From Ehretia macrophylla (lineage: Eukaryota > Streptophyta > Magnoliopsida > Boraginales > Ehretiaceae): a stretch of DNA of 64,000 nucleotides. Positions 1 through 64,000 of the stretch are shown here, one piece after another; positions within the stretch are counted from its first letter, which is position 1, and the number at the start of each line of letters is the position of its first letter. Below the pieces are notes generated by a model. It saw nothing but the letters and a program-made list of their open reading frames with translations. It ran no database searches and was not told where the DNA came from. The translations under genes and the position numbers were made by a program. Location of the stretch: positions 17,164,146 to 17,228,145 of the forward strand of contig CM075773.1 of NCBI GenBank assembly GCA_037974665.1, written 5' to 3'.

Positions 1-438
1 ATCCTCGCAAGACGTGATATCGACGCATTGTAGGGTCCTCTAATGTGCCGCGAGTAAGGTTGTCGTCCTTTTAACAGTTCACGACGTACGATCCGGGACG
101 GAAAAACAGAGCAGAAGATGAAAAGTGGCCAAAAACTAATGAAAATGTTCGATTTTGAGCTCCGAAAAGGGCACAGCGAGCAAGCTAGCTACCCCCGTCG
201 TAGAGGTCTCAGAGAGCTTTCCAACGGTATGCTGTACGGCTCGTAACTCCTTACGAATCAAAAGTTATGGGCACCGGAGCGACGGAGACCTGGTCACAAG
301 CCCTACGCCCTCGGTTTGCGGGCCCAGCCTCCACGTGAAGAGAAGTTGTCTTGCCCAAGGTGCCGTGGGATTCGATAATAGAAATGTGGTGGGTAAAGTA
401 TCTTGGCAACGCTAACCGGACCAAAAAAATTTGAAAAG
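1..438 (-). other. Partial 5S spacer at the left window edge
   Basis: This is the 3' spacer of 5S-01, cut by the window edge. It holds the usual spacer landmarks in order: the CpG-rich ACGACGTACGATCC stretch near 82-95, a purine-rich tract, the AGCTAG-type element near 180-190, and the GC-rich block ending at the A-run next to the gene. No other gene is seen. The element at 178-188 reads gagcaagctagct, a variant of the polymorphic palindrome. Confidence 0.9.
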
Positions 439-558
439 GGGGGTGCAACACGAGGACTTCCCAGGGGGTCACCCATCCTAGTACTACTCTCGCCCTAGCA
501 CGCTTGACTTCGGAGTTCTGATGGGATTCGGTGAATTAGTGCAGTTATGATAGCACCC
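439..558 (-). rRNA. 5S rRNA gene 5S-01 (divergent)
   Basis: A full 120-nt gene with seven substitutions: U63A, U53C, G31A, G25U, A16U, C14A and G7U. Two lie in box A (nt 50-64), so transcription may be weakened. Its terminator A-run is interrupted (aaaaaaattt). It may be a silent copy. Confidence 0.85.
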
Positions 559-1127
559 GTCATGTTTAGGGCACAATTCCTTTATGTGTTAACGGTTCAA
601 AGACCCAGCCTAGAGAGATGGCCCATTCAAAAGGCCCAATGGGCTTAACGACAACCCATCCGCTTCAACAACGCAGCATCCTCACAAGACGGGATATCGA
701 CGCATTGTAGGGTCCTCTAATGTGCCGCGAGTAAGGTTGTCGTCCTTTTAATAGCTCACGGCATACGATACGGGACGGAAAAACAGAGCAAATGTAGAAA
801 AGTGGCCCGAAACTGATGAAAATGTTCGATTTTGAGCTCCGAAAAGGGCACGGTGAGCTAGCTAGCTGCCCACGTCGTAGAGCTCTCGGAGAGCTTTGCA
901 ACCGTATGCTGTTCGCCGCGTAACTCCTTACAGATCAAAAGTTATGGGCACCGGAGCGACGGAGACCTAGTCACAAGCCCTACGCCCTCGGTTTGCGGGC
1001 CCAGCTTCCACGTGAAGCGAAGTTGCCTTGCCCAAGGGGCCGTGGGATTCGATAATAGAAATGTGGCGGATAAAGTATCTTGGTAACCCTAACCGGAGCA
1101 AAAAAAATTGAAAAAGGGGGTGTAAAG

Positions 1128-1247
1128 GGGGGTGCAACACGAGGACTTCCCAGGGGGTCACCTATCCTAGTACTACTCTAACCTAAGCACGCTTAACTTC
1201 AGAGTTCTGATGGGATCCGGTGAATTAGTGCTGGTATGATCGCACCT
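1128..1247 (-). rRNA. 5S rRNA gene 5S-02 (divergent)
   Basis: Carries the 12-bp 3' duplication and seven substitutions: G85A (box C), G68U, C67U (intermediate element), G64A (box A), C47U, G25U and G1A. It is full length, but three promoter parts are touched. Confidence 0.85.
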
Positions 1248-1804
1248 GTCATGTTGAGGGCGCAATTCCTTTATGTGTTAACTGTTCACAATCACAGCCT
1301 AGAGAGATGGCCCATTCAAAAGGCCCAATGGGCTTAACGACAACCCATCCGCTTCAACAACGCAGCATCCTCGCAAGACGTGATATCGACGCATTGTAGG
1401 GTCCTCTAATGTGCCGCGAGTAAGGTTGTCGTCCTTTTAACAGCTCACGACGTACGATCCGGGACGGAAAAACAGAGCAAAAGAAGAAAAGTGGCACGAA
1501 ACTGATGAAAACGTTCGATTTTGAGCTCTGAAAAGGGCACAGCGTGCTAGCTAGCTTCACCTGTCGTAGAGCTCTCAGAGAGCTTTCCAACGGTATGCTG
1601 TGTGCCTCGTAACTCCTTACGGATCAAAAGTTATGGGCACCGGAGCGACGGAGACCTGGTCACAAGCCCTACGCCCTCGGTTTGCGGGCCCAGCCTCCAC
1701 GTGAAGAGAAGTTTTCTTGCCCAAGGTGCCGTGGGATTCGATAATAGAAATGTGGTGGGTAAAGTATCTTGGCAACGCTAACCGGAGCAAAAAAAATTGA
1801 AAAG

Positions 1805-1924
1805 CGGGGTGCAACACGAGGACTTCCCAAGGGGTCACCCATCCTAGTACTACTCGCGCCCAATCACGCTTAACTTCGGAGTTCTGATGGGATCCGGTGC
1901 ATTAGTGCTGGTATGATCGCACCC
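1805..1924 (-). rRNA. 5S rRNA gene 5S-03
   Basis: Substitutions C95U, A69C and C61A, plus a change at nt 120. The base at -1 is T instead of C. The left spacer has the caacgctaacc variant common in the first 18 kb. Confidence 0.92.
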
Positions 1925-2480
1925 ATCATGTTCAGTGCACAATTCCTTTATGTGTTTGCGGTTCACAGTGCCAGCCTAGAGATATGGCCCATTCAAAAGG
2001 CCCATGGGCTTAACGACAACCCATCCGCTTCAACAACGCAGCATTCTCGCAATACGTGATATCGACGCATTGTAGGGTCCTCTAATGTGCCGCGAGTAAG
2101 GTTGTCATCCTTTTAACAGCTCACGACGTACGATCCGGGATGGAAAAACAGAGCAAAAGAGGAAAAGTGGCCCGAAACTGATGAAAACGTTCGATTTTGG
2201 GCTCCGAAAAGGGCACGGCGAGCTAACTAGCTGCCCCCGTCGTAGAGCTCTGGGAGAGCTTTCCAACGGTATGCTGTGCGCTGCGTAACTCCTTTCGGAT
2301 CAAAAGTTATGGGCACCGGAGCGACGGAGACCTGGTCCCAAGCCCTACGACCTCGGTTTGCTGGCCCAGCCTCCACGTGAAGAGAAGTTGTCTTGCCCAA
2401 GCTGCCGTGGGATTCGATAATAGAAATGTGGTGGGTAAAGTATCTTGGCAACCCTAACCGGAGCAAAAAAAATTGAAAAA

Positions 2481-2502
2481 GGGGGTGCAAAAGGGGGTGC
2501 AA
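2481..2502 (-). repeat. 12-bp tandem duplication at the gene 3' end (example, 5S-04)
   Basis: The sequence gggggtgcaaaa at 2481-2492 repeats the 3' end of the gene, giving two copies of GCACCCCC in the transcript direction before the terminator. The same insertion occurs just left of 5S-02 (1116-1127), 06 (3846-3857), 07 (4535-4546), 09 (5901-5912), 10 (6590-6601), 12 (7946-7957), 18 (12020-12031), 21 (14063-14074), 24 (16104-16115) and 35 (23563-23574). It lengthens the unit from 677 to 689 bp. A short T run separates the two copies, so termination could still occur at the normal end. Confidence 0.9.
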
Positions 2503-2612
2503 CACGAGGACTTCCCAGGGGGTCACCCATCCTAGTACTACTCATGCCCAAGAACGCTTAACTTCGGAGTTCTGATGGGATCCGGTGCATTAGTGCTGGT
2601 ATGATCGCACCC
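2493..2612 (-). rRNA. 5S rRNA gene 5S-04
   Basis: Has the 12-bp 3' duplication, and A69U, G68A and G60U. The box A change G60U is shared with 5S-06 and 5S-10, which marks a local sub-family. Confidence 0.93.
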
Positions 2613-3168
2613 GTCATGTTGAGGGCACAATTCCTTTATGTGTTAACGGTTCACAGTCCCAGCCTAGAGATATGGCCCATTCAAAAGGCCCAATGGGCTT
2701 AACGACAACCCATCCGCTTCAACAACGCAGCATCCTCGCAAGACGTGATATCGACGCATTGTAGGTCCTCTAATGTGCCGCGAGTAAGGTTGTCGTCCTT
2801 TTAACAGCTCACGACGTACGATCCGGGACGGAAAAACAGAGCAAAAGAAGAAAAGTGGCCCGAAACTGATGAAAACGTTCGATTTTGAGCTCCGAAAAGG
2901 GCACAGCGAGCTAGCTCGCTGCCCCCGTCGTAGAGCTCTCAGAGACCTTTCCAACGGTATGCTTTGCGCCTCGTAACTCATTACGGATGAAAAGTTATGG
3001 GCACCGGAGCGACGGAGACCTGGTCACAAGGCCTACGCCCTCGGTTTGCGGGCCCAGCCTCCACGTGAAGAGAAGTTGTCTTGCCCAAGGTGCCGTGGGA
3101 TTCGATAATAGAAATGTGGTGGGTAAAGTATCTTGGCAACGCTAACCGGAGCAAAAAAAATTGAAAAG

Positions 3169-3288
3169 GGGGGTGCAACACGAGGACTTCCCAGGGGGTC
3201 ACCCATCCTAGTACTACTCTCGCCCAAGCACGCTTAACTTCGGAGTTCTGATGGGATCCGGTGCATTAGTGCTGGTATGATCGCACCC
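3169..3288 (-). rRNA. 5S rRNA gene 5S-05 (consensus)
   Basis: All 120 nt match the window consensus, and both upstream elements and terminator are intact. A good candidate for an active copy. Confidence 0.97.
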
Positions 3289-3857
3289 GTCATGTTGAGG
3301 GCACAATTCCTTTATGTGTTAACGGTTCTCAGTTCCAGCCTAGAGATATGGCCCATTCAAAAGGCCCAATGGGCTTAACGACAACCCATCCGCTTCAACA
3401 ACGCAGCATCCTCGCAAGACGTGATATCGACGCATTGTAGGGTCCTCTAATGTGCCGCGAGTAAGGTTGTCGTCCTTTTAACAGCTCACGACGTACGATC
3501 CGGGATGGAAAAACAGAGCAGAAGAAGAAAATTGGCCCGAAACTGATGAAAACGTTCAATTTTGAGCTCCGAAAAGGGCACAGCGAGATAGCTCGCTGCC
3601 CCTATCGTAGAGCTCTGGGAGAGCTTTCCAACGGTATGCTGTGCGCTGTGTAACTCCTTACGGATCAAAAGTTACGGGCACCGGAGCGACGGAGACCTGG
3701 TCACAAGCCCTATGCCCTCGGTTTGCGGGCCCAGCCACCACGTGAAGAGAAGTTGTCTTGCCCAAGGTGCCGTGGGATTCGATAATAGAAATGTGGTGGG
3801 TAAAGTATCTTGGCAACCCTAACCGGAGCAAAAAAAATTGAAAAAGGGGGTGCAAAA

Positions 3858-3977
3858 GGGGGTGCAACACGAGCACTTCCCGGGGGGTCACCCATCCTAG
3901 TACTACTCACGCCCAAGAACGCTTAACTTCGGAGTTCTGATGGGATCCGGTGCATTAGTGCTGGTATGATCGCACCC
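3858..3977 (-). rRNA. 5S rRNA gene 5S-06
   Basis: 12-bp 3' duplication. Substitutions C104G, U96C (box C), A69U and G60U (box A). The A69U/G60U pair is shared with 5S-10 and 5S-04. Confidence 0.93.
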
Positions 3978-4546
3978 GTCATGTTGAGGGCACAATTCCT
4001 TTATGTGTTAACGGTTCACAGTTCCAGCCTAGAGATATGGCCCATTCAAAAGGCCCAATGGGCTTAACGACAACCCATCCGCTTAAAAAACGCAGCATCC
4101 TCGCAAGATGTGATATCGACGCATTGTAGGGTCCTCTAATGTGCCGCGAGTAAGGTTGTCGTCCTTTTAACAGCTCACGACGTACGATCCGGGATGGAAA
4201 AACGGAGCAAAAGAAGAAAAGTGGCCCGAAACTGATAAAAACGTTCGATTTTGATCTCCGAAAAGGGCACGGCGAGCTAGCTAGCTGCCCCCGTCGTAGA
4301 GCTCCCGAAGAGCTTTCCTACGGTATGCTGTGCACCGCGTAACTCCTTACGGATCAAAAGTTATGGGCACCGGAGCGACGGAGACCTCGTCACAAGCCCT
4401 ACGCCCTCGGTTTGCGGGCCAATCCTCCATGTGAAGAGAAGTTGTCTTGCCCAAGGTGCCGTGGGATTCGATAATAGAAATGTGGTGGGTAAAGTATCTT
4501 CGCAACCCTAACCGGAGCAAAAAAAATTGAAAAAGGGGGTGCAAAA

Positions 4547-4666
4547 GGGGGTGCAACACGAGGACTTCCCAGGGGGTCACCCATCCTAGTACTATTCTCG
4601 TCCAAGCACGCTTAACTTCGGAGTTCTGATGGGATCCGGTGCATTAGTGCTGGTATGATCGCACCC
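4547..4666 (-). rRNA. 5S rRNA gene 5S-07
   Basis: 12-bp 3' duplication. Substitutions G72A and G66A. G66A and the spacer variant gagacctcgt are shared with 5S-12. Confidence 0.94.
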
Positions 4667-5223
4667 GTCATGTTGAGGGCACAATTCCTTTATGTGTTAA
4701 CGGTTCACAGTCCCAACCTAGAGATATGGCCCATTCAAAAGGACCAATGGGCTTAACGACAACCCATCCGCTTCAACAACGCAGCATCCTCGCAAGACGT
4801 GATATTGACGCATTGTAGGGTCCTCTAATGTGCCGCGAGTAATGTTGTCGTCCTTTTAACAGCTCACGACGTACGATCCGGGATGGAAAAACAGAGCAAA
4901 AGAAGAAAAGTGGCCCGAAACTGATGAAAACGTTCGATTTTGAGCTCCGAAAAGGGCACAGCGAGCATGCTAGCTTCCCTCGTCGTAGAGCTCTCAGAGA
5001 GCTTTCCAACGGTATGCTGTGCGCCTCGTAACTCCTTACGGATCAAAAGTTATGGGCACCGGAGCGACGGAGACCTGGTCACAAGCCCTACGCCCTCGGT
5101 TTGCGGGCCCAGCCTCCACGTAAAGAGAAGTTGTCTTGCCCAAGGTGCCGTGGGAGTCGATAATAGAAATATGGTGGGTAAAGTATCTTGGCAAACCTAA
5201 CCGGAGCAAAAAAAATTGAAAAG

Positions 5224-5343
5224 GGAGAGGCAACACGAGGACTTCCCAGGGGGTCACCCATCCTAGTACTACTCTCACCCAAGCATGCTTAACTTCGGAG
5301 TTCTGATGGGATCCGGTGCATTAGTGCTGGTATGATCGCACCC
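5224..5343 (-). rRNA. 5S rRNA gene 5S-08
   Basis: Substitutions C118U, C116U and A115C in the 3' strand of helix I, plus C67U and G58A. Pairing of the RNA ends would be weakened. Confidence 0.9.
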
Positions 5344-5912
5344 GTCATGTTGAGGGCACAATTCCTTTATGTGCTAACGGTTCACAGTCCCAGCCTAGAG
5401 ATATGGCCCATTCAAAAGGCCCAATGGGCTTAACGACAACCCATCCGCTTCAACAACGCAGCAACCTCACAAGACGTGATATCGACGCATTGTAGGGTCC
5501 TCTAATGTGCCGCGAGTAAGGTTGTTGTCCTTTTAACAGCTCACGACGTACGATCCGGGATGGAAAAACATAGCAAAAGAAGAAAAGTGGACCGAAACTG
5601 ATGAAAACGTTCGATTTTGATCTCCGAAAATGGCACGGCGAGCTAGCTATCTGCCACCGTCGTAGAGCTCTCGGAGAGCTTTCCAACGGTATGCTGTGTG
5701 CCGCATAACTCCTTACGGATCAAAAGTTATTGACAACGGAGCGACGGAGACCTGGTCACAAGCCCTACGCCCTCGGTTTGCGGGCCCAGCCTCCATGTGA
5801 AGAGAAGTTGTCTTGCCCAAGGTGCCGTGGGATTCGATAATAGAAATGTGGTGGGTAAAGTATCTTCTCAACCCTAACCGGAGCAAAAAAAATTGAAAAA
5901 GGGGGTGCAAAA

Positions 5913-6032
5913 GGGGGTGCAACACGAGGACTTCCCAGGCGGTCACCCATCCTAGTACTACTCTCGCCCAAGCACGCTTAACTTAGGAGTTCTGATGGGA
6001 TCCGGTGCATTAGTGCTGGTATGATCGCACCC
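5913..6032 (-). rRNA. 5S rRNA gene 5S-09
   Basis: 12-bp 3' duplication. Substitutions C93G (box C) and G48U. Confidence 0.94.
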
Positions 6033-6601
6033 GTCATGTTGAGGGCACAATTCCTTTATGTGTTAACGGTTCACAGTCCCAGCCTAGAGATATGGCCCAT
6101 TCAAAAGGCCCAATGGGCTTAACGACAACCCATCCGCTTCAACAACGCAGCATCCTCGCAAGACGTGATATCGACGCATTGTAGGGTCCTCTAATGTGCC
6201 GCGAGTAAGGTTGTCGTCCTTTTAACAGCTCACGACGTACGATCCGGGACGGAAAAACAAAGCAAAAGAAGAAAAGTGGCCCGAAACTGATGAAAACGTT
6301 CGATTTTGAGCTCCGAAAAGGGTATGGAGAGCTAGCTACCTACCCCCGTCGTAGAGCTCTGGTAGAGCTTTCCAACGGTATGCTGTGCGCTGCGTAACTC
6401 CTTACGGATCAAAAGTTATGGGCACCGGAGCGACGGAGACCTGGTCACAAGCCCTACGCCCTCGGTTTGCGGGCCCAGCCTCCACGTGAAGAGAAGTTGT
6501 CTTGACCAAGGTGCCGTGGGATTCGATAATAGAAATGTGGTGGGTAAAGTATCTTGGCAACCCTAACCGGAGCAAAAAAAATTGAAAAAGGGGGTGTAAA
6601 A

Positions 6602-6721
6602 GGGGGTGCAACACGAGGACTTCCCAGGGGGTCGCCCATCCTAGTACTACTCACGCCCAAGAACGCTTAACTTCGGAGTTCTGATGGGATCCGGTGCATT
6701 AGTGCTGGTATGATCGCACCC
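6602..6721 (-). rRNA. 5S rRNA gene 5S-10
   Basis: 12-bp 3' duplication. Substitutions U88C (box C), A69U and G60U (box A). Belongs with 5S-04 and 5S-06. Confidence 0.93.
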
Positions 6722-7278
6722 GTCATGTTGAGGGCACAATTCCTTTATGTGTTAACGGTTCACAGTCCCAGCCTAGAGATATGGCCCATTCAAAAGGCCC
6801 AATGGGCTTAACGACAACCCATCCGCTTCAACAACGCAGCATCCTCGCAAGACGTGATATCGACGCATTGTAGGGTCCTCTAATGTGCCGCGAGTAAGGT
6901 TGTCGTCCTTTTAACAACTCACGACGTACGATCTGGGACGGAAAAACAGAGCAAAAGAAGAAAAGTGGCCCGAAACTGATGAAAACGTTCAATTTTGAGC
7001 TCCGAAAAGGGCACAGCGAGCTAGCTCGCTGCCCTAGTCGTAGAGCTCTCAGAGAGCTTTCAAACGGTATGCTGTGCGCCTCGTAACTCCTTACGGATCA
7101 AAAGTTATGGGCACCGTAGCGACGGAGACCTGGTCACAAGCCCTACGCCCTCGGTTTGCGGGCCCAGCCTCCACGTGAAGAGAAGTTGTCTTGCCCAAGG
7201 TGCCGTGGGATTCGATAATAGAAATGTGGTGGGTAAAGTATCTTGGCAACCCTAACTGGAGCAAAAAAAATTGAAATT

Positions 7279-7398
7279 GGGGGTGCAACACGAGGACTTC
7301 CCAGGGGGTCACCCATCCTAGTACTACTCTCGCCCAAGCACGCTTAACTTCGGAGTTCTGATGGGATCCGGTGCATTAGTGCTGGTATGATCGCACCC
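7279..7398 (-). rRNA. 5S rRNA gene 5S-11 (consensus)
   Basis: Exact consensus gene. Its spacer is the first in the window with caccgtagcg in place of caccggagcg, a haplotype that becomes common after 26 kb. Confidence 0.97.
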
Positions 7399-7957
7399 GT
7401 CATGTTGAGGGCACAATTCCTTTATGTGTTAACGGTTCACAGTCCCAGCCTAGAGATATAGCCCATTCAAAAGGCCCAATGGGCTTAACGACAACCCATC
7501 CGCTTCAACAACGCAGCATCCTCGCAAGACGTGATATCGATGAATTGTAGGGTCCTCTAATGTGCCGCGAGTTCCTTTTAAGAGCTCAGCACGTACGATT
7601 CGGGATGGAAAAACAGAGCAAAAGAAGAAAAGTGGCCCGAAACTGATGAAAACGTTCGATTTTGAGCTCCGAAAAGGGCACGGCGAGCTAGCTAGCTTCC
7701 CCCGTCGTAGAGCTCCCAGAGAGCTTTCCAATGGTATGCTGTGCGCCGCGTAACTCCTTACGGATCAAAAGTTATGGGCACCGGAGCGACGGAGACCTCG
7801 TCACAAGCCCTACGCCCTCGGTTTGCGGGCCCAGCCTCCATGTGAAGAGAAGTTGTCTTGCCCAAGGTGCCGTGGGATTCGATAATAGAAATGTGGTGGG
7901 TAAAGTATCTTGGCAACCCTAACCGGAGCAAAAAAAATTGAAAAATGGGGTGCAAAA

Positions 7958-8077
7958 GGGGGTGCAACACGAGGACTTCCCAGGGGGTCATCCATCCTAG
8001 TACTACTCTCGTCCAAGCACGCTTAACTTCCGAGTTCTGATGGGATCCGGTGCATTAGTGCTGGTATGATCGCACCC
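7958..8077 (-). rRNA. 5S rRNA gene 5S-12
   Basis: 12-bp 3' duplication offset by a 10-bp spacer deletion near 7571, so the unit is 679 bp. Substitutions G87A (box C), G66A and C47G. Confidence 0.93.
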
Positions 8078-8634
8078 GGCATGTTGAGGGGACAATTCCT
8101 TTATGTCTTAATGGTTCACAGTCCCAACCTAGAGATATGGCACATTCAAAAGCCCCAATGGGCTTAACGACAACCCATCCGCTTCAATAACGCACCATCC
8201 TCGCAAGACGTGATATCGACGCATTGTAGGGTCCTCTAATGTGCCGCGAGTAAGGGTGTCGTCCTTTTAACAGCTCACGACGTACGATCCGGGACGGAAA
8301 AACAGAGCAAAAGAAGAAAAGTGGCCCGAAACTGATGAAATCGTTCGATTTTGAGCCCCGAAAAGGGCACGGAGAGCTAGCTAGCTGCCCCCGTCGTAGA
8401 GCTCTCGGACAGCTTTCCAACGGTATGATGTGCGACGCGTAACTCCGTACGGATCCAAAGTTATGAGCACCGGAGCGACGGAGACCTGGTCAGAAGCCCT
8501 TCCCCCTCGGTTTGCGGGCCCAGCCTCCACGTGAAGAGAAGTTGTCTTGCCCAAGGTGCCGTGGGATTCGATAATAGAAATATGGTGGGTAAAGTATCTT
8601 GGCAACGCTAACCGGAGCAAAAAAAATTGAAAAG

Positions 8635-8754
8635 GGGGGTGCAACACGAGGACTTCCCAGGGGGTCACCCATCCTAGTACTACTCTCGCCCAAGCACGCT
8701 TAACTTCGGAGTTCTAATGGGATCCGGTGCATTAGTGCTGGTATGATCGCACCC
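8635..8754 (-). rRNA. 5S rRNA gene 5S-13
   Basis: One substitution, C39U. The left spacer shares ccgtacggatcc and gaaatatggt with unit 16, three units away. Confidence 0.96.
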
Positions 8755-9311
8755 GTCATGTTGAGGGCACAATTCCTTTATGTGTTAACGGTTCACAGTC
8801 CCAGCCTAGAGATATGGCCCATTCAAAAGGCCCAATGGGCTTAACGACAACCCATCCGCTTCAACAACGTAGCATCCTCGCAAGACGTGATATCGACGCA
8901 TTGTAGGGTCCTCTAATGTGCCGCGAGTAAGGTTGTCGTCCTTTTAACAGCTCACGACGTACGATTCGGGACGGAAAAATAGAGCAAAAGAAGAAAAGTG
9001 GCCCGAAACTGATGAAAACGTCCGATTTTGAGCTCCGAAAAGGGTACAACAAGCTAGCTACCTGCCCCCGTCGTAGAGCTCTGGGAGAGCTTTCCAACGG
9101 TATGCTGTGCGCCTCGTAACTCCTTACGAATCAAAATTTATGGTCACCGGAGCGACGGAGACCTGGTCACAAGCCCTACGCCCTCGGTTTGCTGACCCAG
9201 CCTCCACGTGAAGAGAAGTTGTCTTGCCCAAGGTGCCGTGGGATTCGATAATAGAAATGTGGTTAATAAAGTATCTTGGCAACGCTAACCGGAGCAAAAA
9301 AAATTGAAAAG

Positions 9312-9431
9312 GGGCGTGCAACACGAGGACTTCCCAGGGGGTCACCCATCCTAGTACTACTCTCGCCCCAGCAACCTTGACTTCGGAGTTCTGGTGGGAT
9401 CCGGTGCCTTAGTGCTGGTATGATCGCACCC
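9312..9431 (-). rRNA. 5S rRNA gene 5S-14 (divergent)
   Basis: Seven substitutions: C117G, U63G, G58U, C57G, U53C, U38C and U24G. Four fall in box A, so internal promoter function is doubtful although the length is intact. Confidence 0.85.
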
Positions 9432-9988
9432 GTCATGTTGAGGACACAATTCCTTTATGTGTTACCGGTTCACAGTCCCAGCCTAGAGATTTGGCCCATT
9501 CAAAAGGCCCAATGGGCTTAACGACAACCCATCCGCTTCAACAACGCAGCATCCTCGCAAGACGTGATATCGACGCATTGTAGGGTCCTCTAATGTGCCG
9601 CGAGTAAGGTTGTCGTCCTTTTAACAGCTCACGACATACGATCCGGGATGAAAAAACAGAGCAAAAGAAGAAAAGTGGCCTGAAACTGAAGAAAACGTTC
9701 GATTTTGAGCTCCAAAAAGGGCAAAGCGTGCTAGCTAGCTGCCCCCGTCGTAGAGCTCTCAGAAAGCTTTCCAACGGTATGCTGTGCGCCTCGTAACTCC
9801 TTACGGATCAAAAGTTATGGGCACCGGAGCGACGGAGACCTGGTCACAAGCCCTACGCCCTCGGTTTGCGGGCCCAGCTTCCACGTGAAGAGAAGTTGTC
9901 TTGCCCAAGGTGCCGTGGGATTCGATAATAGAAATGTGGTGGGTAAAGTATCTTGGCAACGCTAACCGGAGCAAAAAAAATTGAAAAG

Positions 9989-10108
9989 GGGGGTGCAACA
10001 CGAGGACTTCCCAGGGGGTCACCCATCCTAGTACTACTCTCGCCCAAGCACGCTTAACTTCGGAGTTCTGATGGGATCCGGTGCATTAGTGTTGGTATGA
10101 TCGCACCC
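9989..10108 (-). rRNA. 5S rRNA gene 5S-15
   Basis: One substitution, G17A. The upstream flank has ttacgtg for ttatgtg, just outside the TATA-like core. Confidence 0.96.
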
Positions 10109-10665
10109 GTCATGTTGAGGGCACAATTCCTTTACGTGTTAACGGTTCACAGTCCCAGCCTAGAGATATGGCCCATTCAAAAGGCCCAATGGGCTTAACG
10201 ACAACCTATCCGCTTCAACAACGCAGCATCCTCGCAAGACGTGATATCGACGCATTGTAGGGTCCTCTAATGTGCCGCGAGTAAGGTTGTCGTCCTTTTA
10301 ACAGCTCACGACGTACGATCCGGGACGGAAAAACAGAGCAAAAGAAGAAAAGTGGCCCGAAACTGATGAAAACATTCGATTTTGAGCACCGAAAAGGGCA
10401 CGGCGAGCTAGCTCGCTGCCCCCGTCGTAGAGCTCTCAGAGAGCTTTCCAACGGTATGCTGTGCGCCGCGTAACTCCGTACGGATCCAAAGTTATGAGCA
10501 CCGGAGCGACGGAGACCTGGTCACAAGCCCTACGCCCTCGGTTTGCGGGCCCAGCCTCCACGTGAAGAGAAGTTGTCTTGCCCAAGGTGCCGTGGGATTC
10601 GATAATAGAAATATGGTGGGTAAAGTATCTTGGCAACACTAACCGGAGCAAAAAAAATTGAAAAG
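10109..10665 (-). other. Reference 5S intergenic spacer (between 5S-15 and 5S-16)
   Basis: A full-length 557-bp spacer, described once for all. Going left to right: the upstream promoter of 5S-15 (10109-10135); the GGCCCA/TGGGCT palindromic cluster (10170-10196); a CpG-rich block around 10307-10327; a purine-rich tract (about 10328-10372); a perfect 14-bp palindrome gcgagctagctcgc (10403-10416); a hairpin-capable agctctc-A-gagagct (10431-10445); a GC-rich, well conserved block (about 10508-10571); and the A-run that is the terminator of 5S-16. Every other spacer has the same order. I see no coding potential: the open frames in it are the same few shadows repeated along the array. Confidence 0.9.
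10650..10665 (-). terminator. Pol III T-run terminator of 5S-16 (reference)
   Basis: Directly after the gene the minus strand reads TTTTCAATTTTTTTT: a T4 run, then a T8 run seven bases on. Runs of four or more T on the non-template strand stop RNA polymerase III. The pair is present in nearly all units; 5S-35 has T9. In 5S-40 and 5S-48 the T4 run is deleted and only the T8 run remains, abutting the truncated gene. Confidence 0.85.
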
Positions 10666-10785
10666 GGGGGTGCAACACGAGGACTTCCCAGGGGGTCACC
10701 CATCCTAGTACTACTCTCGCCCAAGCACGCTTAACTTCGGAGTTCTGATGGGATCCGGTGCATTAGTGCTGGTATGATCGCACCC
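10666..10785 (-). rRNA. 5S rRNA gene 5S-16 (consensus, reference copy)
   Basis: Encodes the 120-nt 5S RNA of the large ribosomal subunit, made by RNA polymerase III in the nucleus with TFIIIA and bound by uL18 and uL5. Read on the minus strand from 10785 it starts GGGTGCGATCATACC and ends GTTGCACCCCC. Box A (nt 50-64, AGTTAAGCGTGCTTG) is at 10722-10736, the intermediate element (nt 67-72) at 10714-10719 and box C (nt 80-97) at 10689-10706. The first and last bases pair (GGGUGC with GCACCC), as helix I requires. The sequence matches angiosperm 5S with only a few differences from Arabidopsis as I recall it. The start was placed by the conserved GGGTGCGATC and the C at -1. All numbering in other entries follows this copy. 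Confidence 0.98.
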
Positions 10786-10812
10786 GTCATGTTGAGGGCA
10801 CAATTCCTTTAT
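10786..10812 (-). promoter_or_regulatory. Upstream Pol III promoter of 5S-16 (reference)
   Basis: Read on the minus strand, the flank has C at -1, GCCC at -14 to -11 and ATAAAGG starting at -27. These match the three upstream elements known for plant 5S genes (C at -1, GC near -12, TATA-like near -28). The same flank occurs before nearly every gene. Visible departures: -1 is T rather than C in 5S-03, 44, 73, 78 and 92; the TATA-like element or its edge is altered in 5S-15, 18, 22, 72 and 92. The elements are seen; their role is from work on other plants. Confidence 0.8.
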
Positions 10813-10846
10813 GTGTTAACGGTTCACAGTCCCAGCCTAGAGATAT

Positions 10847-10873
10847 GGCCCATTCAAAAGGCCCAATGGGCTT
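10847..10873 (-). promoter_or_regulatory. Conserved GGCCCA/TGGGCT cluster upstream of 5S-16 (reference)
   Basis: Three GCCCA cores lie at -62 to -88 from the 5S start: GGCCCA at 10847-10852 and 10860-10865, and TGGGCT at 10867-10872. The last two form an 11-bp palindrome GCCCA-A-TGGGC. The cluster is nearly invariant across the array, while the sequence around it varies more. TGGGCC/T is the 'site II' motif bound by TCP factors in plant Pol II promoters, for instance of ribosomal-protein genes. A role here is inference only. Confidence 0.5.
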
Positions 10874-11342
10874 AACGACAACCCATCCGCTTCAACAACG
10901 CAGCATCCTCGCAAGACGTGATATCGACGCATTGTAGGGTCCTCTAATGTGCCGCGAGTAAGGTTGTCGTCCTTTTAACAGCTCACGACGTACGATCCGG
11001 GACCCAAAAACAGAGCAAAAGAAGAAAAGTTGCCTGAAACTGATGAAAACGTTCGATTTTGAGCTTCGAAAAGGGCAAAGCGAGTTAGCTAGCTGCCCCC
11101 GTCGTAGAGCTCTCAGAGAGCTTTCCAACGGTTTGCTGTGCGCCTCGTAACTCCTTACGGATCAAAAGTTATGGGCACCGGAGCGACGGAGACCTGGTCA
11201 CAAGCCCTACGCCCTCGGTTTGCGGGCCTAGCCTCCACGTGAAGAGAAGTTGTCTTGCCCAAGATGCGGTGGGATTCGATAATAGAAATGTGGTGGGTAA
11301 AGTATCTTGGCAACCCTAACCGGAGCAAAAAAAATTGGAAAG

Positions 11343-11462
11343 GGGGGTGCAACACGAGGACTTCCAAGGGGGTCACCCATCCTAGTACTACACTCGCCCA
11401 AGCACGCTTAACTTCGGAGTTCTGATGGGATCCGGTGCATTAGTGCTGGTATGATCGCACCC
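11343..11462 (-). rRNA. 5S rRNA gene 5S-17
   Basis: Substitutions G97U (box C edge) and A71U (intermediate element). Confidence 0.94.
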
Positions 11463-12031
11463 GTCATGTTGAGGGCACAATTCCTTTATGTGTTAACGGT
11501 TCACAGTCCCAGCCTAGAGATATGGCCCATTCAAAAGGCCCAATGGGCTTAACGACAACCCATCCGCTTCAACAACGCAGCATCCTCGCAAGACGTGATA
11601 TCGACGCATTGTAGGGTCCTCTAATGTGCCGCGAGTAAGGTTGTCATCTTTTTAACAGCTCACGACTTACGATCCGGGACGAAAAAACAAAGCAAAAGAA
11701 GAAAAGTGGCCCGAAACTAATGAAAACGTTCAATTTTGAGCTCCGAAAAGGGCACGGCAAGCTAGCTAGCTACCCCCGTCGTAGAGCTCTCGGAGTGCTT
11801 TCCAAAGGTATGCTGTGCGCCGCGTAACTCCTTACGGATCAAAAGTTATGGGCACCGGAGCGACGGAGAACTTGTCACAAGCCCTACGCCCTCGGTTTGC
11901 GGGCCCAGCCTCCACGTGAAGAGAAGTTGTGTTGCCCAAGGTGCCGTGGGATTCGATAATAGAAATGTGGTGGGTAAAGTATCTTGGCAACCCTAACCGG
12001 GGCAAAAAAAATTGAAAAAGGTGGTGCAAAA

Positions 12032-12151
12032 GGGGGTGCAACACGAGGACTTCCCAAGGAGTCACCCATCCTAGTACTACTCTCGCCCAAGCACACTTAA
12101 CATCGGAGTTCTGTTGGGATTCTGTGCATTAGTGCTGGTATGATCGCACCC
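12032..12151 (-). rRNA. 5S rRNA gene 5S-18 (divergent)
   Basis: 12-bp 3' duplication. Seven substitutions: C95U and C92U (box C), C57U and A50U (box A), U38A, G31A and C29A. The TATA-like flank reads ctttttg instead of ctttatg. Probably a weak or silent copy. Confidence 0.85.
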
Positions 12152-12708
12152 GTCATGTTGAGGGCACAATTCCTTTTTGTGTTAACGGTTCACAGTCCCA
12201 GCCTAGAGAGATGGCCCATTCAGAAGGCCCAAAGGGCTTAACGACAACCCATCCGCTTCAACAACGCAGCATCCTCGCAAGACGTGATATCGACGCATTG
12301 TAGGGTCCTCTAATGTGCCGCGAGTAAGGTTGTCGTTCTTTTTACATCTCACGACGTACGATCCGGGACGGAAAAACAGAGCAAAAGAAGAAAAGTGGCC
12401 CGAAACTGATGAAAACGTTCGATTTTGAGCACCGAAAAGGGCACGACAAGCTAGCTCGCTGCCCCCGTCATAGAGCTCTCGGAGAGCTTTCCAACGGTAT
12501 GCTGTGCGCCGCGTAACTCCGTACGGATCCAAAGTTATGGGCACCGGAGCGACGGAGACCTGGTCACAAGCCCTACGCCCTCGGTTTGCGGGCCCAGCCT
12601 CCACGTGAAGAGAAGTTGTCTTGCCCAAGGTGCCGTGGGATTCGATAATAGAAATGTGGTGGGTAAAGTATCTTGGCAACGCTAACCGGAGCAAAAAAAA
12701 TTGAAAAG

Positions 12709-12828
12709 CGGGGTGCAACACGAGGACTTCCCAGGGGGTCACCCATCCTAGTACTACTCTCGCCCAAGCACGCTTAACTTCGGAGTTCTGATGGGATCCG
12801 GTGCATTAGTGCTGGTATGATCGCACCC
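12709..12828 (-). rRNA. 5S rRNA gene 5S-19 (near consensus)
   Basis: Consensus except at nt 120 (G for C), where the 3' end is variable anyway. Confidence 0.97.
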
Positions 12829-13385
12829 GTCATGTTGAGGGCACAATTCCTTTATGTGTTAACGGTTCACAGTCCCAGCCTAGAGATATGGCCCATTCAA
12901 AAGGCCCAATGGGCTTAATGATAACCCATCCGCTTCAACAACGCAGCATCCTCGCAAGACGTGATATAGACGCATTGGAGGGTCCTCTAATGTGCCGCGA
13001 GTAAGGTTGTCGTCTTTTTAACAGCTCACGACGTACGATCCAGGACGGAAAAACAGAGCAAAAGAAGAAAAGTGGCCCGAAACTGATTAAAACGTTCGAT
13101 TTTGAGCTCCGAAAATGGTACGGCGAGCTAGCTAGCTGCCCCCGTCGTAGAGCTCTCAGAGAGCTTTCCAATGGTATGATGTGCGCCGCGTAACTCCATA
13201 CTGATCAAAACTTATGGGCACCGGAGCGACGGAGACCTGGTCACAAACCCTACTCCCTCGGTTTGCAGGCCCAGCCTCCACGTGAAGAGAAGTTGTCTTG
13301 CCCAAGGTGCCGTGGGATTCGATAATAGAAATGTGGTGGGTAAAGTATCTTGGCAACCCTAACCGGAGCAAAAAAAATTGAAAAG

Positions 13386-13505
13386 AGGGGTGCAACACGA
13401 GGACTTCCCAGGGGGTCACCCATCCTAGTACTACTCTCGCCCAAGCACGCTTAACTTCGGAGTTCTGATGGGATCCGATGCATTAGTGCTGGTATGATCG
13501 CACCC
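13386..13505 (-). rRNA. 5S rRNA gene 5S-20
   Basis: One substitution, C28U, plus U at nt 120. The left spacer shares gatatagacg, gattggag-type and ggtatgatg changes with unit 27 (offset 4,761 bp, seven units). Confidence 0.95.
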
Positions 13506-14074
13506 GTCATGTTGAGGGCACAATTCCTTTATGTGTTAACGGTTCACAGTCCCAGCCTAGAGATATGGCCCATTCAAAAGGCCCAATGGGCTTAACGACA
13601 ACCCATCCGCTTCAACAATGCAGCATCCTCGCAAGACGTGATATCGACGCATTGTATGGTCCTCTAATGTGCCGCGAGTAAGGTTGTCATCCTTTTAACA
13701 GCTCACGACGTACGATCCGGGACGGAAAAACAGAGCAAAAGAAGAAAAGTGGCCCGAAACTGATGAAAACGTTCAATTTTGAGCTCCGAAAGGGGCACGG
13801 CGGGCTAGCTAGCTGCCCCCATCGTAGAGCTCTCGGAGAGCTTTCCAACGGTATGCTGTGCGCCGCGTAACTCCTTACGGGTCAAAAGTTATGGGCACCG
13901 GAGCGACGGAGACCTGGTCCCAAGCCCTACGCCCTCGGTTTGCGGGCCCAGCCTCCACGTGAAGAGAAGTTGTCTTGCCCAAGGTGCCGTGGGATTCGAT
14001 AATAGAAATGTGGTGGGTAAAGTATCTTGGCAACCCTAACCGGAGCAAAAAAAATTGAAAAAGGGGGTGCAAAA

Positions 14075-14194
14075 GGGGGTGCAACACGAGGACTTCCCAG
14101 GGGGTCACCCATCCTAGTACTACTCTCGCCCAAGCACGCTTAACTTCGGAGTTCTGATGGGATCCGGTGCATTAGTGCTGGTATGATCGCACCC
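14075..14194 (-). rRNA. 5S rRNA gene 5S-21 (consensus)
   Basis: Exact consensus gene with the 12-bp 3' duplication. Spacer markers ttacgggtca and ggtcccaag are shared with unit 24, 2,041 bp away. Confidence 0.96.
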
Positions 14195-14750
14195 GTCATG
14201 TTGAGGGCACAATTCCTTTATGTGTTAACGGTTCACAGTCCCAGCCTAGAGATATGGCCCATTCAAAAGGCCCAATGGGCTTAACGACAACCCATCCGCT
14301 TCAACAACGTAGCATCCTCGCAAGACGTGATATCGACGCATTGTAGGGTCCTCTAATGTGCCGCGAGTAAGGTTGTCGTCCTTTTAACAGCTCACGACGT
14401 ACGATCCGGGACGGAAAAACAGAGCAAAAGAAGAAAAGTGGCACGAAACTGATGAAAACGTTCAATTTTGAGCTCCGAAAAGGGCGCGGCGCGCTAGCTA
14501 GTTGCCCCCGTCGTAGAGCTCTCGGAGAGCTTTCCAACGGTATGCTGTGCGCCTCGTAACTCCTTACGGATCAAAAGTTATGGGCACCGGAGCGACGGAG
14601 ACCTGGTCACAAGCCCTACGCCCTCGGTTTGCGGGCCCAGCCTCCACGAGAAGAGAACTTGTCTTGGCCAAGGTGCCGTGGGATTCGATAATAGAAATGT
14701 GGTGGGTAAAGTATCTTGGCAACGCTAATCGGAGCAAAAAAAATTGAAAA

Positions 14751-14870
14751 GGGGGTACAACACGAGGACTTCCCAGGGGGTCACCCATCCTAGTACTACT
14801 CTCGCCCAAGCACGCTTAACTTCGGAGTTCTGATGGGATCCAGTGCATTAGTGCTGGTATGATCGCTCCC
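14751..14870 (-). rRNA. 5S rRNA gene 5S-22
   Basis: Substitutions C114U, C29U and U4A. The first and last weaken helix I. The upstream flank has ctttatttg and tcatggtga. Confidence 0.92.
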
Positions 14871-15427
14871 GTCATGGTGAGGGCACAATTCCTTTATTTG
14901 TTAACGGTTCACAGTCTCAGCCTTGAGATATGGCCCATTCAAAAGGCCCAATGGGCATAAAGTAAACCCATCCGCTTCAACAACGCAGCATCCTCGCAAG
15001 ACGTGATATCGACGCATTGAAGGATCCTCTAATGTGCCGCGAGTAAGGTTGTCGTCCTTTTAACAGCTCACGACGTACGATCCGGGACGGAAAAACAGAG
15101 CAAAAGAAGAAAAGTGACCCGAAACTGATGAAAACGTTCGATTTTGAGTTCCAAAAATTTCAAAGCGTGCAAGCTTACTGCCCCCGTCGTAGAGCTCTCG
15201 GAGAGCTTTCCAACGGTATGCTGTGCGACGCGTAACTCGTTACGGATCAAAAGTTATGGGCAACGGAGCGACGGAGACCTGGTCACAAGCCCTACGCCCT
15301 CGGTTTGCGGGCCCAGCCTCCACGTGAAGAGAAGTTATCTTGCCCAAGGTGCCGTGGGATTCGATAATAGAAATGTGGTTGGTAAAGTATCTTGGCAACC
15401 TTAACCGGAGCAAAAAAAATTGAAAAG

Positions 15428-15546
15428 GGGGGTGCAACACGAGGACTTCCCAGGGGTCACCCATCCTAGTACTACTCTCGCCCAAGCACGCTTAACTTCG
15501 GAGTTCTGATGGGATCCGGTGCATTAGTGCTGGTATGATCGCACCC
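15428..15546 (-). rRNA. 5S rRNA gene 5S-23 (1-nt deletion)
   Basis: 119 nt: one C is missing from the C-run at nt 91-95 (box C). Otherwise consensus. Could be a real allele or a homopolymer error. Confidence 0.9.
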
Positions 15547-16115
15547 GTCATGTTGAGGGCACAATTCCTTTATGTGTTAACGGTTCACAGTCCCAGCCTA
15601 GAGATATGGCCCATTCAAAAGGCCCAATGGGCTTAACAACAACCCATCCGCTTCAACAACGCAGCATCCTCGCAAGACGTGATATCGACGCATTGTAGGG
15701 TCCTCTAATGTGCCATGAGTAAGGTTGTCGTCCTTTTAACAGCTCACGACGTACGATCCGGGACGGAAAAACAGAGCAAAAGAAGAAAAGTGGCCCGAAA
15801 CTGATGAAAACGTTCAATTTTGAGCTCCGAAAAGGGCACGGCGAGCTAGCTAGCTACCCCCGTCGTAGAGCTCTCGGAGAGCTTTCCAACGGTATGCTGT
15901 GCGCCGCGTAACTCCTTACGGGTCAAAAGTTATGGGCACCGGAGCGACGGAGACCTGGTCCCAAGCCCTACGCCCTCGGTTTGCGGGCCCAGCCTCCACG
16001 TGAAGAGAAGTTGTGTTGCCCAAGGTGCCGTGGGATTCGATAATAGAAATGTGGTGGGTAAAGTATCTTGGCAACCCTAACCGGAGCAAAAAAAATTGAA
16101 AAAGGGGGTGCAAAA

Positions 16116-16235
16116 GGGGGTGCAACACGAGGACTTCCCAGGGGGTCACCCATCCTAGTACTACTCTCGCCCAAGCACGCTTAACTTCGGAGTTCTGATT
16201 GGATCCGGTGCATTAGTGCTGGTATGATCGTACCC
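16116..16235 (-). rRNA. 5S rRNA gene 5S-24
   Basis: 12-bp 3' duplication. Substitutions C36A and G5A. Confidence 0.94.
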
Positions 16236-16792
16236 GTCATGTTGAGGGCACAATTCCTTTATGTGTTAACGGTTCACAGTCCCAGCCTAGAGATATGGCC
16301 CATTCAAAAGGCCCAATGGACTTAACGACAACCCATCTGCTTTAACAATGCAGCATCCTCGCAAGACGTTATATCGACGCATTGTAGGGCCCTCTAATGT
16401 GCCGCGAGTAAGGTTGTCGTCCTTTTAACAGCTCACGACGTACGATCCAGGACGAAAAAATAGAACAAAAGAAGAAAAGTGGCCCGAAACTGATGAAATC
16501 GTTCGATTTTGAGCTCCGAAAAGGGTACGGCGAGCTAGCTACCTGCCCCCGTCGTAGAGCTCTCAGAGAGCTTTCGAACGGTATGCTGTGCGCCGCGTAA
16601 CTCCTTACGGATCAAAAGTTATGGGCAACGGAGCGACGGAGACCTGGTCACAAGCCCCATGCCCTCGGTTTGCAGCCCCAGCCTCCAAGTGAAGAGAAGT
16701 TGTCTTGCCCAAGGTGCCGTGGGATTCGATAATAGAAATGTGGTGGGTAAAGTATCTTGGCAACCCTAACCGGAGCAAAAAAAATTGAAAAG

Positions 16793-16912
16793 GGGGGTGC
16801 AACACGAGGACTTCCCAGGGGGTCACCTATCCTAGTACTACTCTCGCCCAAGCACGCTTAACTTCGGAGTTCTGATGGGATCCGGTGCATTAGTGCAGGT
16901 ATGATCGCACCC
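16793..16912 (-). rRNA. 5S rRNA gene 5S-25
   Basis: Substitutions G85A (box C) and A16U. G85A recurs in 5S-02, 31, 33 and 36. Confidence 0.94.
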
Positions 16913-17469
16913 GTCATGTTGAGGGCACAATTCCTTTATGTGTTAACGGTTCACAGTCCCAGCCTAGAGATATGGCCCATTCAAAAGGCCCAATGGGCTT
17001 AACGACAACCCATCCGCTTCAACAACGCAGCATCCTCGCAAGACGTGATATCGACGCATTGTAGGGTCCTCTAATGTGCCGCGAGTAAGGTTGTCGTCCT
17101 TTTAACAGCTCACGACGTACGATCCGGGACCGAAAAACAGAGCAAAAGAAGAAAAGTGGCCCGAAACTGATGAAAACGTTCAATTTTGAGCACCGAAAAG
17201 GGCATAGCAAGCTAGCTAGCTGCCCCCGTCGTAGAGCTCTCAGAGAGCTTTCCAACGGTATGTTGTGCGCCTCGTAACTCCTTACGGATCAAAAGTTATG
17301 GGCACCGGAGCGACGGAGACCTGGTCACAAGCCCTACGCCCTCTGTTTGCGGGCCCAGCCTCCACGTGAAGAGAAGTTGTCTTGCCCAAGGTGCCGTGGG
17401 ATTCGATAATGGAAATGTGGTGGGTAAAGTATCTTGGCAACCCTAACCGGAGCAAAAAAAATTGAAAAG

Positions 17470-17589
17470 GGGGGTGCAACACGAGGACTTCCCAGGGGGT
17501 CACCCATCCTAGTACTACTCTCGCCCAAGCACGCTTAACTTCGGAGTTCTGATGGGATCCGGTGCATTAGTGCTGGTATGATCGCACCC
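17470..17589 (-). rRNA. 5S rRNA gene 5S-26 (consensus)
   Basis: Exact consensus with intact flank and terminator. Confidence 0.97.
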
Positions 17590-18146
17590 GTCATGTTGAG
17601 GGCACAATTCCTTTATGTGTTAACGGTTCACAGTCCCAGCCTAGAGATATGGCCCATTCAAAAGGCCCAATGGGCTTAACGACAACCCATCCGCATCAAC
17701 AACGCAGCATCCTCGCAAGACGTGATATAGACGCATTGGAGGGTCCTCCAATGAGCCGCGAGTAAGGTTGTCGTCTTTTTAACAGCTCACGACGTACGAT
17801 CCAGGACGGAAAAACAGAGCAAAAGAAGAAAAGTGGCCCGAAACTGATTAAAATGTTCGATTTTGCGCTCTGAAAAGGGCACGGCGATCTAGCTACCTGC
17901 CCCCGTCGTAGAGCTCTCAGAGAGCTTTCCAATGGTATGATGTGCGCCGCGTAACTCCTTACGGATCAAAAGTTATGGGCACCGGAGCGACGGAGACCTG
18001 GTCACAAACCCTACGCCCTCGGTTTGCGGGCCCAGCCTCCACGTGAAGAGAAGTTGTCTTGCCCAAGGTGCCGTGGGAGTCGATAATAGAAATGTGGTGG
18101 GTAAAGTATCTTGGCAACGCTAACCGGAGCAAAAACAATTGAAAAG

Positions 18147-18266
18147 GGGGGTGCAACACGAGGACTTCCCAGGGGGTCACCCATCCTAGTACTACTCTCG
18201 CCCAAGCACGCTTAACTTCGGAGTTTTGATGGGATCCGGTGCATTAGTGCTGGTATGATCGCACCC
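18147..18266 (-). rRNA. 5S rRNA gene 5S-27
   Basis: One substitution, G41A. The terminator run is broken to aaaaacaatt. The spacer is the partner of unit 20. Confidence 0.95.
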
Positions 18267-18823
18267 GTCATGTTGAGGGCACAATTCCTTTATGTGTTAA
18301 CGGTTCACAGTCCCAGCCTAGAGATATGGCCCATTCAAAAGGCCCAATGGGCTTAACGACAACCCATCCGCTTCAACAACACAGCATCCTCGCAAGACGT
18401 GATATCGACGCATTGTAGGGTCCTCTAATGTGCCGCGAGTAAGGTTGTCTTCCTTTTAACAGCTCACGACGTATGATCCGGGACGAAAAAACAGAGCAAA
18501 AGAAGAAAAGTGGCCCAAAACTGATGAAAACGTTCGATTTTGAGCTCCAAAAAGGGAATAGCGTTCTAGCTAGCTGCCCCCATCGTAGAGCACTCAGAGA
18601 GCTTTCCAACGGTATGCTGTGCGCCTCGTAACTCCTTACGGATCAAAATTTATGGGCACCGGAGCGACGGAGACCTGGTCACAAGCCCTACGCCCACTGT
18701 TTGCGGGCCCACCCTCCACATGAAGAGAAGTTGTCTAGCCCAAGGTGCCGTGGGATTCGATAATAAAAATGTGGTGGGTAAAGTATCTTGGCAACCCTAA
18801 CCGGGGCAAAAAAAATTGAAAAA

Positions 18824-18943
18824 GGGGGTGCAACACGAGTACTTCCCAGGGGGTCACCCATCCTAGTACTACTCTCCCCCAAGCAAGCTTAGCTACGGAG
18901 TTCTGATGGGACCCGGTGCATTAGTGCTGGTATGATCGAACCC
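18824..18943 (-). rRNA. 5S rRNA gene 5S-28 (divergent)
   Basis: Seven substitutions: C104A, C67G, G58U, U52C, A49U, A32G and G5U. Two lie in box A and one in the intermediate element. Probably poorly transcribed. Confidence 0.85.
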
Positions 18944-19500
18944 GTCATGTTGAGGGCACAATTCCTTTATGTGTTAACAGTTCACAGTCCCAGCCTAGAG
19001 ATATGGCCCATTCAAAAGGCCCAATGGGCTTAACGACAACCCATCCGCTTCAACAACGCAGCATCCTCGCAAGACGTGATATCGACGCATTGTAGGGTCC
19101 TCTAATGAGCCGCGAGTAAGGTTGTCGTCCTTTTAACAGCTCACGACGTACGATCCGGGACGGAAAAACAGTGCAGAAGAAGAAAAGTGGCCTGAAATTG
19201 ATGAAAACGTTCGATTTTGAGCTCCGAAAAGGGCACGGCGAGCTAGCTACCTGCCCCCGTCGTAGAGCTCTCGGAGAGCTTTCCAACGGTATGCTGTGCG
19301 CCGCGTAACTCCTTACGGATCCAAAGTTATGGGCATCGGAGCAACGGAGACCTGGTCACAAGCCCTACGCCCTCGGTTTGCGGGCCCAGCCTCCACGTGA
19401 AGAGAAGTTGTCTTGCCCAAGGTGCTGTGGGATTCGATAATAGAAATCTGGTGGGTAAAGTATCTTGGCAACCCTAACCGGAGCAAAAAAAATTGAAAAG

Positions 19501-19620
19501 GGGGGTGCAACACGAGGACTTCCCAGGGGGTCACCCATCCTAGTACTACTCTCGCCCAAGCACGCTTAACTTCGGAGTTCTGATGGGATCCGGTGCATTA
19601 GTGCTGGTATGATCGCACCC
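19501..19620 (-). rRNA. 5S rRNA gene 5S-29 (consensus)
   Basis: Exact consensus. The spacer has the gctagctacctgcc haplotype. Confidence 0.97.
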
Positions 19621-20177
19621 GTCATGTTGAGGGCACAATTCCTTTATGTGTTAACGGTTCACAGTCCCAGCCTAGAGATATGGCCCATTCAAAAGGCCCA
19701 ATGGGCTTAACGACAACCCATCCGCTTCAACAACGCAGCATCCTCGCAAGACGTGATATCGACGCATTGTAGGGTCCTCTAATGTGCCGCGAGTAAGGTT
19801 TTCGTCCTTTTAACAGCTCACGACGTACGATCCGGGACGGAAAAACAGAGCAAAAGAAGAAAAGTGGCCCGAAACTGATGAAAACGTTCGATTTTGAGCT
19901 CCGAAAAGGGCACGGCGAGCTAGCTACCTGCCCCCGTCGGAGAGCTCTCAGAGAGCTTTCCAACGGTATGCTGTGCGCCGCGTAACTCCTTACGGATCAA
20001 AAGTTATGGGCCCCGGAGCGACCTAGACCTGGACACACCCCCTACCCCCTCGGTTTCCGGGCCCCGCCTCCACGTGAAGAGAACTATTCTTGCACAAGGT
20101 GCCGTGGGATTCGATAATAGAAATGTGGTGGGTAAAGTATCTTGGCAACCCTAACCGGAGCAAAAAAAATTGAAAAG

Positions 20178-20297
20178 GGGGGTGCAACACGAGGACATCC
20201 CAGGGGGTCACCCATCCTAGTACTACTCTCGCCCAAGCACGCTTAACTTCGGAGTTCTGATGGGATCCGGTGCATTAGTGCTGGTATGATCGCACCC
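20178..20297 (-). rRNA. 5S rRNA gene 5S-30
   Basis: One substitution, A101U. Its left spacer holds an unusual cluster of about a dozen changes, mostly to C, between 20012 and 20095. Confidence 0.95.
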
Positions 20298-20854
20298 GTC
20301 ATGTTGAGGGCACAATTCCTTTATGTGTTAACGGTTCACAGTCCCAGCCTAGAGATATGGCCCATTCAAAAGGCCCAATGGGCTTAACGACAACCCATCC
20401 GCTTCAACAACGCAGTATCCTCGCAAGACGTGATATCGACGCATTGTAGGGTCCTCTAATGTGCCACGAGTAAGGTTGTCGTCCTTTTAACAGCTCACGA
20501 CGTGCGATCCGGGATGGAAAAACAGATCAATAGAAGAAAAGTGGCCCGAAACTGATGAAAACATTCGATTTTGAACTCCGAAAAGGGCACAGCGAGCTAG
20601 CTAGGTGCCCCCGTCGTATAGCTCTCAGAGAGCTTCCCAACGGTATGCTGTACGCCTCGTAACTCCTTACGGATCAAAAGTTATGGGCACCGGAGCGACG
20701 GAGACCTGGTCACAAGCCCTACGCCCTCGGTTTGCGGGCCCAGCCTCCACGTGAAGAGAAGTTGTCTTGCCCAAGGTGCCGTGGGATTCGACAATAGAAA
20801 TGTGGTGGGTAAAGTATCTTGGCAACCCTAACCGGAGCAAAAAAAATTGAAAAG

Positions 20855-20974
20855 GGGGGTGCAACACGAGGACTTCCCAAGTGGTCACCTATGCTAGTAC
20901 TACTCTCGCCCAAGCACACTTAACTTCGGAGTTCTGATGGGATCCGGTGCATTAGTGCTGGTATGATCGCACCC
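20855..20974 (-). rRNA. 5S rRNA gene 5S-31
   Basis: Five substitutions: C95U, C93A, G85A and G82C in box C, and C57U in box A. Confidence 0.88.
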
Positions 20975-21531
20975 GTCATGTTGAGGGCACAATTCCTTTA
21001 TGTGTTAACGGTTCACAGTCCCAGCCTAGAGATATGGCCCATTCAAAAGGCCCAATGGGCTTAACGACAACCCATCCGCTTCAACAACGCAGCATCCTCG
21101 CAAGACGTGATATCGACGCATTGTAGGGTCCTCTAATGTGCCACGAGTAAGATTGTCGTCCTTTTAACAGCTCACGACGTACGATCCGGGACGGAAAAAC
21201 AGAGCAAAAGAAGAAAAGTGGCCCGAAACTAATGAAAACGTTCAATTTTGAGCTCCGAAAAGTGCAAAGCGAGCTAGCTAGCTGCCCCCGTCGTAGAGCT
21301 CTCAGAGTGCTTTACAACGGTATGCTGTGCGCCTCGTAACTCCTTACAGATCAAAAGTTATGGGTACCGGAGCGACGGAGACCTGGTCACAAGCCCTACG
21401 CCCTCGGTTTGCGGGCCCAACCTCCACGTGAAGAGAAGTTGTCTTGCCCAAGGTGCCGTGGGATTCGATAATAGAAATGTGGTGGGGAAAGGATCTTGGC
21501 AGCCCTGACCGGAGCAAAAAAAATTGAAAAG

Positions 21532-21651
21532 GGGGGGACAACATGAGGCCTTCCCAGGGGGTCCTCCATCCTAGTACTACTCTCGCCCAAGCACGCTTAG
21601 CTTCGGAGTTCTAATGGGATCCGGTGCATTAGTGCTGGTATGATCGCACCC
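21532..21651 (-). rRNA. 5S rRNA gene 5S-32 (divergent)
   Basis: Eight substitutions: A115C, C114U, G108A, U103G, U88G and G87A (box C), U52C (box A) and C39U. The flanking spacer is also altered (tggggaaagga near 21483). Confidence 0.85.
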
Positions 21652-22208
21652 GTCATGTTGAGGGCACAATTCTTTTATGTGTTAACGGTTCACAGTCCCA
21701 GCCTAGAGATATGGCCCATTCAAAAGGCCCAATGGGCTTAATGACAACCCATCCGATTGAACAACACAGCATCCTCGCAGGACGTGATATCGACGCATTG
21801 TAGGGTCCTCTAATGTGCCGCGAGTAAGGTTGTCGTCCTTTTAACAGCTCACGACGTACGATCCAGGACGGAAAAACAGAGCAAAAGAAGAAAAGTGGCC
21901 CGAAACTGATGAAAACGTTCAATTTTGAGCTCCAAAAAGGGCACGGCGAGCTAGCTACCTGCCCCCGTCGGAGAGCTCTCAGAGAGCTTCCCAACGGTAT
22001 GCTGTGCGCCGCGTAACTCCTTACGGATTAAAAGTTATGGGCACCGGAGCGACGGAGACCTGGTCACAAGCCCTACGCCCTCGGTTTGCGGGCCCAGCCT
22101 CCACGTGAAGAGAAGTTTTCTTGCCCAAGGTGCCGTGGGATTCGATAATAGAAATGTGGTGGGTAAAGTATCTTGGCAACCCTAACCGGAGCAAAAAAAA
22201 TTGAAAAG

Positions 22209-22328
22209 GGGGGTGCAACACGAGGACTTCCCAGGGGGTCACCTATCCTAGTACTACTCTCGCCCAAGCACGCTTAACTTCGGAGTTCTGATGGGATCCG
22301 GTGCATTAGTGCTGGTATGATCGCACCC
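22209..22328 (-). rRNA. 5S rRNA gene 5S-33
   Basis: One substitution, G85A in box C. Confidence 0.95.
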
Positions 22329-22884
22329 GTCATGTTGAGGGCACAATTCCTTTATGTGTTAACGGTTCACAGTCCCAGCCTAGAGATATGGCCCATTCAA
22401 AAGGCCCAATGGGCTTAACGACAACCCATCCGCTTTAACAACGCAGCATCCTCGCAAGACGTGATATCGACGCAATGTAGGGTCCTCTAATGTGCCGCGA
22501 GTAAGGTTGTCGTCCTTTTAACAACTCACGACGTACGATCCGGGAAGGAAAAACAGAGAAAAGAAGAAAAGTGGCCCAAAATTGATGAAAACGTTCGATT
22601 TTGAGCACATATAAGGGCTTAGCTAGCTAGCTAGCTGCCCCCGTCGTAGAGCTCTCAGAGAGCTTTCCAACGGTATGTTGTGCGCCTCGTAACTCCTTAC
22701 GGATCAAAAGTTATGGGCACCGGAGCGACGGAGACCTGGTCACAAGCCCTACGCCCTCTGTTTGCGGGCCCAACCTCCACGTGAAGAGAAGATGTCTTGC
22801 CCAAGGTGCCGTGGGATTCGATAATAGAAATGTGGTGGGTAAAGTATCTTGGCAACCCTAACCAGAGCAAAAAAAATTGAAAAG

Positions 22885-23004
22885 TGGGGTGCAACACGAG
22901 GACTTCCCAGGGGGTCACCCATCCTAGTACTACTCTCGCCCAAGCACGCTTAACTTCGGAGTTCTGATGGGATCCGGTGCATTAGTGCTGGTATGATCGC
23001 ACCC
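22885..23004 (-). rRNA. 5S rRNA gene 5S-34 (near consensus)
   Basis: Consensus apart from A at nt 120. The left spacer has an unusual cacatataagggctt segment (22606-22620). Confidence 0.96.
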
Positions 23005-23574
23005 GTCATGTTGAGGGCACAATTCCTTTATGTGTTAACGGTTCACAGTCGCAGCCTAGAGATATGGCCCATTCAAAAGGCCCAATGGGCTTAACGACAA
23101 CCCATCCGCTTCAACAACGCAGCATCCTCGCTAGACGTGATATCGACGCATTGTAGGGTCCTCTAATGTGCCGCGAGTAAGGTTGTCGTCCTTTTAACAG
23201 CTCACGACGTACGATCCGGGACGGAAAAACAGAGCAAAAGAAGAAAAGTGGCCCGAAACTGATGAAAACGTTCGATTTTGAGCTCCGAAAATGGCACGGC
23301 GAGCTAGCTAGCTGCCCCCATCGTAGAGTTCTCAGAGAGCTTTCCAACGGTATGCTGTGCGCCGCGTAACTCCTTACAGATCAAAAGTTATGGGCACCGG
23401 AGCGACGGAGACCTGGTCACAAGCCCTACGCCCTCGGTTTGCGGGCCCAGCCTCCACGTGAAGAAAAGTTGTGTTGCCCAAGGTGCCGTGGGATTCGATA
23501 ATAGAAATGTGGTGGGTAAAGTATCTTGGCAACCCTAACCGGAGCAAAAAAAAATTGAAAAAGGGGGTGCAAAA

Positions 23575-23694
23575 GGGGGTGCAACACGAGGACTTCCCAG
23601 GGGGTCACCCATCCTAGTACTACTCTCGCCCAAGCACGCTTAACTTCGGAGTTCTGATGGGATCCGGTGCATTAGTGCTGGTATGATCGCACCC
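23575..23694 (-). rRNA. 5S rRNA gene 5S-35 (consensus)
   Basis: Exact consensus and the last copy with the 12-bp 3' duplication. One extra A in the terminator run gives a 690-bp unit. Confidence 0.96.
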
Positions 23695-24251
23695 GTCATG
23701 TTGCGGGCACAATTCCTTTATGTGTTAACGGTTCACAGTCCCAGCCTAGAGATATGGCCCATTCAAAAGGCCCAATGGGCTTAACGACAACCCATCCGCT
23801 TCAACAACGCAGCATCCTCGCTAGACGTGATATCGACGCATTGTAGGGTCCTCTAATGTGCCGCGAGTAAGGTTGTCGTCCTTTTAACAGCTCACGACGT
23901 ACGATCCGGGACGGAAAAACAGAGCAAAAGAAGAAAAGTGGCCCAAAACTGATGAATACGTTTGATTTTACGCACCGAAAATGGCACGGCGTGCTAGCTA
24001 GCTGCCCCCGTCATAGAGCACTCAGAGAGCTTTCCAACGGTATACTATGCTTCGCGTAACTCCTTACAGATCAAAAGTTATGGGCACCGGATCGACGGAG
24101 ACCTGGTCACAAGCCCTACGCCCTCGGTTTGCGGGCCCAGCCTCCACGTGAAGAGAAGTTGTCTTGCCCAAGGTGCCGTGGGATTCGATAATAGAAATGT
24201 GGTGGGTAAAGTATCTTGGCAACCCTAACCGGAGCAAAAAAAATTGAAAAG

Positions 24252-24371
24252 GGGGGTGCAACACGAGGACTTCCCAGGGGGTCACCTATCCTAGTACTAC
24301 TCTCGCCCAAGCACGCTTAACTTCGGAGTTCTGATGGGATCCGGTGCATTAGTGCTGGTATGATCGCACCC
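24252..24371 (-). rRNA. 5S rRNA gene 5S-36
   Basis: One substitution, G85A in box C. Confidence 0.95.
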
Positions 24372-24928
24372 GTCATGTTGAGGGCACAATTCCTTTATGT
24401 GTTAACGGTTCACAGTCCCAGCCTAGATATTTGGCCCATTCAAAAGGCCCAATGGGCTTAACGACAACCCATCCGCTTCAACAACGCAGCATCCTCGCAA
24501 GACGTGATATCGACGCATTGTAGGGTCCTCTAATGTGCCGTGAGTAAGGTTGTCGTCCTTTTAACAGCTCACGACGTACGATCCGGGACGGAAAAACAGA
24601 GCAAAAGAAGAAAAGTGGCCCGAAACTGATGAAAACGTTCGATTTTGAGCACCTAAAAGGGCATAGCGAGCTAGCTAGCTGCCCCCGTCGTAGAGCTCTC
24701 AGAGAGCTTTCCAACGGTATGTTGTGCGCCTCGTAACTCCTTACGGATCAAAAGTTATGGGCACCGGAGCGACGGAGACCTGGTCACAAGCCCTACGCCC
24801 TCTGTTTGCGGGCCGAACCTGCACGTGAAGAGAAGATGTCTTGGCCAAGGTGCCGTGGGATTCGATAATAGAAATGTGGTGGGTAAAGTATCTTGGCAAC
24901 CCTAACCGGAGCAAAAAAAATTGAAAAG

Positions 24929-25048
24929 GGGGGTACAACACGAGGACTTCTCAGGGGGTCACCCATCCTAGTACTACTCTCGCCCAAGCACGCTTAACTT
25001 CGGAGTTCTGATGGGATCCGGTGCATTAGTGCTGGTATGATCGCACCC
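24929..25048 (-). rRNA. 5S rRNA gene 5S-37
   Basis: Substitutions C114U and G98A. The spacer shares gaagatgtct with unit 34, three units before. Confidence 0.94.
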
Positions 25049-25604
25049 GTCATGTTGAGGGCACAATTCCTTTATGTGTTAACGGTTCACAGTCCCAGCC
25101 TAGAGATATGGCCCATTCAAAAGGCCCAATGGGCTTAACGACAACCCATCCGCTTCAACAACGCAGCATCCTCGCAAGACGTGATATCGACGCATTGTAG
25201 GGTCCTCTAATGTGCCGCGAGTAAGGTTGTCGTCCTTTTAATAGCTCACGACGTACGATCCGGGACGGAAAAACAGAGCAAAAGAAGAAAAGTGGCCCGA
25301 AACTGATGAAAACGTTCGATTTTGAGCTCCGAAAAGTGCAAAGCGAGCTAGCTAGCTGCCCCCGTCGTAGAGCTCTCAAAGTGCTTTACAACGGTATGCT
25401 GTGCGCCTCGTAACTCCTTATAGATCAAAAGTTATGGGCACCGGAGCGACGGAGACCTGGTCAAAAGCCCAACGCCCTCGGTTTGCGGGCCCAGCCTCCA
25501 TGTGAAGAGAAGTTGTCTTGCCCAAGGTGGCGTGGGATTCGATAATAGAAATGGGGTGGGTAAAGTATCTTGGCAACGCTAACCGGAGCAAAAAAATTGA
25601 AAAA

Positions 25605-25724
25605 GGGGGTGCAACACGAGGATTTCCAAGGGGGTCACCCATCCTAGTACTACTCTCGCCCAAGCACGCTTAACTTCGTAGTTCTGATGGGATCCGGTGC
25701 ATTAGTGCTGGTATGATCGCACCC
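25605..25724 (-). rRNA. 5S rRNA gene 5S-38
   Basis: Substitutions G102A, G97U and C46A. The spacer has the caacgctaacc variant otherwise found mostly before 18.2 kb. Confidence 0.93.
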
Positions 25725-26281
25725 GTCATGTTGAGGGCACAATTCCTTTATGTGTTAACGGTTCACAGTCCCAGCCTAGAGATATGGCCCATTCAAAAGG
25801 CCCAATGGGCTTAACGACAACCCATCCGCTTCAACAACGCAGCATCCTCGCAAGACGTGATATCGACGCATTGTAGGGTCCTCTAATGTGCCGCGAGTAA
25901 GGTTGTCGTCCTTTTAACAGCTCACGAAGTACGATCCGGGACGAAAAAACAGAGCAAAAGAAGAAAAGTGGCCCGAAACTGATGAAAATGTTCGATTTTG
26001 AGCTCCGAAAAGGGCAAAGCGAGCTAGCTAGCCGCCCCCGTCGTAGAGCTCTCAGAGAGCTTTCTAACGGTATGCTGTGGGCCTCGTAACTCCTTACGGA
26101 TCAAAAGTTATGGGCACCGTAGCGACGGAGACCTGGTCACAAGCCCTACGCCCTCGGTTTGCGGGCCCAGCCTCCACGTGAAGAGAAGTTGTCTTGCCCA
26201 AGGTGCCGTGGGATTCGATAATAGAAATGTGGTGGGTAAAGTATCTTGGCAACCCTAACCGGAGCAAAAAAAATTGAAAAG

Positions 26282-26401
26282 GGGGGTGCAACAAGAGGAC
26301 TTCCCAGGGGGTCACCCATCCTAGTACTACTCTCGCCCAAGCACGCTTAACTTCGGAGTTCTGATGGGATCCGGTGCATTAGTGCTGGTATGATCGCACC
26401 C
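26282..26401 (-). rRNA. 5S rRNA gene 5S-39
   Basis: One substitution, G108U. Confidence 0.95.
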
Positions 26402-26951
26402 GTCATGTTGAGGACACAATTCCTTTATGTGTTAACGGTTCACAGTCCCAACCTAGAGATATGGCCCATTCAAAAGGCCCAATGGGCTTAACGACAACCC
26501 ATCCGCTTCAACAACGCAGCATCCTCGCAAGACGTGATATCGACGCATTGTAGGGTCCTCTAATGTGCAGCGAGTAAGGTTGTCGTCCTTTTAACAGCTC
26601 ACGACGTACGATCCGGGACGGAAAAACAGAGCAAAAGAAGAAAAGTAGCCCGAAACTGATGAAAACGTTCGATTTTGAGCTCTGAAAAGGGCACGGCGAG
26701 CTAGATACCTGCCCCCGTCGTAGAGCTCTCGGAGAGCTTTCGAACGGTATGCTGTGCGCTGCGTAACTCCTTACGGATCAAAAGTTATTGGCACCGGAGC
26801 GACGGAGACCTGGTCACAAGCCCTACGCCCTCGGTTTGCGGGCCCAGCCTCCACGTGAAGAGAAGTTGTCTTGCCCAAGGTGCCGTGGGATTCGATAATA
26901 GAAATGTGGGGGGTAAAGTATCTTGGCAACACTAACCGGAGCAAAAAAAAT

Positions 26952-27044
26952 GGGTCACCCATCCTAGTACTACTCTCGCCCAAGCACGCTTAACTTCGGA
27001 GTTCTGATGGGGTCCTGTGCATTAGTGCTGGTATGATCGCACCC
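26952..27044 (-). pseudogene. Truncated 5S rRNA gene 5S-40
   Basis: Only nt 1-93 remain. A 34-bp deletion removes nt 94-120, the T4 run and part of the next bases, so nt 93 is followed by one A and then the T8 run. Box C (nt 80-97) is cut, and the RNA could not form helix I, so a functional product is not expected. Also U33C and C29A. The same deletion is in 5S-48. Confidence 0.93.
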
Positions 27045-27601
27045 GTCATGTTGAGGGCACAATTCCTTTATGTGTTAACGGTTCACAGTCCCAACCAAGA
27101 GATATGGCCCATTCAAAAGGCCCAATGGGCTTAACGACAACCCATCCGCTTCAACAACGCAGCATCCTCGCAAGACGTGATATCGACGCATTGTAGGGTC
27201 CTCTAATGTGCCACGAGTAAGGTTGTCGTCCTTTTAACAGCTCACGACGTACGATCCGGGACGGAAAAACAGAGCAAAAGAAGAAAAGTGACCCGAAACT
27301 GATGAAAATGTTCGATTTTGAGCTCCAAAAAGGGCACAGCGAGCTCGCTCGCTGCAACCGCCTTAGAGCTCTCGGAGAGCTTTCCAACGGTATGCTGTGC
27401 GCCTCGTAACTCCTTACGGATCAAAAGTTATTGGCACCGTAGCGACGGAGACCTGGTCACAAGCCCTACGCCCTCGGTTTGCGGGCCCAGCCTCCACGTG
27501 AAGAGAAGTTGTCTTGCCCAAGGTGCTGTGGGATTCGATAATAGAAATGTGGTGGGTAAAGTATCTTGGCAACCCTAACCGGAGGAAAAAAAATTGAAAA
27601 G

Positions 27602-27721
27602 GGGGGTGCAACACGAGGACTTCCCAAGGGGTCACCCATCCTAGTACTACTCTCGCCCAAGCACGCTTAACTTCGGAGTTCTGATTGGATCAGGTGCATT
27701 AGTGCTGGTATGATCGCACCC
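27602..27721 (-). rRNA. 5S rRNA gene 5S-41
   Basis: Substitutions C95U (box C), C36A and G30U. Spacer change ggaggaaaaa is shared with unit 46. Confidence 0.93.
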
Positions 27722-28277
27722 GTCATGTTGAGGACACAATTCCTTTATGTGTTAACGGTTCACAGTCCCAGCCTAGAGATATGGCCCATTCAAAAGGCCC
27801 AATGGGCTTAACGGCAACCCATCCGCTTCAACAACGCAGCATCCTCGCAAGACGTGATATCGACGCATTGTAGGGTCCTCTAATGTGCCGCGAGTAAGGT
27901 TGTCGTCCTTTTAACAACTCACGACGTACGATCCGGGACGAAAAACAGAGTAAAAGAAGAAACGTGGCTCGAACCTGATGAACACGTTTGATTTTGAGCT
28001 CCGAAAAGGGCACGTCGAGCTAGCTACCTGCCCCCGTCGTAGAGCTCTTGGAGAGCTTTCCAACGGTATGCTGTGCGCCGCGTAACTCCTTACGGATCAA
28101 AAGTTATGGGCACCGGAGCGACAAATACCTGGTCACAAGTACTACGCCCTCGGTTTGTGGGCCCAGCCTCTACATGAAGCGAAGTTTTCTTGCCCAAGGT
28201 GCCGTGGGATTCGATAAAAGAAATGTGATGGGTAAAGTATCTTGGCAACCCTAACCGGAGCAAAAAAAATTGAAAAG

Positions 28278-28397
28278 GGGCCTGCAACACGAAGACTTCC
28301 CAGGGGGTCACCCATCCTAGTACTACTGTCGTCCAAGCACGCTTAACTTCGGAGTTCCGATGGGATCCGGTGCATTAGTGCTGGTATGATCGCACCC
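28278..28397 (-). rRNA. 5S rRNA gene 5S-42 (divergent)
   Basis: Six substitutions: C117G, C116G, C105U, G70C, G66A and A40G. The first two disturb helix I. Confidence 0.87.
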
Positions 28398-28954
28398 GTC
28401 ATGTTGAGGGCACAATTCCTTTATGTGTTAACGGTTCACAGTCCCAGCCTAGAGATATGGCCCATTCAAAAGGCCCAATGGGCTTAATGACAACCCATCC
28501 GCTTCAACAACTCAGCATCCTCGCAATACGTGATATCGACGCATTGTAGGGTCCTCTAATGTGCCGCGAGTAAGGTTGTCGTCCTTTTAACAGCTCACGA
28601 CGTACGATCCGGGACGGAAAAACAGAGCAAAAGAAGAAAAGTGGCCCGAAACTGATGAAAACGTTCGATTTTGAGCTCCGAAAAGGGCACGGCGAACTAG
28701 CTACCTGCCCCCGTCGTAGAGCTCTCGGAGAGCTTTCCAACGGTATGCTGTGCGCCGCGTAACTCCTTACGGATCAAAAGTTATGGGCACCGGAGCGACG
28801 GAGACCTGGTCATAAGCCCTACGCCCTCGGTTTGCGGGCCCAGCCTCCACGTGAAGAGAAGTTGTCTTGCCCAAGGTGCCGTGGGATTCGATAATAGAAA
28901 TATGGTGGGTAAAGTATATTGGCAACCCTAACCGGAGCCAAAAAAATTGAAAAG

Positions 28955-29074
28955 GGGGGTGCAACACGAGGACTTCCCAGGGGGTCACCCATCCTAGTAC
29001 TACTCTCGCCCAAGCACGCTTAACTTCGGAGTTCTGATGGGATCCGGTGCATTAGTGCTGGTATGATCGCACCC
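28955..29074 (-). rRNA. 5S rRNA gene 5S-43 (consensus)
   Basis: Exact consensus. The A-run before it is shortened by a C (gagccaaaaaaatt), shared with units 50 and 51. Confidence 0.97.
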
Positions 29075-29631
29075 GTCATGTTGAGGGCACAATTCCTTTA
29101 TGTGTTAACGGTTCACAGTCCCAACCTAGAGATATGACCCATTCAAAAGGCCCAATGGGCTTAACGACAACCCATCCGCTTCAATATCGCAGCATCCTCG
29201 CAAGACGTGATATCGACGCATTGTAGGGTCCTCTAATGTGCCGCGAGTAAGGTTGTCGTCCTTTTAACAGCTCACGACGTACGATCCGGGATGGAAAAAC
29301 AGAGCAAAAGAAGAAAAGTGGCCCGAAACTGATGAAAACGTTCGATTTTGAGCTCCGAAAAGGGCACAGCGAGCTAGCTAGCTGCCCCCGTCGTAGTGCT
29401 GTCAGGGAGCTTTCCAACGGTATGCTGTGCGCCTCGTAACTCCTTACAGATCAAAAGTTATGGGTACCGGAGCGACGGAGACCTGGTCACAAGCCCTACG
29501 CCCTCGGTTTGCGGGCCCAGCCTCCACGTGAAGAGAAGTTGTCATGCCCAAGTTTCTGTGGGATTCGATAAAAGAAATCTGGCGGGTAAAGAAACATGGC
29601 AACCCTAACCGGAGCAAAAAAATTTGAAAAG

Positions 29632-29751
29632 GGGTGTGCAACACGCGGACTTCCCAAGGGGTCACCCATCCTAGTACTACTCTCGCCCAAGCAAGCTTAA
29701 CTTCGGAGTTCCGATGGGATCCGGTGCATTAGTGCTGGTATGATCGCACCC
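29632..29751 (-). rRNA. 5S rRNA gene 5S-44
   Basis: Five substitutions: C117A, U106G, C95U, G58U and A40G; -1 is T. C117A and U106G with the aaatttg terminator variant recur in 5S-92, 48 units away. Confidence 0.88.
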
Positions 29752-30308
29752 ATCATCTTGAGGGCACAATTACTTTATGTGTTAACGGTTCACAGTCCAA
29801 GCCTAGAGATATGGCCCATTCAAAAGGCCCAATGGGCTTAACGACAACCCATCCGATTCAACAACACAGCATCCTCGCAAGACGTGATATCGACGCATTG
29901 TAGGGTCCTCTAATGTGCCGCGAGTAAGGTTGTCGTCCTTCTAACAGCTCACGACGTACGATCCGGGACGGTAAAACAGAGACAAAGAAGAAAAGTGGCT
30001 TGAAACAGATGAAAACGTTCGATGTTGAGCTCCGAAAAGGGCACGGCAAGCTAGCTACCTACGTCCGTCGTAGAGCTCTCGAAAAGCGTTTCAACGGTAT
30101 GCTATGCGCTGCGTAATTCCTTAAGGATCAAAAGTTATGGGCACCGGAGCGACGGAGACCTGGTCACAAGCCCTACGCCCACGGTTTGTGGGCCCAGCCT
30201 CCACGTAAAGCGAAGTTGTGTTGCCCAAGGTGCTGTGGGATTCGATAATAGAAATGTGGTGGATAAAGTATCTTGGCAACCCTAACCGGAGCAAAAAAAA
30301 TTGAAAAG

Positions 30309-30428
30309 AGGGGTGCAACACGAGGACTTCCCAGGGGGTCACCCATCCTAGTACTACTCTCGCCTAAGCACGCTTAACTTCAGTGTTCTCATGGGATCCG
30401 GAGCATTAGTGCTGGTATGATCGCACCC
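30309..30428 (-). rRNA. 5S rRNA gene 5S-45
   Basis: Five substitutions: G64A (box A), C47U, U45A, C39G and A27U; U at nt 120. Confidence 0.88.
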
Positions 30429-30985
30429 GTCATGTTGAGGGCACAATTCCTTTATGTGTTAACGGTTCACAGTCCAAGCCTAGAGATATGGCCCATTCAA
30501 AAGGCCCAATGGGCTTAACGACAACCCATCCGATTCAACAACACAGCATCCTCGCAAGACGAGATATTGACGCATTGTAGGGTCCTCTAATGTGCCGCGA
30601 GTAAGGTTGTCGTCCTTTTAACAGCTCACGACGTACGATCCGGGACGGAAAAACAGAGCAAAAGAAGAAAAGTGGCCCGAAACTGATGAAAACGTTCGAT
30701 TTTGAGCTCCGAAAAGGGCACAGCCTGCTGGCTCGCGGCCCCCATCGTAGAGCTCTCAGAGAGCTTTCCAACGGTATGCTGTGCGCCTCGTAACTCCTTA
30801 CGGATCAAAAGTTATGGGCACCATAGCGACGGAGACCTGGTCACAATCCCTACGCCCTCGGTTTGCGGGCCCAGCCTCCACGTGAAGAGAAGTTTTCTTG
30901 CCCAAGGTGCTGTGGGATTCGATAATAGAAATGTGGGGGGTAAAGTATCTTGGCAACCCTAACCGGAGGAAAAAAAATTGAAAAG

Positions 30986-31105
30986 GGTGGTGCAACACGA
31001 GGACTTCCCAGGGGGTCACCCATCCTAGTACTACTCCCGCCCAAGCACGCTTAACTTCGGAGTTCTGATGGGATCCGGTGCATTAGTGCAGGTATGATCG
31101 CACCG
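30986..31105 (-). rRNA. 5S rRNA gene 5S-46
   Basis: Substitutions C118A, A69G, A16U and G1C. The two end changes weaken helix I. Confidence 0.9.
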
Positions 31106-31661
31106 GTCATGTTGAGGGCACAATTCCTTTATGTGTTAACGGTTCACAGTCCCAGCCTAGAGATATGGCCCGTTCAAAAGGCCCACTGGGCTTCACGACA
31201 ACCCATGCGCTTCAACAACGCAGCATCCTCGCAAGACGTGATATCGACGCATTGTAGGGTCCTCTAATGTGCCGCGAGTAAGGTTGTCGTCCTTTTAACA
31301 GCTCACGACGTACGATCCGGGACGGAAAAACAGAGCAAAAGAAGAAAAGTGGCCCAAAACTGATGAAAACGTTCAATTTTGAGCTCCGAAAAGGGCACCG
31401 CAAGCTTGCTCGCTGCCCCCGTCGTAGAGCTCTCAGAGAGCTTTCCAACGGTATGCTGTGCTCCTCGTAACTCCTTACGGATCAAAAGTTATGGGCACCG
31501 TAGCGACGGAGACCTGGTCAGAAGCCCTACGCCCTCGGTTTGCGGGCCCAGCCTCCACGTGAAGAGAAGTTGTCTTGCCCAAGGTGCCGTGGGATTCGAT
31601 AATAGAAATGTGGTGGGTAAAGTATCTTGGCAACCCTAACCGGAGCAAAAAAAATTGAAAA

Positions 31662-31781
31662 GGGGGTGCACCCCGCGGACTTCCCAGGGGGTTACCCATC
31701 CTAGTACTACTCTCGCCCAAGCACGCTTAACTTAGGAGTTCTGATGGGATCCGTTGCATTAGTGCTGGTATGATCGCACCC
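31662..31781 (-). rRNA. 5S rRNA gene 5S-47 (divergent)
   Basis: Six substitutions: U111G, U109G, U106G, G89A (box C), G48U and C28A. Confidence 0.87.
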
Positions 31782-32331
31782 GTCATGTTGAGGGCACAAT
31801 TCCTTTATGTGTTAACGGTTCACAGTCCCAGCCTAGAGATATGGCCCATTCAAAAGGCCCAATGGGCTTAACGACAACCCATCCGCTTCAACAACGCAGC
31901 ATCCTCGCAATACGTGATATCGACGCATTGTAGGGTCCTCTAATGTGCAGCGAGTAAGGTTGTCGTCCTTTTAACAGATCACGACGTACGATCCGGGACT
32001 GAAAAACAGAGCAAAAGAAGAAAATTGGCCCGAAACTGATGAAAACGTTCGATTTTGAGCTCTGAAAAGGGCACGGCGAGCTATATACCTGCCCCCGTCG
32101 TAGAGCTCTCGGAGAGCTTTCGAACGGTATGCTGTGCACTGCGTAACTCCTTACGGATCAAAAGTTATGGGCACCGGAGCGACGGAGACCAGGTCACAAG
32201 CCCTACGTCCTTGGTTTGCGGGCCCAGCCTCCACGTGAAGAGAAGTTGTCTTGCCCAAGGTGCCGTGGGATTCGATAATAGAAATGTGGGGGGTAAAGTA
32301 TCTTGGCAACACTAACCGGAGCAAAAAAAAT

Positions 32332-32424
32332 GGGTCACCCATCCTAGTACTACTCTCGCCCAAGCACGCTTAACTTCGGAGTTCTGATGGGATCCGGTGC
32401 ATTAGTGCTGGTATGATCGCACCC
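32332..32424 (-). pseudogene. Truncated 5S rRNA gene 5S-48
   Basis: Carries the same 34-bp deletion as 5S-40, leaving nt 1-93 joined to the T8 run. The remaining 93 nt are consensus, so the deletion is the only defect. The copy cannot give a normal 5S RNA. Inherited with its neighbours by block duplication. Confidence 0.93.
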
Positions 32425-32981
32425 GTCATGTTGAGGGCACAATTCCTTTATGTGTTAACGGTTCACAGTCCCAACCAAGAGATATGGCCCATTCAAAAGG
32501 CCCAATGGGCTTAACGACAACCCATCCGCTTCAACAACGCAGCATCCTCGCAAGACGTGATATCGACGCATTGTAGGGTCCTCTAATGTGCCACGAGTAA
32601 GGTTGTTGTCCTTTTAACAGCTCACGACGTACGATCCGGGACTGAAAAACAGAGCAAAAGAAGAAAAGTGGCCCGAAACTGATGAAAACGTTCGATTTTG
32701 AGCTCCGAAAAGGGCACGGCGAGCTAGCTACCTGCCCCCGTCGTAGAGCTCTCAGAGAGCTTTCCAATGGTATGATGTGCGCCTCCTAACTCCTTACGGA
32801 TAAAAAGTTATGGGCACCGTAGCGACGGAGACCTGGTCACAATCCCTACGCCCTCGGTTTGCGGGCCCAGCCTCCACCTGAAGAGAAGTTGTCTTGCCCA
32901 AGGTGCCGTGGGATTCGATAATAGAAATGTGGTGGGTAAAGTATCGTGGCAACCCTAACCGGAGCAAAAGAAATTGAAAAG

Positions 32982-33101
32982 GGGGGTACAACACGAGGAC
33001 TTCCCAGGGGGTCATCCATCCTAGTACTACTCTCGCCCAAGCACGCTTAATTTCGTAGTCCTGATGTGATCCGGTGCATTAGTGCTGGTATGATCCCACC
33101 C
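32982..33101 (-). rRNA. 5S rRNA gene 5S-49 (divergent)
   Basis: Seven substitutions: C114U, G87A (box C), G51A (box A), C46A, A42G, C35A and C6G. The terminator A-run is broken (aaaagaaatt). Confidence 0.85.
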
Positions 33102-33657
33102 GTCATGTTGAGGGCACAATTCCTTTATGTGTTAACGGTTCACAGTCCCAGCCTAGAGATATGGCCCATTCAAAAGGCCCAATGGGCTTCACGACAACCC
33201 ATCCGCTTCAACGACGCTGCATCCTCGCAAGACGTGACATCGACACATTGTAGGGTCGTCTAATGTGCCGCGAGTAAGGTTGTCGTCCTTTTAACAGCTC
33301 ACGACGTACGATCCGGGACGGAAAAATAGAGCAAAAGAAGAAAAGTAGCCCGAAACTGATGAAAATGTTCGATTTTCAGCTCCGAAAAGGGCACGGCGAG
33401 CTAGCTACCTGACCCCATCATAGAGCTCTCGGAGAGCTTTCCAACGGTATGCTGTGCGCCGCGTAAGTCCTTAAGGATCAAAAGTTATGGGCACCGGAGG
33501 GACGGAGACCTGGTCAAAGCCCTACGCCCTCAGTTTGCAGGCCCAGCCTCCATGTGAAGTGAAGTTGTCTTGCCCATGGTGCCGTGGGATTCGATAATCG
33601 AAATATGGTGGATAAAGTATATTGGCAACCCTAACCGGAGCCAAAAAAATTGAAAAT

Positions 33658-33777
33658 GGGGGTGCAACACGAGGACTTCCCAGGGGGTCACCCATCCTAG
33701 TACTACTCTCGCCCAAGCACGCTTAACTTCGGAGTTCCGATGGGATCCAGTGCATTAGTGCGAGTATGATCGCACCC
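33658..33777 (-). rRNA. 5S rRNA gene 5S-50
   Basis: Four substitutions: A40G, C29U, A16C and C15U. Box A and box C are intact. Confidence 0.9.
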
Positions 33778-34334
33778 GTCATGTTGAGGGCACAATTCCT
33801 TTATGTGTTAACGGTTCACAGTCCCAGCCTAGAGATATGGCCCATTCAAAAGGCCCAATGGGCTTAACGACAACCCATCCTCTTCAACAACGCAGCATCC
33901 TCGCAAGACGTGATATTGACGCAATGTATGGTCCTCTAATGTGCCGCGAGTAAGGTTGTAGTCCTTTTAACAGCTCACGACGTACGATCAGGGACAGAAA
34001 AATAGAGCAAAAGAAGAAAAGTAGCCCAAAAATGATGAAAACGTTCGATTTTGAGCTCCGAAAAGGGCACGGCGAGCTAGATACCTGCCCCCGTCGTAGA
34101 GCTCTCAGAGAGCTTTCCAACGGTATGCTGTGCACCGCGTAACTCCTTACGGATCAAAAGTTATGGGCACCGGAGCGACGGAGACCTGGTCACAAGCCTT
34201 ACGCCTTCGGTTTGCGGGCCCAGCCTCCACGTGAAGAGAAGTTGTCTTGCCCAAGGTGCCGTGGGATTCGATAATAGAAATGTGGTGGGTAAGGTATATT
34301 GGCAACCCTAACCGGAGCCAAAAAAATTGAAAAT

Positions 34335-34454
34335 GGGGGTGCAACACGAGGACTTCCCAGGGGGTCACCCATCCTAGTACTACTCTCGCCCAAGCACGCT
34401 TAACTTCGGAGTTCTGATGGGATCCGGTGAATTAGTGCTGGTATGATTGCACCC
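34335..34454 (-). rRNA. 5S rRNA gene 5S-51
   Basis: Substitutions G25U and G7A. Partner of 5S-43 in block A. Confidence 0.93.
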
Positions 34455-35011
34455 GTCATGTTGAGGGCACAATTCCTTTATGTGTTAACGGTTCACAGTC
34501 CCAGCCTAGAGATATGGCCCATTCCAAAGGCCCAATGGGCTTAACGACAACCCATCCGCTTCAACAACGCAGCATCCTCGCAAGACGTGATATCGACGCA
34601 TTGTAGGGTCCTCTAATGTGCCGCGAGTAAGGTTGTCGTCCTTTTAACAGCTCACGACGTACGATCCGGGACGGAAAAACAGAGCAAAAGAAGAAAAATG
34701 GCCCGAAACTGATGAAAACGTTCGATTTTGAGCTCTGAAAAGGGCACAGCGAGCTAGCTAGTTGCCCCCGTCGTAGTGCTGTCAGAGAAATTTCCAACGG
34801 TATGCTGTGCGCCTCGTAACTCCTTACAGATCAAAAGTTATGGGTACCGGAGCGACGGAGACCTGGTCACAAGCCCTACGCCCTCGGTTTGCGGGCCCAG
34901 CCTCCACGTAAAGAGAAGTTGTCTTGCCCAAGTTTCCGTGGGATTCGATAATAGAAATGTGGTGGGTAAAGTATCTTGGCAACCCTAACCGGAGCAAAAA
35001 AAATTGAAAAG

Positions 35012-35131
35012 GGGGGTGCAACACGAGGACTTCCCAGGGGGTCACCCATCCTAGTACTACTCTCGCCCAAGCACGCTTAACTTCGGAGTTCCGATGGGAT
35101 CCGGTGCATTAGTGCTGGTATGATCGCACCC
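35012..35131 (-). rRNA. 5S rRNA gene 5S-52
   Basis: One substitution, A40G, shared with its block A partner 5S-44. Confidence 0.95.
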
Positions 35132-35688
35132 GTCATGTTGAGGGCACAATTCCTTTATGTGTTAACGGTTCACAGTCCCAGCCTAGAGATATGGCCCATT
35201 CAAAAGGCCCAATGGGCTTAACGACAACCCATCCGCTTCAACAACGCAGTATCCTCGCAAGACATGATATCGACGCATTGTAGGGTCCTCTAATGTGCCG
35301 CGAGTAAGGTTGTCGTCCTTTTAACAGCTCACGACGTACGATCCGGGACGGAAAAACAGAGCAAAAGAAGAAAAGTGGCCCGAAACTGATGAAAACGTTC
35401 GATTTTGAGCTCCAAAAATGGCACGACGAGCTAGCTCGCTGCCCGCATCGTAGAGCTCTCAGAGAGCTTTTCAACGGTATGCTGTGCGCCTCGTAACTCC
35501 TTACGGATCAAAAGTTATGGGCACCGTAGCGACGGAGACCTGGTCACAAGCCCTACACCGTTGGTTTGCGGGCCCAGGCTCCACGTGAAGAGAAGTTGTC
35601 TTGCCCAAGGTGCCGTGGGATTCGATAATAGAAATGTGGTGGGTAAAGTATCTTGGCAACCCTAACCAGAGCGAAAAAAATTGAAAAG

Positions 35689-35808
35689 GGGGGTGCAACA
35701 CGAGGACTTCCCAGGGGGTCACCCATCCTAGTACAAGTCTCGCCCAAGCACGCTTAACTTCGGAGTTCTGATGGGATCCGGTGCATTAGTGCTGGTATGA
35801 TCGGACCC
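35689..35808 (-). rRNA. 5S rRNA gene 5S-53
   Basis: Substitutions A74U, G72C and G5C. Confidence 0.92.
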
Positions 35809-36365
35809 GTCATGTTGAGGGCACAATTCCTTTATGTGTTAACGGTTCACAGTCCCAGCCTAGAGATGTGGCCCATTCAAAAGGCCCAATGGCCTTAACG
35901 ACAACCCATCCGCTTCAACAATGCAGCATCCTCGTAAGACGTGATATCGACGCATTGTAGGGTCCTCTAATGTGCCGCGAGTAAATTTGTCGTCCTTTTA
36001 ATAGCTCACGACGTATGATCCGGGACGGAAAAACAGAGCAAAAGAAGAAAAGTGGCCCGAAACTGATGAAAACGTTCGATTTTGAGCTCCGAAAAGGGCA
36101 CAGCGAGCTAGCTCGCTGCCCCAATCGTAGAGCTCCCAGAGTGCTTTTCAACGGTATGCTATGAGCCTCGTAACTCCTTACGGATCAAAAGTTATGGGCA
36201 CCGTAGCGACGGAGACCTGGTCACAAGCCTTACGCCCTCGGTTTGCGGGCCCAGCCTCCACGTGAAGAGAAGTTTTCTTGCCCAAGGTGCCGTGGGATTC
36301 GATAATAGAAATGTGGTGGGTAACGTATCTTGGCAACCATAACCGGAGCAAAAAAAATTGAAAAG

Positions 36366-36485
36366 GGGGGTGCAACACGAGGACTTCCCAGGGGGTTACC
36401 AATCCTAGTACTACTCTCGCCCAAGAACGCTTAACTTCGGAGTTCTGATGGGATCCTGTACATTAGTGCAGGTATGATCGCACCT
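36366..36485 (-). rRNA. 5S rRNA gene 5S-54 (divergent)
   Basis: Seven substitutions: G89A and G85U (box C), G60U (box A), C29A, C26U, A16U and G1A. Confidence 0.85.
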
Positions 36486-37042
36486 GTCATGTTGAGGGCA
36501 CAATTCCTTTATGTGTTAACGGTTCACAGTCCCAGCCTAGAGATATGGCCCATTCAAAAGGCCCAATGGGCGTAACGACAACCCATCCGCTTCAACAACG
36601 CAGCATCCTCGCAAGACGTGATATCGACACATTGTAGGGTCCTCTAATGTGCCGCGAGTAAGGTTGTCGTCCTTTTAACAGCTCACGACGTACGATACGG
36701 GACGGAAAAACAGAGCAAAAGAAGAAAAGTAGTCCGAAACTGATGAAAACATTCGATTTTGAGCTCCGAAAAGGGCACAGCGAGCTCACTCGCTGCCCCA
36801 GTCGTAGAGCTCCCAAAGTGCTTTTCAACGGTATGCTGTGCGCCTCGTACCTCCTTACGGATCAAAAGTTATTGGCACCGTAGCGACGGAGACCTAGTCA
36901 CAAACCCTACGCCCTCGGTTTGCGGGCCCAGCCCCCACGTGAAGAGAAGTTGTCTTGCCCAAGGTGCCGTGGGATTCGATAATAGAAATGTGGTGGGTAA
37001 TGTATCTTGGCAACCCTAACCGGAGCAAAAAAAATTGAAAAG

Positions 37043-37162
37043 GGGGGGGCAACACGAGGACTTCCCAGGGGGTCACCCATCCTAGTACTACTCTCGCCCA
37101 AGCACGCTTAACTTCGGAGTTCTGATGGGATCCGGTGCATTAGTGCTGGTATGATCGCACCC
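37043..37162 (-). rRNA. 5S rRNA gene 5S-55
   Basis: One substitution, A115C. Confidence 0.95.
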
Positions 37163-37719
37163 GTCATGTTGAGGGCACAATTCCTTTATGTGTTAACGGT
37201 TCACAGTCCCAGCCTAGAGATATGGCCCATTCAAAAGGCCCAATGGGCTTAACGACAACCCATCCGCTTCAACAACGCAGCATCCTCGCAAGACTTGATA
37301 TCGACGCATTGTAGGGTCCACTAATGTGCCGCGAGTAAGGTTGTCGTCCTTTTAACGGCTCACGACGTAAGATCCAGGACGGAAAAACAGAGAAAATGAA
37401 GAAAAGTAGCCCGAAACTGATAAAAACGTTCGATTTTGAGCTCTGAAAAGGGCATAGCGAGCTAGCTCGCTACCACCGTCGTAGAGCTCTCAGAGAGCTT
37501 TCCAACGGTATGCTGTGCGCCTCGTAACTCCTTACGGATCAAAAGTTATGGGCACCGTAGCGACGGAGACCTGGTCACAAGCCCTACGCCCTCGGTTTGC
37601 GGGCCCAGCCTCCACGTGAAGAGAAGTTGTCTTGCCCAAGGTTCCGTGGGATTCGATAATAGAAATGTGGTGGGTAAAGTATCTTGCCAACCCTAACCGG
37701 AGCAAAAAAAATTGAAAAG

Positions 37720-37839
37720 GGGGGTGCAACACCAGGACTTCCCAGGGGGTGACCCATCCTAGGACTAATCTCGCCCAAGAACGCTTAACTTCGGAGTTCT
37801 GATGGGATCCGGTACATTAGTGCTGGTATGATCGCACCT
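37720..37839 (-). rRNA. 5S rRNA gene 5S-56 (divergent)
   Basis: Seven substitutions: C107G, G89C (box C), A77C, G72U, G60U (box A), C26U and G1A. G60U, C26U and G1A are shared with 5S-54, two units before. Confidence 0.85.
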
Positions 37840-38396
37840 GTCATGTTGAGGGCACAATTCCTTTATGTGTTAACGGTTCACAGTCCCAGCCTAGAGATAT
37901 GGCCCATTCAAAAGGCCCAATGGGCTTAACGACAACCCATCCGCTTCAACAACGCAGCATCCTCGCAAGACGTGATATCGACGCATTGTAGGGTCCTCTA
38001 ATGTGCCGCGAGTAAGGTTGTCGTCCTTTTAACAGCTCACGACGTACGATCCGGGACGGAAAAACAGAGCAAAAGAAGAAAAGTGGCCCGAAACTGATGA
38101 AAACGTTCGATTTTGAGCTCCGAAAAGGGCACAGCGAGCTTGCTCGCTGGCCCCGTCGTAGAGCTCTCAGAGAGCTTTCCAACGGTATGCTGTGCGCCTC
38201 GTAACTCCTTACGGATCAAAAGTTATGGGCACCGTAGCGACGGAGACCTGGTCACAAGCCCTACGCCCTCGGTTTGCGGGACCAGCCTCCACGTGAAGAG
38301 AAGTTGTCTTGCCCAAGGTGCCGTGGGATTCGATAATAGAAATGTGGTGGGTAAAGTATCTTGGCAACCCTAACCGGAGCAAAAAAAATTGAAAAG

Positions 38397-38516
38397 GGGG
38401 GTGCAACACGAGGACTTCCCAGGGGGTCACCCATCCTAGTACTACTCTCGCCCAAGCACGCTTAACTTCGGAGTTCTGATGGGATCCGGTGCATTAGTGC
38501 TGGTATGATCGTACCC
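38397..38516 (-). rRNA. 5S rRNA gene 5S-57
   Basis: One substitution, G5A, with a flank reading cccgtaatg. Both changes recur in 5S-64 and 5S-79. Confidence 0.95.
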
Positions 38517-39073
38517 GTAATGTTGAGGGCACAATTCCTTTATGTGTTAACGGTTCACAGTCCCAGCCTAGAGATATGGCCCATTCAAAAGGCCCAATGG
38601 GCTTAACGACAACCTATCCGCTTCAACAACGCAGCATCCTCGCAAGACGTGATACCGACGCATTGTAGGGTCCTCTAATGTGCCGCGAGTAAGATTGTTG
38701 TCCTTTTAACAGCTCATGACGTACGATCCGGGACGGAAAAACAGAGCAAAAGAAGAAAAGTGGCCCGAAACTGATGAAAACGTTTGATTTTGAGCTCCGA
38801 AAAGGGTACGGCGAGCTAGCTACCTGCCCCCGTCGTAGAGCTCTCGGAGAGCTTTCCAACGGTTTGCTGTGCGCCGCGTAACTCCTTACGGATCAAAAGT
38901 TATGGGCACCGGAGCGACGGAGACCTGGTCACAAGCCCTACGCCCTCGGTTTGCGGGCCCAGCCTCCACGTGAAGAGAAGTTGTCTTGCCCAAGGTGCCG
39001 TGGGATTCGATAATAGAAATGTGGTGGGTAAAGTATCTTGGCAACCCTAACCGGAGCAAAAAAAATTGAAAAG

Positions 39074-39193
39074 GGGGGTGCAACACGAGGACTTCCCAGG
39101 GGGTCACCCATCCTAGTACTACTCTCGCCCAAGCACGCTTAACTTCGGAGTTCTTATGGGATCCGGTGCATTAGTGCTGGTATGATCGCACCC
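39074..39193 (-). rRNA. 5S rRNA gene 5S-58
   Basis: One substitution, C39A, the allele also seen in 5S-59, 62, 65, 68, 69, 77, 80 and 83. Confidence 0.95.
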
Positions 39194-39750
39194 GTCATGT
39201 TGAGGGCACAATTTCTTTATGTGTTAACGGTTCACAGTCCCAGCCTAGAGATATGGCCCATTCAAAAGGCCCAATGGGCTTAACGACAACCCATCCGCTT
39301 CAACAACGCAGCATCCTCGCAAGACGTGATATCGACGCATTGTAGGGTCCTTTAATGTGCCGCGAGTAAGTTTGTCCTCCTTTTAACAGCTCACGACGTA
39401 CGATCCGGGATGGAAAAACAGAGCAAAATAAGAAAAGTGGCCCGAAACTGATGAAAACGTTCGATTTTGAGCTCCAAAAAGGGCATAGCGAGCAAGCTGG
39501 CTACCCCCGTCGTAGAGCTCTCAGAGAGCTTTCCAACGGTATGCTGTGCGCCTCGTAATTCCTTACGGATCAAAAGTAATGGGCACCGTAGCGACGGAGA
39601 CCTGTTCACAAGCCCTACGCCCTCGGTTTGCGGGACCAGCCTCCACGTGAAGAGAAGTTGTCTTGCCCAAGGTGCCGTGGGATTCGATAATAGAAATGTG
39701 GTGGGTAAAGTATCTTGGCAACTCTAACCGGAGCAAAAAAAATTGAAAAG

Positions 39751-39870
39751 GGGGGTGCAACACGAGGACTTCCCAGGGGGTCACCCATCCTAGTACTACT
39801 CTCGCCCAAGCACGCTTAACTTCGGAGTTCTTATGGGATCCGGTGCATTAGTGCTGGTATGATCGCACCC
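39751..39870 (-). rRNA. 5S rRNA gene 5S-59
   Basis: One substitution, C39A. The spacer change ggcaactctaacc and flank caatttcttt are shared with unit 69. Confidence 0.95.
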
Positions 39871-40427
39871 GTCATGTTGAGGGCACAATTTCTTTATGTG
39901 TTAACGGTTCACAGTCCCAGCCTAGAGATATGGCCCATTCAAAAGGCCCAATGGGCTTAACGACAACCCATCCGCTTCAACAACGCAGCATCCTCGCAAG
40001 ACGTGATATCGACGCATTGTAGGGTCCTCTAATGTGCCGCGAGTAAGGTTGTCGTCCTTTTAACAGCACACGAAGTACGATCCAGGACGGAAAAACATAG
40101 CAAAAGAAGAAAAGTGGCCCGAAATAGATGAAAACGTTCGATTTTGAGCTCCGAAAAGGGCAGAGCAAGCTATCACGCTGCCCCCATCGTAGAGCTCTCA
40201 GAGAGCTTTCCAACGGTATGCTGTGCGCCTCGTAACTCCTTACGGATCAAAAGTTATGGGTACCGTAGTGACGGAGACCTGTTCACAAGCCCTATGCCCT
40301 CGGTTTGCGGGCCCAGCCTCCACGTGAAGAGAAGTTGTCTTCCCCAAGGTGCCACAGGATTCGATAATAGAAATGTGGTGGATAATGTATCTTGGCAACC
40401 CTAACCGGAGCAAAAAAAATTAAAAAG

Positions 40428-40547
40428 CGGGGTGCAACACGAGGACTTCCCAGGGGGTCACCCATCCTAGTACTACTCTTGGCCAAGCGAGCTTAACTTC
40501 GGAGTTCTGATGGGATCCGGTGCATTAGTGCTGGTATGATCGCACCC
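40428..40547 (-). rRNA. 5S rRNA gene 5S-60
   Basis: Four substitutions: G68A, G66C, U59C and G58U (last two in box A); G at nt 120. G66C links it to 5S-70, 75 and 81. Confidence 0.9.
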
Positions 40548-41104
40548 GTCATGTTGAGGGCACAATTCCTTTATGTGTTAACGGTTCACAGTCTCAGCCT
40601 AGAGATATGGCCCATTCAAAAGGCCCAATGGGATTAACCACAACCCATCCGCTTCAACAACGCAGCATCCTCGCAAGACTTGATATCGACGCATTGTAGG
40701 GTCCTCTAATGTGCCGCGAGTAAGTTTGTCGTCCTTTTAACAGCTCACGACGTACGATCCGGGACGGAAAAACAAAGCAAAAGAAGAAAAGTGGCCCGAA
40801 ACTAATGAAAACGTTCAATTTTGAGCTCCGAAAAGGGCACAACGAGGTTGCTCGCTGGCCCTGTCGTAGAGCTCTCAAAGAGCTTTCCAACGGTATGCTG
40901 TGCGCCTCGTAGCTCCTTACGGATCAAAAGTTATGGGTACCGAAGCGACGGAGACCTGGTCACAAGCCCTACGCCCTCGGTTTGCGGGCCCAGCCTCCAC
41001 GTGAAGAGAAGTTGGCTTGCCCAAGGTGCCGTGGGGTTCGATAATAGAAATGTGGTGGGTAAAGTATGTTGGCAACCCTAACCGGAGCAGAAAAAAGTGA
41101 AAAG

Positions 41105-41224
41105 GGGGGTGCAACACGAGGACTTCCCAGGGGGTCACCCATCCTAGTACTACTCTCGCCCAAGCACGCTTAACTTCGGAGTTTTGATGGGATCCGGTGC
41201 ATTAGTGCTGGTATGATAGCACCC
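41105..41224 (-). rRNA. 5S rRNA gene 5S-61
   Basis: Substitutions G41A and G7U, the same pair as 5S-71 and 5S-76. Confidence 0.94.
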
Positions 41225-41781
41225 GTCATGTTGAGGGCACAATTCCTTTATGTGTTAACGGTTCACAGTCCCAGCCTAGAGATATGGCCCATTCAAAAGG
41301 CCCAATGGGCTTAACGACAACCCATCCGCTTCAACAACGCAGCATCCTCGCAAGATGTGATACCGACGCATTGTAGAGTCCTCTAATGTGCCGCGAGTAA
41401 GGTTGTCGTCCTTTTAACAACTCACGACGTACGATCCAGGACGGAAAAACAGAGCAAAAGAAGAAAAGTGGCCCGAAACAGATGAAAACGTTCAATTTTG
41501 AGCTCCGAAAAGGGTACGGCGAGCTAGCTACCTGCCCCCGTCGTAGAGCTCTCGGAGAGCTTTCCAACGGTTTGCTGTGCGCCGCGTAACTCCTTTCGGA
41601 TCAAAAGTTATGGGCACCGGAGCGACGGAGACCTGGTCACAAGTCCTACGCCCTCGGTTTGCGGGCCCAGCCTCCACGTGAAGATAAGTTGTCTTGCCCA
41701 AGGTGCCGTGGGATTCGATAATAGAAATGTGGTGGATAAAGTATTTTGGCAACCCTAACCGGAGCAAAAAAAATTGAAACG

Positions 41782-41901
41782 GGGGGTGCAACACGGGGAC
41801 TTCCCAGGGGGTCACCCACCCTAGTACGACTCTCGCCCAAGCACGCTTACCTTCGGAGTTCTTATGGGATCCGGTGCATTAGTGCTGGTATGATCGCACC
41901 C
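41782..41901 (-). rRNA. 5S rRNA gene 5S-62
   Basis: Five substitutions: U106C, A83G (box C), A74C, U52G (box A) and C39A. A83G recurs in 5S-72 and 83. Confidence 0.88.
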
Positions 41902-42458
41902 GTCATGTTGAGGGCACAATTCCTTTATGTGTTAACGGTTCACAGTCCCAGCCTAGAGATATGGCCCATTCAAAAGGCCCAATGGGCTTAACGACAACCC
42001 ATCCGCTTCAACAACGCAGCATCCTTGCAAGACGTGATATCGACGCATTGTAGGGTCCTCTAATGTGCCGCGAGTAAGGTTGTCGTCCTTTTAACAACTC
42101 ACGACGTACGATCCGCGACGGAAAAACAGAGCAAAAGAAGAAAAGTGGCCCGAAACTGATGAAAACGTTGGATTTTGAGCTCCGAAAAGGGCACAACGAG
42201 CTAGCTCGTTGCCCCCGTTGTAGAGCTCTCAGAGAGCTTTCCAACGGTATGCTGTGCGCCTCGTTACTCCTTACGGATCAAAAGTTATGGGCACCGTAGC
42301 GACGAAGACCTGGTCACAAGCCTTACGCCCTCGGTTTGCGGGACCAGCCTCCACGTGAAGAGAAGTTGTCTTGCCCAAGGTGCCGTGGGATTCGATAAGA
42401 GAAATGTGGTGTGTAAAGTATCTTGGCAACCCTAACCGGAGCAAAAAAAATTGAAAAG

Positions 42459-42578
42459 GGAGGTGCAACACGAGGACTTCCCAAGGGGTCACCCATCCTA
42501 GTACTACTCTCGCCCAAGCACGCTTAACTTCGGAGTTCTGATGGGATCCGGTGCATTAGTGCTGGTATGATCTCAGCC
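42459..42578 (-). rRNA. 5S rRNA gene 5S-63
   Basis: Substitutions C118U, C95U, C6A and G3C. G3C and C118U both affect helix I. Confidence 0.9.
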
Positions 42579-43135
42579 GTCATGTTGAGGGCACAATTCC
42601 TTTATGTGTTAACGGTTCACAAACCCAGCCTAGAAATATGGCCCATTCACAAGGCCCAATGGGCTAAACGACAACCCATCCGCTTCAACAACGCAGCATC
42701 CTCGCAAGACGTGATATCGACGCATTGTAGGGTCCTCTAATGTGCCGCGAGTAAGGTTGTCGTCCTTTTAACAGCTCACGACATACGATCCGGGACGGAA
42801 AAACAGAGAAAAAGAAGAAAAGTGGCACGAAACTGATAAAAAGGTTCGATTTTGATCTCCGAAAAGGGCACAGCGAGCTTGCTCGCTATTCCCGTCGTAG
42901 AGCTCTCAGAGAGCTTTCCAACGGTATGCTGTGCGCCTCGTAACTCCGTACGGATCAAAAGTTATGGGCACCGTAGCGACGGAGACCTGGTCACAAGCCC
43001 TACGCCCTCGGTTTGCGGGACCAGCCTCCACGTGAAGAGAAGTTGTCTTGCCCAAGGTGCCGTGGGATTCGATAATAGAAATGTGGTGGGTAAAGTATCT
43101 TGGCAACCCTAACCGGAGCAAAAAAAATTGAAAAG

Positions 43136-43255
43136 GGGGGTGCAACACGAGGACTTCCCAGGGGGTCACCCATCCTAGTACTACTCTTGCCCAAGCACGC
43201 TTAACTTCGGAGTTCTGATGGGATCCGGTGCATTAGTGCTGGTATGATCGTACCC
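43136..43255 (-). rRNA. 5S rRNA gene 5S-64
   Basis: Substitutions G68A and G5A. Its spacer matches that of unit 79 closely and shares gctattcccg with unit 67. Confidence 0.93.
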
Positions 43256-43812
43256 GTAATGTTGAGGGCACAATTCCTTTATGTGTTAACGGTTCACTGT
43301 CCCAGCCTAGAGATATGGCCCATTCAAAAGGCCCAATGGGCTTAACGACAACCCATCCGCTTCAACAACGCAGAATCCTCGCAAGACGTGATACCGACGC
43401 ATTGTAGGGTCCTCTAATGTGCCGCGAGTAAGATTGTCGTCCTTTTAACAGCTCACGACGTACGATTCGGGACGGAAAAACAGAGCAAAAGAAGAAAAGT
43501 AGCCCGAAACTGATGAAAACGTTCGATTTTGAGCTCCGAAAAGGGTACGGCGAGCTAGCTACCTGCCTCCGTCGTAGAGCTCTCGGAGAGCTTTCCAACG
43601 GTTTGCTGTGCGCCGCGTAACTCCTCACGGATCAAAAGTTATGGGCACCGTAGCGACGGAGACCTGGTCAGAAGCCCTACGCCCTCGGTTTGCGGGCCTA
43701 GCCTCCACGTGAAGAGAAGTTGTCTTGCCCAAGGTGCCGTGGGATTCGATAATAGAAATATGGTGGATAAAGTATCTTGGCAACCCTAATCGGAGCATAA
43801 CAAATTTAAAAG

Positions 43813-43932
43813 GGGGGTGCAACACGAGGACTTCCCAGGGGGTCACCGATCCTAGTACTACTCTCGCCCAAGCACGCTTAACTTCGGAATTCTTATGGGA
43901 TCCAGTGCATTAGTGCTGGTATGATCGCACTC
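43813..43932 (-). rRNA. 5S rRNA gene 5S-65
   Basis: Five substitutions: G85C (box C), C44U, C39A, C29U and G2A. The terminator run is broken (gcataacaaattt). Confidence 0.87.
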
Positions 43933-44489
43933 GTCATGTTGAGGGCACAATTCCTTTATGCGTTAACGGTTCACAGTCCCAGCCTAGAGAGATGGCCCAT
44001 TCAAAAGGCCCAATGGGCTTAACGACAACCCATCCGCTTCAACAACGCAGCATCCTCGCAAGACATGATATCGACGCATTGTAGGGTCCTCTAATGTGCC
44101 GCGAGTAAGGTTGTCGTCCTTTTAACAGCTCACGACATACGATCCGGGACGGAAAAACAGAGCAAAAGAAGAAAAGTGGCCCGAAATTGATGAAAATGTT
44201 CGATTTTGAGCTCCGAAAAGGGCACAGCTAGCTGGCTCGCTGCCCCCGTCGTAGAGCTCTTAGAGTGCTTTCAAACGGTATGCTGTGCGCCTCGTAACTC
44301 CTTACGGATCAAAAGTTATGGGTACCGTAGCGACGGAGACCTGGTCACAAGCCCTACGCCCTCGGTTTGCGGGCCCAGCCTCCACGTGAAGAGAAGTTGT
44401 CTTGCCCAAGGTGCCGTGGGATTCGATAATAGAAATGTGGTGGGTAAAGTATCTTGGCAACCCTAACCGGAGCAAAAAAAATTGAAAAG

Positions 44490-44609
44490 GGGGGTGCAAC
44501 ACGAGGACTTCCCTGGGGGTCACCCATCCTAGTACTACTCTCGCCCAAGCACGCTTAACTTCGGAGTTCTGATGGGATCCGGTGCATTAGTGCTGGTATG
44601 ATCGCAGCC
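44490..44609 (-). rRNA. 5S rRNA gene 5S-66
   Basis: Substitutions U96A (box C) and G3C. G3C is shared with 5S-63 and 5S-75. Confidence 0.93.
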
Positions 44610-45166
44610 GTCATGTTGAGGGCACAATTCCTTTATGTGTTAACGGTTCACAGTCCCAGCCTAGAGATATGGCCCATTCAAAAGGCCCAATGGGCTTAAC
44701 GACAACCCATCCGCTTCAACAACGCAGCATCCTCGCAAGACGTGATATCGACGCATTGTAGGGTCCTCTAATGTGCCGCGAGTAAGGTTGTCGTCCTTTT
44801 AACAGCTCACGACATACGATCCGGGACGGAAAAACATAGCAAAAGAAGAAAAGTGTCCCAAAACTGGTGAAAACGTTCGATTTTGAGCACCGAAAAGGGC
44901 ACAGCGAGCTTGCTCGCTATTCCCGTCGTAGAGCTCTCAGAGACCTTTCCAACGGTATGCTGTGCGCCTCGTAACTCCGTACGGATCAAAAGTTATGGGC
45001 ACCGGAGCGACGGAGACTTGGTCACAAGCCCTACCCCCTCGGTTTGCGGGCCCAGCCACCACGTGAAGAGAAGTTGTCTTGCCCAAGGTGCCGTGGGATT
45101 CGATAATAGAAATGTGGTGGGTAAAGTATCTTGGCAACCATAACCGGAGCAAAAAAAATTGAAAAG

Positions 45167-45286
45167 GGGGGTGCAACACGAGGACTTCCCAAGGGGTCAA
45201 CCATCCTAGTACTACTCTCGCCCAAGCACGCTTAACTTCGTAGTTCTGATGGGATCCGGTGCATTAGTGCTGGTATGATCGCACCC
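45167..45286 (-). rRNA. 5S rRNA gene 5S-67
   Basis: Substitutions C95U and G87U (box C), and C46A. Confidence 0.92.
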
Positions 45287-45843
45287 GTCATGTTGAGGGC
45301 ACAATTCCTTTATGTGTTAACGGTTCACAGTCCCAGCCTAGAGATATGGCCCATTCAAAAGGCCCAATGGGCTTAACGACAACCCATCCGCTTCAACAAC
45401 GCAGCATCCTCGCAAGACGTGATACCGACGCATTGTAGGGTCCTCTAATGTGCCGCGAGGAAGGTTGTCGTCCTTTTAACAGCTCACGACGTACGATCCG
45501 GGACGGAAAAACAGAGCAAATGAAGAAAAGTAGCCCGAAACTGATGAAAACGTTCGATTTTGAGCTCCGAAAAGGGTACGGCGAGCTAGCTACCTGCCCC
45601 CGTCGTAGAGCTCTCGGAGAGCTTTCCAACGGTTTGCTGTGCGCCGCGTAACTCCTTACGGATCAAAAGTTATGGGCACCGGAGCGACGGAGACCTGGTC
45701 ACAAGCCCTACGCCCTCGGTTTGCGGGCCCAGCCTCCACGTGAAGAGAAGTTGTCTTACCCAAGGTGCCGTGGGATTCGATAATAGAAATGTGGTGGGTA
45801 AAGTATGTTGGCAACCATAATCGGAGCAAAAAAAATTGAAAAG

Positions 45844-45963
45844 GGGGGTGCAACACGAGGACTTCCCAGGGGGTCACCCATCCTAGTACTACTCTCGCCC
45901 AAGCACGCTTAACTTCGGAGTTCTTATGGGATCCGGTGCATTAGTGCTGGTATGATCGCACCC
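45844..45963 (-). rRNA. 5S rRNA gene 5S-68
   Basis: One substitution, C39A. The spacer has the gataccgacg marker of units 58, 65 and 80. Confidence 0.95.
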
Positions 45964-46520
45964 GTCATGTTGAGGGCACAATTCCTTTATGTGTTAACGG
46001 TTCACAGTCCCAGCCTAGAGATATGGCCCATTCAAAAGGCCCAATGGGCTTAACGACAACCCATCCGCTTCAACAACGCAGCATCCTCGCAAGACGTGAT
46101 ATCAACGCATTGTAGGGTCCTCTAATGTGCCGCGAGTAAGGTTGTCGTCCTTTTAACAGCTCACGACGTACGATCCGGGACGGAAAAACAGATCAAAAGA
46201 AGAAAAGTGGCCCGAAACTGATGAAAACGTTCAATTTTGAGCTCCGAAAAGGGCATAGCAAGCTAGCTCGCTACCTCCGTCGTAGAGCTCTCAGAGAGCT
46301 TTCCAACGGTATGCTGTGCGCCTCGTAACTCCTTACGGATCAAAAGTTATGGGCACCGTAGCGACGGAGACCTGGTCACAAGCCCTACGCCCTCGGTTTG
46401 CGGGCCCAGCCTCCACGTGAAGAGAAGTTGTCTTGCCCAAGGTGCCGTGGGATTCGATAATAGAAATGTGGTGGGTAAAGTATCTTGGCAACTCTAACCG
46501 GAGCAAAAAAAATTGAAAAG

Positions 46521-46640
46521 GGGGGTGCAACACGAGGACTTCCCAGGGGGTCACCCATCCTAGTACTACTCTCGCCCAAGCACGCTTAACTTCGGAGTTC
46601 TTATGGGATCCGGTGCATTAGTGCTGGTATGATCGCACCC
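46521..46640 (-). rRNA. 5S rRNA gene 5S-69
   Basis: One substitution, C39A. It matches 5S-59 in gene, terminator side and upstream flank at an exact offset of 6,770 bp. Confidence 0.95.
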
Positions 46641-47197
46641 GTCATGTTGAGGGCACAATTTCTTTATGTGTTAACGGTTCACAGTCCCAGCCTAGAGATA
46701 TGGCCCATTCAAAAGGCCCAATGGGCTTAACGACAACCCATCCGCTTCAACAACGCAGCATCCTCGCAAGACATGATATCGACGCATTGTATGGTCCTCT
46801 AATGTGCCGTGAGTAAGGTTGTCGTCCTTTTAACAACTCACGACGTACGATCCAGGACAGAAAAACAGCGTAAAAGAAGAAAAGTGGCCCGAAACTGATT
46901 AAAACGTTCGATTTTGAGCTCCGAAAAGGGTATAGCAAGCTATCACGCTGCCCCCATCGTAGAGCTCTCAGAGAGCTTTGCAACGGTATGTTGTGCACCG
47001 CACAACTCCTTACGGATAAAAAGTTATGGGCACCGGAGCGACGAAGACCTGGTCACAAGCCCTTCGCCCTCGGTTTGCGGGCCTAGCCTCCATGTGAAGC
47101 GAAGTTGTCTTGCACAAGGTGCCATAGGATTCGATAATAGAAATGTGGTGGATACAGTATCTTGGCAATCCTAACTGGAGCAAAAAAAATTAAAAAG

Positions 47198-47317
47198 GGG
47201 GGTGCAACACGAGGACTTCCCAAGAGCTCACCCATCTTAGTACTACTCTCGGCCAAGCACGCTTAACTTCGGGGTTCTGAAGAGATCCGGTGCATTAGTG
47301 CTGGTATGATCACACCT
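47198..47317 (-). rRNA. 5S rRNA gene 5S-70 (most divergent full-length copy)
   Basis: Ten substitutions: C95U, C93U, C91G and G81A (box C), G66C, U45C, A37U, C35U, C6U and G1A. The flank reads cctgtaatg. Box C damage makes activity unlikely; it is best seen as a decaying copy of the 5S-60 type. Confidence 0.82.
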
Positions 47318-47874
47318 GTAATGTTGAGGGCACAATTCCTTTATGTGTTAACGGTTTACAGTCCCAGCCAAGAGAGATGGCCCATTCAGAAGGCCCAATG
47401 GGATTAACCACAACCCATCCGCTTCAACAACGCAGCATCCTCGCAAGACTTGATATCGACGCATTGTAGGGTCCTCTAATGTGCCGCGAGTAAGGTTGTC
47501 GTCCTTTTAACAGCTCACGACGTACGATCCGGGACGGAAAAACAGAGCCAAAGAAGAAAAGTGGCCCGAAACAGATGGAAACGTTCGATTTTGAGCTCCG
47601 AAAAGGGCACAGCGAGCTTGCTCGCTGACCCCGTCGTAGAGCTCTCAGAGAGCTTTCCAACGGTATGCTGTGCGCCTCGTAGCTCCTTACGGATCAAAAG
47701 TTATGGGTACCGTAGCGACGGAGACCTGGTCACAAGCCCTACGCCCTCGGTTTGCGGGCCCTGCCTCCACGTGAAGAGAAGTTGTCTTACCCAAGGTGCC
47801 GTGGGATTCGATAATAGAAATGTGGTGGGTAAAGTATGTTGGCAACCCTAACCGGAGCAAAAAAAATTGAAAAG

Positions 47875-47994
47875 GGGGGTGCAACACGAGGACTTCCCAG
47901 GGGGTCACCCATCCTAGTACTACTCTCGCCCAAGCACGCTTAACTTCGGAGTTTTGATGGGATCCGGTGCATTAGTGCTGGTATGATAGCACCC
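47875..47994 (-). rRNA. 5S rRNA gene 5S-71
   Basis: Substitutions G41A and G7U, identical in gene to 5S-61 and 5S-76. Confidence 0.94.
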
Positions 47995-48551
47995 GTCATG
48001 TTGAGGGCACAATTCCTTTATGTGTTAACGGTTCACAGTCCCAGCCTAGAGATATGGCCCATTCAAAAGGCCCAATGGGCTTAACGACAACCCATCCGCT
48101 TCAACAACGCAGCATCCTCGCAAGATGTGATACCGACGGATTGTAGAGTCCTCTAATGTGCCGCGAGTAAGGTTGTCGTCCTTTTAACAACTCACGACGT
48201 ACGATCCAGGACGGAAAAACAGAGCAAAAGAAGAAAAGTGGCCCGAAACAGATGAAAACGTTCGATTTTGAGCTCCGAAAAGGGTACGGCGAGCTAGCTA
48301 CCTGCCCCCGTCGTAGAGCTCTCGGAGAGCTTTCCAACGGTTTGCTGTGCGCCGCGTAACTCCTTTCGGATCAAAAGTTATGGGCACCGGAGCGACGGAG
48401 ACCTGGTCACAAGCCCTACGCCCTCGGTTTGCGGGCCCAGCCTCCACGTGAAGAGAAGTTGTCTTGCCCAAGGTGCCGTGGGATTCGATAATAGAAATGT
48501 GGTGGGTAAAGTATTTTGGCAACCCTAACCGGAGCAAAAAAAATTGAAACG

Positions 48552-48671
48552 GGGGGTGCAACACGAGGACTTCCCAGGGGGTCACCCACCCTAGTACTAC
48601 TCTCGCCCAAGCATGCTTAACTTCGGAGTTCTAATGGGATCTGGTGCATTAGTGCTGGTAAAATCGCACCC
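48552..48671 (-). rRNA. 5S rRNA gene 5S-72 (divergent)
   Basis: Six substitutions: A83G (box C), G58A (box A), C39U, G30A, A11U and C10U. The TATA-like flank reads ctttaagtg. Confidence 0.86.
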
Positions 48672-49227
48672 GTCATGTTGAGGGCACAATTCCTTTAAGT
48701 GTTAACGGTTCACAGTCCCAGCCTAGAGATATGGCCCATTCAAAAGGCCCAATGGGCTTAACGACAACCCATCCGCTTCAACAACGCAGCATCCTTGCAA
48801 GACGTGATATCGACGCATTGTAGGGTCCTCTAATGTGCCGCGAGTAAGGTTGTCGTGATTTTAACAACTCACGACGTACGATCCGGGACGAAAAAACAGA
48901 GCAAAAGAAGAATGTGGCCCGAAACTGATGAAAACGTTCGATTTTGAGCTCTGAAAAGGGCACGGCGAGCTATCTAGCTGCCCCCGTCGTAGAGCTCTCA
49001 GAGAGCTTTCCAACGGTATGCTGTGCGCCTCGTAACTCCTTACGGATCAAAAGTTATGGGCACCGGAGCGACGGAGACCTGGTCACAAGCCCTACGCCCT
49101 CGGTTTGCGGGACCAGCCTCCACGTGAAGAGAAGTTGTCTTGCCCAAGGTGCCGTGGGATTCGATAATAGAAATGTGGTGGGTAAAGTATCTTGGCAACC
49201 CTAACCGGAGCAAAAAAAATTGAAAAG

Positions 49228-49347
49228 GGGGGTGCAACACGAGGACTTCCCTGGGGGTCACCCATCCTAGTACCACTCTCGCCCAAGCACGCTTAACTTC
49301 GGAGTTCTGATGGGATCCGGTGCATTAGTGCTGGTGTGATCGCACCC
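49228..49347 (-). rRNA. 5S rRNA gene 5S-73
   Basis: Substitutions U96A, A74G and U12C, exactly as in 5S-78, and the same flank changes (T at -1, gcataattcc, cacaattcc). Confidence 0.92.
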
Positions 49348-49904
49348 ATCATGTTGAGGGCATAATTCCTTTATGTGTTAACGGTTCACAATTCCAGCCT
49401 AGAGATATGGCCCATTCAAAAGGCCCAATGGGCTTAACGACAACCCATCCGCTTCAACAACGCAGCATCCTCGCAAGACGTGATATCGACGCATTGTAGG
49501 GTCCTCTAATGTGCCGCGAGTAAGGTTGTCGTCCTTTTAACAGCTCACGACGTACGATCCGGGACGGAAAAACAGAGCAAAAGAAGAAAAGTGGCCCGAA
49601 ACTGATGAAAATGTTCGATTTTGAGCTCCGAAAAGGGCATAGCGAGCTTGCTCGCTGTTCCCGTCGTAGAGCTCTCAGAGAGCTTTCCAACGGTATGCTG
49701 TGCGCCTCGTAACTCCTTACGGATCAAAAGTTATGGGCACCGGAGCGACGGAGACCTGGTCACAAGCCCTACGCCCTCGGTTTGCGGGCCCAGCCTCCAC
49801 GTGAAGAGAAGTTGTCTTGCCCAAGGTGCCGTGGGATTCGATAATAGAAATGTGGTGGGTAAAGTATCTTGGCAACCCTAACCGGAGCAAAAAAAATTGA
49901 AAAT

Positions 49905-50024
49905 GGGGGTGCAACACGAGGACTTCCCAGGGGGTCACCCATCCTAGTACTACTCTCGCCCAAGCACGCTTAACTTCGGAGTTCTGATGGGATCCGGTGC
50001 ATTAGTGCTGGTATGATCGCACCC
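49905..50024 (-). rRNA. 5S rRNA gene 5S-74 (consensus)
   Basis: Exact consensus gene, the only one after 30 kb. The flank reads cccgtaatg and the region upstream has several changes (tgtattaacgattc). Confidence 0.96.
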
Positions 50025-50573
50025 GTAATGTTGAGGGCACAATTCCTTTATGTATTAACGATTCACAATCCCAGCCTAGAGATATGACCCATTCAATAGG
50101 CCCAATGGGCTTAACGACAACCCATCCGCTTCAACAACGCAGCATCCTCGCAAGACGTGATATCGACGCATTGTATGGTCCTCTAATGTGCCGCGAGTAA
50201 GGTTGTCGTCCTTTTAACAGCTCACGACGTACGATCCAGGACGGAAAAACAGAGCAAAAAAAGAAAAGTGGCCCGAAATAGATGAAAACGTTCGATTTTG
50301 AGCTCCGAAAAGGGCAGAGCAAGCTATCACGCTGCCCCCATCGTAGAGCTCTCAGAGAGCTTTCCAACGGTATGCTGTGCGCCTCGTAACTCCTTACGGA
50401 TCAAAAGTTATGGGTACCGTAGTGACGGAGACCTGTTCACAAGTCCCATGCCCTCGGTTTGCGGGCCCAGCCTCTACGTGAAGAGAAGTTGTCTTGCCCA
50501 AGGTGCCGTGGGATTCATTAATAGAAATGTGTCGGATAAGGCAAGGCTAACCGGGACAAAAAAAATTAAAAAG

Positions 50574-50693
50574 CGGGGTGCAACACGAGGACTTCCCAGG
50601 GGGTCACCCATCCTAGTACTACTCTCGGCCAAGCACGCTTAACTTCGGGGTTCTGATGGGATCCGGTGCATTAGTGCTGGTATGATCGCAGCC
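50574..50693 (-). rRNA. 5S rRNA gene 5S-75
   Basis: Substitutions G66C, U45C and G3C; G at nt 120. The left spacer has lost 8 bp and is rearranged near 50530, where ggtgggtaaag is replaced by gtcggataagg. Confidence 0.91.
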
Positions 50694-51250
50694 GTCATGT
50701 TGAGGGCACAATTCCTTTATGTGTTAACGGTTCACAGTCCCAGCCTAGAGATATGGCCCATTCAAAAGGCCCAATGGGATTAACGACAACCCATCCGCTT
50801 CTACAACGCAGCATCCTCTTAAGACTTGATATCGACGCATTGTAGGGTCCTCTAATGTGCCGCGAGTAAGGTTGTCGTCCTTTTAACAGCTCACGACGTA
50901 CGATCCAGGACGGAAAAACAGAGCCAAAGAAGAAAAGTGGCCCGAAACAGATGGAAACGTTCGATTTTGAGCTCCGAAAAGGGCACAGCGAGCTTGCTCG
51001 TTGGCCCCGTCGTAGAGCTCTCAGAGAGCTTTCCAACGGTATGCTGTGCGCCTCGTAGCTCCTTACGGATCAAAAGTTATGGGTACCGTAGCGACGGAGA
51101 CCTGGTCACAAGCCCTACGCCCTCGGTTTGCGGGCCCTGCCTCCACGTGAAGAGAAGTTGTCTTGCCCAAGGTGCCGTGGGATTCGATAATAGAAATGTG
51201 GTGGGTAAAGTATCTTGGCAACCCTAACCGGAGCAAAAAAAATTGAAAAG

Positions 51251-51370
51251 GGGGGTGCAACACGAGGACTTCCCAGGGGGTCACCCATCCTAGTACTACT
51301 CTCGCCCAAGCACGCTTAACTTCGGAGTTTTGATGGGATCCGGTGCATTAGTGCTGGTATGATAGCACCC
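51251..51370 (-). rRNA. 5S rRNA gene 5S-76
   Basis: Substitutions G41A and G7U, the third copy of this allele pair. Confidence 0.94.
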
Positions 51371-51927
51371 GTCATGTTGAGGGCACAATTCCTTTATGTG
51401 TTAACGGTTCACAGTCCCAGCCTAGAGATATGGCCCATTCAAAAGGCCCAATGGGCTTAACGACAACCCATCCGCTTCAACAACGCAGCATCCTCGCAAG
51501 ATGTGATACCGACGCATTGTAGAGTCCTCTAATGTGCCGCGAGTAAGGTTGTCGTCCTTTTAACAACTCACGACGTACGATCCAGGGCGGAAAAACAGAG
51601 CCAAAGAAGAAAAGTGGCCCGAAACAGATGAAAACGTTGGATTTTGAGCTCCGAAAAGGGTACGGCGAGCTAGCTACCTGCCCCCGTCGTAGAGCTCTCG
51701 AAGAGCTTTCCAACAGTATGCTGTGCGCCGCGTAACTCCTTACGGATCAAAAGTTATGGGCACCGAAGTGACGGAGACCTGGTCATAAGCCCTATGCCCT
51801 CGGTTTGCGGGCCCAGCCTCCAAGTGAAGCGAAGTTGTCTTGCCCAACGTGCCGTGGGATTCGATAATAGAATTGTGGTGGATAAAGTATCTTGGCATCC
51901 CTAACCGAAGGAAAAAAAATTGAAAAG

Positions 51928-52047
51928 GGGGTTGCAACACGAGGACTTCCCAGGGGGTCACCCATCTAAGTACTACTCTCGCCCAAGCATGCTTAACTTC
52001 GGAGTTCTTATGGGATCCGGTGCATTAGTGCTGGTATAATCGCACCC
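51928..52047 (-). rRNA. 5S rRNA gene 5S-77 (divergent)
   Basis: Six substitutions: C116A, G81A, A80U, G58A (box A), C39A and C10U. Position fits the 62/72/83 group, but it lacks A83G. Confidence 0.86.
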
Positions 52048-52596
52048 GTCATGTTGATAGCACAATTCCTTTATGTGTTAACGGTTCACAGTCCCAGCCT
52101 AGAGAGATGGCCCATTCAGAAGGCCCAATGGGCTTAATGACAACCCATCCGCTTCAACAACGCAGCATCCTGGCAAGACGTGATATCGACGCATTGTAGG
52201 GTCCTCTAATGTGCCGCGAGTAAGGTTGTCGTCCTTTTAACAGCTCACGACGTACGATCCGGAACGGAAAAACAGAGCAAAAGAAGAAAAGTGGCCCGAA
52301 ACTGATGAAAACGTTTGATTTTGAGCTCCGAAAAGGGCACAACTAGCTGCCTCAGTTGTAGAGCTCTCAGAGAGCTTTCCAACGGTATGCTGTGCGCCTC
52401 GTTACTCCTTACGGATCAAAAGTTATGGGCACCGTAGCGACGAAGACCTGGTCACAAGCCTTACGCCCTCGGTTTGCGGGCCCAGCCTCCACGTGAAGAG
52501 AAGTTGTCTTGCCCAAGGTGCCGTAGGATTCGATAATAGAAATGTGGTGGGTAAAGTATCTTGGCAACCCTAACCGGAGCAAAAAAAATTGAAAAG

Positions 52597-52716
52597 GGGG
52601 GTGCAACACGAGGACTTCCCTGGGGGTCACCCATCCTAGTACCACTCTCGCCCAAGCACGCTTAACTTCGGAGTTCTGATGGGATCCGGTGCATTAGTGC
52701 TGGTGTGATCGCACCC
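52597..52716 (-). rRNA. 5S rRNA gene 5S-78
   Basis: Substitutions U96A, A74G and U12C, as in 5S-73; its spacer instead matches unit 63 and has an 8-bp deletion near 52345. It looks like a recombinant of the two types. Confidence 0.92.
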
Positions 52717-53272
52717 ATCATGTTGAGGGCATAATTCCTTTATGTGTTAACGGTTCACAATTCCAGCCTAGAGATATGGCCCATTCAAAAGGCCCAATGG
52801 GCTTAACGACAACCCATCCGCTTCAACAACGCAGCATCCTCGCAAGACGTGATATCGACGCATTGTAGGGTCCTCTAATGTGCCGCGAGTAAGGTTGTCG
52901 TCCTTTTAACAGCTCACGACATACGATCCGGGACGGAAAAACAGAGAAAAAGAAGAAAAGTGGCACGAAACTGATAAAAAGGTTCGATTTTGATCTCCGA
53001 AAAGGGCACAGCGAGCTAGCTAGCTGCCCCCGTCGTAGAGCTCTCGAAGAGCTTTCCAACGGTATGCTGTGCGTCTCGTAACTCCTTACGGATCAAAAGT
53101 TATGGGCACCGTAGCGACAGAGACCTGGTCACAAGCCCGACGCCCTCGGTTTGCGGGCCCAGCCTCCACGTGAAGAGAAGTTCTCTTGCCCAAGGTGCCG
53201 TGGGATTCGATAATAGAAATGTGGTGGGTAAAGTATCTTGGCAACCCTAACCGGAGCAAAAAAAATGAAAAG

Positions 53273-53392
53273 GGGGGTGCAACACGAGGACTTCCCAGGG
53301 GGTCACCCATCCTAGTACTACTCTCGCCCAAGCACGCTTAACTTCGGAGTTCTGATGGGATCCGGTGCATTAGTGCTGGTATGATCGTACCC
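53273..53392 (-). rRNA. 5S rRNA gene 5S-79
   Basis: One substitution, G5A, with the cccgtaatg flank of 5S-57 and 5S-64. Confidence 0.95.
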
Positions 53393-53949
53393 GTAATGTT
53401 GAGGGCACAATTCCTTTATGTGTTAACGGTTCACAGTCCCAGCCTAGAGATATGGCCCATTCAAAAGGCCCAATGGGCTTAACGACAACCCATCCGCTTC
53501 AACAACGCAGCATCCTCGCAAGACGTGATACCGACGCATTGTAGGGTCCTCTAATGTGCCGCGAGTAAGATTGTCGTCCTTTTAACAGCTCACGACGTAC
53601 GATCCGGGACGGAAAAACAGAGCAAAAGAAGAAAAGTAGCCCGAAACTGATGAAAACGTTCGATTTTGAGCTCCGAAAAGGGTACGGCGAGCTAGCTACC
53701 TGCCCCCGTCGTAGAGCTCTCGGAGAGCTTTCCAACGGTTTGCTGTGCGCCGCGTAACTCCTTACGGATCAAAAGTTATGGGCACCGGAGCGACGGAGAC
53801 CTGGTCACAAGCCCTACGCCCTCGGTTTGTGGGCCCAGTCTCCACGTGAAGCGAAGTTGTCTTGCCCAAGGTGCCGTGGGATTCGATAATAGAAATGTGG
53901 TGGATAAAGTATCTTGGCAACACTAACCGGAGAAAAAAAAATTGAAAAG

Positions 53950-54068
53950 GGGGGTGCAACAAGAGACTTCTCAGGGGGTTACCCATCCTAGTACTACTCT
54001 CGCCCAAGCACGTTTTACTTCGGAGTTCTTATGGGATCCGGTGCATTAGTGCTGGTATGATCGCACCC
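53950..54068 (-). rRNA. 5S rRNA gene 5S-80 (1-nt deletion, divergent)
   Basis: 119 nt: one base is lost at about nt 104-105 beside G108U. Also G98A, G89A (box C), G56A and U53A (box A) and C39A. Function is doubtful. Confidence 0.83.
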
Positions 54069-54625
54069 GTCATGTTGAGGGCACAATTTCTTTATGTGTT
54101 AACGGTTCACAGACCCAGACTAGAGAGATGGCCCATTCAGAAGGCCCAATGGGCTTAACGACAACCCATCCGCTTCAACAACGCAGCATCCTCGCAAGAC
54201 ATGATATTGACGCATTGTAGGGTCCTCTAATGTGCCGCGAGTAAGGTTGTCGTCCTTTTAACAGCACACGAAGTACGATCCAGGACGGAAAAACATAGCA
54301 AAAGAAGAAAAGTGGCCCGAAATAGATGAAAACGTTCGATTTTGAGCTCCGAAAAGGGCAAAGAAAGCTAGCTGGCTGCCCCTGTCGTAGAGATCTCGGA
54401 GAGCTTTACAACGGTATGTTGTGCGCCGCGTAAATCCTTACGGATCAAAAGTTATGGGCACCGGAGCGACGGAGACCTGGTCACAAGCCCTACGCCCTCG
54501 GTTTGCGGGCCCAGCCTCCACGTGAAGAGAAGTTGTCTTGCCCAAGGTGCCACAGGATTCGATAATAGAAATGTGGTGGATAATGTATCTTGGCAACCCT
54601 AACCGGAGCAAAAAAAATTAAAAAG

Positions 54626-54745
54626 CGGGGTGCAACACGAGGACTTCCCAGGGGGTCACCCATCTTAGTACTACTCTCGGCCAAGCACGCTTAACTTCGG
54701 AGTTCTGATGGGATCCGGTGCATTAGTGCTGGTATGATCGCACCG
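54626..54745 (-). rRNA. 5S rRNA gene 5S-81
   Basis: Substitutions G81A (box C), G66C and G1C; G at nt 120. Confidence 0.91.
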
Positions 54746-55301
54746 GTCATATTGAGGGCACAATTCCTTTATGTGTTAACGGTTCACAGTCCCAGCCTAG
54801 AGATATGGCCCATTCAAAAGGCCCAATGGGATTAACGACAACCCATCCGCTTCAACAACGCAGCATCCTCGCAAGACTTGATATCGACGCATTGTAGGGC
54901 CCTCTAATGTCCAGCAAGTTAGGTTGTCGTCCTTTTAACAACTCACGACGTACGATCCAGGGCGGAAAAACAGAGCCAAAGAAGAAAAGTGGCCCGAAAC
55001 AGATGAAAACGTTGGATTTTGAGCTCCGAAAAGGGCACAGCGAGCTTGCTCGCTGACCCCGTCGTAGAGCTCTCAGAGAGCTTTCCAACGGTATGCTGTG
55101 CGCCTCGTAGCTCCTTACAGATCAAAAGTTATGGGTACCGTAGCGACGGAGACCTGGTCACAAGCCCTACGCCCTCGGTTTACGGGCCCGCCCTCCACGT
55201 GAAGCGAAATTGTCTTGCCCAAGGTGCCATGGGATTCGATAATAGAAATGTGGTGGGTAAAGTATGTTGGCAACCCTAACCGGAGCAAAAAAAATTGAAA
55301 A

Positions 55302-55421
55302 CGGCGTACAACACGAGGACTTCCCAGGGGGTCACCCATCCTAGTACTACTCTCGCACAAGCACGCTTAACTTCGGAGTTCTGATGGGATCCAGTGCATT
55401 AGTGCTGGTATGATCGCACCC
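55302..55421 (-). rRNA. 5S rRNA gene 5S-82
   Basis: Substitutions C117G, C114U, G65U and C29U; G at nt 120. Helix I is weakened on its 3' strand. Confidence 0.88.
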
Positions 55422-55978
55422 GTCATGTTGAGGGCACAATTCCTTTATGTGTTAATGGTTCACAGACCCAGCCTAGAGATATGGCCCATTCAAAAGGCCC
55501 AATGGGCTTAACGACAACCCATCCGCTTCAACAACGCAGCATCCTCGCAAGATGTGATACCGACGCATTGTAGAGTACTCTAATGTGCCGCGAGTAAGGT
55601 TGTCGTCCTTTTAACAACTCACGACGTACGATCCAGGACGGAAAAACAGAGCAAAAGAAGAAAAGTGGCCCGAAACAGATGAAAACGTTCGATTTTGAGC
55701 TCCGAAAAGGGTACGGCGACCTAGCTCCCTCCCCCCGTCGCAGAGCTCTTGGAGAGCTTCCCAACGGTCTGCTGTGCGCCGCGTCACTCCTTTCGGATCA
55801 AAAGTTATGGGCACCGGAGCGACGGAGACCTGGTCACAAGCCCTACGCCCTCGGTTTGCGGGCCCAGCCTCCACGTGAAGATAAGTTGTCTTGCCCAAGG
55901 TGCCGTGGGATTCGATAATAGAAATGTGGTGGGTAAAGTATTTTGGCAACCCTAACCGGAGCAAAAAAAATTGAAACG

Positions 55979-56098
55979 GGGGGTGCAACACGAGGACTTC
56001 CCAGGGGGTCACCCACCCTAGTACTACTCTCGCCCAAGCACGCTTAACTTCGGGGTTCTTATGGGATCCGGTGCATTAGTGCTGGTATAATCGCACTC
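55979..56098 (-). rRNA. 5S rRNA gene 5S-83
   Basis: Five substitutions: A83G (box C), U45C, C39A, C10U and G2A. Confidence 0.87.
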
Positions 56099-56655
56099 GT
56101 CATGTTGAGGGCACAATTCCTTTATGTGTTAACGGTTCACAGTCCCAGCCTAGAGATATGGCCCATTCAAAAGGCCCAATGGGCTTAACGACAACCCATC
56201 CGCTTCAACAACGCAGCATCCTTGCAAGACGTGATATCGACGCATTGTAGGGTCCTCTAATGTGCCGCGAGTAAGGTTGTCGTCCTTTTAACAACTCACG
56301 ACGTACGATCCAGGACGAAAAAACAGAGCAAAAGAAGAAAAGTGGCCCGAAACTGATGAAAACGTTCGATTTTGAGCTCCGAAAAGGGCACAGCAAGCTA
56401 GCTAGCTGCCCCCGTCGTAGAGCTCTCAGAGAGCTTTCCAACGGTATGCTGTGCGCCTCGTAACTCCTTACGGATCAAAAGTTATGGGCACCGGAGCGAC
56501 GGAGACCTGGTCACAAGCCCTACGCCCTCGGTTTGCTGGCCCAGCCTCCACGTGAAGAGAAGTTGTCTTGCCCAAGGTGCCGTGGCATTCGATAATAGAA
56601 ATGTGGTGGGTAAAGTATCTTGGCAACGCTAACCGGAGCAAAAAAAATTGAAAAG

Positions 56656-56775
56656 GGGGGTGCAACACGAGGACTTCCCAGGGGGTCACCCATCCTAGTA
56701 CTACTCTCGACCAAGCACGCTTAACTTTGGAATTCTGGTCGGATCCGGTGCATTAGTGCTGGTATGATTGCACCC
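56656..56775 (-). rRNA. 5S rRNA gene 5S-84 (divergent)
   Basis: Six substitutions: G66U, G48A, C44U, U38C, C36G and G7A. The spacer has caacgctaacc, a marker of the first 18 kb. Confidence 0.86.
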
Positions 56776-57332
56776 GTCATGTTGAGGGCACAATTCCTTT
56801 ATGTGTTAACGGTTCACAGTCCCAGCCTAGAGATATGGCCCATTCAAAAGGCCCAATGGGCTTAACGACAGCCCATCCGCTTCAACAACGCAGCATCCTC
56901 GCAAGACGTTATATCGACGCGTTGTAGGGTCCTCTAATGTCCCGTGAGTAAGGTTGTCATCCTTTTAACAGCTCACGACGTACGATCTGGGACGGAAAAA
57001 TAGAGCAAAAGAAGAAAAGTGGCCCGAAACTGATGAAAACGTTCGATTTTGAGCTCCGAAAAGGGCACATCGAGGTAGCTCGCTACCCCCGTCGTAGAGC
57101 TCTCATAGAGCTTTCCAACGGTATGCTGTGCACCTCGTAACTCCTTACGGATCAAAAGTTATGGGCACCGTAGCGACGGAGACCTGGTCACAAGCCCTAC
57201 GCCCTCGGTTTGCGGGCCCAGCCTCCACGTGAAGAGAAGTTGTCTTGCCCAAGGTGCCGTGGGATTCGATAATAGAAATGTGGTGGGTAAAGTATCTTGG
57301 CAACCCTAACCGGAGCAAAAAAAATTGAAAAG

Positions 57333-57452
57333 GGGGGTGCAACACGAGGACTTCCCAGGGGGTCACCCATCCTAGTACTACTCTCGCGCAAGCACGCTTA
57401 ACTTCGGAGTTCTGATGCTATCCGGTGCATTAGTGCTGGTATGATCGCACCC
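57333..57452 (-). rRNA. 5S rRNA gene 5S-85
   Basis: Substitutions G65C, C35G and C34A. The adjacent C35G/C34A pair is shared only with 5S-87. Confidence 0.92.
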
Positions 57453-58008
57453 GTCATGTAGAGGGCACAATTCCTTTATGTGTTAACGGTTCACAGTCCC
57501 AGCCTAGAGATATAGCCCATTCAAAAGACCCAATGGGCTTAACGACAACCCATCCGCTTCAACAACTCAGCATCCTCGCAAGACGTGATATCGACGCATT
57601 GTAGGGTCCTCTAATGTGCCGCGAGTAAGATTGTCGTCCTTTTAACAGCTCACGACGTACGATCCGGGACGGTAAAACAGAGAAAATGAAGAAAAGTGGC
57701 CCGAAACTGATGAAAACGTTCGATTTTGAGCTCCGAAAAGGGCACAGCGAGCAAGCTGGCTGCCCTCGTCGTAGAGCTCTCAGAGAGCTTTCCAACGGTA
57801 TGCTGTGCGCCGCGTAACTCCTTACGAATCAAAAGTTATGGGCACCGGAGCGACGGATACCTGGTTACAAGCCCCACGCCCTCGGTTTGCAGGCCTAGCC
57901 TCCACGTGAAGAGAAGGTGTCTAGCCCAAGGTGCCGTGGGATTCGATAGTAGAAATGTGGTGGGTAAAGTATCTTGGCAACCCTAACCGGTGCAAAAAAA
58001 ATTGAAAA

Positions 58009-58128
58009 AGGGGTACAACACGAGGACTTCCAAGGGTGTCACCCATCCTAGTACTACTCTCGCCCAAGCACGCTTAACTTCGAAGTTCTGATGGGATCTG
58101 GACCATTAGTGCTGGTATAATCGCACCC
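58009..58128 (-). rRNA. 5S rRNA gene 5S-86 (divergent)
   Basis: Eight substitutions: C114U, G97U and C92A (box C), C46U, G30A, A27U, C26G and C10U; U at nt 120. Confidence 0.84.
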
Positions 58129-58685
58129 GTCATGTTGAGGGCACAATTCCTTTATGTGTTAACGGTTCGCAGTCCCAGCCTAGAGATATGGCCCATTCAA
58201 AAGGCCCAATGGGCTTAACGACAACCCATCCGCTTCAACAACGCAGCATCCTCGCAAGACGTGATATCAACGCATTGTAGGGTCCTCTAATGTTCCGCGA
58301 GTAAGGTTGTCGTCCTTTTAACAGCTCACGACGTACGATCCGGGACGGAAAATCAGAGCAAAAGAAGAAAAGTGGCCCGAAACTGATGAAAACGTTCGAT
58401 TTTGAGCTCCGAAAAGGGCACAGAGGGCTAACTCGCTGCCCCCGTCGTAGAGCTCTCAGAGAGCTCTCCAACGGTATGCTGTGCGCCTCGTAACTCCTTA
58501 CGGATCAAAAGTTATGGGCACCGTAACGACGGAGACCTGGTCACAAGCCCTTCGCCCTCGGTTTGCGGGCCCAGCCTCCACGTGAAGAGAAGTTGTCTTG
58601 CCCAAGGTGCCATGGGATTCGATAATAGAAATGTGGTGGGTAAAGTATCTTGGCAACCATAACCGGAGCAAAAAAAATTGAAAAG

Positions 58686-58805
58686 GGGGGTGCAACACGA
58701 GGACTTCCCAGGGGGTCACCCATCCTAGTACTACTCTCGCCCAAGCACGCTTAACTTCGGAGTTCTGATGCTATCCGGTGCATTAGTGCTGGTATGATCG
58801 CACCC
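58686..58805 (-). rRNA. 5S rRNA gene 5S-87
   Basis: Substitutions C35G and C34A, as in 5S-85, 1,353 bp away. Confidence 0.93.
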
Positions 58806-59363
58806 GTCATGTTGAGGGCACAATTCCTTTATGTGTTAACGGTTCACAGTCCCAGCCTAGAGATATGGCCCATTCAAAAGGCCCAATGGGCTTAACAAAA
58901 ACCCATCCGCTTCAACAACGCAGCATCCTCGCAAGACGTGATATCGACGCATTGTAGGGTCCTCTAATTTCCCGCGTGTAAGGTTGTCATCCTTTTAACA
59001 GCTCACGACGTACGATCTGGGATGGAAAAACAGAGCAAAAACCAGAATAGTGGCCCAAAACTGATTAAAACGTTCAATTTTTGGCTCCCAAAAGGGTAAA
59101 GCGAGCAATCTAGTTGCCCCCGTCGTAGAACTCTCGAAGAGCTTTCCAACGGTATGCTGTGCGCCGTGTAACTCCTTACGGATCAAAAGTTATCGGCACC
59201 GGACCGACGGAGACCTGGTCACAAGCCCTACGCCCTCGGTTTGCGGGCCCAGCCTCCAAGTGAAGCGAAGTTGTCTTGCCCAAGGTACCGTGGGATTCGA
59301 TAATAGAATTTTGGTGGATAAAGTATCTTGGCAACCCTAACCGGAGCAAATAAAATTGAAAAG

Positions 59364-59483
59364 GGGGGTGCAACACAAAGACTTCCCAAGGGGTCACCCA
59401 TCCTAGTACTACTCTCGCCCAATCACGCTTAACTTCGGAGTTTTGATGGGATCCGGTGCATTAGTGCTGGTATGATCGCACCC
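59364..59483 (-). rRNA. 5S rRNA gene 5S-88
   Basis: Five substitutions: C107U, C105U, C95U, C61A (box A) and G41A. Its left spacer is also unusually altered (aaccagaata near 59039). The T8 run is broken (gcaaataaaatt). Confidence 0.87.
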
Positions 59484-60040
59484 GTCATGTTGAGGGCACA
59501 ATTCCTTTATGTGTTAACGGTTCATAGTCCCAGCCTAGAGATATGGCCCATTCAAAAGGCCCAATGGGCTTAACGACAACCCATCCGCTTCAACAACGCA
59601 GCATCCTCGCAAGACGTGATATCGACGCATTGTAGGGTCCTCTAATGTGGCGCGAGTAAGGTTGTCGTCCTTTTAACAGCTCACGACGTACGATCCGGTT
59701 CGGAAAAACAGAGAAAAAGAAGAAAAGTGGCCCGAAACTGATGAAAACGTTCGATTTTGAGCTCCGAAAAGGGCAAAGTGGGCTAGCTAGCTGCGCCCGT
59801 CGTAGAGCTCTCAGAGAGCTTTCCAACGGTATGCTGTGCGCCTCGTAACTCCTTACGGATCAAAAGTTATGGGCACCGGAGCGATGGAGACCTGGTCACA
59901 AGCCCTACGCCCTCGGTTTGCGGGCCCAGCCTCCACGTGAAGAGAAGTTGTCTTGCCCAAGGTGCCGTGGGATTCGATAATAGAAATGTGGTGGGCAATG
60001 TATCTTGGCAACCCTAACCGGAGCAAAAAAAATTGAAAAG

Positions 60041-60160
60041 GTGGGTGCAACACGAGGACTTCCCAGGGGGTCACCCATCGTAGTACTACTCTCGCCCAAG
60101 CACGCTTAACCTCGGAGTTCCGATGGGATCCGGTGCATTAGTGCTGGTATGATCGCACCC
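60041..60160 (-). rRNA. 5S rRNA gene 5S-89
   Basis: Substitutions C119A, G81C (box C), A50G (box A) and A40G. Confidence 0.9.
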
Positions 60161-60717
60161 GTCATGTTGAGGGCACAATTCCTTTATGTGTTAACGGTTC
60201 ACAGTCCAAGCCTAGTGATATGGCCCATTCAAAAGGCCCAATGGGCTTAACGACAACCCATCCGCTTCAACAACGCAGCATCCTCGCAAGACGTGATATC
60301 GACGCATTGTAGGGTCCTCTAATGTGCCGCGAGTAAGGTTGTTGTCCTTTTAACAGCTCGCGACGTACGATCCGGGACGGAAAAACAGAGCAAAAGAAGA
60401 AAAGTGGCCCGTAACTGATGAAAACGTTCGATTTTGAGCTCCGAAAAGGGCACGGCGAGCTAGCTACCTACACCCGTCGTAGAGCTCTCGGAGTGCTTTC
60501 CAACGGTATGCTGTGCGCCGTGTAACTCCTTACAAATCAAAAGTTATGGGCACCGGAGCGACGGAGACTTTGTCACAAGCCCTACGCCCTCGGTTTGCGG
60601 GCCCAGCCTCCACGTGAAGAGAAGTTTTCTTGCCCAAGGTGTTGTGGGATTCGATAATAGAAATGTGGTGGGTAAAGTATCTTGGCAACCCTAATCGGAG
60701 CAAAAAAAATTGAAAAG

Positions 60718-60837
60718 GGGGGTGCAACATGAGGACTTTCCAGGGGGTCACCCATCCTAGTACTACTCTCGCCCAAGCACGCTTAACTTCGGAGTTCTGA
60801 TGGGATCCGGTGCATTAGTACTGGTATGATCGCACCC
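60718..60837 (-). rRNA. 5S rRNA gene 5S-90
   Basis: Substitutions G108A, G99A and C18U. C18U is shared with 5S-93. Confidence 0.92.
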
Positions 60838-61394
60838 GTCATGTTGAGGGCACAATTCCTTTATGTGTTAACGGTTCACAGTCCCAGCCTAGAGATATGG
60901 CCCATTCAAAAGGCCCAATGGGCTTAACGACAACCCATCCGCTTCAACAACGCAGCATCCTCGCAAGACGTGATATCGACGCATTGTAGGGTCCTCTAAT
61001 GTGCCGCGAGTAAGGTTGTCGTCCTTTTAACAGCTCATGACGTACGATACGGGACGGAAAAATAGAGCAAGAGAAGAAAAGTGGCCCAAAACTGATGAAA
61101 ACGTTCGATTTTGAGCTCCGAAAAGGGCATAGAGAGCTAGCTCGCTGCCCTCATCGTAGAGCTCTCAGAGAGCTTTCCAACGGTATGCTGTGCGACTCGT
61201 AACTCCTTACGGATCAAAAGTTATGGGCACCGTAGCGACGGAGACCTGGTCACATGCCCTACGCCCTCGGTTTGCGGGCCCAGCCTCCACGTGAAGAGAA
61301 GTTGTCTTGCCCAAGGTGCCGTGGGATTCGATAATAGAAATGTGGTGGGTAAAGTATCTTGGCAACCCTAACCGGAGCAAAAAAATTTGAAAAG

Positions 61395-61514
61395 GGGGGT
61401 GCAACACGGGGACTTCCCAGGGGGTCACCCATCCTAGCACTACTCTCGCCCAAGCACGCTTAACTTCGGAGTTCTGATGGGATCCGGTGCATTAGTGCTG
61501 GTATGATCGCACCC
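61395..61514 (-). rRNA. 5S rRNA gene 5S-91
   Basis: Substitutions U106C and A77G. The terminator reads aaaaaaattt, as in 5S-01 and 5S-92. Confidence 0.93.
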
Positions 61515-62071
61515 GTCATGTTGAGGGCACAATTCCTTTATGTGTTAACGGTTCACAGTCCCAGCCTAGAGATATGGCCCATTCAAAAGGCCCAATGGGC
61601 TTAACGACAACCCATCCGCTTCAACAACGCAGCATCCTCGCAAGACGTGATATCGACGCATTGTAGGGTCCTCTAATGTGCCGCGAGTAAGGTTGTCGTC
61701 TTTTTAACAGCTCACGACGTACGATCCGGGACGGAAAAACATAGCAAAAGAAGAAAAGTAGCCCGAAACTGATGAAAATGTTCGATTTTGAGCTTCGAAA
61801 AGGGCACGGTGAGCTAGCTACCTGCCCCCATCGTAGAGCTCTCGGAGAGCTTTCCAACTGTATGCTGTGCGCCGCGTAACTCCTTACGGATCAAAAGTTA
61901 TGGGCACCGGAGCGACGGAGACCTGGTCACAAGCCCTACGCCCTCGGTTTGCGGGCCCAGCCTCCACGTGAAGAGAAGTTGTCTTGCCCAAGGTGCCGTG
62001 GGATTCGATAATAGAAATGTGGTGGGTAAAGTATCTTGGCAAGCCTAACCTGAGCAAAAAAATTTGAAAAG

Positions 62072-62191
62072 GGGTGTGCGACACGCGGACTTCCCAGGGG
62101 GTCACCCATCCTAGTACTACTCTCGCCCAAGCACGCTTAACTTTGGAGTTCTGATGGGATCCGGAGCATTAGTGCTGGTATGATCGCACCC
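62072..62191 (-). rRNA. 5S rRNA gene 5S-92
   Basis: Five substitutions: C117A, U112C, U106G, G48A and A27U; -1 is T and the TATA-like flank reads cctctatg. C117A, U106G and the terminator variant link it to 5S-44. Confidence 0.87.
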
Positions 62192-62748
62192 ATCATGTCG
62201 AGGGCACAATTCCTCTATGTGTTAACGGTTCACACTCCCAGCCTAGAGATATGGCCCATTCAAAAGGCCCAATGGGCTTAACGACAACCCATCCGCTTCA
62301 ACAATGGAGCATCCTCGCAAGACGTGATATCGACGCATTGTTGGGTCCTCTAATGTGCCGCGAGTAAGGTTGTCGCCTTTTTAACAGCTCACGACGTACG
62401 ATCCGGGACGGAAAAACAGAGCAAAAGAAGAAAAGTAGCCCGAAACTGATGAAAACGTTCGATTTTGAGCTCCCAAAAGGGCACGGCGAGCTAGCTACCT
62501 ACCCCCGTCGTAGAGCTCTCGCAGAGCTTTCCAACGGTATGCTGTGCATCACGTAACTCCTTACGGATCAAAAGTTATGGGCACCGGAGCGACGGAGACC
62601 TGGTCACAAGCCCTACGCCCTCGGTTTGCGGGCCCAGCCTCCACGTGAAGAGAAGTTGTCTTGCCCAAGGTGCCATGGGATTCGTTAATAGAAATGTGGT
62701 GGGTAAAGTAACTTGGCAACCCTAACCGGAGCAGAAAAAATTGAAAAG

Positions 62749-62868
62749 GGGGGTGCAACACGAGGACTTCCCAGGGGGTCACCCATCCTAGTACTACACT
62801 CGCCCATGCACGCTTAACTTCGTGGTTCTGATGGGATCTGGTGCATTAGTACTGGTATGATCGCACCC
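62749..62868 (-). rRNA. 5S rRNA gene 5S-93 (divergent)
   Basis: Six substitutions: A71U, U62A (box A), C46A, U45C, G30A and C18U. Confidence 0.86.
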
Positions 62869-63425
62869 GTCATGTTGAGGGCACAATTCCTTTATGTGTT
62901 AACGGTTCAAAGTCCCAGCCTAGAGATATGGCCCATTCAAAAGGCCCAATGGGCTTAACGACAACCCATCCACTTCAACAATGCAGCATCCTCGCAAGAC
63001 GTGATATCGACGCATTGTAGTGTCCACTAATATGCCGCGAGTAATGTTGTCGTCCTTTTAACAGCTCACGACGTACGATCCGGAACGGAAAAACAGAGTA
63101 AAAGTAGAAAAGTGGCCCGAAACTAATGAAAACGTTCGATTTTTAGCTCCGAAAAAGGCATGGCGAGTTAGCTACCTGCCTCCATCGTAGAGCTCTCGGA
63201 GAGCTTTCCAACGGTATGCTGTGCGTCGCGTAACTCCTAACGGATCAAAAGTTATGGGCACCGGAGCGACGGAGACCTGGTCACAAGCCCTACGCCCTCG
63301 GTTTGCGGCCCCAGCCCCCAGGTGAAGAGAAGCTGCCTTGCCCAAGGTGCCGTGGGATTCGATAATAGAAATGTGGTGGGTAAAGTATCTTGGCAACCCT
63401 AACCGGAGCAAAAAAAATTTAAAAG

Positions 63426-63545
63426 GGGGGTGCAACACGAGGACTTCCCAGGGGGTCACCCATCCTAATACTACTCTCGCCCAAGCACGCTTAACTTCGG
63501 AGTTCTGATGGGATCCGGTGCATTAGTGCTGGTATGATCCCACCC
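63426..63545 (-). rRNA. 5S rRNA gene 5S-94
   Basis: Substitutions C78U and C6G. Last gene in the window. Confidence 0.94.
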
Positions 63546-64000
63546 GTCATGTTGAGGGCACAATTCCTTTATGTGTTAACGGTTCACAGTCCCAGCCTAG
63601 AGATATGGCCCATTCAAAAGGCCCAATGGGCTTAACGAAAACCCATCCGCTTCAACAACGCAGCATCCTCGCAAGACGTGATATCGACGCATTGTAGGGT
63701 CCTCTAATGTGCCGCGAGTAAGGTTGTCGTCCTTTTAACAGCTCAAGACGTACGATCCGGGACGGAAACACAGAGCAAAAGAAGAAAATTAGCCCGAAAC
63801 TGATGAAAACGTTCAATTTTGAGCTCCGAAAAGGGCACGGCGAGCTAGCTAGCTGCCCCCGTCGTAGAGCTCTCGGAGAGCTTTCCAACGGTATGCTGTG
63901 CGCCTCGTAACTCCTTACGGATCAAAAGTTATGGGCACCGTAGCGACGGAGACCTGGTCACAAGCCCTACGCCCTCGGTTTACGGGCCCAGCCTCCACGT
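63546..64000 (-). other. Partial 5S spacer at the right window edge
   Basis: The 5' flank of 5S-94 with the usual upstream elements and GGCCCA cluster (near 63607-63633), continuing to the GC-rich block, where the window ends about 100 bp before the next gene would be expected. The spacer has the caccgtagcg haplotype. The array evidently continues to the right. Confidence 0.9.

Follow-up and report, generated by a model that had tools for sequence, protein, structure and literature searches.

Were single units or groups of units copied in this tandem array of 5S genes? The initial annotation had proposed groups. The window, by which we mean the whole 64,000-nucleotide stretch of Ehretia macrophylla DNA analysed here, is filled by a plant-type 5S rDNA array, with tandem 5S genes in a single orientation and spacer between them. 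Matches to Rfam RF00001 mark 94 genes, all on the minus strand, and cutting the array at these genes gave units mostly of 677 bp. Our unit numbering is the same as the earlier one (unit 57 at 38398, 59 at 39752 and 69 at 46522). Unit 94, cut by the window end, is included in gene counts and excluded from marker counts and order tests, which used 93 of the 94 units. Any two units are 93.9% identical, and only the pairs 61/71 (5) and 57/79 (11) show fewer than 13 differences. An origin from tandem Cassandra elements was considered and rejected: neither a 12-base motif of the initiator-tRNA primer binding site, expected beside a 5S-bearing LTR, nor its 10-base core has an exact copy on either strand of the window. 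For relatives, one exact sequence pattern run against each of two collections without eukaryote genomes, viral_contigs and genome_contigs, gave no match.

1..64000, minus strand: 5S rDNA array (94 RF00001 matches, gene spacings 641-690 bp)

Unit classes recur in one cyclic order

Clustering on 393 rare markers held in common sorted units 57-83 into seven classes, A-G, a number picked by us. Unit 65, first labelled G, was placed in A by unsupervised clustering, which left G with two units. Along the array the classes read FGABCDEFAEFGABCDEABCDEFABCD, obeying the cycle A-B-C-D-E-F-(G)-A in 24 of 26 steps. The order statistic reached 22 of 26, whereas the best of 20,000 shuffles of unit order scored 17, and nine four-unit words were repeated, against at most three in shuffled orders. 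These data demonstrate both the classes and their order.

37721..56656, minus strand: higher-order repeat domain, units 56-83, (E)FGABCDEFAEFGABCDEABCDEFABCD (rare-marker clustering, order test, and chain test, which adds unit 56)

Contrasts within and between labels are partly circular, labels and contrasts being drawn from the same markers; no such circularity affects the order and chain tests. The 193 transitions alone returned the same seven clusters as all 393 markers, and the 191 transversions alone gave only six, blurred clusters. Transversion sharing (5.79 within classes against 0.66 between) is descriptive, as the labels derive from the same data. Clusters built from single thirds of the unit agreed in part with the first labels (adjusted Rand 0.39-0.68). 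Two properties of a higher-order repeat in the satellite sense, distinct monomer classes and their fixed linear order, are found here. Given a single cyclic order of which shuffles fall short, what had been called a mosaic is therefore better named a higher-order repeat of 6-7 units (about 4.1-4.7 kb) with whole-unit slips.

Blocks of units recur in the same order

To score chains of matching units, unit differences were additively corrected for each unit's own decay and compared with 300 shuffles of unit order. Six chains were reached in none of the 300 shuffles, supporting groups of units as what was copied. Five lie in the domain: 59-65 with 74-80 (lag 15), 56-63 with 66-73 (lag 10), 69-73 with 74-78 (lag 5), 69-72 with 80-83 (lag 11) and 59-62 with 80-83 (lag 21). 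A further chain, 74-77 with 80-83 (lag 6), had P=0.01 in this test and P=0.078 in a marker test without decay correction.

38398..43136, minus strand: units 57-63, reading F G A B C D E (lag-10 match to 67-73, 0/300 shuffles; 96.4% identity)
45168..49905, minus strand: units 67-73, reading F G A B C D E (lag-10 match to 57-63; lag-5 match of 69-73 to 74-78)
49906..53950, minus strand: units 74-79, reading A B C D E F (lag-15 match to 59-64, 0/300 shuffles; 96.0% identity)
53951..56656, minus strand: units 80-83, reading A B C D (lag-11 match to 69-72 and lag-21 match to 59-62, 0/300 shuffles)

The repeat is old and decayed: block copies are 94.2-96.4% identical, averaging 24.6-39.0 changes per unit between copies, against 93.9% for any pair of units. 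A third property of satellite higher-order repeats, block copies far more alike than monomers, is thus absent. Most units stay 676-677 bp across block joins; units 74 and 77 measure 669 bp. The pair 61/71 stands apart, its 5 differences comparing with 37 and 29 in neighbouring pairs at the same lag.

The matches proposed in the initial annotation fared unevenly. Units 70-73 with 75-78 and 60-62 with 81-83 lie within the chains at lags 5 and 21. Units 60-65 with 75-80 likewise fall inside a chain, but the pair 65/80 is weak (47 differences, some rare markers in common). The match of 59-62 with 69-72 is real but begins at unit 57 (unit 56 more weakly), and its exact spacing of 6,770 bp is lost inside unit 62/72, near 42143, where unit 72 is 676 bp. 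For 63-65 with 66-68, the pairs 63/66 and 64/67 are strong but 65/68 is weak, and this lag-3 chain alone was not significant (P=0.14, 300 order shuffles). Of the off-diagonal lines expected at lags 3, 5, 10 and 15, the last three stood, and the lag-3 chain was not significant by itself. Nor is identity set by distance alone, the pattern that was to have refuted the proposal: in units 57-83 the residual difference at lags 15 and 21 was -10.1 and -10.9, respectively, against +0.1 to +1.2 at lags 13, 14, 16, 17 and 20, and similarity did not fall with distance (Mantel P=0.96).

The sixth chain, 39-43 with 47-51 (lag 8), is a separate eight-unit shift, in which units 40 and 48 carry an identical 34-bp gene truncation. 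MAFFT broke this deletion (39/40, 47/48) into a 36-column gap and some 19 spurious differences, so that units 40 and 48 looked too similar to each other and their genes too divergent; scores were clipped in the marker and chain tests. The pairs 39/47, 42/50 and 43/51 back the block even without 40/48.

26283..29632, minus strand: units 39-43, first copy of the eight-unit shift (chain 39-43 with 47-51, 0/300 shuffles)
31663..35012, minus strand: units 47-51, second copy (same chain; 34-bp deletion in genes 40 and 48)

There is also, under the first class labels, a hint of an older three-unit layer, pairing A with D and G (column 82), B with E (column 423) and C with F (columns 259, 412 and 469). 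The C-F likeness is clear (28.9 mean differences, the lowest of all between-class values). A period-3 test gave P=0.0013 for units 57-83, P=0.03 for 1-34, P=0.10 for all units together and P=0.53 for 1-56, and lag 3 exceeded lag 1 across 93 units (P=0.0012). Three spacer haplotypes (columns 415-517) gave signals at lag 3 (z 3.0) and lag 6 (z 2.8), with no cyclic order among them (P=0.45). A special preference for three-unit shifts is unneeded: in a toy simulation, ordinary shifts by one to three units are enough to give a peak at lag 3 and a drop at lag 4, though not the lag-6 signal.

Mosaic units and candidate hybrids suggest exchange inside units

The initial annotation had copies switching partner, unit 78 having the gene of 73 and the spacer of 63. 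This was borne out: unit 78 carries rare markers of 73 at columns 25-166 (the gene plus some 45 bp of spacer) and of 63 at columns 325-517, a one-switch mosaic on 13 shared derived markers (P=0.0014). Units 59, 80 and 74 are related as a two-switch mosaic on shared derived markers only (P=0.0004), and any of the three may be the recombinant. An earlier test of 78 and 59 had taken every column that differed, private changes among them, and for 59 had counted columns of one deletion singly; rerunning it on shared derived substitutions only upheld both, so that these mosaics are demonstrated. The same marker set gave no significant mosaic for 66, 71 and 64. A stricter test on 2-2 splits within classes gave P=0.055 for A and P=0.055 for E, and nothing significant in B, C, D and F.

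52598..53273, minus strand: unit 78, a mosaic that changes from 73-like to 63-like sequence between columns 166 and 325
43814..44490, minus strand: unit 65, lying at the irregular join to E66 and a candidate hybrid that passes from A to D near columns 376-426
49906..50574, minus strand: unit 74, lying at the irregular join after E73 and a candidate hybrid that passes from E/F to A near columns 253-334

Both irregular joins of the domain fall within units resembling in-register hybrids, 65 and 74, as unequal exchange predicts. The hybrid test left unit 65 out of the class references and added unit 56 to E. Unit 65 has A states at columns 38, 111, 245, 316 and 376 and is not A at 377, 426, 437 and 605-679; its second part favours D over G by columns 414, 431 and 651, with no positive D marker, and columns 141, 334 and 427 speak against a hybrid. 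Unit 74 lacks A markers 82 and 141, has 123 (F, also B70) and 164 (E), and shows A states at most columns in 259-469; columns 116, 318, 324, 348, 472 and 605-607 speak against it. The two candidate hybrids are thus partly demonstrated, 65 from missing A and G markers and 74 from few markers. Together with the mosaics, they support the earlier proposal of unequal exchange or conversion with junctions inside units.

Recent changes fall alike on gene and spacer

Total divergence is 2.95% in the gene and 3.79% in the spacer, and 11 of 94 genes are identical to the consensus; with gene divergence below spacer divergence, the gene was therefore not always free of constraint or homogenisation. For recent changes a lack of constraint is demonstrated, since they are as frequent per base in gene as in spacer: singleton substitutions number 82 in the gene and 356 in the spacer (P=0.53), and class-internal private changes number 48 and 249 (P=0.59). 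Some gene changes are shared by copies: each of the four B units has G>C at position 66, and positions 5, 7, 10, 39, 41, 83 and 96 are each changed in three of four copies of a class. Singletons may be sequencing errors, as their transition:transversion ratio is the random one (146:292), but their counts per unit are overdispersed (mean 5.1, variance 12.1). The array also shows an excess of C-to-T changes, with which dense methylation at CG and CHG would be consistent.

Units 56-83 would, we infer, be transcriptionally silent. A tentative reading, which we consider somewhat doubtful, is that this 5S stretch no longer serves as genes but evolves in the manner of a satellite, and that blocks with mutant genes were amplified as passengers without sign of selection on the gene. 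If true, rDNA would here be becoming a higher-order satellite inside a still recognisable rDNA array.

A probable history of tandem copying

We favour, at a probability of about 0.75, the reading that units 56-83 are a fossil higher-order repeat, formed by tandem copying through unequal homologous exchange and altered by later slips, conversion and decay. The exchange mechanism and order of events that we infer are as follows. Six or seven 5S units (A-G), distinct beforehand, would have been copied in tandem, stepwise by whole units, leaving at least four partial block copies. The process would have been unequal homologous exchange or its equivalent, a slip in register while DNA was being repaired. 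Later slips would have removed or added units, leaving hybrids 65 and 74 at the joins, and short exchanges between sister copies would then have produced mosaics (78) and a recent one-unit copy (61/71). Mutation would afterwards have outrun homogenisation, recent changes spreading alike over gene and spacer. With the block copied in the same order and then free to mutate, its copying history is still legible.

Gene conversion alone, writing multi-unit patches over existing units at constant unit number, is improbable: the mosaics and the single-unit pair 61/71 fit short tracts, but a constant register predicts one spacing, and blocks sit at 5, 6, 10, 11, 15 and 21 units, which requires changes of unit number. 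An assembly artefact, with one stretch placed several times or blocks joined in the wrong order, is also unlikely. 5S arrays are difficult to assemble, and the available text of an Arabidopsis study describes published assemblies of one accession several-fold apart in 5S content (PMC9757041); however, the copies differ by far more per unit than repeated placement of the same reads would allow, and singletons are spread unevenly among units, not like even error. Equally unlikely as a full account is rolling-circle copying, in which extrachromosomal multi-unit circles are reinserted in tandem. Circles of exact tandem-unit multiples, 5S included, are described for human cells in the part of the source available (PMC3225859), and such copying could be the source of the first copies, but it predicts one constant block, whereas block lengths here vary and joins look hybrid. 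Chance sharing through recurrent mutation at hypermutable sites is scarcely credible: transitions do recur at CG and CHG sites (in the spacer, 0.040 and 0.037 per site per unit, compared with 0.016 for CHH), but transversions alone still separate the classes, descriptively, and the order tests, with the six strongest chains at 0/300 shuffles, are independent of mutation type.

Comparison with known systems

rDNA arrays are usually portrayed as uniform through concerted evolution, their copying steps leaving no trace. The units here have diverged enough for block copies, slips and switches to be read directly, so that block size and breakpoint position become measurable in a gene array.

Among described 5S arrays, the C. 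elegans N2 cluster resembles ours in its long-read assembly and reproducible order of unit variants, but has over 20 variants, each a few changes off a canonical unit, in five regions; the available text reports no repeated multi-unit class order (PMC8961926). For pike, a higher-order repeat is defined as a block made up of several basic 5S units and is studied in long reads, but the four read groups distinguished are pure tandem, with unique DNA, inverted blocks and dispersed, and no ordered class block is described in the portion available (PMC5437419). The maize Mo17 array is a complete plant array in one orientation, with 346 genotypes and a more diverse older side; genotypes there rest on variants in >10% of copies, and multi-unit order goes unreported in the accessible text (PMC10335936). 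The Arabidopsis HiFi clusters are gapless plant 5S clusters treated for size and orientation, and neither 'higher-order' nor 'higher order' appears in the main text as available (PMC9757041).

With centromeric satellite higher-order repeats such as human alpha satellite, the domain shares monomer classes in fixed order, block repeats, whole-monomer slips and hybrid monomers. Higher-order blocks of human alpha satellite are nearly identical and its monomers widely different; in our array a 677-bp 5S gene unit is the monomer, with at least four partial block copies, and at 94-96% identity these copies scarcely exceed the 94% of any two units. Centromere-type exchange would here be acting on 5S genes, and if other haplotypes or relatives have the same blocks, the turnover of the 5S array could be dated.

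Unit similarity along the 5S rDNA array

The whole 64-kb window is a single 5S rDNA array, in which an Rfam search placed 94 5S genes, every one on the minus strand. Units (gene plus spacer, numbered 1-94 along the window) are mostly 677 bp long (range 641-690), and the window contains no N. On its 5' side the consensus gene, presumably of the plant type, is preceded by a C at -1 and, from about -28, by a CATAAA stretch; two T runs follow on its 3' side, the same arrangement as in plant 5S units.

Across all pairs of the 93 complete units, the mean difference was 41 places (93.9% identity), and this raw measure was almost flat over distance, going from about 40 for units one apart (lag 1) to 43 for units 39 apart. 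Markers private to single units (475) made up a large share of raw differences. Fitting and subtracting each unit's decay before the distance and lag analyses made structure visible. Array-wide, residual difference showed a weak rise with distance (r=0.14, a value that 0 of 1,000 shuffles attained), and similarity peaked at lags 3, 5, 6, 8, 10 and 15 (z -5.5, -4.3, -3.5, -3.9, -4.0 and -5.4), with no peak at lag 1 (z -1.2); within units 57-83, residual difference showed no rise with distance. Identity is thus not set by distance alone. The array-wide peaks include lags 3, 5, 10 and 15, at which the initial annotation expected off-diagonal lines. The lag-3 chain (collinear run of matching units) in the higher-order domain, 61-65~64-68, was not significant in the corrected matrix (P=0.14, 300 shuffles).

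Ordered unit classes form a higher-order domain

Units 57-83 carry 67 markers with at least two carriers inside this region and at most one outside, and identical carrier sets recur among many of them (for example, units 60, 70, 75, 81 or 61, 71, 76, 82). We clustered the units by 393 rare markers and chose to divide them into seven clusters, classes A-G.

Unit classes in units 57-83 from rare-marker clustering (minus strand)
Class A: units 59, 65, 69, 74, 80
Class B: units 60, 70, 75, 81
Class C: units 61, 71, 76, 82
Class D: units 62, 72, 77, 83
Class E: units 63, 66, 73, 78
Class F: units 57, 64, 67, 79
Class G: units 58, 68

The same seven clusters were recovered from 193 transitions by themselves; 191 transversions gave six blurred clusters (adjusted Rand 0.65 versus the first labels). 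Separate clustering of each third of the unit gave 0.39 to 0.68.

Along the array, the sequence of classes is FGABCDEFAEFGABCDEABCDEFABCD, obeying the cycle A-B-C-D-E-F-(G)-A at 24 of 26 steps, the two exceptions being A65>E66 and E73>A74. Summed over classes, the commonest successor accounted for 22 of 26 steps (maximum 17 among 20,000 shuffles), and nine four-unit words recurred (maximum three among shuffles). In the corrected matrix, domain chains at lags 15, 10, 5, 11 and 21 were matched by 0 of 300 shuffles, and chain 74-77~80-83 had P=0.01. The class order and these five chains bear out the proposal that groups of units were copied. The higher-order stretch first placed at 38397-56098 is likewise real, with its limits now at 37721-56656; unit 56 is probably class E, because the lag-10 chain begins there.

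Irregular joins and mosaic units

If growth proceeded by in-register unequal exchange, a unit at an irregular join should begin in one class and end in another. Both irregular joins are likely, though not proven, to be such hybrids, judging from their marker states. Unit 65, leading into E66, matches class A at columns 38, 111, 245, 316 and 376 of the unit alignment and departs from it at 377, 426, 437 and 605-679; columns 141, 334 and 427 speak against an A-to-other hybrid. Its second part favours D over G at columns 414, 431 and 651, with zero positive D markers. Unit 74, right after E73, lacks A markers 82 and 141, carries 123 (an F marker also in B70) and 164 (an E marker), and has A states across most of columns 259-469; columns 116, 318, 324, 348, 472 and 605-607 speak against a hybrid.

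For mosaics we used only derived substitutions at which a unit agrees with one of two sisters but not with the other. Unit 78, described initially as joining the gene of 73 to the spacer of 63, was 73-like at six columns (25-166) and then 63-like at seven (325-517), a single switch (P=0.0014) that bears out the change of partner, the 73-like part taking in the gene and about 45 bp of spacer. Unit 59 was 80-like at five columns (82-348), 74-like at ten (414-546) and 80-like at three (605-607; P=0.0004). Units 66, 71 and 64 (5, 3 and 5 markers, respectively) were not significant in this test. Two-two splits gave P=0.055 within class A and within class E and were not significant within B, C, D and F. 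Pair 61/71 differs at only 5 places versus 37 and 29 for its same-lag neighbours, so later copying of one unit likely lies behind it.

Block copying elsewhere in the array

An eight-unit block copy independent of the domain was found as a lag-8 chain, reached by 0 of 300 shuffles.

Block copy outside the domain (minus strand)
26283-29632: units 39-43
31663-35012: units 47-51

Block copying therefore extends beyond the stretch initially described. One 34-bp deletion is common to genes 40 and 48. It cuts the gene short at its 3' end, taking about 26 gene bases and the nearer T run; the farther T run stays.

Separately, an insertion of roughly 12 bp that repeats AAAAGGGGGTGC sits at the gene 3' end in eleven units; six carrier pairs lie at lag 3, above expectation within units 1-34 (P=0.025).

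Carriers of the AAAAGGGGGTGC insertion (minus strand)
440-23575: units 1, 3, 5, 6, 8, 9, 11, 17, 20, 23, 34

Alignment columns 415-517 hold three linked spacer haplotypes, exact in 18, 16 and 15 of 93 units and scattered throughout the array (1-64000).

Age and gene state

Identity between block copies runs from 94.2 to 96.4%. Under the first class assignment, 297 substitutions are private to one copy over 27 units; if plants mutate at about 7e-9 per site per generation, the age would be, very roughly, on the order of two million generations. Private changes range from 1 to 22 per unit, so no single clock fits.

The gene is not exempt from recent change: singleton substitutions (82 in gene versus 356 in spacer, P=0.53) and changes private within classes (48 versus 249, P=0.59) fall in both. 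Overall divergence is lower in the gene (2.95% versus 3.79%), as is the CG transition rate per site and unit (0.026 versus 0.040), so older constraint or homogenisation may have acted on it. Certain gene changes predate amplification, such as position 66 G>C, common to all four B units. Eleven of 94 genes are identical to consensus: 10 of 56 in units 1-56 versus 1 of 37 in units 57-93 (P=0.045), and 1 of 27 in units 57-83 alone (P=0.17). They lie in units 5-43 (3170-29074), except one in unit 74 (49906-50024).

In the spacer, C-to-T change is 2.3 to 2.5 times commoner at CG and CHG positions than at CHH positions, a bias consistent with methylation in the germ line in the past. Across 1-64000, singleton transitions and transversions stand at 146:292, as for random change, which may reflect sequencing error or a genuine mutation process; alleles found in several units, unlike singletons, include many C>T and G>A changes.

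Mechanism and comparison

The best-supported account is unequal homologous exchange, repeated with shifts by whole units, after which small exchanges would have followed the block copying and units would have undergone prolonged decay. In a toy simulation, a k-unit shift duplicated k units, so low lag-1 similarity would arise without a special rule. Rival explanations of the block repeats are rolling-circle copying, conversion alone and assembly error. Among the mostly open-access papers that full-text searches brought up, we recognised none by title or abstract as describing an ordered multi-unit class repeat in a 5S array. The literature for comparison comprises PMC8961926, PMC5437419, PMC10335936, PMC10462631, PMC11070557, PMC9757041 and PMC11373658.
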